In this document: positions 1 through 45,868 of the stretch, one piece after another
How the letters are laid out: each line of letters begins with the position of its first letter
Numbering within the stretch: the stretch's first letter is position 1
Virus record (IMG/VR): IMGVR_UViG_3300030419_006693
Location: 1 to 45,868 of that record
Strand: one strand, 5' to 3'
Length of the DNA: 45,868 bases
From: a virus
Notes under the pieces: generated by a model
The model's input: the letters and a program-made list of their open reading frames with translations, nothing else
Databases searched by the model: none
What the model was told of the DNA's origin: nothing
Translations under genes and position numbers: made by a program

Positions 1-1
1 A

Positions 2-442
2 GAAAAAATTCAAATTATGAAGGATGCGGAGGAGGGAATATTAGAAGAAGTAAAAGCATATTTAGAAGATAAGGCATTCACAATATATGTATTTAATAAG
101 CTAATTAATTATTTTAATCCGACACAAAATCGCGCTGAATCTGTTAACGATAGTGTAGAAAGAACAATGAGCTTTATGAAGCAAAATTTTGAGAAAGACA
201 AAGAACAGGGGGATTCAGGTGGCTGCGGTGCTAAGCAGGATAAAGAAAAGCTAGAGATAGATACAACAAAAGTATCGACAGACGCGTTTGGACAGACATT
301 CGATAGCGTTGAGCGTCGTGAATTTGAATTAAAAATTTCTGGTAATAACCCTGACCAGACAAATGAATATAAGCTCTACACAGTAGAGGGGCAGCTAGGT
401 AGTGGTGTTGAGATAAAGACGGATCCGAATCAACCCTGTTAA
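2..442 (+). CDS. Hypothetical protein, 3' part (truncated at left edge)
   Basis: The reading frame is open from the first complete codon of the window to a TAA at 440-442. It is therefore probably the end of a longer gene that begins to the left. An internal ATG at 17 has neither a Shine-Dalgarno sequence nor a late-promoter motif in front of it, which argues against it being the true start. The visible 141 residues after that ATG are acidic and hydrophilic, with a short Gly/Cys stretch (GDSGGCGAK) about halfway. That stretch resembles a protease motif only by chance, since no His/Asp partners or fold pattern are visible. The stop overlaps the stop of the opposing clamp-loader gene by 4 nt at a GTTAAC palindrome. 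I do not recognise the family. Confidence 0.6.
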   Translation, partial: EKIQIMKDAEEGILEEVKAYLEDKAFTIYVFNKLINYFNPTQNRAESVNDSVERTMSFMKQNFEKDKEQGDSGGCGAKQDKEKLEIDTTKVSTDAFGQTFDSVERREFELKISGNNPDQTNEYKLYTVEGQLGSGVEIKTDPNQPC

Positions 443-1362
443 CTTATACTTTCTAAATTAACTAAACACGCGAACGCATTAATTTCCTTATCAACAACAA
501 ACGCGCTTTTATATAAATGTTCAGCAATAATACTGATTGTTTGCTTCTTTTTCATCTCATCAATGTTTGCTGTGTAAATAAAGTTTAAGTAATTACCTAA
601 AAGGGTGTCATAATCACCTTGAAATCTATCTTCATTTTCAATTAGATATTTTCTAGCTTCAAGAGAATTCTTAGAAGCTATTTTTTTATAAACCGCTTCG
701 AGCAACTCGTTATCACCAGTAACGCTAACAATACACAGCTCTGAATCAATGATGTTTTTCTGGAGCTCGTTAATTGTTTTCCGCAAGTCGGGGAAGTGAC
801 GCTTGACAAGTTGGATAAATTTTTTCTTTTGTTCTTCTGGGACCGTGATATTTTCATTTTTAAGAATGTTGTAACATCTTTTAACAGCGCGCTCAACGAC
901 AGGTTTAATATCTAAAGCTTGACACCTTGACTGCAGAGCAGGAATAATTTTATGTTTATAGTTTGCTGTCAGAATAAATCTGCAATACTTAGCATACGTC
1001 TCCATCGTATTACGCAAAGCAGATTGTGCTTGCGTGGTTAGACCATCAGCCTCGTCTAGTATAACTACCTTTACCTTACCGTCAAAAGACTTAGTTTGTG
1101 CGAAATTAGTGATATTGTGTCGAATAGTATCAATCCCAGATTCATCAGAAGCGTTGATATAAAGGTAATTACACTTAAGAATATCATTAACAATGACTCT
1201 TGCAAGGGTGGTTTTACCAGTACCAGGATTACCAACAAACAACAAATTAGGAATTTCATCTTTATATTCTTCTACCTGTTTTAATGTTCTTTCATCTAGA
1301 ATAATATCATCTAGAGTAGTTGGCCTATACTTCTCAACCCAAATTTTATCAAAATCAATCAT
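439..1362 (-). CDS. 44: Clamp loader large subunit, AAA+ ATPase (T4 gp44-like)
   Basis: This 307-residue protein is the ATPase that loads the sliding clamp onto primer-template junctions. In T4 it forms a gp44(4):gp62(1) complex. Motifs are clear: the N-terminal WVEKYRP box of RFC-type loaders (residues 8-14), a Walker A GNPGTGKTT at 44-52, a Walker B ILDEAD at 101-106, and the SRC arginine-finger motif at 145-147. Its length is close to T4 gp44 (319 aa). Its partner gp62 is not visible in this window. It lies directly downstream of the dUTPase gene (2 nt gap) and shares that transcript. The upstream sequence GGTAAATAATT resembles the late motif but overlaps the dut stop, so its role is unclear. 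Confidence 0.95.
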   Translation of the reverse strand: MIDFDKIWVEKYRPTTLDDIILDERTLKQVEEYKDEIPNLLFVGNPGTGKTTLARVIVNDILKCNYLYINASDESGIDTIRHNITNFAQTKSFDGKVKVVILDEADGLTTQAQSALRNTMETYAKYCRFILTANYKHKIIPALQSRCQALDIKPVVERAVKRCYNILKNENITVPEEQKKKFIQLVKRHFPDLRKTINELQKNIIDSELCIVSVTGDNELLEAVYKKIASKNSLEARKYLIENEDRFQGDYDTLLGNYLNFIYTANIDEMKKKQTISIIAEHLYKSAFVVDKEINAFACLVNLESIS

Positions 1363-1364
1363 AA

Positions 1365-1796
1365 TTATTTACCTGAAGAACCAAAGCCTTTTGCGCCGCG
1401 TTTTGATTCCATAATTTCACCCTCACTTACATCAACGTTATAATTCCTATATACAACAAACTGCGCAACTCTATCGCCTGCTTTAACTTCGTAATCAGTA
1501 TCAGTATTATTATATAATTTTACACCCGCATCTCCACGGTATCCTTGATCAATAATACCCGGATGCGGAATAATTCCATGTTTGAAGCCTAGACCGGATC
1601 GGCCTTCTACTTTTACCCAGAATCCCAAATCAATATATGCAAATTTTAATCCCACATCCACCACAGCAGACCCTCGTGCAGGGATAATTTTATCTTCAAC
1701 TGATGTTACATCTAACCCTGTATCCGTTTCGTGATTTTTCGTCGGGATTACAGCTTTATCATTCGTTTTTTTAAATTTTACAGCTACCGTTGACAT
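1365..1796 (-). CDS. dut: Deoxyuridine triphosphatase (dUTPase)
   Basis: The enzyme hydrolyses dUTP to dUMP and pyrophosphate, keeping uracil out of phage DNA and feeding dTMP synthesis. All five motifs of the trimeric dUTPase family are visible in order: TGLDV (I), GRSGLGF (II), GIIDQGYRGD (III), GDRVAQFV (IV) and RGAKGFGSSG (V), the last being the P-loop-like C-terminal arm. The protein is about 143 aa, normal for a homotrimeric dUTPase. I start it at the ATG at 1796 (MSTVAVKF); another in-frame ATG two codons upstream at 1802 is equally possible. It is divergent from the gene at 1850, with only about 50 nt between them, and co-directional with the clamp-loader gene. Confidence 0.96.
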   Translation of the reverse strand: MSTVAVKFKKTNDKAVIPTKNHETDTGLDVTSVEDKIIPARGSAVVDVGLKFAYIDLGFWVKVEGRSGLGFKHGIIPHPGIIDQGYRGDAGVKLYNNTDTDYEVKAGDRVAQFVVYRNYNVDVSEGEIMESKRGAKGFGSSGK

Positions 1797-1836
1797 ATAC
1801 ATATGATAAGGTATATTGCAAAAAGTTCAAGCAAAG

Positions 1837-1844
1837 ATTAAATA
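1837..1844 (+). promoter_or_regulatory. Late promoter-like motif ATTAAATA
   Basis: This is a variant of the T4 late consensus TATAAATA. It lies 5 nt before the ATG at 1850, the same spacing seen at many other genes in the window. Confidence 0.45.
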
Positions 1845-1849
1845 TATGT

Positions 1850-2290
1850 ATGGCCGAAGAATTAGACGAGGCTGTTAACGACATTATTACGCAGTTAAAG
1901 CAAAATAATAAAGTTGCAAAAGCTCCTATAGAAGAGAGTATTCTTAATAAAGAAGACTTAGAGGATTTTCTTATTCAAAATTCAGGTAAACTAATTAAAA
2001 AATCATTGAGTATTGTAGATAATGTCAATGATTACATTTCCTCTGCTCCGGAAAACAGAGATGTTGCGGCGCTTGCTGAGCTTATTAAAGCATCGTCTTC
2101 TGCTATCGAGACACTAAACAAACTTCATACTGCTAAAGAAAGAAACGAAACACAAGTTACCGTTAAGCAGATGGACGTTGAAAGTAAAGAGCGCCTTAAT
2201 ATTGCTGATAATGGCACTAAGCTCTTACTGTCGAGAGATGATATTATGAAGGCTCTCGTAGATAAAGACGACGACGTAATCGACGTTTAG
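1850..2290 (+). CDS. Possible terminase small subunit (T4 gp16-like)
   Basis: The product is a 146-residue, acidic, largely helical protein. The middle (ENRDVAALAELIKASSSAIE then TLNKLH) and the end (NIADNGTKLLLSRDDIMKAL) resemble by eye the core helix pair and C-terminal tail of T4 gp16, which recognises DNA for packaging and stimulates the gp17 nuclease/ATPase. The reading frame extends 20 codons further upstream, but I place the start at ATG 1850 (MAEELDEAV) because a late-type motif ends 5 nt before it. No large terminase gene is next to it; the next gene is on the other strand and the stops overlap by 4 nt. The identification rests on weak similarity and length, so another late structural helper remains possible. 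Confidence 0.5.
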   Translation: MAEELDEAVNDIITQLKQNNKVAKAPIEESILNKEDLEDFLIQNSGKLIKKSLSIVDNVNDYISSAPENRDVAALAELIKASSSAIETLNKLHTAKERNETQVTVKQMDVESKERLNIADNGTKLLLSRDDIMKALVDKDDDVIDV

Positions 2291-2910
2291 TACATGCTAG
2301 GTCCCTTTTTTAAATCTGACATATACTGCAATGTATAAGAAGCAGCCTCTGGAGATGGCGTAGCTGGATCAGAAGGGATTTTAGTGTTTTGCTTTGGAAG
2401 AGATCTTTCAGTTGGTGATAAAGGCGTGCCTACGTGATCTGCAGTTCCTGTTGTACCACGCGCAGTTCGATTTTGGATGTTATTGGGATCTTCTTCCGCT
2501 TCTTCTGGTTTGATATTAACCTTATCCTTCCGTCTCATTGCGTCAGGTATAGGCAATAAATTTGGAGCATATTGAACAGCTTGGCCGAGCTCACCTGGTA
2601 CCGATATATGATGTGTGTATCTCCCGCCACCGGAGTCAAGCGCGAGATTTAATATAACATGTAACGACGAGCTTTCAGCGCTAGCGGGAAATCTAGCTGG
2701 GTCTGTATCTTTGATCCCTGTGACTCTAATATGTAGACCTGAGTTAATCATATCGTCAATAAGGTCTCTTGTATTATTTCCTAAAGATTTATAACACTCG
2801 GTAGATTTAAAATCATCATTAAACTTAAAGACGTCACCCACAAGAAAACCGCCTCGCTCATATCTTCTCATGTAAGATTCATGTAAAGTAACAAATTTTT
2901 TGCCTGCCAT
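2287..2910 (-). CDS. Hypothetical late protein
   Basis: This encodes a 207-residue protein I do not recognise. The first ~120 residues look folded, with hydrophobic strands such as HVILNLAL. The last ~80 are rich in Pro, Glu, Asn and Thr and probably disordered (PEEAEEDPNN, PSDPATPSPEAA). No signal peptide or membrane segment is visible. An exact TATAAATA lies 5 nt upstream of its ATG, so it should be a late gene, hence probably a virion or assembly protein, even though it sits on the minus strand beside early-type genes. Its stop overlaps the stop of the gp16-like gene by 4 nt. Confidence 0.8.
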   Translation of the reverse strand: MAGKKFVTLHESYMRRYERGGFLVGDVFKFNDDFKSTECYKSLGNNTRDLIDDMINSGLHIRVTGIKDTDPARFPASAESSSLHVILNLALDSGGGRYTHHISVPGELGQAVQYAPNLLPIPDAMRRKDKVNIKPEEAEEDPNNIQNRTARGTTGTADHVGTPLSPTERSLPKQNTKIPSDPATPSPEAASYTLQYMSDLKKGPSMY

Positions 2911-2915
2911 AATAT

Positions 2916-2923
2916 TATTTATA
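2916..2923 (-). promoter_or_regulatory. T4-type late promoter TATAAATA
   Basis: This is an exact match to the T4 late consensus on the minus strand, separated by 5 nt from the ATG at 2910. Transcription would be expected to start at or next to the start codon. Confidence 0.75.
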
Positions 2924-2956
2924 CAAACTTGTAAATAATCACACGGATCTACAAAC

Positions 2957-3220
2957 TTAATCTCTAAGAAATTCAGCTATAGTATAAAATGCTGTAAACG
3001 CTTCTACGTCCTCATCTTTAGCAGGGCCCAAATCTTCCTCAATTTCAAAAGAGTGTGTGGTGTATACTGTCTTTTCATGTACCCATCGACCACCTTTAAC
3101 AAAAACTCGACCTTCTTCTCCAGGTAAATTTAATTTAGAGTAAACCTTCTCCCTAAGAGCACTTACTAGTTCAAATGGAGTTATTTCTATATCAACGACA
3201 GTCTTGCCTTTAATTTGCAT
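2957..3220 (-). CDS. Small hypothetical protein
   Basis: This is an 87-residue protein with mixed charge. It starts MQIKGKTVVDIEITPFELV and ends in FTAFYTIAEFLRD. Alternating hydrophobic and charged residues suggest a small alpha/beta domain, and no motif identifies its family. Upstream on the minus strand is AAGGAACTACAATATAAT rather than a late motif. This resembles a sigma70-type -10 box preceded by a GGAACT element also found before the genes at 33067 and 45070, so the gene is probably early or middle. It is divergent from gp25. Confidence 0.7.
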   Translation of the reverse strand: MQIKGKTVVDIEITPFELVSALREKVYSKLNLPGEEGRVFVKGGRWVHEKTVYTTHSFEIEEDLGPAKDEDVEAFTAFYTIAEFLRD

Positions 3221-3224
3221 ACTT

Positions 3225-3242
3225 AATTATATTGTAGTTCCT
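3225..3242 (-). promoter_or_regulatory. Putative early/middle promoter (AAGGAACT...TATAAT)
   Basis: The minus strand reads AAGGAACTACAATATAAT about 4 nt before the ATG at 3220. A TATAAT hexamer preceded by AAGGAACT recurs, with small variations, upstream of the genes starting at 33067 and 45070. No -35 box was identified. Confidence 0.35.
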
Positions 3243-3265
3243 TAAATTCGATTTACCACTGAGGT

Positions 3266-3273
3266 ATTAAATA
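3266..3273 (+). promoter_or_regulatory. Late promoter-like motif ATTAAATA
   Basis: This is a variant of TATAAATA ending 6 nt before the gp25 ATG at 3280. It would drive the gp25-gp6 virion operon. Confidence 0.5.
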
Positions 3274-3279
3274 TTATTA

Positions 3280-3768
3280 ATGCCTCTAATAAAAATACCT
3301 GAATTATCAGTAGGTGAGCTAGAAAACACTAGCCTAGACAACAACTACTTATATAAAGATCTACGTTTAGATTTAGAGATGGCTGTCTACTACAATAAAC
3401 AGCTACGCAGAAGAGAGCAGCTAAAAGATGTACAAGGTATTTTTGATTTAGATGCTGTAAAAAACAGTATTACAACTATCTTTTTAACAGCCCCCGGGCA
3501 AAAAATATTAAACCCAAATTTCGGAATCGACTTGAGAAGACATTTATTTGAACAAGTAACACCGTTTGAAGAAAGTCAAATACGGAAAGACATATTTCGA
3601 AATTTACCTAAGCAAGAGCCACGTGTACAATTAGAGAACGTAGATGTAGTAGCAAAGCCTGATGAGAATCGTTTTGATATCTTTTTACAATTAAATGTAC
3701 CATCTTTAAATGCTTATGGCATAACCCTCGAATCACGCTTAAATAAAGAAGGATACTATATAATTTAG
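3280..3768 (+). CDS. 25: Baseplate wedge protein, GPW/gp25 family (T4 gp25-like)
   Basis: This 162-residue protein belongs to the gp25 family. In T4, gp25 sits in the inner baseplate, forms the wedge core with gp6 and gp53, and primes sheath assembly. The diagnostic segment is AVKNSITTIFLTAPGQKIL followed by NPNFGIDLRRHLFE, the family's 'TxxGeRlxnPxFG' signature. The C-terminal half is a strand-rich section (VQLENVDVVAKPD...) typical of the fold. It is about 30 residues longer than T4 gp25 (132 aa), the extra length being N-terminal. It is followed after 2 nt by gp6, matching the functional pairing in contractile injection systems. A late-type motif lies 6 nt upstream. Confidence 0.92.
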   Translation: MPLIKIPELSVGELENTSLDNNYLYKDLRLDLEMAVYYNKQLRRREQLKDVQGIFDLDAVKNSITTIFLTAPGQKILNPNFGIDLRRHLFEQVTPFEESQIRKDIFRNLPKQEPRVQLENVDVVAKPDENRFDIFLQLNVPSLNAYGITLESRLNKEGYYII

Positions 3769-3770
3769 CC

Positions 3771-5609
3771 ATGCAGAGTAATAAGAAAGACAACAAATTT
3801 TTAGATTTTAACTTACCGCAGGACGCGTATGTAGCGTTTGATGCTACTACTTTAAAAGACTTTATCATTCAGCGCTTGAATGAAAACGAAAAGTTTACAG
3901 ATCAAAACTACGAAGGAAGTAACCTAGCAGCAATAATTGACATTATTGCTTATTCTTATCATGTTCTTCTCTTCTATTTAAACAACACAGCTTCAGAAGT
4001 TGATTTTAACCAAGCTACCCTGTATGAAAACATGAACAGGATAGTAAAGCTTATTGGATATAAACCAACAGGAAAACAAACATCTGTTGTTCCAATAAAC
4101 GCTGTAGCTAGTGATAGTTTAGGTAGTGGAAATTATACTATAAGAAAATATAGTTACTTTTTAGCTGATTCAAATACTCAGTATACCTTTAACGAGGATT
4201 ATTCTTTTGATAAGACCGTCGATGGTACTGAGATTATTGAAACATTAAACAATAATGTAGTATTATACCAAGGCACAGTAAACGAGTACCCTGATTATAC
4301 TGCGCAAGGGATCGCTTTCGAAACGCTTCCTATTGTAGTTGATAACATTACCGATGCAGCTGATTCTAGATTTATAGCTGATAATACTGTTAGCGTGTAT
4401 GTTAAAGAAGCAGCTACTGATAAATATTACGAGTATGCTGAAGTTGATAGTTTATATTTAACAAGTGCTGTTGATAGAGTATATGAAAGGCGGTTAAATG
4501 AAAATGGATTCTACGAAATAAAATTTGGTGATGGTTCTTTTGGAAAAAAATTAGAAAGAGATGATATTGTTTCGGTTAATTATATTTTATCAGACAACGA
4601 AAAAGGAATTATTAGTAAAAATAGAATAAATGGAAATAAAATATTTGTTTATGATTCGCCGAGACAAAGGCAAATATTTGTTGACACATACACCAACCAA
4701 GAAGAAACAACATTTATCGATACGTCAAACGGATCTAATCTAACTATTAATAACCCTGTTAACTCATCTACCCTCACAGATGAAGAGACGGTCGAAGATA
4801 TAAGGCAAAACGCTTCGAAACTGTTTTCTTCGCAGCTTAGATTAGTCACCGGTGAAGATTATGAATTCTTTATAAAGAAAAATTTAGCTAATATTGTTAA
4901 TAGCGTTAAGGTTGTAAATAACGATGAATACCTTAACGGGTATATTCAATATTTCTATGACATTTGTGTAGACCCTAATAAAGTAAACCGCGTCCTTATA
5001 AACCAAGTAAATTTTGCCGACGCGTGCGATTTTAATAACGTTAATGTTTTTATAACGCCAAACTTTACTATAACTGAAGATAAAGCATACCCACCGTTTT
5101 TGAGTGTATCATTGAAAAACTTATTAGTTTCAACAACACAGGATAGAAAAATGGTTTCTAATGATGTTATTCCACGGGATCCAATTTACATGGCTTTTGG
5201 ACTAGGAATGAGTAATAATCCAAATCTAGATGTGAATGTTATTAATAATACTAAATTATATTTAGTTAGGGAAACCAACAATAAAATTAGTAAATCTACT
5301 CTTGTTGCTAAGGCTGCAGCTATTATTAGAAAATACTTTTTACCAAAAAATAACGAACTAGGTCAAACAATAAACGTTGCAGAGATGGCTGGTGAGATAT
5401 TAACAATAACGGGTGTTAAGAGAATTTTTACAAAAAATGAAATTGACGGATCAGTATTTAACGGGTTGTCATTTTTATCATTTAATCCACAATACCCAGA
5501 AAGTGATATAGATTTGGTTAACCAGGATATAGCTTTACCGTATTTTAAGTTTCCTTATCTATACAACACCCAAACTGTAGGTAATAACATAACTGTTATT
5601 GATGAGTAA
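3771..5609 (+). CDS. 6: Baseplate wedge protein (T4 gp6-like)
   Basis: This 612-residue protein matches T4 gp6 (660 aa), a universal baseplate wedge component that dimerises to form the inner ring. The N-terminal ~100 residues carry the family pattern: a short helix, NYEGSNLAAIIDIIAYSYHV then LLFYLNNTASEVDF, and a segment ending KLIGYKPTGK. The middle holds an FGDGSFG turn and an ISVNY-like strand as in gpJ/gp6 proteins, and the C-terminal third contains VAKAAAIIRKYFLP and INVAEMAGEILTITGVKRI. It is translated 2 nt after gp25 without an obvious Shine-Dalgarno sequence, so it probably depends on coupling. Its end overlaps the next start by 8 nt. Confidence 0.9.
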   Translation: MQSNKKDNKFLDFNLPQDAYVAFDATTLKDFIIQRLNENEKFTDQNYEGSNLAAIIDIIAYSYHVLLFYLNNTASEVDFNQATLYENMNRIVKLIGYKPTGKQTSVVPINAVASDSLGSGNYTIRKYSYFLADSNTQYTFNEDYSFDKTVDGTEIIETLNNNVVLYQGTVNEYPDYTAQGIAFETLPIVVDNITDAADSRFIADNTVSVYVKEAATDKYYEYAEVDSLYLTSAVDRVYERRLNENGFYEIKFGDGSFGKKLERDDIVSVNYILSDNEKGIISKNRINGNKIFVYDSPRQRQIFVDTYTNQEETTFIDTSNGSNLTINNPVNSSTLTDEETVEDIRQNASKLFSSQLRLVTGEDYEFFIKKNLANIVNSVKVVNNDEYLNGYIQYFYDICVDPNKVNRVLINQVNFADACDFNNVNVFITPNFTITEDKAYPPFLSVSLKNLLVSTTQDRKMVSNDVIPRDPIYMAFGLGMSNNPNLDVNVINNTKLYLVRETNNKISKSTLVAKAAAIIRKYFLPKNNELGQTINVAEMAGEILTITGVKRIFTKNEIDGSVFNGLSFLSFNPQYPESDIDLVNQDIALPYFKFPYLYNTQTVGNNITVIDE

Positions 5610-8007
5610 CATAAGGACAAATTTTGCTACTATTAGCGTCATAGATTATAAAGGGCATCACGTGCTCTCTTCTTACAATCTACCTATTACTCCGTTATCA
5701 TTTTTCGCTAATGTACCAACGCAAACAGACGATGATTCACTATCGTTAAACAATACTGAAGTTACATTTGACTACGGTGACGGATCAATTGAAGAAGCTA
5801 CTTCTATATATAAAGAAAATGGAAACAATGTGTTAAGTGCTGGTCACACTTTCCATTTACCCGGGTTATACACAGTTAGAATGGTATTGCGAGATTGCAA
5901 CAACAATGCGATACTAGCAACACAAACTAAAGATATTGAAATAGAAGATTATATTACTAACACATTTACTGTTACGTGTCTAGATCTTGACCCTGGGTAC
6001 CATTTAATGCTATCTGCTGGAGAGTTTTCAACACCCTTAACAGTTAATTCTCAATCCCCGTTTTATCAGGATTTTCAAGACATATACTTTACCGTATCAG
6101 GTACAGATTGCCCGAATTATTTTAATTTGGATAACAACAAGTGGAATCATCTTCAGAACTATTTCTCTTTCTATAAAAAACAATTTTTACCTAATTTAAC
6201 AGGATTTGAATATAATGAAATAACTAAAGTCTCACTATCTTCACAAAACCTATATGTCAGGCTTAGCGGTGATGAGTTAGTAACTTCTTCTACATCTTCA
6301 CCGTCATCCGTGGTAGCTGGTACATCAGGTACACAAATAATATACTTTAAAACCGAACAACAAGATGCTTCAAATCTTACCAACCAGCTTCGGCCTATAT
6401 TTTTAAGCTTTTATAAAGATAGAAAAAATATATATTCAAGAGGGACGTTTACATACGGTAACCACAATTATTCGAATAATTTTATGGTCAGTCTCTCCAC
6501 TATTGTTGGGATGACTTACATTCAGCACCCGTCTGCGGGGCACATTTCGATAACCTCAAACGGACTAGATAACGAAGGAGATGAAATTAACTCATTTGAA
6601 CTTAGCCCGGTGCAGTATAAGAATACTGATATCCCGTTTATACTAAAGCCAAAAAATCAAAATGAGTATACAATGAAGTCGTTATCTGCCGGTCCTTATT
6701 CCCCAGAACCAGAGGCTTCAAATTATAATCCGAATTGTGGAGTGGAGCTAATATGTGATCCTTCATTTTTATTACCGGGTGGTATAGGTGGGTGCTCCGG
6801 TGGGACGAAGGTGGATACAGATTATTATTCTATTAGTAGTATAAGCGACACTCTATCATCTATTGGTACAGATTTTTGGAATAGGTTAGTATTAAATTAT
6901 AATGATAGTATATATTCTAACGTTAGTGCAGTAGTTATGAACGTGACGCTAAGTGCTAGAAATATTTACCTAGACACACGCACTAGCACAGAGTACTTTT
7001 TAACCGGAGGAACGAGCTTTAGTTTGTATCCTAAAAACTACTACGATCTTAACAAAGTTAATGAGGACTTTGATTTTGAGCAAATGATAAAGGATCTAAG
7101 ATTCCAGGAAGTATTGCTCGATGATGAAGTATTCTTTACTGATTATATTGGATCTATTTTTGGTGGAATAAGTAGTAGCAACGCTGCTCTTGGTAAAAAA
7201 TTATACGAAAGCATAATTAACTTTGTTCAAAATACATCTGATGTAGATGTTTGTAATATTACAGCTTTAGATGGATTAAGCAAACTGGTAGATAACGAAA
7301 CCTTAATTTATCATAGTAACTACCCAGCTAGCATAAAGCGTTTAATTAATCTGTTTAGCGTTCAGTTTAATAAATTTAGAGGATATCAAAATCAATTTAG
7401 TCAAAATTTTGATACAAGAAATAGAACGACTAAAGAAATTTACGGGTCAAATTTAGGAGACGAAATATCGTTCTTGACTCACATTATGACAGGTGGTGAA
7501 GATATTGTCGCCTATGAAAAATTTAGCGGTGATTACACGCAGTTAAATTCTTATCAACCTTTAAGCTTGTCTGGCTCACAAGCTGTTACAACTACTACGC
7601 TCCCTGGAACGTGGCCATTTGGATTTCAAGGGAAGGGTAACATGGAAATGGTTACTTATTCCTTAAGCACATACAGTGATAACTGGGGTTGGCCGTTAGT
7701 GCTTCCGGAAGATGTATTAACAAAAGAAACTTCAGCTTCCGATATTGAAAGCTACTATACATTTTACACATATATTTGTGGTGGTGAGAATACTGTTCAA
7801 AATGGTATAATAGACTGGAGCAATCCCCAGACCGGTATAATGGATACATCCTATTATACAGGCGCTGCCGGTGAACCTACTCACAGTAAAGGTGCTAAAG
7901 AATTAACATTTAACACGGGACTGACCGGGTTAGAGGGTGATAACAATATCTTTGATATAATGATAAGAGATTCATTATTTAGTAGTCTATCTCTATTCGA
8001 AGGATAA
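5602..8007 (+). CDS. Large virion protein with N-terminal PKD-like domain
   Basis: This 801-residue protein directly follows gp6, where T4 has gp7, but I see no recognisable gp7 sequence. Residues ~45-115 look like a PKD/Ig-type beta-sandwich: VTFDYGDGS, then a loop, then HTFHLPGLYTVRMVLRDCNN. The centre has a Gly/Cys-rich stretch (GVELICDPSFLLPGGIGGC). The C-terminal half is a helical-plus-strand region with YPASIKRLINLFSVQFNKFR. The start is ATG 5602, overlapping the gp6 stop by 8 nt, which implies translational coupling. It is probably a baseplate wedge or tail-fibre attachment protein. The PKD domain could mediate carbohydrate or protein contacts; this is inferred from fold type only. Confidence 0.75.
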   Translation: MSNIRTNFATISVIDYKGHHVLSSYNLPITPLSFFANVPTQTDDDSLSLNNTEVTFDYGDGSIEEATSIYKENGNNVLSAGHTFHLPGLYTVRMVLRDCNNNAILATQTKDIEIEDYITNTFTVTCLDLDPGYHLMLSAGEFSTPLTVNSQSPFYQDFQDIYFTVSGTDCPNYFNLDNNKWNHLQNYFSFYKKQFLPNLTGFEYNEITKVSLSSQNLYVRLSGDELVTSSTSSPSSVVAGTSGTQIIYFKTEQQDASNLTNQLRPIFLSFYKDRKNIYSRGTFTYGNHNYSNNFMVSLSTIVGMTYIQHPSAGHISITSNGLDNEGDEINSFELSPVQYKNTDIPFILKPKNQNEYTMKSLSAGPYSPEPEASNYNPNCGVELICDPSFLLPGGIGGCSGGTKVDTDYYSISSISDTLSSIGTDFWNRLVLNYNDSIYSNVSAVVMNVTLSARNIYLDTRTSTEYFLTGGTSFSLYPKNYYDLNKVNEDFDFEQMIKDLRFQEVLLDDEVFFTDYIGSIFGGISSSNAALGKKLYESIINFVQNTSDVDVCNITALDGLSKLVDNETLIYHSNYPASIKRLINLFSVQFNKFRGYQNQFSQNFDTRNRTTKEIYGSNLGDEISFLTHIMTGGEDIVAYEKFSGDYTQLNSYQPLSLSGSQAVTTTTLPGTWPFGFQGKGNMEMVTYSLSTYSDNWGWPLVLPEDVLTKETSASDIESYYTFYTYICGGENTVQNGIIDWSNPQTGIMDTSYYTGAAGEPTHSKGAKELTFNTGLTGLEGDNNIFDIMIRDSLFSSLSLFEG

Positions 8008-8010
8008 ATA
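8003..8010 (+). promoter_or_regulatory. T4-type late promoter GATAAATA
   Basis: This differs from the consensus by one base at the first position. It overlaps the stop codon of the preceding gene (TAA at 8005-8007) and ends 6 nt before the ATG at 8017. Confidence 0.65.
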
Positions 8011-8016
8011 TGTTTA

Positions 8017-10863
8017 ATGGACGAAATAATTCAAGGTTATCCTGAGGTTAATAAATCTATAACTAACCCGAACGTCAGGAGAGAAAACGCTCTGGATAGG
8101 AATAGACCGTTTACTTTCCTTGAATTTATTAGAGATGTCCGGGAGACATACGAGCCAAGCGATCTACAGAATTTCTATAACGAATACATTAGAAGATACA
8201 ATAGACAGCTCACAACAAAGACCGCGACCGACGCCGAAATTATTACAGAAAGATATAGAGAATTTTTAAGAGATATAACCTTAAATTATTCTACACACGC
8301 GGAGCAGAAGTTTCTCTCGCAGATCGATTTTGGTGATAAGTATGACTTACAAATAGCTGTCGCTTTTTATAGTAAAAAAATAAGAAGTATTATTTCATAT
8401 TATCAAGTTAAAAGAGATAAATTACATTTTTCAACAACAAGAGCAAAGCTTAAAGGTAGTAATTTTGGATTTCAACAAAATGCATATGAGCTTATAGTCG
8501 ATTTTCTAGCTAACCGGAGCACTGCAGCAATGGACTATAACATCGATACTATTAAAAAAGATGTTACTGTCTCGTTAACAGAATATGTTGACCAATATAC
8601 ACAATACTTTAACGCAGAGCCGGATGATAAAGTATATGGTAGAAATTTTATAGAATATGACCCTGCAGGATTACCAGATAGTAATATATTTTTAACCAAT
8701 GACGCTGTTCTAGTTGAAGAAATATTTGCTGGAATAAGTGATACCATAAGAGAATTAAAAGAAGTTGATGAGGTATTTGATAACAAGAGAAAGCAGACTG
8801 AAAAATTTATAGGCGCTGATTATTACTATCTTTCTTCTAATAGTGTCGGTTCATTTGAAGTGGGTAAACTGTTTGAAGCGGAAGCCCCGTATGCAAATTT
8901 CCTTAACACAAACTACCCTTCGGTAGCTTCGGTTTTTTCAAACGACATAAAAAGTGTAAGAGATCAGGGCTTTTTTAAACCCACTAATGCAGGTATTGTT
9001 TCTATAGAAAGTGAGAGATTAAGTTTCTTTTCTAAAGATATATATCCACCAAATCAGCTTTATATTTTTCCAGATCCAAATCTATTTACAAACAATGATG
9101 ATATTTTTACCTTTATTATTGATACTTCACGATCAATTAGTAATCAAAGTAAAGGTATAGCTGTTAATCAACCTAACACGGATAAAAACAGCACATCTTT
9201 AATGGGGTATAGTTCTGAGATACCTACAGATAAAAATATTAATACAGATTTATCTTTTCTCTTTAATCAGGGATATATATACGATAGTAAAAAAGATCTA
9301 AACGGTAATACATATGGGTTGTTGAAAGACAATAATTATTACAGAAATAATTTTAAACTTGAAGATACTAAAGTTGTAAAGAGTTTAATACTTAATGGTT
9401 ATCAATTTTTTGATACTCTATATGGTGAAGGTTATGATTTTAACTATAGTACAGCAAACGCCACTGAATACCCAGAGACCTTCCGGTCAGGTGTAACTTC
9501 TTTTACTCAATTCTTTACTGCAGGTACGGTTCAAGAGCTCGCGTCGGGTTACGATATTTTCTTTAGGTACTACGCGCCAAGAACACCGCAAATGGCGATA
9601 CAAAATTTTTCTCAAGTAGACATTGAGCAAATTGGTACTATAGAAGCAACTGTTAAAGAAGGTGCGTTTTTTAAATTTTCTGATAATGAAATTCTCGATG
9701 AAGCTGTTAGTACAAACTTAAGTTCGTATTCCGATTCATCCGGTAAGTTTTACTTTGATGATTTATTAGAAGCTGGTATCTCTTATTATGACAATGGTTC
9801 AACAGTGGTAAGAGCTCTTTGTGACACCGCGCACCCAGCGTCATCCGGTTCATTTACTTACAACGTTAGATTATCTGGTGACAACGGAGTAACTGATATG
9901 GAAGGGGGGCTGTTTACAGACGATTTAACTTTTGATTTTACACCACGTGGATTTGAAAGCTATGACTACAATGATGAGACGTTAAGAAAAACAATAGTAA
10001 CTGATGTGCTATCTGCTACTGAAAGCTTTTTCACTAAAAAAGAAAATTTCGGAAAGATTTACATAAAGAATGTAAACAAACCTTCTAATCTACCCAATGT
10101 TAAGGAACTTACGGAAGCTTTACCATACCTCGAAACAAAATATTCTTCAACCATTAGCAATGAGCTATCAACGTGTGTAAAAGAATTTGATTTGTTTTAT
10201 AATACCTTGTTTATTGAAACTAGTTCATTCCTTGTAGTAGAGAGTATTGATTATAATATAAAAACTAATGATTTTGAGTACCCGTTATCAATTACTAACA
10301 CATTATCAACAAATACGAATAATTTCGATAAAATTAGTAATCGGTTTAAAGTAGGTGACGATGTGTTTTATGCAAAATTAGTAAAAGAAGGTGTTGTAAA
10401 TACCGGCGCAGCTTTTAAAGATTTTAGAGTATACCCGTTGATATACAAATACAATTATGTGAGAAATAATGTTGAGCAAATTTATCCAACAGATACAGAC
10501 AATCTAATAGATCAATATGCGTATGTAAACAGTGTTAACAATAATGTTGTATTTTTAGAGTCGAGTAAACCGGTACTAACATACAGTAGTGACAATGAAA
10601 TGTTTAACTTAAGCTTTATTTTAAAGGATCAAAATAAAACACCAAGATTATATTCCTACATCTTCGATTATAAAGACAGAGTTAAATTTATTAAGACGCG
10701 ATATTACGATGCTAATGACATGTCGGAAACATTTAACTTTGTAAAGACAACTGGTTGGGGGTACCCAGAAAAAGATTTAAGCTTTTTAGAGTTTGCGTTG
10801 AGTTCTGGAGACCCAACATTATCTATTACTTCTGCACCGTCAGCCGCCTCAATAATATTATGA
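8017..10863 (+). CDS. Large baseplate/tail protein (gp7-like by size and position only)
   Basis: The 948-residue product has no motif I can assign with certainty. The N-terminus contains RPFTFLEFIRDVRETYEPSD then LQNFYNEYIRRYNRQ, a Tyr/Arg-rich helical region, followed by long beta-rich, Asn/Ser/Asp-rich sections typical of phage structural proteins. Size and place (two genes after gp6, in a gp25-led cluster) are compatible with T4 gp7 (1032 aa), the largest wedge protein, but this is inference from synteny. It has its own late promoter motif 6 nt before the ATG. It ends in an ATGA overlap with the protease-domain gene, so the two proteins are probably made in linked amounts. Confidence 0.7.
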   Translation: MDEIIQGYPEVNKSITNPNVRRENALDRNRPFTFLEFIRDVRETYEPSDLQNFYNEYIRRYNRQLTTKTATDAEIITERYREFLRDITLNYSTHAEQKFLSQIDFGDKYDLQIAVAFYSKKIRSIISYYQVKRDKLHFSTTRAKLKGSNFGFQQNAYELIVDFLANRSTAAMDYNIDTIKKDVTVSLTEYVDQYTQYFNAEPDDKVYGRNFIEYDPAGLPDSNIFLTNDAVLVEEIFAGISDTIRELKEVDEVFDNKRKQTEKFIGADYYYLSSNSVGSFEVGKLFEAEAPYANFLNTNYPSVASVFSNDIKSVRDQGFFKPTNAGIVSIESERLSFFSKDIYPPNQLYIFPDPNLFTNNDDIFTFIIDTSRSISNQSKGIAVNQPNTDKNSTSLMGYSSEIPTDKNINTDLSFLFNQGYIYDSKKDLNGNTYGLLKDNNYYRNNFKLEDTKVVKSLILNGYQFFDTLYGEGYDFNYSTANATEYPETFRSGVTSFTQFFTAGTVQELASGYDIFFRYYAPRTPQMAIQNFSQVDIEQIGTIEATVKEGAFFKFSDNEILDEAVSTNLSSYSDSSGKFYFDDLLEAGISYYDNGSTVVRALCDTAHPASSGSFTYNVRLSGDNGVTDMEGGLFTDDLTFDFTPRGFESYDYNDETLRKTIVTDVLSATESFFTKKENFGKIYIKNVNKPSNLPNVKELTEALPYLETKYSSTISNELSTCVKEFDLFYNTLFIETSSFLVVESIDYNIKTNDFEYPLSITNTLSTNTNNFDKISNRFKVGDDVFYAKLVKEGVVNTGAAFKDFRVYPLIYKYNYVRNNVEQIYPTDTDNLIDQYAYVNSVNNNVVFLESSKPVLTYSSDNEMFNLSFILKDQNKTPRLYSYIFDYKDRVKFIKTRYYDANDMSETFNFVKTTGWGYPEKDLSFLEFALSSGDPTLSITSAPSAASIIL

Positions 10864-12332
10864 ACACTCATACTTTATATCTTACTTCAACAAATCCTAG
10901 TGGTACTTATACAGAACCTACTATCGAGCTGTTTGATTTAACTGAGCTGTCCTTGGATTTATCAGAAGTATATTCAAATATCTTCCCCGATTACCTAGCA
11001 ATTGACTGGGGTGACGACAGCGGTCTAGAAGAGCCCGACATAACTATATTCCGTAATTATAAAACGCAATCGATTTACCCAGAAATTAGAAAAGGTGCAT
11101 CACCTGTATTTTTTAACACGCCTTATAAACATATATTTTTCCCTTCAAAAACTGCGCTTAAAAAATCGATGACGATGCGGGTAAACGTTGGGTATATAAA
11201 TGGCAGTACAACCAAGTTTACAATACCTTTAAATGTCCGGACAGAGGGATACCATCAAACAGTTGAAGATTTAGATTTGCTAAATGTTAGTATGCTCGAT
11301 AATGAAGATAGTAATTCAATATTTACATACTTAACGAAAAAGGATAATTTTGTAATTCAAAATCATGATGATCTAGATATTGAATATAACGCGGTAGGCA
11401 GTCTAAATTTATCTTCATATGAAGACACATCACTGCAAAGCATCAATGAAACACAATCTCTCCTTTCTGCAGTTACTGATCCGGTTGGTGATGAGGATAA
11501 ATTTAAATTTATTACTAGCGTGACTGACGAATCAGCTACTTGGTCGACTGATTTTTGGGGCCACTCCAATAGAGATGTAATTAATTTTTCTGGTACTAGC
11601 TACAACGCAACTGGGTTCAGTGATAATAATAATGTTACGTTAATTTCCCCTAGACATGGAATAAGCGTAGCGCATTTTGACAACGATCCTGAAACCAGTG
11701 ACGTTGTATTTTTCTATGATCATACAACCGGGAATTCAATTTCTGCAACCATTGTAGATGCAACTGATATTGGCGACGACTTAATAGTAATGCGTTTTAA
11801 TCGAGATATGTCTACCGCAACAACATCCACTGGAGCAGCAGGTAATCTCAAATTATATAAACTCCCGCAATTTGATAATGAGGTAATTTCTCACAAATAC
11901 CCCGCGATCACACAGGGTGGTAATTTTATTTTTGACAGCGATCACTACGCTGGTGTAGGCACACCGCAAATTATTAATCACACTGTTATCTCTAGAAGCC
12001 TGCAGGGGCAAATATTAACCCGTATATCCAGATCTGTGATAGTTGATCTTGGACCTCAAGGAATGCCAGATTATAGACTTACCAACGTCTCGCCTATTCT
12101 CTCTTCATTTAATTTAAGCTTATCAGGCTTAGATAGTGGTGATAGTGGTGGTCCTGTTTTTATACCATATGACAATGAACTGCTTCTTTTAGGAATATGG
12201 CGAACAGCTGCAATTGCAGCTGGTGGGTTAAAAAACTTCGGTAATGAAGAAATACAAAAAAGTATTAGCGCTGGTATGGATACAGTGGGAAATACAGAAG
12301 GATATACCCTATCAACAGTTCGCTTAAGTTAA
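10860..12332 (+). CDS. Tail/baseplate protein with PKD-like and trypsin-like serine protease domains
   Basis: The start is ATG 10860, in an ATGA overlap with the previous stop, giving 490 residues. The frame is open further upstream, but that stretch lies inside the previous gene. Residues ~45-130 form a second PKD-like unit (AIDWGDDSG ... MRVNVGYINGSTTKFTIPL). The rest looks like a chymotrypsin-fold protease: VTLISPRHGISVAHF with candidate catalytic His272, IGDDLIVMRF with Asp307, and GLDSGDSGGPVFIP with Ser429. Order and spacing fit the His-Asp-Ser triad, and GDSGGP is the classical nucleophile motif. A related domain occurs in the giant protein at 21940. It has no signal peptide, so it is most likely carried on the virion. 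It could mature tail proteins, be an inactive fold, or digest host surface protein. The motif is strong, the role unknown. Confidence 0.85.
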   Translation: MNTHTLYLTSTNPSGTYTEPTIELFDLTELSLDLSEVYSNIFPDYLAIDWGDDSGLEEPDITIFRNYKTQSIYPEIRKGASPVFFNTPYKHIFFPSKTALKKSMTMRVNVGYINGSTTKFTIPLNVRTEGYHQTVEDLDLLNVSMLDNEDSNSIFTYLTKKDNFVIQNHDDLDIEYNAVGSLNLSSYEDTSLQSINETQSLLSAVTDPVGDEDKFKFITSVTDESATWSTDFWGHSNRDVINFSGTSYNATGFSDNNNVTLISPRHGISVAHFDNDPETSDVVFFYDHTTGNSISATIVDATDIGDDLIVMRFNRDMSTATTSTGAAGNLKLYKLPQFDNEVISHKYPAITQGGNFIFDSDHYAGVGTPQIINHTVISRSLQGQILTRISRSVIVDLGPQGMPDYRLTNVSPILSSFNLSLSGLDSGDSGGPVFIPYDNELLLLGIWRTAAIAAGGLKNFGNEEIQKSISAGMDTVGNTEGYTLSTVRLS

Positions 12333-12338
12333 CCGCGG

Positions 12339-12346
12339 TATAAATA
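12339..12346 (+). promoter_or_regulatory. T4-type late promoter TATAAATA
   Basis: This exact consensus match lies in the short gap between the protease-domain gene and the next gene. It ends 6 nt before the ATG at 12353. Confidence 0.8.
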
Positions 12347-12352
12347 TATACA

Positions 12353-14710
12353 ATGGGAGCATTGGTAAAATCCAGCTTGAGCGCTTTAAAATCAGAATCT
12401 GCAGAAATTTGCCCTGTAGACTTAGAGCTTGATCAGTTTAGAAGAACATATTCTGGTGGCGGTAACTTTAATTTTATAACTGCTCTATCAGGTGTCCAAG
12501 ACTTTAAAAATTTAAACTTTACTGACTTTTTTCTAACAAACGAATATACACTAGACAGTGTTACACAGTTTACTGGTGGTAAAGTGGTTCCTAGAAAAAT
12601 ATTTTCCGGATTAAACTTTGCTGCAAATGCCCCGGGGTGGTTAACATTTAATAAAGCGGACATAAGCAATTTTCGTAAAACTAACGACTCTTATAACACT
12701 CAATACTATGGTTACCCGGGTATTACCATGAACAAAATCGACGCTGTTAATCTAGAAATAGAGATTCTAGATCAATTTTACTGCAGAGTGGCTTACCTAG
12801 TAAACAACTTTAGGTATTATCTCGTAGTTAGTGACGATGCTGAAATCGATGGAAAAAGAACAGTTTTATTTGTGGGTGAAAATAAAATTGCTCTTGAGAA
12901 CGCAAAACTCGAATACACTATAGTAAAAGCAGGATTAGATATAACATCTGATTTTATAAGTTTCTTTTCTACTAAAGAAAATGAAAGTAGACGATCAGTT
13001 AGATATATTTTACAAAGTGATGGTACAACGCTTGTAGCTCAAAATGTAACAGATGTAGATGATACCAATTCATTTTACTTTACTACACGGGCTATAAAAT
13101 TGGGCGGTGAGATTGATTTAACAATTCCATCTCCTTACAATACTTCTTTTATTACCTATAATGAAAACGGGTCTAAAATAAACACAGATAAGAGTAATTT
13201 TCATTTACCCTCTAACTACCTACTCCATACGTCATCCAATTCTACAAAGCCTAAATTTGATGTACTAAACTTAAAAAATATATCTAATAATTTTGACGAG
13301 TATGTATCATCTAATAACTTACTATCTTCAAGCGAAACAAATCCCATATATGTAAAGAGCTTGAGAAAATACACAAGTATATTTTCTGATATTGACAGTG
13401 AAAAGAACGAAGTATTAGCTCTGAATTATGTTTATAACAACTTTAACGTTAGAATACCGCCAGGGGATACATACTTTATTACACCGTCCTCTCTCAACCC
13501 ATTCACGCAAATTAATATTAATGATACTAAATTTGTTGATTCAGGTGCATTTAGCTTTACACAACCTTTCCTTTCAGATAGAGTATACCAACTCGATGAC
13601 GAAGACGGTGTGAGACGAGAAAATGCAACTTACCTATGCACTTGGCTTTCTGGTGGTATAGGTAAACGCGGAGTTTGGGTAGATAGATATTTCTATCCAG
13701 ATTTAGCTACAAAAGAAGAATCTCTATCGTCAAACCAAACATATGTAACTTATGACTGGTTAGTAGAAGAACTAATACGAGGTAATAGCTCGTTAACTTC
13801 TTCAATAAAGAAAAAACATTATTTTGATAAAAAGAGTGATTTGGTTTTTGAACCTAATAAAAGATATAGATACGAACGACTTGATAAAGAAGAGCTTGAG
13901 ACAAAAAGACCAACAAACTTTTGTGAAGGTGTGGTATTGAGGGAAATGGTAAACAATTACTTTACTGTAATAAACGATAACGGTGGATTTGCGTTAGGCT
14001 TTAATATTAAGAGCAATACAGATGAGTTTGTTATAAGAACACAGAGAAACGAAATTGATGGAGGTTTTAATATATATAAAAAGGCTAACAATGAGTTAGA
14101 GTTTACATTTAATATTTTCGACAACTCTCCGGAGCCACCGGTTATTCAATCTGTCACACGTACGTTTAATCTTAACCCATATGTTACAAATACAATATTT
14201 CTATCATTTGACGCAATAAGAGGTGTCTGTAATTTTTACATAAATTCCGAAATAGTGTTTTCTTTTAACATTAAGGCATATCAAATGCTTAATAAATCGA
14301 TTTTATTTGGTGTAATAGAAATTATCAGCCCAGATGGTAATGTAGAAAATTTACTAACCCCGGATGAACAAGAAAGTATTTTTATTAACGAAATATATTT
14401 AACAACATCACCGTTATCAGAAGAAGAAGAAATAACTGCAGTGTTTTTACAAAACTTAAATGAGATACAAGATATAACGATATCATTACCCTGCGGTCAA
14501 CGCAACTTAACAGATACAATAACTACTGTAAACTCTATCGGTACTAATTTAAAACACAGGAGTAATGTAGTTGATATTAATGTAAAGAATTTAAATATTC
14601 AGGACAGCAGCATTACTGAAGAAGTAAAAACTCTGTTGCTTAACAATATTACTTCTTCATTACCTGAAACGACAACTATTAACGACGTTAACTTTATAAA
14701 CTACAAATGA
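12353..14710 (+). CDS. Large virion protein with possible lectin-like C-terminal domain
   Basis: This is a 785-residue, beta-rich protein I do not recognise overall. Residues ~520-670 have the rhythm of a concanavalin/LamG-type sandwich: GGFALGFNIKSNTDEFVIRT, then NELEFTFNIFDN, TIFLSFDAIRGVCNFYINSE and IVFSFN. A domain of this kind could bind sugars, which would suit a tail fibre or baseplate-associated adhesin. The N-terminal part contains GGGNFNFITALSG and several Asn/Asp-rich strands. It begins behind an exact late promoter and its stop overlaps the next start (ATGA at 14707), so the two gene products are probably stoichiometric partners. The lectin assignment is inferred from pattern, not from a signature motif. 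Confidence 0.7.
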   Translation: MGALVKSSLSALKSESAEICPVDLELDQFRRTYSGGGNFNFITALSGVQDFKNLNFTDFFLTNEYTLDSVTQFTGGKVVPRKIFSGLNFAANAPGWLTFNKADISNFRKTNDSYNTQYYGYPGITMNKIDAVNLEIEILDQFYCRVAYLVNNFRYYLVVSDDAEIDGKRTVLFVGENKIALENAKLEYTIVKAGLDITSDFISFFSTKENESRRSVRYILQSDGTTLVAQNVTDVDDTNSFYFTTRAIKLGGEIDLTIPSPYNTSFITYNENGSKINTDKSNFHLPSNYLLHTSSNSTKPKFDVLNLKNISNNFDEYVSSNNLLSSSETNPIYVKSLRKYTSIFSDIDSEKNEVLALNYVYNNFNVRIPPGDTYFITPSSLNPFTQININDTKFVDSGAFSFTQPFLSDRVYQLDDEDGVRRENATYLCTWLSGGIGKRGVWVDRYFYPDLATKEESLSSNQTYVTYDWLVEELIRGNSSLTSSIKKKHYFDKKSDLVFEPNKRYRYERLDKEELETKRPTNFCEGVVLREMVNNYFTVINDNGGFALGFNIKSNTDEFVIRTQRNEIDGGFNIYKKANNELEFTFNIFDNSPEPPVIQSVTRTFNLNPYVTNTIFLSFDAIRGVCNFYINSEIVFSFNIKAYQMLNKSILFGVIEIISPDGNVENLLTPDEQESIFINEIYLTTSPLSEEEEITAVFLQNLNEIQDITISLPCGQRNLTDTITTVNSIGTNLKHRSNVVDINVKNLNIQDSSITEEVKTLLLNNITSSLPETTTINDVNFINYK

Positions 14711-16689
14711 TATCCTATTTTAAATATACATCTGGTGAATCATTTACTCTAAGTGGTAGAAACTACACAGGGCTGTTTAACGTAGTGGATGGAAGAGCTT
14801 TTTCAGGTAAGTCTTTAACTGAATCCTCCACACCTTTAAGCTCAAAAGGAACCTTTATAGGTGATGCTTTTTTAGCAGAAAAAGAATTTGATAGAACTGT
14901 ACAAGTGCCTCGTGTAAATGAAATTGTTACAAAGCCACATATATCACCAAAGGATGTTATTGATCAATCGTTTATAAATACTAATTTAGGTATCTTAAAT
15001 GATAATAATTTAAATTTATACGCACTAAACGTGCTTTCTAATCCTGAAATTATAAATTTTCAATCTAATAGTAAAGACGGTGATAGCTATCTAATAGCAT
15101 TATCAAGTTTAGAAGAGTCAAAATCTATTAGATATGGCGGGCCAGGGGAATCACCACCACTAAGTCCAGATGAGTCAACAGTTGTACTCGCGAAAGACAA
15201 TAACAGTGCTATAAACGCAATGCCTTTTGAGTCAATACTACAAAGATCGGATGATGAAGTGGTAGATGTAAGTGAGGTGCCACCTCAACTAGACGGGATA
15301 TATTATCTAGATGAAACTATTAGCTCCACCATAGTTGTTAACAGAGATCAAACTTTTAATTACTTTACTACCACGCCAACCGCTTCGTATGCCTTTTCTG
15401 GTAGTTTCTTAAGAGATAGTATATTCTCCTTTAGGGAAGAAACTACAGACGCTATACCGGCAAACTCAAAACTGATTTACGATAACAACACCGACACTAT
15501 ATACAATCTAGGCAAGAATGCTGTAACTAATAAAGATCGCCTAATAGGGTATGACTTTAGTTTTTATAACACTTGCGGGGAATGGAAAATAAAAGATATT
15601 TTCGAATTTGATAAAGAAGTTATACAAGGTAACTTTAAAATTGGAAATAATCTCAAAGGTGCACTAGTGGTAATTGATCAAGAAACTGGAAAAGCGGGAA
15701 TAGAACTAACAAACAAATATTCAAATGAATTTTATGGCACCATAAGCACGTTTTTTGATAATGAAGTTATAGTAGATTTTGATATACGCGACACAGATGA
15801 TTCTGTATTGGTTATTACCGACCCTGCTGGTCAAAGCTCTGAAACTGTAGGTGTTTTAACACCTACCGGTGGTGGAGCAGCACAAGTTGTTCGAACAGAC
15901 CGGGTCTTCGATCCCTTTAATGTGTACCACGTCGATGCAGATCTGGTAGATGACTTTAAGTTAGGATTAAACCAAGCTCCTAAAATAATGAGAAGGTATG
16001 AGTCAGAAAGTTTATTTTATAAGTCGTCAAATATAACCACGTCTATTAGGTTTTCAGAAAATGATTCTAATATGTTTATATTTCAGGATTTTGGGTCAGC
16101 TACAACAAGGTTTATTAGCAACCCGCAGTACCCTGCAGGGTTTTTAAGCACAGCAAATTTACAATTTTTACCAAATTCATATTTTGGTTACATTGAGGAG
16201 CGTTTTGGAGATAGTAGAACAGCGTATAATAGTAACGGTCTTCCGTCAAACTTTTTTAATTATATAAACTTTTTAATGGAAGAAAATAGTGGTAATGTTT
16301 TTTATCTCTTACAAAACACAGGTCGGTTATATTTGTCTAAATCTACAAAACTAATTTACGATAATATACTACCTTTGGATTTACCTCATACATATGATAG
16401 AGAATTAGGATGTGAATCAAGCTTGGGTATTTCACTAAACAGTGAAATAGAATCTATTTTAAAAGATACGTTGAAAATTTATGTGAATCTAGCTCTTGTT
16501 GTTACAGGTAACTCTATTGAGGGTGTACCTATACTTGGAAGATACACATCTTACCCAAATATAAATTTAGATTTTAGAGATTTTGAATTCCATGAAAATG
16601 AAGAAATTAATTATAATGTAGTTTCGCGTGTTTTTGATAGCCTTTATAACTTACAAAAAAATGTACTAGATAGTATTTTGAATAACTAG
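14707..16689 (+). CDS. Hypothetical large virion protein
   Basis: This 660-residue protein has no recognisable motif. The sequence is strand- and loop-rich, with many Asn, Asp, Ser and Tyr residues. A Gly/Thr hinge (GVLTPTGGGAAQVV) around residue 395 may separate two domains. The C-terminus ends in a helical segment (RVFDSLYNLQKNVLDSILNN) that could trimerise or dock. Translation is coupled to the previous gene through an ATGA overlap. It lies between two lectin- or fibre-like genes in the late plus-strand block, so a baseplate-periphery or fibre-adaptor role, such as that of T4 gp9-gp11, is plausible but only inferred. Confidence 0.7.
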   Translation: MISYFKYTSGESFTLSGRNYTGLFNVVDGRAFSGKSLTESSTPLSSKGTFIGDAFLAEKEFDRTVQVPRVNEIVTKPHISPKDVIDQSFINTNLGILNDNNLNLYALNVLSNPEIINFQSNSKDGDSYLIALSSLEESKSIRYGGPGESPPLSPDESTVVLAKDNNSAINAMPFESILQRSDDEVVDVSEVPPQLDGIYYLDETISSTIVVNRDQTFNYFTTTPTASYAFSGSFLRDSIFSFREETTDAIPANSKLIYDNNTDTIYNLGKNAVTNKDRLIGYDFSFYNTCGEWKIKDIFEFDKEVIQGNFKIGNNLKGALVVIDQETGKAGIELTNKYSNEFYGTISTFFDNEVIVDFDIRDTDDSVLVITDPAGQSSETVGVLTPTGGGAAQVVRTDRVFDPFNVYHVDADLVDDFKLGLNQAPKIMRRYESESLFYKSSNITTSIRFSENDSNMFIFQDFGSATTRFISNPQYPAGFLSTANLQFLPNSYFGYIEERFGDSRTAYNSNGLPSNFFNYINFLMEENSGNVFYLLQNTGRLYLSKSTKLIYDNILPLDLPHTYDRELGCESSLGISLNSEIESILKDTLKIYVNLALVVTGNSIEGVPILGRYTSYPNINLDFRDFEFHENEEINYNVVSRVFDSLYNLQKNVLDSILNN

Positions 16690-16697
16690 AATAAATA
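16690..16697 (+). promoter_or_regulatory. T4-type late promoter AATAAATA
   Basis: One mismatch to the consensus. It directly follows the preceding stop codon (TAG at 16687-16689) and ends 5 nt before the ATG at 16703. Confidence 0.65.
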
Positions 16698-16702
16698 ATA
16701 TT

Positions 16703-17428
16703 ATGTCAGCAAGTCTACAAAATGAATTCATATCAGACACTTACACATCACTGTTGCATCTAAGCGGTGGTGGTCTATATGAAGACCCTCCCAAGAGAGA
16801 TGTTTATGATGGCGCAGGTAACTTAACAGGATTTACTCTTAGTGGAACAAAAGTAATAGCTAATAATGTCGAATTACCTGAGCAGCATGTCGATTCTGCT
16901 GATGCTGCGCTTGGTAATATAACTAGGTTAATTGACATGTTTTTTCCAGTAGGGTCAGTTCAGATGACTTTTGATAATGTCCCACCATCGACCCGGCTTC
17001 CAGGTACTACATGGGTTAGAGTTTCGCAGGGAAGGTTTTTAGTTGGCGTGGGTGGTCCTCCTGGTAACCCTAGTAACGATTACGGGGAGTATACTGCAGG
17101 TGATAATGTTGGAGGTTCATCCGGAAATGAATCCGATGTATCGTTAGTTGTAGATCAACTACCAGAACATAGTTTTTCCCCGGATTCAGTAAATCCAGAA
17201 TTTAGTAATATAATTACTTGGACAGGTCAAGAGGGTGAAGAAGGCGGCGGCGCCGGTGGAGCAATTGATCAACCGGTTCCAAACACCGGGACTGGCCAAG
17301 AACAATCAATTTATGCCTTTCCAAGACTTCAGCCCATCGCACAAAAGCTGGAAACAATAGGAAAAAACCAAGCATTTAGTATATCACCGGTAAGTTACGG
17401 TGTTTATATATGGAGAAGAACCGAATAA
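16703..17428 (+). CDS. Baseplate/fibre protein with gp10 C-terminal-like domain
   Basis: This 241-residue protein has a unique N-terminal ~75 residues. A domain follows that is common at the end of phage baseplate and fibre proteins: FFPVGSVQMTFDNVPPSTRL, PGTTWVRVSQGRFLVGVGG, a glycine-rich loop (EEGGGAGGA) and the closing YGVYIWRRTE. This 'PVGS...PGTTW..(x)GRFLVG...Y.VY.W.R' pattern is the gp10 C-terminal/collar-related fold, which in T4 attaches short tail fibres at the baseplate edge. It has its own late promoter motif and is followed after 9 nt by the first tail-collar fibre gene, consistent with an attachment role. The exact equivalence to gp10 is uncertain, because T4 gp10 is much longer (602 aa). 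Confidence 0.8.
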   Translation: MSASLQNEFISDTYTSLLHLSGGGLYEDPPKRDVYDGAGNLTGFTLSGTKVIANNVELPEQHVDSADAALGNITRLIDMFFPVGSVQMTFDNVPPSTRLPGTTWVRVSQGRFLVGVGGPPGNPSNDYGEYTAGDNVGGSSGNESDVSLVVDQLPEHSFSPDSVNPEFSNIITWTGQEGEEGGGAGGAIDQPVPNTGTGQEQSIYAFPRLQPIAQKLETIGKNQAFSISPVSYGVYIWRRTE

Positions 17429-17437
17429 TTTAAAAAA

Positions 17438-18937
17438 ATGGCAGACGTAAACATAGTAAAATTAAAAGTAAGGCGCGGGACTAACGAGCAGCGTAGATCT
17501 ATTATATTAGATCAGGGTGAGATAGGCTATACTCTTGATACTAGAAGATTATATGTAGGTGACGGTGCCTCGGTAGGAGGACGAGCAGTGAGTAATTTAA
17601 ACTACGGGCCGTTTACTTTAGATTCTAGCTTAGGTAGTATAGATGGTTTAGAAGTCGGCGACATTGGTTATGCTAATAATAAATTATACATACTATCTGG
17701 TGATAATGGTAATTACAACGAGACGCTGTCGGGGTTTGCATATATCGGACCGGTTCCAGGTGCAACATTAGATTTTGGAGCCAATAATACTATAATAATA
17801 GCTAAAAGCTCAGTTAATACTAGTGAATTTGCTAACGAAATATTCGGCGATGGTATTATTAAAGTTGGTGAGGGATTTGCAGTAAATTATAGTACTGTAT
17901 TTATGGAAAATTCTGCTAACTTTATTAGTATTAAGCAAAATTCCATAGGTGCAAGAGAAATATCTAACACAGCTTTAGGTGCTGGTATTTCGGGTGGTAA
18001 TGGCTTCGTCGTTAGGGTTAATGCCGATCCAACGCAATTCGAATTTGACGTTAATGACCGCCTCTATTTAGCTAATCTCGGAACACATACTACAAAATAC
18101 TCTAGCTTTGATCCATATTCTATCGGACCAGGCTTAGTGTTAAATGAAAACACTCAACAGCTAGAAGCATTATTTAAAGGTGTTGATAGCTCTTTAACTA
18201 GATCTAGCAGCGGTGTTGTTGGTATTGCAAACGGCTTTTCTACTAACGTATCTGATACCTCAGGAGTTGAATTTCCATTCTTAAATGTTTCTAATGGTAT
18301 TATAAATGGAATGGCAAGTTCTATTTATGATGTTGTAACAGCTACTGGATTATCAGGCGCTAATTCAGGAAATGATGTTCCGGTTGGAACGATCCTACCA
18401 CATGCACGAGCCTTTACGGTTATTCCAGATGGTTACTTACTCTGTGATGGTAATATATACTCTTCTACTGTAGATTCAGATTATAGAGAACTATACGACG
18501 TCATTGGTAACAGATATGACACAACTAACGGTCTACCATCGCCCGGTGGTAACTTCTTTAGAGTACCGGCTTTAACCGGTGGTAATGTGTTGTTATATGG
18601 TTCAGATGCTGGCGCGCCTGATTCCACAACATATTATATTAGTGGTGACACATTAGACGATGGCACTGCCTCGCTAAGTGCACAAGGATTTAACTTTATT
18701 ATTAGATATTCTTCACAGGAGGGTAACAATGAACTATTTAACGGAGCTCCAAACCAGGTATCTAGAGGATACCAAGGTATGTACAATCAAAAAGTATATG
18801 AGGCTTTAGATTGTCAAGGGGCTACCACGAGACTAAGCTCAGCAGGATTTATAAGATTTGCATTATCCGGTAGTGGTAGAAGACCTGGATGTACAGAACC
18901 TTTTGATAGATTTGCAATTCCTGTATTTAACTGGTAA
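17438..18937 (+). CDS. Tail fibre with Mtd_N-like N-terminus and tail-collar domain (paralog 1)
   Basis: The product is a 499-residue fibre. Residues 6-50 (LKVRRGTNEQRRSIILDQGE, then IGYTLDTRRLYVGDG) match the N-terminal attachment domain seen in major-tropism-determinant and many other phage fibre proteins. A tail-collar domain starts near residue 312: VPVGTILPHA, IPDGYLLCDGNIYSSTVDSD, YRELYDVIGNRYDTTNGLPS, FRVPALTGG. It ends with a short Gly/Ser-rich tip (FALSGSGRRPGC). The collar domain is the module of T4 gp12-type short tail fibres, which bind the cell surface irreversibly. The next gene has the same plan with a different tip, so the two are duplicated, diverged receptor-binding fibres. 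Confidence 0.88.
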   Translation: MADVNIVKLKVRRGTNEQRRSIILDQGEIGYTLDTRRLYVGDGASVGGRAVSNLNYGPFTLDSSLGSIDGLEVGDIGYANNKLYILSGDNGNYNETLSGFAYIGPVPGATLDFGANNTIIIAKSSVNTSEFANEIFGDGIIKVGEGFAVNYSTVFMENSANFISIKQNSIGAREISNTALGAGISGGNGFVVRVNADPTQFEFDVNDRLYLANLGTHTTKYSSFDPYSIGPGLVLNENTQQLEALFKGVDSSLTRSSSGVVGIANGFSTNVSDTSGVEFPFLNVSNGIINGMASSIYDVVTATGLSGANSGNDVPVGTILPHARAFTVIPDGYLLCDGNIYSSTVDSDYRELYDVIGNRYDTTNGLPSPGGNFFRVPALTGGNVLLYGSDAGAPDSTTYYISGDTLDDGTASLSAQGFNFIIRYSSQEGNNELFNGAPNQVSRGYQGMYNQKVYEALDCQGATTRLSSAGFIRFALSGSGRRPGCTEPFDRFAIPVFNW

Positions 18938-18944
18938 ATAAATA
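18937..18944 (+). promoter_or_regulatory. T4-type late promoter AATAAATA
   Basis: It overlaps the last base of the preceding stop codon and ends 9 nt before the ATG at 18954, slightly further away than at the other late genes. Confidence 0.6.
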
Positions 18945-18953
18945 TATAAGACG

Positions 18954-20582
18954 ATGGGTATCGAAATTTTAGAAAACACACTATTAAAGCTCCTAGTAAG
19001 GAGAGGGACCGACTATGATAGGCAGCAAATTACTTTAGATAGTGGTGAGCTTGGTTATACAACTGACACAAAAAGATTGTGGATTGGTGACGGTACAACA
19101 GTAGGTGGTACTTTAGTAGGTAACAAATATAAAGGTAAAGCTGCAAACTTAACGACATTGGCACCGGTTGAAATTGGTGACTTTGCATATGATACAGACA
19201 ACTATGCTTTCTATATATGTCAATCTGGAGTTGGAAATCTACAGGAAGACTGGTGCGAAGTTGCAACTAATAATGCTGCTGGTAATGAAACTATAACTGT
19301 TGATTTAACTGCTGGAGTTGCCGTTGGTACAATATCTGCAGGTAATGTTGCTGAAGATCTATTAGGCACAGGATTAACTCTAGATAATACAAATCGGATT
19401 ACTCTTAGTAGCAGCATTGTAACTGATACTATTATACAAGCATCAACAGATGCAGCTGATTATTTTACTCTACCCTCTAAGCTAAAAATTAATGCAATTG
19501 ATTATACATTCCCCGGTGGCGCACCTGAAAAAAATCAATTTTTAGAGTCTAATGCTGCTGGTGTTCTCAAGTGGGGTAATCCTAATATTATAACATCTGG
19601 AGTAGCACCAACTACAGCAGCTTTAATACCTGTTGGTACAATTGTACCGTATGTATCTACTGCTGGTAATGTGCATTTTCCAAATGGGTGGCTACCTTGT
19701 GATGGTAGAGAAGTATTAAAAGCAGATTACCCTGAATTGTCAGCAATTATTGATACACAGTATGGTGGTACAATTTCTAGCTTTAAAGTGCCTGACTTTA
19801 CTAGTAAAGCGTTGTATGGATCAGATGATCCGTTTAATAGTACACTGTATCAAGTTACTACAAGTAATGATACTACTACAAATTCTCTACTTTCTGCTAC
19901 TGGTTCGTTATTTATAATTAAAGCAGTGGGTGGTGTAACTAGTCCAACATTTACTATTAGTAAAAACTTATCAGCGCGTATAAATGCTGATGATATAACT
20001 GGAGTATCATTTAACCCTTTAAGCGGTGATCTTAAGATTGAACGGCCCACACCGGGTATGTGTGTACTCACAACACCTGGTACGTTTTCCAATGGTTTCC
20101 AAATGCCCGGGGGAATTGAATTTGTAAAATTTTATGTCACAGGATCTGGAGCCACCGGTGGTAATAAACCTGGAGGTGCTGCTTCTACAGTAACAGGTTA
20201 TATATCAGCGCCGGCTGGTACAACATTTACTGTCACCGTAGGTACTAATCCAACAGGTAACAACGCTAATGGTAATCAAAGTCTAATAAGTAAAGACGGA
20301 AGTAATCTAGCTGTTTCTGATGGCGGTCGGACTTCAACAGGAACCACACCGCTACACGGTGAAGGGACTGTTAATACAGGGAGCCAATATGTTACAACAG
20401 GTCATGTAATTACCGGTGGATATGGTGGTACTATTAACGTCGGTGAATGTCTTTATAGTGATGGAGCTGCTTCTTATTGGGGGGCTTCACCGGCTCCTGG
20501 CGCTGGTGGTGGTGGACAAAATGGATGTGGTCCGCCAACATACTGCGTAGGACCGGGTATGGTTAAGTTTGAGTGGAACTAG
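18954..20582 (+). CDS. Tail fibre with Mtd_N-like N-terminus, tail-collar domain and Gly-rich tip (paralog 2)
   Basis: This 542-residue paralog of the preceding fibre has the same N-terminal motif (LLVRRGTDYDRQQITLDSGE, then LGYTTDTKRLWIGDG) and a collar domain near residues 223-290 (IPVGTIVPYV, FPNGWLPCDGREVLKADYPE, FKVPDFTSKALYGSD). Its C-terminal ~160 residues are different. They form a glycine-rich domain (VKFYVTGSGATGGNKPGGAA, then APAGTTFTVTVGTN and PAPGAGGGGQNGCGPP), similar in style to the Gly-rich adhesin tips of phage fibres, which determine host range. The diverged tip beside a conserved shaft suggests that the two fibres bind different receptors. It has its own late-type promoter. 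Confidence 0.88.
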   Translation: MGIEILENTLLKLLVRRGTDYDRQQITLDSGELGYTTDTKRLWIGDGTTVGGTLVGNKYKGKAANLTTLAPVEIGDFAYDTDNYAFYICQSGVGNLQEDWCEVATNNAAGNETITVDLTAGVAVGTISAGNVAEDLLGTGLTLDNTNRITLSSSIVTDTIIQASTDAADYFTLPSKLKINAIDYTFPGGAPEKNQFLESNAAGVLKWGNPNIITSGVAPTTAALIPVGTIVPYVSTAGNVHFPNGWLPCDGREVLKADYPELSAIIDTQYGGTISSFKVPDFTSKALYGSDDPFNSTLYQVTTSNDTTTNSLLSATGSLFIIKAVGGVTSPTFTISKNLSARINADDITGVSFNPLSGDLKIERPTPGMCVLTTPGTFSNGFQMPGGIEFVKFYVTGSGATGGNKPGGAASTVTGYISAPAGTTFTVTVGTNPTGNNANGNQSLISKDGSNLAVSDGGRTSTGTTPLHGEGTVNTGSQYVTTGHVITGGYGGTINVGECLYSDGAASYWGASPAPGAGGGGQNGCGPPTYCVGPGMVKFEWN

Positions 20583-20602
20583 TTGATATAGTACTTTATA
20601 TA

Positions 20603-20610
20603 CATAAATG
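20603..20610 (+). promoter_or_regulatory. Weak late promoter-like motif CATAAATG
   Basis: This is a degenerate match (two mismatches, at the first and last positions), placed 5 nt before the ATG at 20616 in line with the spacing rule of other late genes. Confidence 0.35.
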
Positions 20611-20615
20611 TGTAT

Positions 20616-20783
20616 ATGGCTGATGAAGTAATCGTAGAAGGACTAGACTACCAAGATTTTGTAGTTCTTAAGGAAATTTTAAAATCTCACACGTCTTTTA
20701 AAGTAGATCAAACTGCTGAAATTGAACAAACAAAAATTCTTTTAGATAAGATTGAGGAAATAATACAGGTATTTGAAGAATAA
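20616..20783 (+). CDS. Tiny hypothetical protein (55 aa)
   Basis: This short gene encodes an acidic, probably helical protein of 55 residues. It starts MADEVIVEGLDYQDFVVLKE and ends KIEEIIQVFEE. Isoleucine and leucine recur every three to four residues over the last 25 (IEQTKILLDKIEEIIQVF), which suggests a short coiled coil. A late-like motif lies 5 nt upstream, and a late motif for the next gene overlaps its stop codon. It sits between a fibre gene and another small gene in the virion block, so a fibre chaperone or small structural adaptor is possible. I do not recognise the family. Confidence 0.65.
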   Translation: MADEVIVEGLDYQDFVVLKEILKSHTSFKVDQTAEIEQTKILLDKIEEIIQVFEE

Positions 20784-20786
20784 ATA
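20779..20786 (+). promoter_or_regulatory. T4-type late promoter AATAAATA
   Basis: It overlaps the stop of the 55-aa gene and ends 5 nt before the ATG at 20792. Confidence 0.6.
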
Positions 20787-20791
20787 CTTGT

Positions 20792-21004
20792 ATGAAGGCA
20801 AGTTATCAGAGAGGCAGCTCACTGTGCGAAGAATTCTCTGATTTTGTCTTATATGATGAGTCGTTTGATAGTATCCTTGTTAACGTACACGAAGACTACT
20901 TCGGGATCTTGTTTAGGGAATTAGGAAAACTTGGATATATGTTAGTTTTTAGGACTAGGTTGAACGCAACTAATTCTTTGACCTGTACTTTTATAAGAGG
21001 TTGA
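20792..21004 (+). CDS. Small hypothetical protein (70 aa)
   Basis: This is a 70-residue protein beginning MKASYQRGSSLCEEFSDFVL and ending with NSLTCTFIRG. It contains two Cys and an alternating hydrophobic pattern (ILVNVHEDYFGILF) that suggests a small alpha/beta fold. No family is recognised. Support for it being real is the late promoter motif 5 nt before the ATG and the tight fit between neighbours, with no other gene candidate in this stretch. A second late motif follows for the next gene. Confidence 0.6.
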   Translation: MKASYQRGSSLCEEFSDFVLYDESFDSILVNVHEDYFGILFRELGKLGYMLVFRTRLNATNSLTCTFIRG

Positions 21005-21007
21005 GTA

Positions 21008-21021
21008 ATTAAATATAAATA
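21008..21021 (+). promoter_or_regulatory. Overlapping late promoter motifs ATTAAATA and TATAAATA
   Basis: Two late-type octamers overlap here: ATTAAATA at 21008-21015 (7 nt before the ATG at 21023) and an exact TATAAATA at 21014-21021 (1 nt before it). Only the first keeps the spacing seen elsewhere. The exact one would start transcripts inside the coding region. Confidence 0.6.
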
Positions 21022-21022
21022 C

Positions 21023-21937
21023 ATGGCTTTTCCAAGCGACATTACTTTGCCGGATGATGCAAGATATTATTCTTTTATAGAGACCAAAAGGAAATATAAT
21101 TCAAATTATGATATTATATGGTCTTTTCAATACAAGCTTCCGGATATAACTAGTACAAGTAGTGAGGCACTTAATATCGAGCAGCCTGATAATTATCAAT
21201 TAGGATTTTCAACCTTTTTAACATCTCTCTCCTCACCAATTTCTGCGCTGCCAGGTCAATATTTGGGCGATTCGGATTCAGCATGGATATTATCAGGTGG
21301 TAAGCTTACTACAGAAGCAGATGTATCACTTATTACAGAGGATGATGAATATATTGAAGTTGAAACACGAGACTTAAGTGGTACTTTAATTAAAATAGCA
21401 TTTGATACAACAGGTTATTATGGTGTAAGTGGTCGTGATAGTAGAACTGGTGCTGAGGTGTTTGATAGAAAAAGAGAATCTCTTATCTTAAGGGACTTCA
21501 ACAATAACGTTGTATACAACGAGCATCTCTCTTCTATATCTACATCATTTAGCACTCTCTCAACAGACACATTTAGAACCTTGAGATTTAGATATGTTAA
21601 TCTAGGTCAAAAGTTATTTATTGATTATCATGATTCTGACACTACTACATACACTACACTCACAACTATTGACTTAGGATTTAGATTGGAGAACTATAGT
21701 AATCTAGATGACATCTACTGTGGTTTTTCTTTCTGCACTCCTATATCAACAGTATCAAAAGACCTAAGTGCCAAGGAATTCTTTTTAAGGAACTTTCATA
21801 CTGAGGGGTATGAGGGTTATTCGGTATTAACGGAAACGGTTACTAGTGCGCCAATTTCGGCATTCTCTAATCAAACAGTTTCTACTATTAGTAACATAAC
21901 CGCTAGACCTATACAATCTGGCTATTGCTGTGCATAA
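21023..21937 (+). CDS. Probable lectin-like (ConA-fold) virion protein
   Basis: This 304-residue protein has strand patterns of an L-type/concanavalin-like sandwich: YQLGFSTFLTSL, LIKIAFDTTGYYG, RTLRFRYVNLGQKLFIDYHD, and DDIYCGFSFCTP followed by KEFFLRNFHTEG. The last segment resembles the closing strands of legume-lectin-like domains (hydrophobic 'GFS..T....hhh..F'). No catalytic motif is visible. Sugar binding is inferred. The C-terminus (ARPIQSGYCCA) ends in a Cys pair, a feature shared with the Cys-pair-rich giant protein encoded 2 nt downstream, so the two may be joined or assembled together. Its start overlaps two late promoter motifs. Confidence 0.7.
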   Translation: MAFPSDITLPDDARYYSFIETKRKYNSNYDIIWSFQYKLPDITSTSSEALNIEQPDNYQLGFSTFLTSLSSPISALPGQYLGDSDSAWILSGGKLTTEADVSLITEDDEYIEVETRDLSGTLIKIAFDTTGYYGVSGRDSRTGAEVFDRKRESLILRDFNNNVVYNEHLSSISTSFSTLSTDTFRTLRFRYVNLGQKLFIDYHDSDTTTYTTLTTIDLGFRLENYSNLDDIYCGFSFCTPISTVSKDLSAKEFFLRNFHTEGYEGYSVLTETVTSAPISAFSNQTVSTISNITARPIQSGYCCA

Positions 21938-21939
21938 AA

Positions 21940-24900
21940 ATGGCTGAAGAATCATCAGGACAATCTTGTGGGAGCGGTTTCACGGTAAAGACGAGAAAAG
22001 AATGCCCTAACAAGATAATCATTACAGAAGTTAGTGGTAATGGCCCTCTGTATAAAGTATATAACCACGACGGGGACCTGATAGATACATTTGTTTATCA
22101 CGAAGGAAAAGACCACCCTCATGAATGGGAAGAGAAATCTTACACTGTTGACCCTATAGAAACTGATAAAGGGGGACTTTTATATATTCTTATCGAAAGC
22201 TGTGGTTGTTGTGAAGAACGAACTGAACTATGTCCCCTTACGTCGTCTTCAACGTCTTCTACAACGTCATCAACGACATCGACATCTACCTCACCTAAGC
22301 CTGGTGTTCCATCATCTACTACCTCAACGACAACACCCACATCTACCACATCTACCACACCATGTTGTAAGCCGAAAGGTCCGTGGTACTGGAAAAATAA
22401 TACTGTTGTTGATTCTAGTGGTTATTCTGGTGCATGGGGTTCAACAGGGCCTGCTGGTGAACCAGGAAGCGCTATTGTTGATTATGATTCTGCAAGTGGG
22501 GAATTGCATGCCATGGCAGGTACATGGGATGTGGATCCCACGTGGGAATCTGCAGGTGATACGAATACGAGATTAGTTATTACAGCTGACGATGAAGAGG
22601 TAATTTATTATCCGGGTAATTCACCGATGGGTGGTATTACTGTTCAAGCCGGGTCACAGTGGTCTGCACGGTTCGAGCATTTAATAGTACATAATAATAA
22701 GCCTGAACCTCCAAAGCCACCTCCAAAGCCGAAGCCACCTACAACACCTCCTTATATAGTTGATACTGTACAGCAGCAAAAAGATATTGAGGATGGAGCT
22801 GCAGCAGCTCTAGCTGAAATATTAAGATTGAGAAGGGAGGCAGAAGAAGCTGCTGCGGAAGAAGAAAGAATTCGTCAGCAATACCTTTACGATCAAGAAC
22901 AACAACGGAAACTTGAGGCTGCGGCAGAAGCAGCGAGGATTGCCGCTGAAGAAGAGGCTCGTAGAGTTCAACAGCAAATACAACAAGAATACGAGAGATT
23001 AAGACGTGAAGAGCTCGAGCGACAATATGCTGCTGATCAACTCGAAATAGAAGGGCTAAGGCGGGCAGAAGAAAGAGCTCGATTAGAGCAAGAAAGATTA
23101 CAGCAAAAATATAGTGCTGAACTAGACGCTTTAGAACGAAAAAAACAAGAAGCAGCAGAAGCAGCAGAAAGATTATCAAAAGCAGAAGAAGAAAGATTAC
23201 AAAGTCTTGTTAATTATTATAATCAGCAAAAGCTTTACGAATTAGCTGAAAAAGCTTCGGAGTGGCTGGTAAAAATTGAAAACTCACAAATAAAAGACCC
23301 TGGGATTGAGGGGGTCATTCCAACTGACGATCCTCCAACTGCTACAATACAAGAGTATTTATATACCGGTGGTGGGCAATATGTTTCTCGTGAAACAGGT
23401 CAAGAATATGTCGGATACTATCATATACATCCAGATAAAGGGCCAATGGAAGGTCCCCGGCATGTTCAAACCCAACATGGGTATTTAGATATTGCACCAA
23501 GCGGGGGAGGAACAGAAGTAGCTGCAACTACGCTATATCCACGCGCGCCATCTCTTGTTACGACGCCGCGGTTGGGTGTCATGATTCCAGATACAACAGC
23601 TCCAGGAATTCCAGATACAACAGCTCCTGGTACCACACCTGCTTATGATGATCCTTTTAGTGGTGGGGTAATGCCTACCACACTTGCAGCCACTACTACA
23701 CCAAAACCAACAACACCGCCGCCGGGTGTTACTACTACTGCTTATCCCCCTGCGCCGGCTGTTACAACTACACCAGCGCCTATTACTACACCAGTACCTA
23801 TTACTACACCGGCTCCTGCTACAACTACACAGGCACCTATTACTACACCGGCTCCGACACCAGCGCCTACTACACCATTAATAGTAATAAATACTGTAAC
23901 TGACGGGACTACAGGTCCTCCGATGACTACACGCGCTGTAACTACAACAGTCAGGCAACGATTTGCTACTACACCCACACCCGACAGTACAGTAACACGA
24001 GAAATAAACACATTACTTGTATCAATCTTACCAGATATTAATAATATGGTAAACGTCTCCGGGGTTAGTGAAATAGGGCCAACATATCCAACCACAGGGT
24101 ATAAGAAAGCTGTAACGTTAGTTTCACCTACTCACTTTGTAATGTCAAAACACTGGGATTTACGTATGCCAGGTGATACTGTTAACTTTATTGACAATAG
24201 CGGAAAGCGAATTACACGCACTATTGTTGCAGTCAAACCGTTACAAGGTCCAGATATTAGCGTTGGTATTTTAAACGCACCGGTAGAAAATACTGATATC
24301 TATCCTGTACCACAACCACGGCCGACAGGTGGATACGATGAAGAGTTAAAAGGCGCGTATGCTGTTGTAATTGATCAAGAGAGAAAGAGACTTCCGAGAG
24401 TATTAAGCTTTTACCCTACAAACCGGGTGGGACGAGCAGGGGAAAAGGCGTTCTTATATACCTCTATTCCGGATGAATATGCGAACCGGTACGACGGTAA
24501 TTTAAAGGAAGTATTAGGAAAGGGTGATAGTAGCGGGCCAGCATTTATTTATACTAAAAATACACCTATTTTAATTGAAACACATACCTCAAACCTTGAT
24601 GGTCCATTTTACGGTAATTCCCAGACACAGAGTAAGATCAATGAGGCCATGGAAAGCCTTAGCCTACAGACAGGTAGTGAAGTGTATCAACTGCGCACAG
24701 TTGATATCGCAACTGCAATTACATCTGACACGGGTACTGTTTATAATACTCCGGCTCCTGCTAATACTCCGGCTCCTGCTAATACTCCGGCTCCTGCTAA
24801 TACTCCGAGCCCTACAATTACAACTGACACAACTTCAAACGATGACTTTATGTCGTCGTATGCTGCTTATAATATATTACCTCGAACTTCTCCTGTTGGA

Positions 24901-27900
24901 AACAGTATATGGAATAATAAACAAAACACAATTAGGCCTTCTAATATATCAATTCAAACACTTGCACCTGATACAGATAATGAACCTCCGGTGTTTATGG
25001 TAACAAGCCATACCGGTAATAAAAAAGGCCGACGTCTACCAAACGGAGATATAGTTGGACCAGAACCAGGTCTTACAGCCTTTATTACACCTATAGCGTT
25101 AGCAGGGGTTAGAGGGGAACAAGGAAACGCGGGTGCTGCTGGTGCTGCTGGTGCTGCAAGAGCAAGAAAAAATAGGAGACAGCCGCCTCCTCTAGAGGTA
25201 ACCCAGAGTGAAACAGTACTATCAATACCAGGTACAAGATGGATCGGCGACGGGGAACCACCGGAAATCCCTGTAATTGTCACACGGGAAAGGGGTACGG
25301 GTGTCATCGTTAACATCGAGAGCGTGTTACCAAATGTACCTGTCACCCTAGAGTTCACACCCGGTCAAGCAGCGCGAGGTGTAGAAGGGGAACCCGGCTT
25401 CCGACCGGGAAGAGAGGCGAGAATTGCGTTTCCGAACAACGATGATTTGAGTGGTGGAACGTTGGGGTCCTTTGTGCTTGGTGACGGTGGAGAGGGGAAC
25501 TCTATCCCGCAGGTAAACGGCAATCCAGGTGGAGGTGACGATGCTGGTGGAGGTGACGATGCTGGCGGAGGTGACGATGCTGGTGGAGATGATGTAGTAA
25601 GTCAACCAGATCCATTACAAGGATTTCCTGGTAATATTGAAGATACGAACGAAGAGTTACAAAATATTTTATCTAAGTATAATCAATGCATTAAAGATGC
25701 AAACGGTGATGCAGAAAAAATAAAAGAGTGTATAAAAAAATATTACGAAGAGGTAGACGAAGCTACAGAGAGAAAGAATAACATATATGAAGATTTGAAT
25801 CTTATCGTAGACGGACAAGCTGAGCCGGTTAATGGTTTAGTGGTTTTCCATAACGGTAAGTGTTATAAAATCGTTGATGCAGACCTAGTAAAAAATGGGC
25901 GCCCGGGTGGTTCAGTAACGGATCAAGACCCGATGTGTATAGAACCACCGGGACCGGGATGGAAAGAGTGTGAGTGCTGTCCTCCAGATGTAACAACGCC
26001 AAAGGTTACAACATCTACGTCGACAACACCAAAAGTCACAACATCTACTACATCTACATCGACAACGCCACCAGGTGTTACAACATCTACAACAACATCG
26101 ACTACGCCTAAGGTTACCACGTCTACAACGTCGACCACATGTCCTCCTTGCTGCCCACCAAAAGGTAGATGGTATTGGGAAGGTGACAACCCAACAGAAG
26201 ATCAAACTTTAGATGATACGTATTATAATATATATGTAGAGCTCGCAACAAACCCAGGTAAGAGTGATAACAAATTTGTTCAGGGTATTGATGCAACCCA
26301 AGCTGATAAGAGACTTGGAAGAGCTGGTAATCCAGATACATTTAAAGCTACCCCACAAGCGGGCTTAATACTAAAAGATGAGCCTGAAAGTAGTAATCCT
26401 GAATTTGAACAATGTTTAGATGCTGGGGCTGCGCGAAGACGAGTGGAAGCTAGGATTTCTGAATTAGATGCTCGTATTGCCCAGTTAGAAAATCAACTGC
26501 AAGAGCTCAATCGGAGCGCGGAAGGCAGTGGAAGGGTGCAGGAGTTAATTGATAATGCCAATGCAACTCTTGCATCTGGTATTAATATCGATGGTTCAGA
26601 TCTTACTGAAAGTGATATTGATCGTATACAAAACGATATTGCTGGGTGGAACCAAGCAATTGCTGATTTCAACGCAGTGAGGGAAGCAACCCAGGGAACG
26701 TTACAAGCAGCTCAAGAATTAAAACAAACGCTAGAAGGGCAGCCACTACCGGGAGAGCCAGGTAGTGGATACGGTCTATGCTTTAAGCTCATGTCTACTG
26801 CTGGTGATAGTGGATTTGCCATAGAGATATCCCCTGCTAGCTCAGTCCAACAGGCTTGGCTAGCCGATCCAGATTCTAATGGTGGTACAAAAAAGATACC
26901 GATAGGGTATGAAGGTAATGGATGGAAATATTGTGAATGTTGCCCGGAAACAACCGGCACGTCGTCAACGTCAACATCCACATCCACGTCAACATCCACA
27001 TCGACAACACCAAAAGTCACAACATCTACTACATCTACAACACCGTGTTGCATTCCGGAATGTTCGCCACCAGCAGATAGATTAGGAATGTGGTTTTGGG
27101 ATGATGCTCAAAACAATTATTTAGTACCATATAATGGAGTCGCTAAAAAAGGCGGTGTGTTTTGGGAAGGACCGGAATTTCAAGGAACTCCACAAGAAAA
27201 AGAAATTGCTTCTGCAATGTTGAATAATAATTTACCGGAAGCAACTAGATTATTTAACAAAATCCCGGCAAAGCAAAGACCGGAGTTAAGAGGAAGATTA
27301 GCAGCATGGGCGGCTCAATATCATAATGAAGATCTAAGGCAGTGTTATAAGATTCATGATGCTGATTGGGTGAATCAAAATAAAGAGGTGCGTCCATCAG
27401 ATGATGTTGGTGCGGTTAACTTAGCGATCAACCCGGAGGCTGATATAGACGGCGATGGTACAGCTGATAAGGGAGAAGGTTGGGAAGAATGTCCGTGCTG
27501 TCCGTGTTGCCCACCGACAGTGTGTGGCCTATGCTGGTTTTATAGAGACGAATTTAACAATATATTTGCGCTACTAGGACAAGGAGAGTTTGTTCCTGGT
27601 TTTGACGGTAAAAAACAAAAAAGACGCGGTGTAATTGAATTGCGAAGAGGGTTTACCGGCGCAGAACTGAAAGCGGCAGAAGACCAAGTAAAGGCTATAG
27701 AAGGTAAGGTAATTTTCCGGCCTCCACCAGGTACTAGATTGACGTATGAGTTTGAAGTTGAGGTTCAGCAACGTAACCGTCAAGCGGATAAATTCGAATT
27801 CGATGTTGAAGAAGGTCTTGTTGTTGAATATTGCTGTACCGACCCTCCACCTGTTATAGATGGATTTGTTGATGAGGAAATTGAAGAAGCGTTCGATGAA

Positions 27901-29220
27901 GCTAAAGCTGCAAAAGAAAATCAGGAAATGAGACAACAAGCTGTTGATGATCTTTCTGACGCGTTTGATGATATCGGGCCTCTTTCAAACGACCAACTAC
28001 AGCAGCAAATGGACGCGGAGTTTGAGCTCGTAGAAGCTAACCGTAGAGTTGATAACGCGAGACTAGGTTGGGAAGTAGCAAATGGTAATATTGATGGCCC
28101 TGGATCACGTGGTTTACAGGGCCTTAAACATGTTATTGCTGATCAAATACTTGCTTTAAATCCAAATTGGAACGCTGACCAGCAAGAACTTCTTAGAGAC
28201 GCAATCCAAGCAGAAATTAATTTACAAGAAGCAAACCCTGGCTTATTTGGCTTAGAGGGTATAGATAGATTCGGACCATTATCACTCCGCCGGTCGAATG
28301 TGGAAAAAGGCGGTAATCCAAGAATAAACGCGGCTTTTGCAGAACTAAGTGACGACAGTGGAAGTCTTGGCGGCGGTGGCTTTGAGCGTTTAGGGCCAGA
28401 TGAGGCGCTTGAGCTAGGAATGACTCCAGAAAATCGAAGATGGGATCAAGACCGGATTCAAGGGCTTATTGCAGACGCACTAGACAGAAGAGACGCAATT
28501 CAAAACGATGAGAACTTTGCTGATATCGCGGATCATAATAGACTGTCTAAAGATGAGATAGTTGGTGGTGATGAGTTAGATCCATTTGAAGATGATGAAG
28601 GTCGTAAATTTGATCCGAACCGAGCGATAGATGAGGATGGCGACGGTGTAATTTCAGATGAAGAGCGTGATCGCTTCGATGAAGACGGTGTACGTGGATT
28701 AGAAGATGTTGCTAAAAACTTCGATAAAGATTGTCTAACAGCTTGTAGACCTATCTGCTTTGAAGTTATTGATGCAGACTTTGTAAATAAAAATCCTCAA
28801 TTAAGTCCTGCAATAGATGTTCTGATGTGGGTTAACGATTTAAAATTAAATCCTCAGAACGAAGATAAACCAAAGAAATTTACTACTAAAGATCTTGAGC
28901 CTGAAGACAGGGGCTTAGGTTGGAAGATGTGTGAATGCTGCCCATGTCCTCCAGTACCAAGTGTACCGCCTCCAGGTGGTGGTGGTAATGCTACGATCAT
29001 AGTTGCTACAACACAAACGACACCGATCCCGGGACCGAAAATTCCCACAACAACGCCGACTACGCCGCCGCCGCTGACCACGCCGCTGGTACCAACCTCT
29101 ACTAGTACTACGCCAACTGTAACGTCGACGACTACAATAATAATAACGACACCAACATTTACTACGCTATGTCCTCCAGATGCTAAAGGAGGTCCTCGTT
29201 GCAATGTGCTCAAATGGTAG
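21940..29220 (+). CDS. Giant mosaic mucin-like tail/adhesin protein with trypsin-like domain
   Basis: From ATG 21940 this encodes 2426 residues. In order: an N-terminal domain ending in CGCC (88-91); a Ser/Thr linker (nt 22240-22362); collagen-like GSTGPAGEPGS; a Pro/Lys stretch; a long Glu/Ala/Gln/Arg coiled coil (nt ~22780-23240); a Pro/Thr region (nt ~23570-23880); a trypsin-like domain with candidate His738, Asp772, Ser864 (KGDSSGPAF); three APANTP repeats; collagen-like Gly-Ala triplets; GGGDDA repeats; then four related Cys modules, each with a C-[YF]-[KE]-like strand and a GWxxCxCCP end (Trp1341, 1662, 1848, 2328). Two modules lead into further Ser/Thr linkers. Two EF-hand loops are present. 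No signal or membrane segment is seen. It is most likely a long extended virion adhesin, and the linkers are candidate O-glycosylation sites for the next genes' products. No single family covers it. Confidence 0.85.
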   Translation: MAEESSGQSCGSGFTVKTRKECPNKIIITEVSGNGPLYKVYNHDGDLIDTFVYHEGKDHPHEWEEKSYTVDPIETDKGGLLYILIESCGCCEERTELCPLTSSSTSSTTSSTTSTSTSPKPGVPSSTTSTTTPTSTTSTTPCCKPKGPWYWKNNTVVDSSGYSGAWGSTGPAGEPGSAIVDYDSASGELHAMAGTWDVDPTWESAGDTNTRLVITADDEEVIYYPGNSPMGGITVQAGSQWSARFEHLIVHNNKPEPPKPPPKPKPPTTPPYIVDTVQQQKDIEDGAAAALAEILRLRREAEEAAAEEERIRQQYLYDQEQQRKLEAAAEAARIAAEEEARRVQQQIQQEYERLRREELERQYAADQLEIEGLRRAEERARLEQERLQQKYSAELDALERKKQEAAEAAERLSKAEEERLQSLVNYYNQQKLYELAEKASEWLVKIENSQIKDPGIEGVIPTDDPPTATIQEYLYTGGGQYVSRETGQEYVGYYHIHPDKGPMEGPRHVQTQHGYLDIAPSGGGTEVAATTLYPRAPSLVTTPRLGVMIPDTTAPGIPDTTAPGTTPAYDDPFSGGVMPTTLAATTTPKPTTPPPGVTTTAYPPAPAVTTTPAPITTPVPITTPAPATTTQAPITTPAPTPAPTTPLIVINTVTDGTTGPPMTTRAVTTTVRQRFATTPTPDSTVTREINTLLVSILPDINNMVNVSGVSEIGPTYPTTGYKKAVTLVSPTHFVMSKHWDLRMPGDTVNFIDNSGKRITRTIVAVKPLQGPDISVGILNAPVENTDIYPVPQPRPTGGYDEELKGAYAVVIDQERKRLPRVLSFYPTNRVGRAGEKAFLYTSIPDEYANRYDGNLKEVLGKGDSSGPAFIYTKNTPILIETHTSNLDGPFYGNSQTQSKINEAMESLSLQTGSEVYQLRTVDIATAITSDTGTVYNTPAPANTPAPANTPAPANTPSPTITTDTTSNDDFMSSYAAYNILPRTSPVGNSIWNNKQNTIRPSNISIQTLAPDTDNEPPVFMVTSHTGNKKGRRLPNGDIVGPEPGLTAFITPIALAGVRGEQGNAGAAGAAGAARARKNRRQPPPLEVTQSETVLSIPGTRWIGDGEPPEIPVIVTRERGTGVIVNIESVLPNVPVTLEFTPGQAARGVEGEPGFRPGREARIAFPNNDDLSGGTLGSFVLGDGGEGNSIPQVNGNPGGGDDAGGGDDAGGGDDAGGDDVVSQPDPLQGFPGNIEDTNEELQNILSKYNQCIKDANGDAEKIKECIKKYYEEVDEATERKNNIYEDLNLIVDGQAEPVNGLVVFHNGKCYKIVDADLVKNGRPGGSVTDQDPMCIEPPGPGWKECECCPPDVTTPKVTTSTSTTPKVTTSTTSTSTTPPGVTTSTTTSTTPKVTTSTTSTTCPPCCPPKGRWYWEGDNPTEDQTLDDTYYNIYVELATNPGKSDNKFVQGIDATQADKRLGRAGNPDTFKATPQAGLILKDEPESSNPEFEQCLDAGAARRRVEARISELDARIAQLENQLQELNRSAEGSGRVQELIDNANATLASGINIDGSDLTESDIDRIQNDIAGWNQAIADFNAVREATQGTLQAAQELKQTLEGQPLPGEPGSGYGLCFKLMSTAGDSGFAIEISPASSVQQAWLADPDSNGGTKKIPIGYEGNGWKYCECCPETTGTSSTSTSTSTSTSTSTTPKVTTSTTSTTPCCIPECSPPADRLGMWFWDDAQNNYLVPYNGVAKKGGVFWEGPEFQGTPQEKEIASAMLNNNLPEATRLFNKIPAKQRPELRGRLAAWAAQYHNEDLRQCYKIHDADWVNQNKEVRPSDDVGAVNLAINPEADIDGDGTADKGEGWEECPCCPCCPPTVCGLCWFYRDEFNNIFALLGQGEFVPGFDGKKQKRRGVIELRRGFTGAELKAAEDQVKAIEGKVIFRPPPGTRLTYEFEVEVQQRNRQADKFEFDVEEGLVVEYCCTDPPPVIDGFVDEEIEEAFDEAKAAKENQEMRQQAVDDLSDAFDDIGPLSNDQLQQQMDAEFELVEANRRVDNARLGWEVANGNIDGPGSRGLQGLKHVIADQILALNPNWNADQQELLRDAIQAEINLQEANPGLFGLEGIDRFGPLSLRRSNVEKGGNPRINAAFAELSDDSGSLGGGGFERLGPDEALELGMTPENRRWDQDRIQGLIADALDRRDAIQNDENFADIADHNRLSKDEIVGGDELDPFEDDEGRKFDPNRAIDEDGDGVISDEERDRFDEDGVRGLEDVAKNFDKDCLTACRPICFEVIDADFVNKNPQLSPAIDVLMWVNDLKLNPQNEDKPKKFTTKDLEPEDRGLGWKMCECCPCPPVPSVPPPGGGGNATIIVATTQTTPIPGPKIPTTTPTTPPPLTTPLVPTSTSTTPTVTSTTTIIITTPTFTTLCPPDAKGGPRCNVLKW
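22240..22362 (+). repeat. Ser/Thr-rich linker 1 (low-complexity coding repeat)
   Basis: Forty-one codons are almost entirely Thr, Ser and Pro (units such as SSTTSTSTS and STTTPTSTTSTTP), bounded by CGCC upstream and PCC downstream. Mixed Thr and Ser codons on a repeating acn/tcn pattern are prone to slippage and recombination. Confidence 0.85.
23570..23880 (+). repeat. Pro/Thr-rich linker 2
   Basis: Repeated TTPAP, ITTP and PDTTAPG units form a mucin-like stretch just before the trypsin-like domain. A 20-nt block encoding PDTTAP is directly repeated 24 nt apart (from 23584 and 23608). Confidence 0.8.
24751..24804 (+). repeat. Three perfect 18-nt tandem repeats (APANTP)
   Basis: The unit CCGGCTCCTGCTAATACT is repeated three times without mismatch, encoding PAPANT, directly after the trypsin-like domain. 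Unit number could change in steps of six residues. Confidence 0.95.
25531..25584 (+). repeat. Three 18-nt tandem repeats (GGDDAG)
   Basis: The unit GGAGGTGACGATGCTGGT is repeated three times with one mismatch (unit 2), and a partial degenerate fourth follows. It encodes an acidic Gly-Asp hinge. Confidence 0.92.
25993..26139 (+). repeat. Ser/Thr-rich linker 3
   Basis: Forty-nine codons are of TT-PKV-TTSTS type, placed between a GWKECECCP module end and a CPPCCPPKGRWYW module start. It contains the first copy of the 39-nt direct repeat. Confidence 0.85.
26020..26058 (+). repeat. 39-nt perfect direct repeat, copy A
   Basis: It begins TCGACAACACCAAAAGTCAC and is identical to 27001-27039. The two copies are 981 nt apart, exactly 327 codons, so recombination between them would delete or duplicate one module in frame. 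Confidence 0.92.
26950..27045 (+). repeat. Ser/Thr-rich linker 4
   Basis: Thirty-two codons are rich in STSTSTS and TTPKVTTST units, between GWKYCECCPE and PCCIPEC. It contains copy B of the 39-nt repeat. Confidence 0.85.
27001..27039 (+). repeat. 39-nt perfect direct repeat, copy B
   Basis: Identical to 26020-26058. The flanking bases differ on both sides, so 39 nt is the full extent of perfect identity. Confidence 0.92.
29008..29166 (+). repeat. Pro/Thr-rich linker 5 at the C-terminus
   Basis: A mucin-like TTPTTPPPL and STSTTPTVTSTTT stretch makes up most of the last 70 residues of the giant protein, ending close to the final Cys (LCPPDAKGGPRC). Confidence 0.8.
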
Positions 29221-29232
29221 TAATTATTATTA

Positions 29233-30063
29233 ATGACTAAGCTTACTGTTGGTATTTGTGTATACGATGATTACGATGGAGCATATTTTACAATGCAGTC
29301 AATTAGATTACACAACAGGGATATAATTGACAGACTTGAATTTGTAATTATTAACAACAACCCTAGATCTGAGCAAGGTAAAGCTCTTTATAATTACAAG
29401 GGATGGGTGAAAGAACCGCTAACATATATTGAATACGATAATTTTTCTTCTACAGCACTTAGGGACAAAATATTCGGGTTAGCGAACACAGAATATGTTT
29501 TAGTTATGGACTGCCATGTTCTTATTGCGAACGGATCATTAAAGAGATTGTTAGATTATTATGACAGTGGTAAGGATAAAGGTAACCTACTTCATGGACC
29601 ACTTTTGTATGACGATTTAGAGTCTTATAGTACTCATTTTGATTTGAGTATATGGGGATCACATATGTGGGGTCAATGGGGAACAGATACACGAGCTGAG
29701 TCTATGAATTCTAAGCCATTTGAAATTGAGGCACAAGGATTAGGACTATTTACCTGCCGTAAGGATAGTTGGTTAGGGTTTAATCATAAATTTAGAGGAT
29801 TTGGTGGTGAGGAAGGGTATATTCACGAAAAATATAGAAAAGCAGGTAAGAAAGTAATGTGCTTACCTTTCTTAAGATGGAATCACAGGTTTGATAGGCC
29901 TAATGGTGTACCTTATCACAATGATCTAAAAGATAGGTTTAGAAACTATATGATCGGCCATGATGAGGTTGGTTTAGATACTAATCTTGTTATTGAGCAG
30001 TTTAAGGATGTGATACCCGCAGACTATATTGAAGAGGTCAAGAGTGAATTAAATATCAAATAA
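29233..30063 (+). CDS. GT-A glycosyltransferase with DxH motif (mucin-type GalNAc-transferase-like)
   Basis: This 276-residue GT-A fold enzyme starts TVGICVYDDYDGAYFTMQSI. The metal motif reads VLVMDCHVLI, i.e. DxH (Asp93, His95) rather than the usual DxD. Later it has FRGFGGEEGYIHEKYRKAGK with GGEE at 191-194, and LPFLRWNHRF with His218. DxH, a GGE acceptor-loop motif and a third-ligand His in that order are the pattern of polypeptide GalNAc-transferases (family GT27), which start mucin O-glycans on Ser/Thr. That assignment is by motif, and a GT2 enzyme with other specificity is the alternative. It starts 12 nt after the mucin-like giant gene and is followed after 4 nt by another glycan enzyme, so the three are probably co-transcribed. 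It lacks the C-terminal ricin-type lectin domain of animal enzymes. Confidence 0.82.
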   Translation: MTKLTVGICVYDDYDGAYFTMQSIRLHNRDIIDRLEFVIINNNPRSEQGKALYNYKGWVKEPLTYIEYDNFSSTALRDKIFGLANTEYVLVMDCHVLIANGSLKRLLDYYDSGKDKGNLLHGPLLYDDLESYSTHFDLSIWGSHMWGQWGTDTRAESMNSKPFEIEAQGLGLFTCRKDSWLGFNHKFRGFGGEEGYIHEKYRKAGKKVMCLPFLRWNHRFDRPNGVPYHNDLKDRFRNYMIGHDEVGLDTNLVIEQFKDVIPADYIEEVKSELNIK

Positions 30064-30067
30064 TTTA

Positions 30068-32839
30068 ATGAAGACTTTGGAAAAAGTACACGGGGTTCCA
30101 AAAGTAACATGTCTATGCGCTACTAGAGGTAGATACCAATTACTTAGAGCAGCAGTATCTTACTTTATGCTGCAAGACTATCCTAACAAAGAGCTTATTA
30201 TTTTTAATAACCACTCCGTAGACATAGAACTTTCAGAGTTTGTTAAAAAGCAGCAGAATATACACCTTATAAACGCCGGTGAGTTTGACACTATTACAGA
30301 TGTTTATAGTACTGCGTTTACTTATGTTGATAGTTTTGGTGGGCAAACTTCTGAATATGTCGCTATTTGGGACGACGATGATATTTATTTACCATGGCAT
30401 TTATCAATAGCTGTAAAGCATCTTAATAAAGGGACACACGTTATGTCCAAGCCAGCGGAGCAACTTTCTATAAATCACCAGGATGATTGTTTTCCAAAAA
30501 TTGCTGCGATGAGAAATGGATGTGAAGGTAGTATGGTAGTTAAAAAATCACACTTAGAACTATACGGGTTTGGTCCTAATACAGATAATCCACATGAGCA
30601 GCACCACCCACACCCAGCATGGCTACACTCTGGAGAGTCTATTTTTGAATACCCTTGGCAAGAAAATAGTTTTGTATACTTTTGGGCCGATGAAAATAGA
30701 GTACCGTGTTATCATCACCAGCAGTGTGGATATAATCCTAGTGGTAATACAGATACAGGAAAAGGTAAGCCGCTATACCCAGGACCAACCTACTATGATT
30801 TTATTCAAAAAAACTTATACAAAAGAAAGTATGACGAAGAGTACACTAAAGAGGAAAAGGAAGCAATAGTTGATAAACTTAACGGCTACGACTGGCAGTT
30901 CTTTGAAGAAAGAAAACTCTTTACTTTCTGGGAGGGGGAAAAGCCTTATTTTATTACAAAATGTTTAGAGTCGATGAAAGATAACTCGAATTGCATTTTT
31001 GAGGTCTGGGACTCAAAAAAGCTTAAAGATACATTTGAGGATATACCAAAGGAATATGATTCACTATGTGTTGAGTTTAAATCGGATTACGCGAGACAGC
31101 GCATATTATATGAATACGGGGGGATGTGGCTGGATGCAGATATGTTTGTCGTTAATGATTTATATAACGCGGTAATAAAATATACCTGGGATTATGATCA
31201 GGTCCAACCCTTAGAAAACCCGGACGCGTTAAGTATAAACATTTGCGCAATGGCCTGTAGACCGAAATCACAGGTCTTTAAAAGAGTAATGGAGTCAGTA
31301 AATGCAGTCATGCCTCTTCATATAGGATGGGGTGATCTTCTAAATACCCCGACAAAGTATAATATTCGTGAGTATGCAACTCGAAACTTAGTTAAGTATA
31401 TTGATGAGTCTGTAATTTCGCTCAAGTTTGTACAAAGTCCACATGGTGCGTTTTCTGAGATTTACTCATCAACTGAACTTCCGCTAGATGAAATTGTGCT
31501 TTCTGATACTGCTGTTGTTACGCTACACTCTTCACAGATAAGACATCAACAGAAAGATAAAATGCCTTCTAACTGGTTACTTCAAAGACTAATAGATAAT
31601 TATACGGATGAGACTGAACTTGATAAACTCCTATCAAAATCTAAAATTGAATATGACGGGCCGTGTTTTGAAGGTGGGTGGAGTAATTCCCTAAATGGTT
31701 TAAAATCCCAACAACACCCGGGGGCATACTACGCATTTGACGACTTTTTCTCTCGTAATAAATTTGATTTAATTATTGAATTAGGTACCGGTGCAGGTGG
31801 TTTAACCTTTTTCTTAGCTGTTATAAATCCGAATACTCCGATTCATACAATAGACTTACATCCGACACATTCACAAGCTGTATTTGATACAGTGGATAAT
31901 ATTACTTTTGAATGTCTTGATATTTTTAATCCTAATGTAATAAAGTCTTTGGAAGTATTATCTACCGGTAAAAAAACTTGTTGGTTAATAGATAGTGGCG
32001 CTTGGGAAAAAAATAAAGGATTTGAAGTTTATTCCCCGCTAGCTGGAGAGGGAGACGTTCTAATGTTACACGACTTTGCTAGAACTCCTGAAAGCCACAA
32101 TAAAATTTATGGCGCAGGCCGGTGGCACTGGCATGAGTCAGGATACGAGAGTAATTTACCTTTAGATCGCATGGAATGGGCTGGTGAAACTCTTCTCGAA
32201 AACTGCGTTTGGGGTACTTATAAAAAGATAGATACAACAAAAAAAAGAAAAAAAATGTGGTGCCAGGATATTGCTCAGCACCAACAAAACGAAAAGAATT
32301 TTGTAGGGTACGGTAGTAAGTATGAGTTTGTAAAATCTTCCGGGACTATTGATTTTATAAACAATATTATTAAGACTTATAATATTAAATCTATTAACGA
32401 CATTGGTTGTGGTTTTTTTGCAAACTGGGCTCATGAACTAAATTTAGAAGGTGTTGAATACACGGGATTTGATATCGTGCCTCAGACGATTGAAGACAAT
32501 AAAAATGCTTACCCAGATATCCGATTTTATGAGTGGGATGCTGTTACGCAGCCTCTCCCATACGCCGACCTTATAATTGCAAGAGATCTATTTTTTCATT
32601 TAAATAATGAGTGTTTATATAAATGTTTAGATCAGTGTAAGAGATCTAATTCTAAGTATCTACTTGCAACACACCATAAAGAAGTAGAAGTTAATATGGA
32701 AATGGAAGGTATTTTAGGATTTCGACCATGTACCTTAGAAAAGGCGCCTTTTAATTTAGAACCCTCTTTAATCTCACACACAGAGCAAGCCGAAGGGGGT
32801 GGTTATTCAAACAGGCAAATTAGCTTATGGGAATTATAA
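30068..32839 (+). CDS. Four-domain glycan enzyme: GT2 + GT32-like + two SAM methyltransferases
   Basis: The 923 residues hold four modules. Residues ~10-240 form a GT2-type transferase (TCLCATRGRYQLLRAAVSYF, AIWDDDDIYLPWHL with Asp102-105). Residues ~285-500 form a GT32/OCH1-like transferase (LFTFWEGEKPYF, SDYARQRILYEYGGMWLDAD with DAD at 356-358). Residues ~540-720 form a class I methyltransferase-like domain (IIELGTGAGG, 569-578, and VLMLHDFART). Residues ~750-920 form a second one (INDIGCGFF, with Gly780 and Gly782). It probably builds and methylates an oligosaccharide, successive steps being fused in one chain. The acceptor is unknown. Position directly behind the mucin-like adhesin and the GT27-like enzyme suggests the adhesin, or else a host-surface glycan. 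It is convergent with the next gene, overlapping it by 6 nt. Confidence 0.85.
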   Translation: MKTLEKVHGVPKVTCLCATRGRYQLLRAAVSYFMLQDYPNKELIIFNNHSVDIELSEFVKKQQNIHLINAGEFDTITDVYSTAFTYVDSFGGQTSEYVAIWDDDDIYLPWHLSIAVKHLNKGTHVMSKPAEQLSINHQDDCFPKIAAMRNGCEGSMVVKKSHLELYGFGPNTDNPHEQHHPHPAWLHSGESIFEYPWQENSFVYFWADENRVPCYHHQQCGYNPSGNTDTGKGKPLYPGPTYYDFIQKNLYKRKYDEEYTKEEKEAIVDKLNGYDWQFFEERKLFTFWEGEKPYFITKCLESMKDNSNCIFEVWDSKKLKDTFEDIPKEYDSLCVEFKSDYARQRILYEYGGMWLDADMFVVNDLYNAVIKYTWDYDQVQPLENPDALSINICAMACRPKSQVFKRVMESVNAVMPLHIGWGDLLNTPTKYNIREYATRNLVKYIDESVISLKFVQSPHGAFSEIYSSTELPLDEIVLSDTAVVTLHSSQIRHQQKDKMPSNWLLQRLIDNYTDETELDKLLSKSKIEYDGPCFEGGWSNSLNGLKSQQHPGAYYAFDDFFSRNKFDLIIELGTGAGGLTFFLAVINPNTPIHTIDLHPTHSQAVFDTVDNITFECLDIFNPNVIKSLEVLSTGKKTCWLIDSGAWEKNKGFEVYSPLAGEGDVLMLHDFARTPESHNKIYGAGRWHWHESGYESNLPLDRMEWAGETLLENCVWGTYKKIDTTKKRKKMWCQDIAQHQQNEKNFVGYGSKYEFVKSSGTIDFINNIIKTYNIKSINDIGCGFFANWAHELNLEGVEYTGFDIVPQTIEDNKNAYPDIRFYEWDAVTQPLPYADLIIARDLFFHLNNECLYKCLDQCKRSNSKYLLATHHKEVEVNMEMEGILGFRPCTLEKAPFNLEPSLISHTEQAEGGGYSNRQISLWEL

Positions 32840-33067
32840 ATTACCAAGAGAAGCTTCAACCTTAAGATCGTGTCTCATAGAGTGATATCTTTCATCAATA
32901 TACTTTTGGAAAGCTAAAGGCTTAATCCATTTATCGCTATCTACATCTACGTCTTCTTGACTACCAACTACTTCAAGAGCTTCAATTAAACATGCCCAAC
33001 GAACTAGTTCATCAAATTCCATTGTCTTTGTACTACCATCTTTTAAATTAAATTTAAAGTTTTTCAT
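32834..33067 (-). CDS. Small hypothetical protein
   Basis: The product has 77 residues, beginning MKNFKFNLKDGSTKTMEFDE and ending KVEASLGNL. The start looks like a small beta-hairpin and the rest helical. No family is recognised. It is the last gene of a minus-strand group with the two genes upstream of it, and its stop overlaps the stop of the four-domain enzyme. In front of it is GGAACTATAATATAAT, a -10-like box preceded by GGAACT that falls across the end of the upstream gene, suggesting an extra internal promoter. Confidence 0.65.
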   Translation of the reverse strand: MKNFKFNLKDGSTKTMEFDELVRWACLIEALEVVGSQEDVDVDSDKWIKPLAFQKYIDERYHSMRHDLKVEASLGNL

Positions 33068-33077
33068 AGTTTTAATA

Positions 33078-33094
33078 ATTATATTATAGTTCCG
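33078..33094 (-). promoter_or_regulatory. Putative early/middle promoter (GGAACT...TATAAT)
   Basis: The minus strand reads CGGAACTATAATATAAT about 10 nt before the ATG at 33067. It shares GGAACT plus a TATAAT box with the sequence before the gene at 3220. It overlaps the 3' end of the upstream gene. Confidence 0.35.
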
Positions 33095-33542
33095 TTCCTT
33101 GTTTGTACTCAGAAGTGATTTTTATTTCACCGTCTTCAGGAAGCTCCTCTTTTGTAAGATCGGCAAAGGATTGGTTAATACTGACAGGTTGGGTAAGAAG
33201 AGTTGGTGTAACATTAATTTCAAGCCTGAAGTCATTATTGCAATGTTCGCAAGTATAGGTATTCTCCAGGTTCATAAATATATTTTCCGTGAAAGTATAA
33301 TTACCACAAGGGCAAGATATAGATACCTCACTTAAGTCGAGTAGTTGTTGTAGTTCGCTTTCGAATTCTACAGTTAAATTGTCTACTTTGTTAATTCTTA
33401 AAGAGGAAACAATAAACGACGTTAAAAATTGTAATACAAAAGCGAGTACTGCAGTTTCCCAGAATCCAAATACATTACGCAACCCAAAACCAATAGCAAC
33501 CGATACTAATACAGTAATGAGAAGCGACCTTAAAATAGTCAT
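33084..33542 (-). CDS. Membrane protein with zinc-ribbon-like Cys pairs
   Basis: This 152-residue protein has two hydrophobic segments near the N-terminus (about residues 5-21 and 29-47) separated by a short turn, so both ends should lie on the same side of the membrane. A soluble tail follows with two Cys pairs, CPCG (77, 79) and CEHC (98, 101), a zinc-ribbon spacing. The C-terminal 40 residues are acidic. The function is unknown. A membrane-anchored metal-binding tail could contact host proteins during infection, but nothing in the sequence says which. Its start overlaps the upstream stop (ATGA), so it is co-translated with the 123-aa protein. Confidence 0.75.
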   Translation of the reverse strand: MTILRSLLITVLVSVAIGFGLRNVFGFWETAVLAFVLQFLTSFIVSSLRINKVDNLTVEFESELQQLLDLSEVSISCPCGNYTFTENIFMNLENTYTCEHCNNDFRLEINVTPTLLTQPVSINQSFADLTKEELPEDGEIKITSEYKQGTEL

Positions 33543-33910
33543 ATAGCTATTTTAGCCAAGTCGTCCGGAATATCAAGTATTAACTCATTGATCTGATCAA
33601 TTTTATCTGTTATGTTTTGTACAGCGCCTTTATTAATTTTACCGGCTGCTTGATCAAATGGTAGTTCTGTAGGATCACCCTGTACTGGTTGATTAACTGC
33701 GCGAGCTAACATATTACGTATATTTGCTAGTCTAGAGAAAACTTCACACAGTTCCTGGGTCATAGGTTCGAGCTCAAACGGTAAAATAGGCGGGGCTTTT
33801 TGATGTTTTTCATTATCCTTGTACATAGATATTTGATCCTGTACATTCATATGAAAATTAATAGGCTTATCTTCTGGGCCTACACTATAAGGAAATTCCG
33901 CTCCATCCAT
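33539..33910 (-). CDS. Hypothetical late protein
   Basis: The 123-residue product has an N-terminal half rich in Pro, Asp and polar residues (MDGAEFPYSVGPEDKPINFH). A helical half follows with MTQELCEVFSRLANIRNMLA and ITDKIDQINELILDIPDDLA. I do not recognise it. A late-type CATAAATA lies 5 nt upstream of its ATG, back to back with a late motif for the plus-strand gene at 33943. It is therefore probably a late virion or assembly protein, unlike its minus-strand replication neighbours. It is translationally coupled to the downstream membrane protein. Confidence 0.7.
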   Translation of the reverse strand: MDGAEFPYSVGPEDKPINFHMNVQDQISMYKDNEKHQKAPPILPFELEPMTQELCEVFSRLANIRNMLARAVNQPVQGDPTELPFDQAAGKINKGAVQNITDKIDQINELILDIPDDLAKIAI

Positions 33911-33915
33911 GTAAT

Positions 33916-33923
33916 TATTTATG
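33916..33923 (-). promoter_or_regulatory. T4-type late promoter CATAAATA
   Basis: One mismatch to the consensus on the minus strand, 5 nt before the ATG at 33910. It forms a divergent pair with the motif at 33930. Confidence 0.65.
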
Positions 33924-33929
33924 CTAGAG

Positions 33930-33937
33930 ACTAAATA
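33930..33937 (+). promoter_or_regulatory. Late promoter-like motif ACTAAATA
   Basis: A variant octamer 5 nt before the ATG at 33943, in a 32-nt intergenic region that also holds the minus-strand late motif. Confidence 0.5.
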
Positions 33938-33942
33938 ATTTT

Positions 33943-34380
33943 ATGACTAAATTCGAAAGACGTTTTTTTAAATCTCTCACTGAACAAGCAGTAGAAGAGC
34001 GAGAAGCTTTTGAGGCAGAATTAGACGATGATACTAGTGCAGGAGACTTTGATGTTGATGTTGAAGTTGATGAAACTGCTGTAGAAGAAGATCCTAACGT
34101 AAAAGCTGCTGTTGCTGTTAGTGAACGTAATGCAGCTATGAGAGCTACCCTCGAAGGGTGGGTTGGTGAAATTGAAACCTTCTTAGAGTATCTAAACGGT
34201 TCATCACCGGATTCGATTCAAACTCTCCTAGCTAATGCAGAAGCTGATACTATCTTTGATCGAATGAAGGCTTCAGAACAGCGTAAAATTGCTAGAGTAG
34301 CTACAGAACTTGCAGCACTAAATGAATCGTTTAAAGGCTACCTCGCGCAAACTGGCAATGCTCAATTTAAGTACGTCTGA
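33943..34380 (+). CDS. Acidic hypothetical late protein
   Basis: This 145-residue protein has a basic start (MTKFERRFFKSLTEQ), a very acidic middle (DDDTSAGDFDVDVEVDETAV) and a helical C-terminal half (MRATLEGWVGEIETFLEYLN, RKIARVATELAALNESFKGY). Acidic helical proteins of this size occur among T4-like prohead core proteins, but I see no specific match. It is expressed from a late-type motif. Its end overlaps the opposing primase gene by 19 nt. A strong hairpin terminator for its transcript lies 33 nt beyond the stop, inside the primase coding sequence. Confidence 0.75.
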   Translation: MTKFERRFFKSLTEQAVEEREAFEAELDDDTSAGDFDVDVEVDETAVEEDPNVKAAVAVSERNAAMRATLEGWVGEIETFLEYLNGSSPDSIQTLLANAEADTIFDRMKASEQRKIARVATELAALNESFKGYLAQTGNAQFKYV

Positions 34381-35423
34381 TTTCGAAACTTTTTAATTTC
34401 GGATAACCTTACAATACCTTCGATGCCATCGAAGGTATTTTTTTCTATAAAATTCCACTTAATCTCATCTATCTTGCAAGCAATAGCAATATCATTAAAG
34501 TCTTTAAATCTCTTACCGAACTTTTCCGGCCATATAAACACTCTCTCCCCTTGTTTCAGTAGTACTTCAGACTTTACTAAAGATGCTTGATCAACCCATT
34601 GTGAATCAAGTATCCACGTCTTATCATACCATTTAAGCGTTGTATTTAACTGCTCTTCCTGTCGTTGCGTAAATGATTTACCCCGCTCAGTAATACCCGC
34701 TACAGCAATTGAATTTTTCGTAAAGAATGCATTAATCGGTCCCTCGAAGATATAAACACAGTCATGATCGCTACTTACACGGTCAATATTAAAAAGAGTT
34801 TTCTCCGCGTTAACCTTACCTAAATATTTCGGTTTAACTTTATTGTCTTTGTTTAAGACTGTCCTAGTTTGATAAAACTCAATCTCATCACACTCATTAA
34901 AAAACGGTATAACGAGTCTATTTTTATGAACCATATCAGTTAATGATACATATAACGCTGAAGGTTTATTTACGGCAGTATCTAACCGCCTTTCCTTAAT
35001 TAAATGCCGAACAGCCGTAACAACGTTGCTGTTACTATAAAAGTCAAGCTGAAGCTCGTCAGACAAATTAATACAGTCCTTAGGTAAGGTAGTGACTTTA
35101 AAGTTTGGTTTAGCATCTTGATCTCTATCAATAATATCTTTAACATCCGGAACATGGTCTTTTAATTCTTTGATTACATCTTCGTCTGTTGTGTTTGAAA
35201 CTTCCTTTATCCACCTTAATGGCTTTCCTGACCAACCACAATTATGACAAAATATGTTTTCGTTTTTTGGAATATAGTAACACCGTCTTTTTTTACCTAA
35301 AGACTTTCCTTCCCTACATATCGGACAACTACACTGATATACATTGTTAAATTTGTTATACTTTGGATAATAACCAAGCTCAAAAAACTTAAGTATAACA
35401 AAGTCTTCAGGAAGCGATATCAT
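34362..35423 (-). CDS. 61: DNA primase (T4 gp61-like, DnaG type)
   Basis: This 353-residue primase makes RNA primers for lagging-strand synthesis together with the gp41 helicase. The N-terminus has a zinc-binding domain with CPIC (33, 36) and CHNC (59, 62). The centre carries a TOPRIM-type motif (CVYIFEGPINAFF, followed by SIAVAGITERG) and the metal-binding acidic residues of DnaG-type primases further on (TWILDSQWVDQAS). The length matches T4 gp61 (342 aa). It follows the 5' nuclease gene with a 17-nt overlap, so the two lagging-strand enzymes are co-expressed. The last ~30 codons also contain a terminator for the opposing late gene. Confidence 0.93.
   Translation of the reverse strand: MISLPEDFVILKFFELGYYPKYNKFNNVYQCSCPICREGKSLGKKRRCYYIPKNENIFCHNCGWSGKPLRWIKEVSNTTDEDVIKELKDHVPDVKDIIDRDQDAKPNFKVTTLPKDCINLSDELQLDFYSNSNVVTAVRHLIKERRLDTAVNKPSALYVSLTDMVHKNRLVIPFFNECDEIEFYQTRTVLNKDNKVKPKYLGKVNAEKTLFNIDRVSSDHDCVYIFEGPINAFFTKNSIAVAGITERGKSFTQRQEEQLNTTLKWYDKTWILDSQWVDQASLVKSEVLLKQGERVFIWPEKFGKRFKDFNDIAIACKIDEIKWNFIEKNTFDGIEGIVRLSEIKKFRNQTYLN
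34413..34444 (+). terminator. Rho-independent terminator for the plus-strand late gene
   Basis: A perfect 12-bp stem (AATACCTTCGAT at 34413-34424, and its complement at 34428-34439) closes a 3-nt GCC loop. It runs into seven consecutive T at 34438-34444. It lies downstream of the gene ending at 34380 and within the 3' coding part of the opposing primase gene. The minus strand has no T run after the stem, so it should act in one direction only. Confidence 0.9.
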
Positions 35424-36291
35424 TTAACTTATTATACAGACTTTTCATAAAAAACAAATTATGCCAATCTTCTTTTTTATCAAGAATGCGTTTGAACGAG
35501 TGTTCTTCACAATACTTAAGGAACGTCTTATAGCAAGGATTAACTTCAACTGCTAATTGCTCTTTATAATACTCTTTTTCCTCTGGAAGCGATTCATACT
35601 TATCCAAACAAAATATATCTAAATTTCGTTTGAATATTTCTCGCTGTTTTTCGTCTAGCATATAGCTTGGATCCTCAAAATACCTTTTAACTGATGCTTT
35701 ACCAAAGCGGGGGATACCTGGGACATTATCCGACTTATCACCTGTTAAACATTTTGCTGTAAACCACTGCTCTACAGAACTATACCCTGTCTGTTTTTCG
35801 AAATTATTTTCTTCGAAAAACTTTTTCCGAATAGGGTCATATAAAGTACACTCTTCACTAACTAGTTGTAAAAAATCTCTATCTACAGAAATTATAACCT
35901 TCGAGCCTTCGTGCTCTCTGCAAATATACGCAACAATATCATCAGCTTCTAATTCACGAGGGAAGATAGAGTTAATTCCCATAGAATAGAGAATCGATTT
36001 AATTACCTCATTATTTTGATGTGGAGTGGAATCTTTTGACCTATTACCTTTATATTCCTTTAGTATACTCTTACGTATATTGGGTTTATACTCTTTCTTT
36101 TCATCCCATACAAATACTGTATTATCCGGAACAAACTGCTTCACGTAAGAGCTCACAGCGTTAAGCGTAAAGTATATATGGAAGTTACTTACCTGGTAAT
36201 CCGAGTGGTTTTCCGTCTTTTTCGACTGAGCTTTCGCTGTATAAAACGTTCGGTGTATTAAGTTGTTTCCGTCTATTATCAGAGTTTTCAT
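35407..36291 (-). CDS. rnh: 5'-3' exonuclease / RNase H (T4 Rnh-like, FEN family)
   Basis: This 294-residue protein is a flap-endonuclease-family enzyme that removes RNA primers. Motifs: TLIIDGNNLIHRTFY at the start (Asp7 as first metal ligand), YKGNRSK, ELEADDIVAYICRE, VIISVDRDFLQL, and the helix-hairpin region LTGDKSDNVPGIPRFGKASV. All the acidic active-site clusters are present. The length matches T4 RNase H (305 aa). I start at ATG 36291 (MKTLIID). An upstream in-frame extension exists but would enlarge an already long overlap with the preceding gene. It is followed by primase with a 17-nt overlap. Confidence 0.93.
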   Translation of the reverse strand: MKTLIIDGNNLIHRTFYTAKAQSKKTENHSDYQVSNFHIYFTLNAVSSYVKQFVPDNTVFVWDEKKEYKPNIRKSILKEYKGNRSKDSTPHQNNEVIKSILYSMGINSIFPRELEADDIVAYICREHEGSKVIISVDRDFLQLVSEECTLYDPIRKKFFEENNFEKQTGYSSVEQWFTAKCLTGDKSDNVPGIPRFGKASVKRYFEDPSYMLDEKQREIFKRNLDIFCLDKYESLPEEKEYYKEQLAVEVNPCYKTFLKYCEEHSFKRILDKKEDWHNLFFMKSLYNKLNDIAS

Positions 36292-36526
36292 TCTTTTTAT
36301 ATTGTGCTTCGACAACAGAATATACCTTTTTAGGTAGCTTCTCTACTAATGTTATTATATTATTGTTCCTTCCATTATCAAATGATTCTCTCGGAACTTT
36401 AATATTTTCCATTTTTGGAAGGGAAAGACAACCAATCGTATCTTCCATCAACTCAACTATAGCAAACATTTGACCTACGTAGTCACCGGTTTCTACAGCG
36501 TATATCTCTCTTTTACAACAACTCAT
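36185..36526 (-). CDS. Hypothetical protein, overlaps the 5' nuclease gene
   Basis: The 113-residue product starts MSCCKREIYAVETGDYVGQM and contains VPRESFDNGRNNNIITLVEK. The first ~80 residues look like a small folded domain with alternating strands. The last ~35 are polar and lie in the region that also encodes the start of the 5' nuclease, in another frame (107-nt overlap). That first part has no competing gene, and the start overlaps the upstream gene by 14 nt as is usual here, so I consider it real. The function is unknown. The possibility that only the first ~78 codons matter cannot be excluded. Confidence 0.6.
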   Translation of the reverse strand: MSCCKREIYAVETGDYVGQMFAIVELMEDTIGCLSLPKMENIKVPRESFDNGRNNNIITLVEKLPKKVYSVVEAQYKKNENSDNRRKQLNTPNVLYSESSVEKDGKPLGLPGK

Positions 36527-36839
36527 CTGGACCTGGGGGATTTAACCCTTTCATTGAATGTGTTTCAGATGCAAAGTATTTTAATAAAAAGGAATTTAGA
36601 GCTTCTGCTTGTTGTGGTGTATTTGCCGCTTTTATGTCTAAATGCCTACCGTTGAAGTCATACCCCAATAAAATGTAACAATCTAAATATTCACTAATTA
36701 TAGAAGATATCCTATACGCTAAATCTTTACGTCGTTTAAACGTTTTTTTCTCCTTGATACTTTCCTTGAGAGCTCGTTCAACCATTTCTCTCAGCTCTTC
36801 ATCATTATCGAAGCTTTGATCTTGATCTTCATCACCCAT
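36513..36839 (-). CDS. Hypothetical protein
   Basis: The 108-residue protein has a charged N-terminus (MGDEDQDQSFDNDEELREMV), a helix with many Lys/Arg (KESIKEKKTFKRRKDLAYRI) and a strand region around CYILLGYDFNGRHLDI. The family is not recognised. A late-type AATAAATA lies 5 nt before the ATG although the neighbours are replication genes. The downstream 5' nuclease and primase genes could thus also be transcribed late from here. Confidence 0.7.
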   Translation of the reverse strand: MGDEDQDQSFDNDEELREMVERALKESIKEKKTFKRRKDLAYRISSIISEYLDCYILLGYDFNGRHLDIKAANTPQQAEALNSFLLKYFASETHSMKGLNPPGPDELL

Positions 36840-36843
36840 ATTA

Positions 36844-37182
36844 TTATTTATTTAAAAAATCACTTTCATCCTTCTGACGAACGCCGCTCTTTAAGAGCTT
36901 TTGAACAACAACTTCAATAGAATCGGTCTTTAAACTAAAATTACTATTAAAAATTTGATTACCATCGTAAAAAGAAAACAAATATTCCCCTTTAAACGGC
37001 GTATTTTCAAAACATGTAACAAATACTGAAGCTCCACCCGGGTCAATTAAAACTGTCCACTTACGCGGATCTCCTTCGCGATACTTATCAAACACACGCC
37101 AAGTAACAAAATCATTATCCTTTAGTCTCTTAATAAAGTACCCCGGTGTTTTTAGTTTATTTTTCTTTTGGTTCACAATCAT
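36844..37182 (-). CDS. Hypothetical protein
   Basis: The 112-residue, strand-rich protein begins MIVNQKKNKLKTPGYFIKRL and contains WTVLIDPGGASVFVTCFENT and YLFSFYDGNQ. No known motif is seen. The start overlaps the sliding clamp stop (ATGA), so its translation depends on that of the clamp. Position in the clamp operon hints at a replication-linked role, which is inference only. The 4-nt gap to the next gene contains the start of that gene's late motif. Confidence 0.7.
   Translation of the reverse strand: MIVNQKKNKLKTPGYFIKRLKDNDFVTWRVFDKYREGDPRKWTVLIDPGGASVFVTCFENTPFKGEYLFSFYDGNQIFNSNFSLKTDSIEVVVQKLLKSGVRQKDESDFLNK
36845..36852 (-). promoter_or_regulatory. T4-type late promoter AATAAATA
   Basis: Minus-strand motif 5 nt before the ATG at 36839, overlapping the end of the upstream gene. 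Confidence 0.55.
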
Positions 37183-37901
37183 TGAGTCAAGGCTGATATT
37201 ATATACTTTAATTTAATATCGTTGCTTTGAATATCAAATACAACAACACCATACTCAGTATTAACTCTTACAGTAAACTCTTCATCAATTACAGATAAAA
37301 GTCTTATATTATCCAAATTTACCGGTATAGGATCTAACGTGAAGTCAGCACTGCAAACAGACAACGTAAAGTTATCTGTATTATGTCTAGCTCTATCTGT
37401 GAGCTCAGCCATTAATTTATTGTTATCAGTATAAAAATAAATCTTGTTAGTTTCATGAGCAAATCCACAACCTTTAAAAATACGCTGTAAAGTATTTTTG
37501 TCTAATTTAAACTCAACATCGTATGTAAACTTATTAATTTTATCTAAATTAATATTAGGTCGAGTTATAAATCCCTCTTCATAGAGATGGTATTTAAATT
37601 TAATATCAGTGCCTTTATATTGAATATTGTTTTGATTAATAATTAAATCAACGCTTTCACCTTCAATAGTATCAAGGACATGCTTGAGCTTTTTAACATC
37701 GGGTATATTTAAAGTATTTTCTGCTCCTTCAATACCTTCTAACTCAGTATGAAGTATTAATGTACTATCTATACTCGAAACAAGAGCTAATATCTTCTGA
37801 TCCTTAATATCAAGAATTACTCCTTGATCATTAATTTTTGATATAGCGTCTAAAAATTTAAGAAACTCGCTTTTGTTTGTTAGCTTTAGAAGGTTTTCCA
37901 T
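37179..37901 (-). CDS. 45: Sliding clamp, DNA polymerase processivity factor (T4 gp45-like)
   Basis: This 240-residue protein is close in length to T4 gp45 (228 aa). It forms the trimeric ring that tethers polymerase and, in T4, also activates late transcription together with gp33 and gp55. The sequence has the clamp rhythm of two repeated domains: FLKFLDAISKINDQGVILDI then ILALVSSIDSTLIL, and later KLDKNTLQRIFKGCGFAHET, DNKLMAELTDRARHNTDNFT and VDEEFTVRVNTEYGVVVFDI-type strands. Its presence fits the late promoters found throughout the window. Its start lies inside the upstream gene (44-nt overlap) and its stop overlaps the next start. Confidence 0.88.
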   Translation of the reverse strand: MENLLKLTNKSEFLKFLDAISKINDQGVILDIKDQKILALVSSIDSTLILHTELEGIEGAENTLNIPDVKKLKHVLDTIEGESVDLIINQNNIQYKGTDIKFKYHLYEEGFITRPNINLDKINKFTYDVEFKLDKNTLQRIFKGCGFAHETNKIYFYTDNNKLMAELTDRARHNTDNFTLSVCSADFTLDPIPVNLDNIRLLSVIDEEFTVRVNTEYGVVVFDIQSNDIKLKYIISALTQ

Positions 37902-38343
37902 TATCTAATTTTAAGCTTATTTCTTTAAGAATCAAATTTTGCTTTTCAAGTATACTAATAAGCTTGTCTACTTTACTCGGTTCGCTAAAATCTAAATCTA
38001 GTTGCCCAGGTACTCCTTCCGGCCCTTTTGGTCCTACAGGTGGTGGGGGTATAGATTGTTGCTGCAATTCCTGCGCGGCTTGCTCCGGTGAGACTGAAGT
38101 TACTTGCGGGGGTAACGCCTCTGGGGGTTGCTCCTGTTGTGGTGGTGCCTGTGGGTGTGGCCTTTGAACAGTTGGCATTCTCGCTGTTTGCTCGAACACT
38201 TGCTTTAACTGGGAAGAATTGGGAGATAAATTACCGGATTGACCAATAATCATTTGATCTTGTTTATGAGCATGGCCATAAGTCTGACCCATAAACTGCA
38301 TAACAGCAGCTTTTTGCTCTGGTGTCATTGGTGGCTCTTGCAT
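37858..38343 (-). CDS. Pro/Gln-rich hypothetical protein
   Basis: The 161-residue protein has a helical start (MTPEQKAAVMQFMGQTYGHA), a Pro/Gln-rich disordered middle (HPQAPPQQEQPPEALPPQ), and a C-terminal helix (VDKLISILEKQNLILKEISL) followed by a basic tail (KANKQKRVS). Such a layout suits a flexible linker or adaptor protein. Its place between the ssDNA-binding protein and the sliding clamp suggests a replisome partner, but no motif proves it. It is one of few genes here with a Shine-Dalgarno-like AAAGGA before its ATG. It overlaps the clamp gene by 44 nt. Confidence 0.7.
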   Translation of the reverse strand: MQEPPMTPEQKAAVMQFMGQTYGHAHKQDQMIIGQSGNLSPNSSQLKQVFEQTARMPTVQRPHPQAPPQQEQPPEALPPQVTSVSPEQAAQELQQQSIPPPPVGPKGPEGVPGQLDLDFSEPSKVDKLISILEKQNLILKEISLKLDNGKPSKANKQKRVS

Positions 38344-38344
38344 G

Positions 38345-39175
38345 TTACAGGTCCTTTAACAAGTCGTCAATATCTTCTTCTACCGTGTCATTAGCAACAG
38401 CTACCGGCTCTGGCTCTGCTGGAGTTGCTTCCGGAACTGGCGCTGTTGTCTCCGGGGTAGTATCTTCAGTCTTGCAATAGTAATGCTCGTTGAACATTTC
38501 CTTAAGGTCATCATAAGACTTAAGAGTAAACACCTCGGTAAGATCAAACACACCGTCGTAAATATCCTTTTGCTGGTCTTCCGAAAGATCAACTTTACCA
38601 GCAGCGGTAAATCTCGAAGAAACGTATGTCGGAAAATCGCCTTGCTGCTCAACCTTGATCTTAAAGTTTACACCTTCAGAACCAAGATCGAAAATACGTG
38701 GACCAAACTCTTCAGCATCTTCACCTTCGATAGCTTCAGTAATAATTTTTTGAAGCTGCTTACCATACCGGAGAATTTTTACCTTGCCGTTGTTATCCGG
38801 ATTAACCGGATCATCAATAACATAAACATTTACAAGCCACTTTTCCAAGCGACGTACAGCACTCATTTTTTCTTTTTCCTCTTCACTTCCAGTCCGAAGA
38901 ACCTTAAAACGCTCTTCCGCGATAGGATCACGCTCACCAAACGTTTGCGGACTTAATGTCTGCACATATTGTCCAGTTGCAAAGGAATTCCACCCGTGAT
39001 TGTAATAATGAAAAAATGTCTTACTAGGATCTTTTGCAAAAGGCAAAAGTCTAACCGTAAACGTATTACCGACCTTAGTCTGCATAATTTCGTTGAATGT
39101 AGCAGAGCCCTTACTATCAGAGCTTGCTAACGCGTCTTTAATTGATTGAAACATTGAAGTATTAAAAGTACTCAT
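38345..39175 (-). CDS. 32: Single-stranded DNA-binding protein (T4 gp32-like), without zinc-site cysteines
   Basis: The 276-residue protein matches T4 gp32 in architecture: FTVRLLPFAKDPSKTFFHYY, NHGWN, KWLVNVYVIDDPVNPDNNGK, VKILRYGKQLQKIITEAI, GVNFKIKVEQQGDFPTY, and an acidic tail ending DIDDLLKDL, nearly the same as the T4 end (DLDDLLNDL) that contacts other replication proteins. In T4 a zinc site is made from His64 and three Cys. Here the corresponding region keeps the His (NHGW) but has no Cys (ATGQYVQTLSPQTFGERDPI). The only Cys is near residue 233. The binding domain must therefore fold without that zinc. It has an Ala/Pro/Glu hinge before the tail. A TATAAT-like box lies just upstream. 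Confidence 0.92.
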   Translation of the reverse strand: MSTFNTSMFQSIKDALASSDSKGSATFNEIMQTKVGNTFTVRLLPFAKDPSKTFFHYYNHGWNSFATGQYVQTLSPQTFGERDPIAEERFKVLRTGSEEEKEKMSAVRRLEKWLVNVYVIDDPVNPDNNGKVKILRYGKQLQKIITEAIEGEDAEEFGPRIFDLGSEGVNFKIKVEQQGDFPTYVSSRFTAAGKVDLSEDQQKDIYDGVFDLTEVFTLKSYDDLKEMFNEHYYCKTEDTTPETTAPVPEATPAEPEPVAVANDTVEEDIDDLLKDL

Positions 39176-39182
39176 GCCATAA

Positions 39183-39869
39183 TTATAACGACTGTGCGCT
39201 GAACTTCAACAGTTTTTGTTCTATTATTTTCAGACCCTTTTTTGCCTTTTCCTTAAGCGATTTGGAACTTAAAAATTTAATACGTGTCTTTGAATATAGG
39301 TCTGTAAAGTCGGGAATAAACCAATTGAATATTTCTGTATCTGTACCCTTTACTGCTGCTTCCACATCAAGAGCGTGTAGTGTATAGAAATTAATATGGT
39401 GGTTCTTTAAATGCCAAAATACTTCTGGTGTTGCACTATCTGGTAAAAGATCCGAAGCTACTCCCGGTATATATGTTTTATATTCCTGGAGTGTTATTTT
39501 TTTATCATCGCAGTAATTGTAAATAAATTTTAAACACTCCTTTAATGTATTGATAGTATCTTCACTATCCGGATCTTGTGTTTCCTTATCCTTACAATAC
39601 ATTGAATAACATTTAATTGCTCTTCTCGTATTAAAAAAAGATAAGTCAAAGTAATTATCTGCACCATACACCTTATAAGGGGCAATAAAAAAATCGCTAT
39701 AATTTATATGCGTATATTTTGATAAAAGTAAGTTAAGCTTCTTTAAGGCTACTTCATCTTTACTTTCTAAATTATCAAAATTTTGTCTTAGCCGGACTGG
39801 CTTGTTCTTTGCTTTTCGAGACGCGTATAAAAAACTGTTATATATAGATTTTTCCTTTTCATTAATCAT
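39183..39869 (-). CDS. Possible helicase loader (T4 gp59-like)
   Basis: The 228-residue helical, Lys-rich protein lies directly upstream of gp32 in the transcript, the place T4 gives to gp59 (217 aa), which loads gp41 onto gp32-coated DNA. By eye, VFWHLKNHHINFYTLHALD matches YIFKLLQSNIISFETFILLD of T4 gp59. The segments before (LKFIYNYCDDKKITLQEYKT) and after (a basic C-terminal helix) follow the same order and spacing. The similarity is weak. Position, size and charge support it. The genes for the helicase (gp41), primase (gp61) and gp32 that it would bridge are all in this window. The alternative is an unrelated replication protein. Confidence 0.5.
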   Translation of the reverse strand: MINEKEKSIYNSFLYASRKAKNKPVRLRQNFDNLESKDEVALKKLNLLLSKYTHINYSDFFIAPYKVYGADNYFDLSFFNTRRAIKCYSMYCKDKETQDPDSEDTINTLKECLKFIYNYCDDKKITLQEYKTYIPGVASDLLPDSATPEVFWHLKNHHINFYTLHALDVEAAVKGTDTEIFNWFIPDFTDLYSKTRIKFLSSKSLKEKAKKGLKIIEQKLLKFSAQSL

Positions 39870-40162
39870 AACTTGATGTTTGAATTAGCATTAAGGAACT
39901 TTGTAATATATTTCGATTTGGTAATCGAAGGTTCAAAGTCTATAAATAGTTTAACTACATCAAAGTTAGTTTCAATGGTCAAAAGGTCTTTTAAAATATT
40001 TCTCAGCCGTTCCTCCTGGAGTACCAAGATAAACACGTTTTGTAATGAAAGTTTTTTACCCTTTAATAAAGAACAAAATGTACAAAAGCACATTAACAAG
40101 TGATCAGATTCGTCCCTAATTAACGTAGAGGAAGGAGATTTGGGCGTATTAACAACTAACAT
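39866..40162 (-). CDS. Hypothetical protein in the T4 gene 33 position
   Basis: The 98-residue protein contains SDHLLMCFCTFCSLLKGKKL and a helical C-terminal part (RLRNILKDLLTIETNFDVVK). It lies just upstream of the gp59-like gene and gp32, where T4 carries gene 33, the late-transcription co-activator (112 aa). I cannot see the clamp-binding LDFLL-type end of gp33, so the name is not assigned. It overlaps the phosphoesterase gene upstream by 7 nt and the next gene by 4 nt, so it belongs to the same operon. Confidence 0.6.
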   Translation of the reverse strand: MLVVNTPKSPSSTLIRDESDHLLMCFCTFCSLLKGKKLSLQNVFILVLQEERLRNILKDLLTIETNFDVVKLFIDFEPSITKSKYITKFLNANSNIKL

Positions 40163-41028
40163 GGGACAAACTCCTTGGTTAAGGTTGCAAATCTATTAGT
40201 TAACTTACCACCAGCAGCAGAAGCGTGTCCTCCACCATCACATAGTTTACGAGCTAGTATACTAACATCAACATCACATAATTTCGATCTTCTAAATGAC
40301 ACCGTCTTAGCTTGTGTATTGACTATAATGCTAATATCAGCTTTATGCTTTTTAATTAAGTAGTGTGCTAGTTCACTTATTGCATAGTTCGCAAAAGTAG
40401 CAACAACATTATAGTTTTTTACCGTACCCTTAAAGGTGTCATTGGTTAATTGGTCTTTAAATTTTTTAAAGTATAGCTTAATAGCGTTTTTTTCTTGAAT
40501 AGTAAATTCTCTTAATCCAGCTTCGAACGCATTAATAAAATTTTCCGTCTTTGGAGAATTAAGATTGTAATATATTGCATTAAGTTTTAAAGAATCTTTA
40601 TTTTCAGCATTATACCAGTCGTATGATTCAATGCACTTTATTAATTCGCATTGTTCAGTTGTTAAATTGGATAAATGCGATTTAAATTTTTCGTATATTA
40701 AACTCACACTTGAATATGTATCTGAATCAATTATAACTTTAGCTTTTTTATATAAGTGCTTGTTAGTAGCATGGTTTTTATGTGTATCAATAACCACAAC
40801 ATTTTCTCTATCTACAAGATGTACTTGTTCGGTTGTTAAATCGAGATCTGCTATATATACTCTGTCATAATGATCTAGAGTGTGCAGCGCCCCTTTAAAC
40901 CTGCCCGTTAACGTAGATTCAGAAACATCCTGTATACTGAAGGTATCAGCATCTTTATATAACCACTTTAACACTAGTGCTGATCCAGCTCCGTGTAAGT
41001 CGATATCTGTCCATACTTGGATATTCAC
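40156..41028 (-). CDS. DHH-family phosphoesterase with altered metal motifs
   Basis: The 290-residue protein has the DHH/DHHA1 arrangement: TDIDLHGAGSALVLK near the start, YIADLDL, VVVIDTHKNH, and a C-terminal DHHA1 motif GGGHASAAGGKL. Family members (RecJ, NrnA, oligoribonucleases) are metal-dependent phosphodiesterases acting on nucleic acids or short oligonucleotides. The usual first motif [T/S]HxDxDGxGS reads TDIDLHGAGS here, with His and Asp exchanged. The usual DHH reads DTH. The DHHA1 part is intact. Substrate may thus still bind, while the metal site differs. It starts with GTG and has a late-like TGTAAATA 6 nt upstream. Confidence 0.85.
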   Translation of the reverse strand: MNIQVWTDIDLHGAGSALVLKWLYKDADTFSIQDVSESTLTGRFKGALHTLDHYDRVYIADLDLTTEQVHLVDRENVVVIDTHKNHATNKHLYKKAKVIIDSDTYSSVSLIYEKFKSHLSNLTTEQCELIKCIESYDWYNAENKDSLKLNAIYYNLNSPKTENFINAFEAGLREFTIQEKNAIKLYFKKFKDQLTNDTFKGTVKNYNVVATFANYAISELAHYLIKKHKADISIIVNTQAKTVSFRRSKLCDVDVSILARKLCDGGGHASAAGGKLTNRFATLTKEFVPC

Positions 41029-41034
41029 TATTAT

Positions 41035-41042
41035 TATTTACA
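41035..41042 (-). promoter_or_regulatory. Late promoter-like motif TGTAAATA
   Basis: Minus-strand octamer with one mismatch, 6 nt before the GTG start at 41028. AAGGAACT lies just upstream of it. Confidence 0.45.
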
Positions 41043-41051
41043 AAGAGTTCC

Positions 41052-42359
41052 TTATGATGCAAGTCCAGCTAATGCGTTAAGAGTCTCCATGCTATCGTCT
41101 TCAAATTCAACATCATCTGCTTCTTCAATTGAAAGAGTAGAGTAGTTAATGCGCATAGCTTGTGATGTACCTCTCGGACCGTACCGGTTTTTCATCATTC
41201 CTAATCTAATAATTCCTAATTCTCTATCTTCTTCATTTTGAAAGATAGAGCATATAACATCTGCTGTTGCTGCTAGGCCAATAGATTCTGAAATAGTTGC
41301 AAGATCCGGATTATCTGTATCAAATCCCGCGCGGTTAAGCTGCGTTGCAGAAATGATAGGACAATTAAACAGATAGCTCATTGCACGTACTTGTTCAGTA
41401 ACATGCTTAATTCGTTCATATGAATTATTACCCATTGTCGAGTGCATAAGGTTAAGATAGTCGAGTACAATCGCATCTAACTCAATACCTTGTTCTTGAA
41501 ACTTTTTAATAAAACCTTTTAACTGATTTGGAGTAATGGTTGATGGTGGAAACTCCTTAATAAAAATTTTACCTTTTTCTTCGCTTATGGCTTGTTTTAT
41601 AGCTGGAGTATTACCAACTAACTCCTTCATAGGTACCTTTGTTACATTAGTACAAATACGTCTAGCGTACAAAAGCTCTGACATCTCTAATGTTACTAAT
41701 AAAACATTCTTACCTTCATGTGCAATATTATGTGCAATGTTTCCTAAAAAGATAGATTTACCAATATTCGTTTCACCAGCGAAAACGTACAAGGATTTAC
41801 CTGCCTCTAAAAAACCACCACCTAAGTTATTATCTAACCATTCCCACTTACTTGGAATATGTCGTTCAACGGAGTTAATATCATCTATTAAAGTGTCAAT
41901 ATTAGAGTATAGGTCTAATCCTAAGTCGGTTACAAGACTAATGTTACATGATTTTTCAAATTTATCTAAAACATCAGATGTATCTACCTTACCACTAGAT
42001 ACATCTTCTGCTACGTTAAGCATTGTATGATAGACAGCTTTTTCTTTTAGGAACTGTTCCGTATTATCATATAATTCATCACGATCTAAGTTTTTATCGA
42101 TATCGTTAAATGATTGAACTAGCTCTTTAAACGAACTCTTTTGTTCATCTGATACTAAATACGATTTAATCTCTGTTACAGTAGGAAGCTTATTTCGATT
42201 TTCTGAAAAGTCCTTAATAATAGAAAAAATGCTAGCAATTGCTTTATTTTTAAAGTAGTCTGGTTGAACAAAGTCAGCAATAGAAGCGAGATAAGTCCCA
42301 TCTGTAAGAGACTTATACATGAGGACATTTTCAAAATAATCTAAGTCCAGTTTACTCAC
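41052..42359 (-). CDS. 41: Replicative DNA helicase, DnaB family (T4 gp41-like)
   Basis: The 435-residue hexameric helicase unwinds DNA at the fork. The RecA-like core has Walker A AGETNIGKS (about 194-202), NVLLVTLEMS, Walker B LDAIVLDYLNLM with Asp300, PIISATQLNRAG and a C-terminal arginine region (GMMKNRYGPRGT). The N-terminal ~150 residues are the helical DnaB N-domain, where gp59-type loaders and primase act. T4 gp41 is 475 aa, so it is slightly short. The start is GTG 42359 (MSKLDLDYF), preceded by an AT-rich region with TATAAT-like boxes but no Shine-Dalgarno sequence. Confidence 0.95.
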   Translation of the reverse strand: MSKLDLDYFENVLMYKSLTDGTYLASIADFVQPDYFKNKAIASIFSIIKDFSENRNKLPTVTEIKSYLVSDEQKSSFKELVQSFNDIDKNLDRDELYDNTEQFLKEKAVYHTMLNVAEDVSSGKVDTSDVLDKFEKSCNISLVTDLGLDLYSNIDTLIDDINSVERHIPSKWEWLDNNLGGGFLEAGKSLYVFAGETNIGKSIFLGNIAHNIAHEGKNVLLVTLEMSELLYARRICTNVTKVPMKELVGNTPAIKQAISEEKGKIFIKEFPPSTITPNQLKGFIKKFQEQGIELDAIVLDYLNLMHSTMGNNSYERIKHVTEQVRAMSYLFNCPIISATQLNRAGFDTDNPDLATISESIGLAATADVICSIFQNEEDRELGIIRLGMMKNRYGPRGTSQAMRINYSTLSIEEADDVEFEDDSMETLNALAGLAS

Positions 42360-42378
42360 AATATAATAGTATTATAGG

Positions 42379-43032
42379 TTATTTCGTTTTCCACTTGTCT
42401 AAAAACCACTGCTGACCTTTGTTAAACTCCTTGGTAAAGGAAGTAAGACCAGGAGAGTTATGTGTTATTAAAATATCCCCTACACCTAATTTAAATCCCT
42501 CTTTATGACATTGCATAGAATAATCTAAATCATAAAAATGCCATTTAGATGGGCAATCTTCATCAAAACGAACCTTTTCAAACACGCGTCGGTGAATTGC
42601 TAAAAAGACACCATCAAGTAACACAACTCGTTTTGGGTATTTACCAAAAGCTGTCATATGTTTATTGGTTTCGTTTCCATGAGCAACTGCTCCGTACAAA
42701 TTACCTGATCCAAAACCACCGCCCATTAAATGCCATAATGCTGGTGGTTTTAATTTTACTTCTGTCGTACCAGCGCACCCTACAACATCAAACTTCTCAA
42801 ACAAACTATCTAATTTACTTTCAGAATAATTTTCTAGGATGACATCGTCGTGAACTAATACCAACTTTTGCACATTTTCTTGTAAGGCAAAGTCGATAGC
42901 TTTGTTATATACTTTTTGTAGTGAGTCTTTATTATTTTCCTTAAAAACTACAGTATCATTTTCTGTTGTTTTCCATAATAATGTATCTTTTTCTTTACCT
43001 GCTGTTGCTGAAAATATCATTGTATTTATCAT
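42379..43032 (-). CDS. Glycosyltransferase (GT-A fold, GT2-like)
   Basis: The 217-residue protein has the pattern of small GT2-like enzymes. A Rossmann-like start precedes KLVLVHDDVIL (acidic metal motif about residues 61-63). Later comes VVLLDGVFLAIHRRVFEKVR and then DEDCPSKWHFYDLDYSMQCH, which holds the catalytic and acceptor-side acidic residues, followed by ILITHNSPG. The enzyme should transfer a sugar from a nucleotide donor; donor and acceptor are unknown. Its start overlaps the amidotransferase stop (ATGA), and a third glycan gene lies upstream, so 42379-44621 looks like a small glycan-modification operon inside the replication block. Confidence 0.82.
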   Translation of the reverse strand: MINTMIFSATAGKEKDTLLWKTTENDTVVFKENNKDSLQKVYNKAIDFALQENVQKLVLVHDDVILENYSESKLDSLFEKFDVVGCAGTTEVKLKPPALWHLMGGGFGSGNLYGAVAHGNETNKHMTAFGKYPKRVVLLDGVFLAIHRRVFEKVRFDEDCPSKWHFYDLDYSMQCHKEGFKLGVGDILITHNSPGLTSFTKEFNKGQQWFLDKWKTK

Positions 43033-43706
43033 ATAAACGAAAACGGAGAATCGTGTTTAAATTTACCTACCTTGTTCCATCTACGTGTTTTGTTATTCAA
43101 TTTAACTATTACGCCTTCCGAGAGTTCCTTAAAACCGGTTCCAGCCATTGTTGAATAGTCACCCTTTGTGTTGCAATGAAGAATTGATCCTGATCTCGCG
43201 AGAAACACTTCATTAGTATCACAAAATACCATGCTTAAAGCATACGTACCAGCTAACAACTGCAATGTCTTTTTAATAATTGGAACAGGGTTAACTGTTA
43301 CTACTCCTTTACTGTGTTCTTTTTGTGTAAAGTGTTCTAATACATTAACAATTACAGCTGTATCTACACTATTTTGTATAAAACTACAATATTCTCTTTT
43401 AAGTTTTTTATGATTAGTTAAAACACCATTATGCGAAACCATCCATGAAAGAGATTCAAAAGGATGTGAAGTATCATACTCCCACGTTCTTTTTGCTGAA
43501 GTTGGAGCCTGTACATGTCCTAAAAAATAATCAGCACTAGGCTCATATGTATATTTATCGAAATCTATATCACCTTGCTTTTTACGTATAAATTGATCAT
43601 CATCTGACAAGCTTACTACGCTGCTAGCAAAATTACCTCGTTGCTTATTAGCTTCATATAATACCTCAAACATCGAAGTATCAAAAGATCCAAAAATAGC
43701 GCACAT
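43029..43706 (-). CDS. Class II glutamine amidotransferase, stand-alone domain
   Basis: The 225-residue protein starts MCAIFGSFDT, so removal of Met leaves the N-terminal Cys nucleophile of class II (Ntn) amidotransferases. Further motifs are LGHVQAPTSA, the SWMVSHNGVLTNHKKLKREY block, SVDTAVIVNVLEHF and LLAGTYALSMVFCDTNEVFL, ARSGSILH. The domain releases ammonia from glutamine. In GlmS, PurF or AsnB it is fused to a synthetase that uses the ammonia, but no such domain is present in the protein or elsewhere in the window. It may work with a host enzyme or in amino-sugar formation for the neighbouring glycosyltransferases; the latter is inferred from gene order only. Confidence 0.9.
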   Translation of the reverse strand: MCAIFGSFDTSMFEVLYEANKQRGNFASSVVSLSDDDQFIRKKQGDIDFDKYTYEPSADYFLGHVQAPTSAKRTWEYDTSHPFESLSWMVSHNGVLTNHKKLKREYCSFIQNSVDTAVIVNVLEHFTQKEHSKGVVTVNPVPIIKKTLQLLAGTYALSMVFCDTNEVFLARSGSILHCNTKGDYSTMAGTGFKELSEGVIVKLNNKTRRWNKVGKFKHDSPFSFI

Positions 43707-43742
43707 AATGTATATTAATATATCTTGTTAGATTATCAATTG

Positions 43743-44621
43743 CTACAACACTGTTGTATTTAAATTTTTTAAATATCCCGGAATCCTCTCTTCACAAAAA
43801 TCTTTACCTCGTCCGCAAAAATGGCGAACATAAGGAGATGTATCGGGATCCGTAGGTAAATTAAAGTGCTGTAATATACCGTATGGTAGTACTACGCTAT
43901 TATCTTTTAGTCTTTCTACGTTACTTCGCCACATCTCTCTAAGAGCGCCTTGATCCCATGCTCTAATAAGTGACGTGTGTTTATCTATTTGTATACCTCT
44001 TGCTGCCCACTTTTGCAAAATATTAATACACCTAGGTGTATTTTTTATAATCATAATACCAGTGTTTATTTCATGCTCAATGTAATTAATAAAATCTATG
44101 TCCGGGTACTGTTTCTGTAGTTGTTTAACAGAGGCTTGATCCTTTTCCGTGAGAACCGACCAAGATATCTTAGAATCAACGGGCGTGAAAGTATTACGTG
44201 CATACGTAATATCTACAATGTCATTATTTTCGTCTATACGATGAGAGTCACTCCACTTTGCAAGACCTCGAAGACCTTCAATTTTTTTATGAGAATCACT
44301 CGGGTGGTCTTGACTTAAAATTAGGTCTTTATCGCTATATAACTTAATAATATCTTCAATTCGGCCCTTGTCAGTATAAAAATGTGCATCAGCATCAATC
44401 CACACAATATAATCATAATCTGTTATATGCCCTAAAAGCATAGGTACTTTTTCCCATGGTGGTTCATTACGAAAATCGTTACCACTTGGTTTGTTACAAT
44501 GTATTAAATCATAGCCATGTTTATTGCAATAAATTTTATTAATTGCGTAAGATGCATTAGCAAATCTCGCACCATACACATCATCAAACCACATTAAAAC
44601 TGCTATATTTAAATCACTCAT
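43743..44621 (-). CDS. Glycosyltransferase, GT34-like (DxD)
   Basis: The product from ATG 44621 has 292 residues (MSDLNIAVLMWFDDVYGARF). Key features are YDYIVWIDADAHF (DxD metal site), HEINTGIMIIKNTPRCINIL, AWDQGALREMW and the C-terminal HFCGRGKDF. This set is typical of the galactosyl/mannosyl transferases of family GT34 (GMA12/MNN10 type). A GKxS-like upstream extension exists, but the ATG forms an ATGA overlap with the upstream stop and is preferred. It is co-expressed with the HhH protein gene. Together with the GT at 42379 and the two glycan enzymes at 29233-32839, the phage carries five transferase domains in this window. Confidence 0.87.
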   Translation of the reverse strand: MSDLNIAVLMWFDDVYGARFANASYAINKIYCNKHGYDLIHCNKPSGNDFRNEPPWEKVPMLLGHITDYDYIVWIDADAHFYTDKGRIEDIIKLYSDKDLILSQDHPSDSHKKIEGLRGLAKWSDSHRIDENNDIVDITYARNTFTPVDSKISWSVLTEKDQASVKQLQKQYPDIDFINYIEHEINTGIMIIKNTPRCINILQKWAARGIQIDKHTSLIRAWDQGALREMWRSNVERLKDNSVVLPYGILQHFNLPTDPDTSPYVRHFCGRGKDFCEERIPGYLKNLNTTVL

Positions 44622-45070
44622 TTTTCCCAATCAAACTTAAAACCGGGTTCCCACATATAAGAGTTATCAACATACCGACTCGAGGGCCCATCCGGTCCTT
44701 CTTCTCTAATACGTTCACAGATTTTTCGCATTCTTAGTATATGCGGGCTAGGTTCAGCTACAGACTGTCTACGTTCTTCAGGGATCCTCCAAAACAAATC
44801 AATATTACCAAACTTTGTATCTTTAGCTAAGCTATAATCCGGATAATCAACACCATCAATAGTAAACCACTTTTTCTTTTTCTTTTTTGGTTTTTCGATT
44901 CCTAAATTTTTAAGCGTCTTTTTACCTAGTCCTTTTACTTTAAATAGATCTTCATTATTTCTAAAAGGCCTAAACCCTAAAACACGTTTAGCGGTGGTCC
45001 TACCCACACCAGGCAGTTTACACAGCTCTTTCTCTGTCAATTTGTTAAAATCCTTATAATTTAGCTTCAT
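44618..45070 (-). CDS. Helix-hairpin-helix protein
   Basis: The 150-residue protein begins with two consecutive helix-hairpin-helix units: LTEKELCKLPGVGRTTAKRV (LPGVGRTTA hairpin) and NEDLFKVKGLGKKTLKNLG (VKGLGKKTL hairpin). A very basic stretch follows (KPKKKKKKW), then ~80 residues without known motif. HhH pairs bind the DNA backbone without sequence preference, as in ComEA and repair proteins. The C-terminal part is Arg/Pro-rich (HILRMRKICERIREEG). A DNA-binding role in replication or repair is likely; the exact function is unknown. Its upstream sequence has AAGGAACT and TATAAT-like boxes, overlapping the divergent late promoter of the right-edge gene. Confidence 0.8.
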   Translation of the reverse strand: MKLNYKDFNKLTEKELCKLPGVGRTTAKRVLGFRPFRNNEDLFKVKGLGKKTLKNLGIEKPKKKKKKWFTIDGVDYPDYSLAKDTKFGNIDLFWRIPEERRQSVAEPSPHILRMRKICERIREEGPDGPSSRYVDNSYMWEPGFKFDWEK

Positions 45071-45073
45071 AGG

Positions 45074-45081
45074 TATAAATA
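45074..45081 (+). promoter_or_regulatory. T4-type late promoter TATAAATA
   Basis: Exact consensus, 6 nt before the ATG at 45088. It lies in the 17-nt gap between divergent genes and overlaps the upstream region of the minus-strand HhH gene. Confidence 0.75.
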
Positions 45082-45099
45082 TATTATATGAGTTCCTTC
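45081..45099 (-). promoter_or_regulatory. Putative early/middle promoter (AAGGAACT...TATAAT)
   Basis: The minus strand reads GAAGGAACTCATATAATAT some 10 nt before the ATG at 45070. It lies back to back with the plus-strand late promoter and partly within the coding start of the right-edge gene. Confidence 0.35.
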
Positions 45100-45868
45100 G
45101 ATTATACCGACAATTTTAGTGGCTTTAATGATTTAATCAACAGATCTACTTTTCTCACAGAAGCTAAAAGATCTCCTTATGAAAAATACCACCCTTCTTT
45201 TGGTGGTGTTACAAAAGATCTAAGATCTGCTGGGTTTAGTTCAGCACCTCTCGATACAATTAATTTTATTAGAACAACCCTATACGATTTAGAGTTAATA
45301 AGTGATGATGAGCTAGCAGCTGCAAAACAAGGTGCGGGATTTGCTGCTAAGAAAAATAACCTTTTAGCTTTGTTGGATGCCAAGGCAGATGTAATTGAAC
45401 AAAACAAAGATGATATTGCAGCTGCTATTGAAGACGGGCTGGCTCGATACATTAATAGAGCGACCACAAATAGAGGTAAAGAAGAAAAATATGCGGCTCA
45501 AAAAGCAGCTTTAGAACTAGCTAAAGACATTAAAGCAGGTGAAGATGTTGGTGATGCAGTAGAAGATACTGTTGGTCAACTGGATGCTGCAGAGTCTGAA
45601 TTAGCTGACAGTTTGCAAATGTCAAAAGAAGATCCAACTACGTTTATTGAGATTAAAATTAGAGATGCCGATCGGGTTGAAGATGTTGGTAATATTGTTT
45701 CGAAGTATGCTAATGAGGACGGGTTAGATATTAGTGGTGATACAGTTCAATTTTCTGTTGATCCAGGTACTCCGCTCGCTAAAGCAGTTGCAACACATGG
45801 TATCGATAAAATTGAAGCAGCGTTAAAGAGAGACGTTGATAAGATTAGTGATAGTGTAGTTGTTGTTA
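45088..45868 (+). CDS. Hypothetical late protein, 5' part (runs off right edge)
   Basis: The frame is open from ATG 45088 to the window end (260 complete codons, no stop). The start MSSFDYTDNFSGFNDLINRS follows an exact late promoter by 6 nt, so this is a late gene. The middle is Ala/Glu/Lys/Asp-rich and helical (DELAAAKQGAGFAAKKNNLL, KYAAQKAALELAKDIKAGED), suggesting a coiled-coil or scaffold-like section. Further on is a strand-rich part (FIEIKIRDADRV, DTVQFSVDPGTP). I do not recognise the family. A virion or prohead role is inferred from its promoter class and composition. Confidence 0.85.
   Translation, partial: MSSFDYTDNFSGFNDLINRSTFLTEAKRSPYEKYHPSFGGVTKDLRSAGFSSAPLDTINFIRTTLYDLELISDDELAAAKQGAGFAAKKNNLLALLDAKADVIEQNKDDIAAAIEDGLARYINRATTNRGKEEKYAAQKAALELAKDIKAGEDVGDAVEDTVGQLDAAESELADSLQMSKEDPTTFIEIKIRDADRVEDVGNIVSKYANEDGLDISGDTVQFSVDPGTPLAKAVATHGIDKIEAALKRDVDKISDSVVVV

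Follow-up and report, generated by a model that had tools for sequence, protein, structure and literature searches.

The window analysed here is a 45,868-base fragment of a virus record. Three open reading frames lie in series on its + strand, encoding an adhesin, a transferase and a fusion enzyme, and the gaps between them are 12 and 4 nt, exactly as the initial annotation had described. Its statement that no terminator separates the genes also holds, since a scan found none on the + strand after 27156 and hence none between the three frames. The trio is located at the end of a T4-like tail and baseplate block that includes gp25, Gp6-like, Gp10_C and Collar domains, and from this position we infer that the adhesin is part of the virion. 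A convergent 77-aa gene, for which a Pfam search gave no family, faces the block from the 3' side. None of the transferase, adhesin, 77-aa and 304-aa genes has a relative in the phage record collection. The features of the locus are as follows.

21023..21937, + strand: conserved 304-aa tail-region gene immediately 5' of the adhesin gene (homologues in 57 loci)
21940..29220, + strand: mucin-like adhesin of 2426 aa with Cys-rich domains, a coiled coil, a trypsin-like domain, Ser/Thr/Pro tracts and a C-terminal tag
22219..22383, + strand: dense Ser/Thr/Pro tract 1 (aa 94-148)
23620..24039, + strand: looser Thr/Pro linker (aa 561-700), seen in the translation
24037..24774, + strand: trypsin-like serine protease fold within the adhesin, with His, Asp and GDSS invariant in the alignment
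25990..26160, + strand: dense Ser/Thr/Pro tract 2 (aa 1351-1407)
26935..27057, + strand: dense Ser/Thr/Pro tract 3 (aa 1666-1706)
29008..29166, + strand: dense Ser/Thr/Pro tract 4 (aa 2357-2409)
29200..29217, + strand: C-terminal tag CNVLKW (consensus C-[N/K]-x-L-x-[F/Y/W]-COOH; in most cases another Cys precedes it)
29233..30063, + strand: GT27-like GT-A transferase of 276 aa
29509..29517, + strand: DxH motif D93-C94-H95, predicted metal site (D and H invariant)
29803..29814, + strand: GGEE motif (aa 191-194)
29884..29886, + strand: C-terminal His218, predicted third metal ligand (invariant; in register with the GHVF motif of GALNT2)
30068..32839, + strand: slot gene, a 923-aa fusion of GT2, GT32/Caps_synth-like, weak methyltransferase and methyltransferase domains
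32834..33067, - strand: convergent 77-aa gene, the boundary of the locus (homologues in 73 of 81 viral loci)

The several Ser/Thr/Pro linkers seen earlier in the adhesin are thus located as four dense tracts. These are encoded by all four codons for Thr and by mixed codons for Ser, and tandem repeats overlap them in one 35-nt array only. Because of this, the tracts are not a simple DNA-repeat artefact, and microsatellites are ruled out as their source. The model of the trypsin-like domain has a pLDDT of 70.6, and its top 50 Foldseek matches are mostly chymotrypsin-fold proteases (best E 1.1e-6). A second, related trypsin-like domain is found in the tail-block gene at 10860-12332; the two share 25% identity (E 2e-5), with the His and GDSxGP aligned.

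The C-terminal tag is strikingly conserved on phage proteins that are otherwise unrelated. Its pattern was found in 52 distinct 12-mers among 18,773 frames, 51 of them from phage loci and one a stray. It may serve in virion attachment or in disulfide locking of the C-terminus. It is doubtful as an obligatory docking signal for the transferase, since one relative without the enzyme (L263, see below) has retained it as CNKLGF. Tract proteins beyond the T4-like clade have no such tag, and there is no strict tie between the tag and the transferase.

Elsewhere in the window (42379-44630, - strand), two more glycosyltransferases (Glyco_tranf_2_5 and GT34-like) surround a class II glutamine amidotransferase. 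These genes are possibly another glycan or sugar-nucleotide set.

Fold and motifs of the transferase

GT27 comprises the animal enzymes that initiate mucin sugars. The initial annotation had recognised the DxH...GGE...H pattern of these enzymes in the second gene, and all of its motifs are present (D93-C-H95, GLGLF, GFGGEE and W-N-H218). Asp93, His95, Glu193, Glu194, Trp216 and His218 show no variation in 51 viral relatives, in which the DxH, GFG-x-EEGYIHEK and W-x-H motifs are nearly constant; D93, H95, E193, E194 and H218 are also invariant in 44 mixed sequences. The AlphaFold2 model has a pLDDT of 93.5 and a pTM of 0.91. When it was searched with Foldseek against 350,542 PDB chains, including the GT27 structures, the best 50 matches were all polypeptide GalNAc-transferases (E 6.3e-14 to 7e-11, TM-score by query 0.62-0.76), and not lipid- or DNA-modifying GT2 enzymes that lack DxH.

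The likeness to mucin-type GalNAc-transferases therefore stands for the fold, but membership of GT27 by sequence profiles does not. Pfam matches the transferase to PF00535 only, the generic GT2 family, and searches of PHROGs and NCBIfam returned weak generic glycosyltransferase matches only. Neither phmmer against the PDB nor a profile of the 51 viral relatives gave a GT27 assignment, and a wider profile that included cellular relatives reached GALNT12 only at E 0.83. The PDB profile search instead favours the N-terminal GT2 core common to TarP (E 1.9e-6) and chondroitin synthase. In an hhalign comparison with the GALNT2 core, which is the 2ffu sequence except for one residue, the two sequences line up at DxH, GLF, GGE and the C-terminal His, but the score lacks significance (probability 4.5%, E 0.009) and does not reach GT27 membership. 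Since sequence profiles alone give no GT27 placement, we name the enzyme GT27-like, by fold and motifs, without counting it among the members of GT27. It resembles GT27 (human GALNT2; PDB codes: 2ffu, 6nqt) in its GT-A fold, its DxH, the order of GLF, GGE and C-terminal His, and its S/T/P-rich, mucin-like partner protein. In contrast to GT27, it is predicted to be cytoplasmic, has about 15% identity, goes undetected by GT27 sequence profiles and has no ricin-type lectin domain, as the chain stops after the catalytic domain.

The change from DxD to DxH is typical of both GT27 and GT60, and both families carry out O-glycosylation of polypeptide Ser/Thr (PMC7185993). The GT60 polypeptide GlcNAc-transferases of protists and bacteria thus share the DxH and the kind of acceptor. 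Accordingly, the adhesin could be glycosylated with a first sugar other than GalNAc, by a polypeptide GlcNAc-, hexose- or other transferase with a GT60-like specificity, and we put the chances of this at about even. The donor is not readable from the sequence, and a UDP-GalNAc epimerase was not noticed in the window. Against it, the fold search puts GT27 first, and PF11397 (GT60) is absent from the Pfam matches of the transferase and its 51 relatives. GalNAc itself as the first sugar is, in our view, somewhat less likely than not. This alternative concerns the sugar only and is compatible with a protein-directed enzyme.

Association of the transferase with Thr/Ser tracts

The strongest evidence for a glycosylation system comes from the comparative pairing of the transferase with tract proteins. 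A first search of viral contigs gave 261 relatives of the enzyme, and a broader search at least 462. Among 54 viral lineages, dereplicated at 90% identity, 43 have a tract no more than 3.5 kb from the transferase gene, 3 are cut by contig ends and 8 are without; one of these 8 (L068) has a Ser-rich tract that is below the Thr threshold. A same-strand upstream neighbour with a tract is found for 32 of 45 transferase genes versus 9 of 470 other genes (Fisher p 2e-32, a nominal value since the lineages are related), and the gap between the two is typically 10-13 nt. The flank test for viral loci gave 22 with tracts near only and 0 with tracts far only. Up to 1 kb from the transferase gene, tracts reach a density of 1011 nt per 10 kb, versus 17-30 at 5-10 kb. 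When whole contigs were scanned, a 211-kb relative had tracts in 3 of its 313 ORFs, none of them more than about 6 genes away from the transferase, and 120 kb of another relative had a single one among 153 ORFs, adjoining the transferase. Thus, the adjacency exceeds chance.

What recurs is the tract, not a particular protein. The tract proteins upstream of the transferase range from 118 to more than 2000 aa and have little else in common, and the adhesin bodies are often unrelated while tract and transferase persist. In other phage groups, 8 further lineages carry the transferase; a tract is within 4 kb in 5 of them and directly upstream in 2.

Relatives that lack the transferase were found by using the neighbouring 77-aa gene as an anchor, and most of them have no tract. 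L263 (9998-14894) is a natural deletion of the transferase: the gene order of the window is kept, the transferase is cleanly absent and the tracts are reduced to remnants. In four other loci without it (L222, L223, L225 and L228), an unrelated gene of 272-283 aa, whose product starts MKFVT(I/V)TDDNQWRYS, takes the transferase position after the 77-aa gene.

The pairing has exceptions in both directions. Three lineages (L020/L023, L030/L034/L035 and L075/L226) have the transferase and no tract in the available sequence, their contigs being fragments. In another phage group (L310, L336), the transferase adjoins replication-type genes with no Thr tract near; here the acceptor may be a different one or a distant one. 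Conversely, L236-L239 and L258 lack this transferase but encode, at the corresponding site, adhesins rich in Thr/Pro/Ser (PTPS-type), which may be unglycosylated or may depend on another enzyme.

The third gene behaves differently from this pair. It occupies a slot between the transferase gene and the 77-aa gene that is empty in most loci and has variable contents in others, namely a GT29-like enzyme with a PIG-L deacetylase (L003), a polysialyltransferase-like enzyme (weak match) with a sulfotransferase (L004), a GT6 (L009) or a GT2 (L019). The fusion described earlier as GT2, GT32 and two methyltransferases is borne out by Pfam for GT2, Gly_transf_sug/Caps_synth and one methyltransferase. 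The second methyltransferase is firm (phrog_3382, 2.6e-29), but the first is weak, at 26.4 bits versus the Pfam cut-off of 27. This gene is recognisable at high identity in one other locus only, that of the nearest relative L001 (64% over part). The window and L001 are 97.7% identical downstream and 91-92% identical in the adhesin and transferase genes, versus only 821 alignable nt in the slot, at 84% identity. The search in relatives does not bear out the three genes as a fixed set: the trio is rejected as a conserved unit, and only the adhesin-transferase pair is conserved. Because the slot content is variable, the fusion is one version of an exchangeable cassette and not an essential partner. 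It is presumably a glycan-extending or capping enzyme, and there is a reasonable case, somewhat better than even, that the slot enzymes act on the tract glycan.

Cellular relatives and the nature of the acceptor

The transferase domain is also found in 65 cellular genome contigs of several phyla, at 36-53% identity and mostly within longer proteins. At these loci, tracts are about 5-10 times as dense in the nearest 3 kb as in the far flank, and the flank test gave 26 with tracts near only and 5 far only. An iterated HMM search of the 65 loci found PqqD, a peptide-binding domain, in 28, an HprK-related kinase in 34 and NTP_transf_5 in 26, and PqqD or HprK-like domains are fused to the transferase in some proteins. 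These PqqD and HprK matches do not reach the cut-offs of NCBIfam and so are relatives and not members of the named systems. In L178, a PqqD domain and a Thr tract are in one protein, 2 nt ahead of the transferase gene. L180, a prophage-like locus in a Halorhodospira MAG (1-2083; 3756-4730), has a Phage_capsid_4 protein with a C-terminal Thr tract immediately upstream of the transferase, and a second, downstream protein also has a Thr-rich C-terminus. The enzymes of L180 and L181 are divergent, and scans of viral contigs with them gave nothing useful.

These cellular loci resemble PqqD/RRE RiPP loci and HPr-rel-A (TIGR04352, TIGR04353) in that the relatives of the transferase are fused or adjacent to PqqD and an HprK-related kinase, and a Thr-rich protein beside them is a candidate substrate. 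The phage locus is different: the substrate would be a large adhesin, and PqqD was not found in the phage genes examined, which are part of the genes of the window. As a separate observation, loci L117-L181 bring together the GT27-like domain, PqqD, the HprK-related kinase, NTP_transf_5 and a short Thr-tract protein with a Tat-like leader, possibly an undescribed RiPP-like glycoprotein system.

Our main reason for proposing a polypeptide acceptor is that these unrelated settings share only the transferase and a Thr-rich protein. The same recurrence bears on the idea that tracts and transferase travel together through a shared variable tail locus and do not act on each other. In its favour, the locus is a clear gene-replacement hotspot, and one group of tract-type adhesins lacks the transferase. 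But the pairing recurs at bacterial PqqD loci, at a capsid-gene locus and in other phage groups, and we regard mere co-travel as quite improbable.

A host surface glycan or other non-protein acceptor, modified for superinfection exclusion or serotype conversion while the tracts are only flexible linkers, is a somewhat stronger alternative, yet still unlikely. It draws on the profile resemblance of the N-terminal half of the enzyme to chondroitin synthase and to TarP, a teichoic-acid GlcNAc transferase, and on the transferase-positive lineages without a tract. TarP and TarS share the GT2-type GT-A core and act on wall teichoic acid, but TarP is absent from the best 50 fold matches of the phage enzyme. 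In addition, the transferase gene belongs to a T4-like tail block and closely follows a tract gene, L263 has lost tract and transferase together, and in the cellular relatives the enzyme is joined to PqqD or HprK-like domains and is not located in plain polysaccharide clusters.

Enzymes of the T4 beta-glucosyltransferase type glycosylate DNA bases, and a role of this kind for the present transferase is very improbable. We know of no GT27-like fold for DNA glycosylation, and the enzyme is paired in phages with structural genes and tracts, and in cells with PqqD and Thr-rich proteins. What speaks for it is that phage glycosyltransferases commonly glycosylate DNA, according to work cited in PMC12619734.

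A proposed system for glycosylation of the adhesin

Because a tract protein and a transferase resembling the mucin-initiating enzymes recur side by side in many uncultured aquatic phages, these phages probably sugar-coat their own adhesin. We consider it likely that the phage encodes at this locus a mucin-like system of O-glycosylation, in which a GT27-like enzyme modifies the tracts of the adhesin and variable capping follows; protein-directed glycosylation of the tract protein is probable to the same degree. The acceptor, the sugar and the order of the steps are proposed as follows. In the cytoplasm of the infected cell, the GT27-like enzyme would transfer the first sugar, probably from a UDP-HexNAc-type donor, onto Thr/Ser of the tracts in the adhesin encoded 12 nt upstream. 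The slot enzymes, here the GT2, GT32 and methyltransferase fusion, would extend and then cap this sugar. The glycosylated tracts may stiffen and protect the linkers, and the outcome would be a changeable sugar coat on the virion. Mimicry of a host glycan is speculation. Thus, of the phage mucin-type O-glycosylation system first proposed for this locus, the GT27-closest fold and the pairing with tracts are upheld, but the trio as a unit and the placement in GT27 by sequence are not.

Glycans on phage virion proteins are a common theme with mycobacteriophages, in which the C-termini of capsid and tail tube subunits are reported to be glycosylated (Freeman et al. 2023, as cited in PMC12619734 and PMC12691614). 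Here, the predicted target is an adhesin whose tracts are internal and which ends in a C-terminal tag. The enzyme family also differs from the mycobacteriophage one, since tblastn with the transferase gave no match at 1e-5 in 50,697 phage records (INPHARED). We found no report in the open-access PMC literature of a GT27-like enzyme paired with Thr-rich proteins in phage or bacteria, and self-glycosylation of an adhesin by such an enzyme is probably new in this form.

More broadly, the chances are slightly better than even that these enzymes belong to a prokaryote-wide family of mucin-type polypeptide O-glycosyltransferases. Its members would act on phage adhesins and capsids with exchangeable capping (the capping genes being sialyltransferase-like, GT6, sulfotransferase and methyltransferase) and, in bacteria, in the PqqD-guided, RiPP-like modification of Thr-rich proteins. 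The cellular loci include culturable organisms such as Rhodococcus erythropolis and Desulfofustis glycolicus. A possible use of the system is as a bacterial tool to make mucin-like glycoproteins. If a small GT27-like enzyme of the cytoplasm has a Thr tract as its natural substrate, this would also be informative on the origin of mucin-type O-glycosylation. Few cases of phage virion glycosylation are known, and the candidate system described here is widespread, judging by the number of viral relatives of its enzyme, and combines an enzyme of its own with a recognisable substrate and a capping slot of rapidly changing content. If it operates as proposed, the phage would control its own sugar coat, which would matter for adsorption, for escape from host defences and for binding to mucus.
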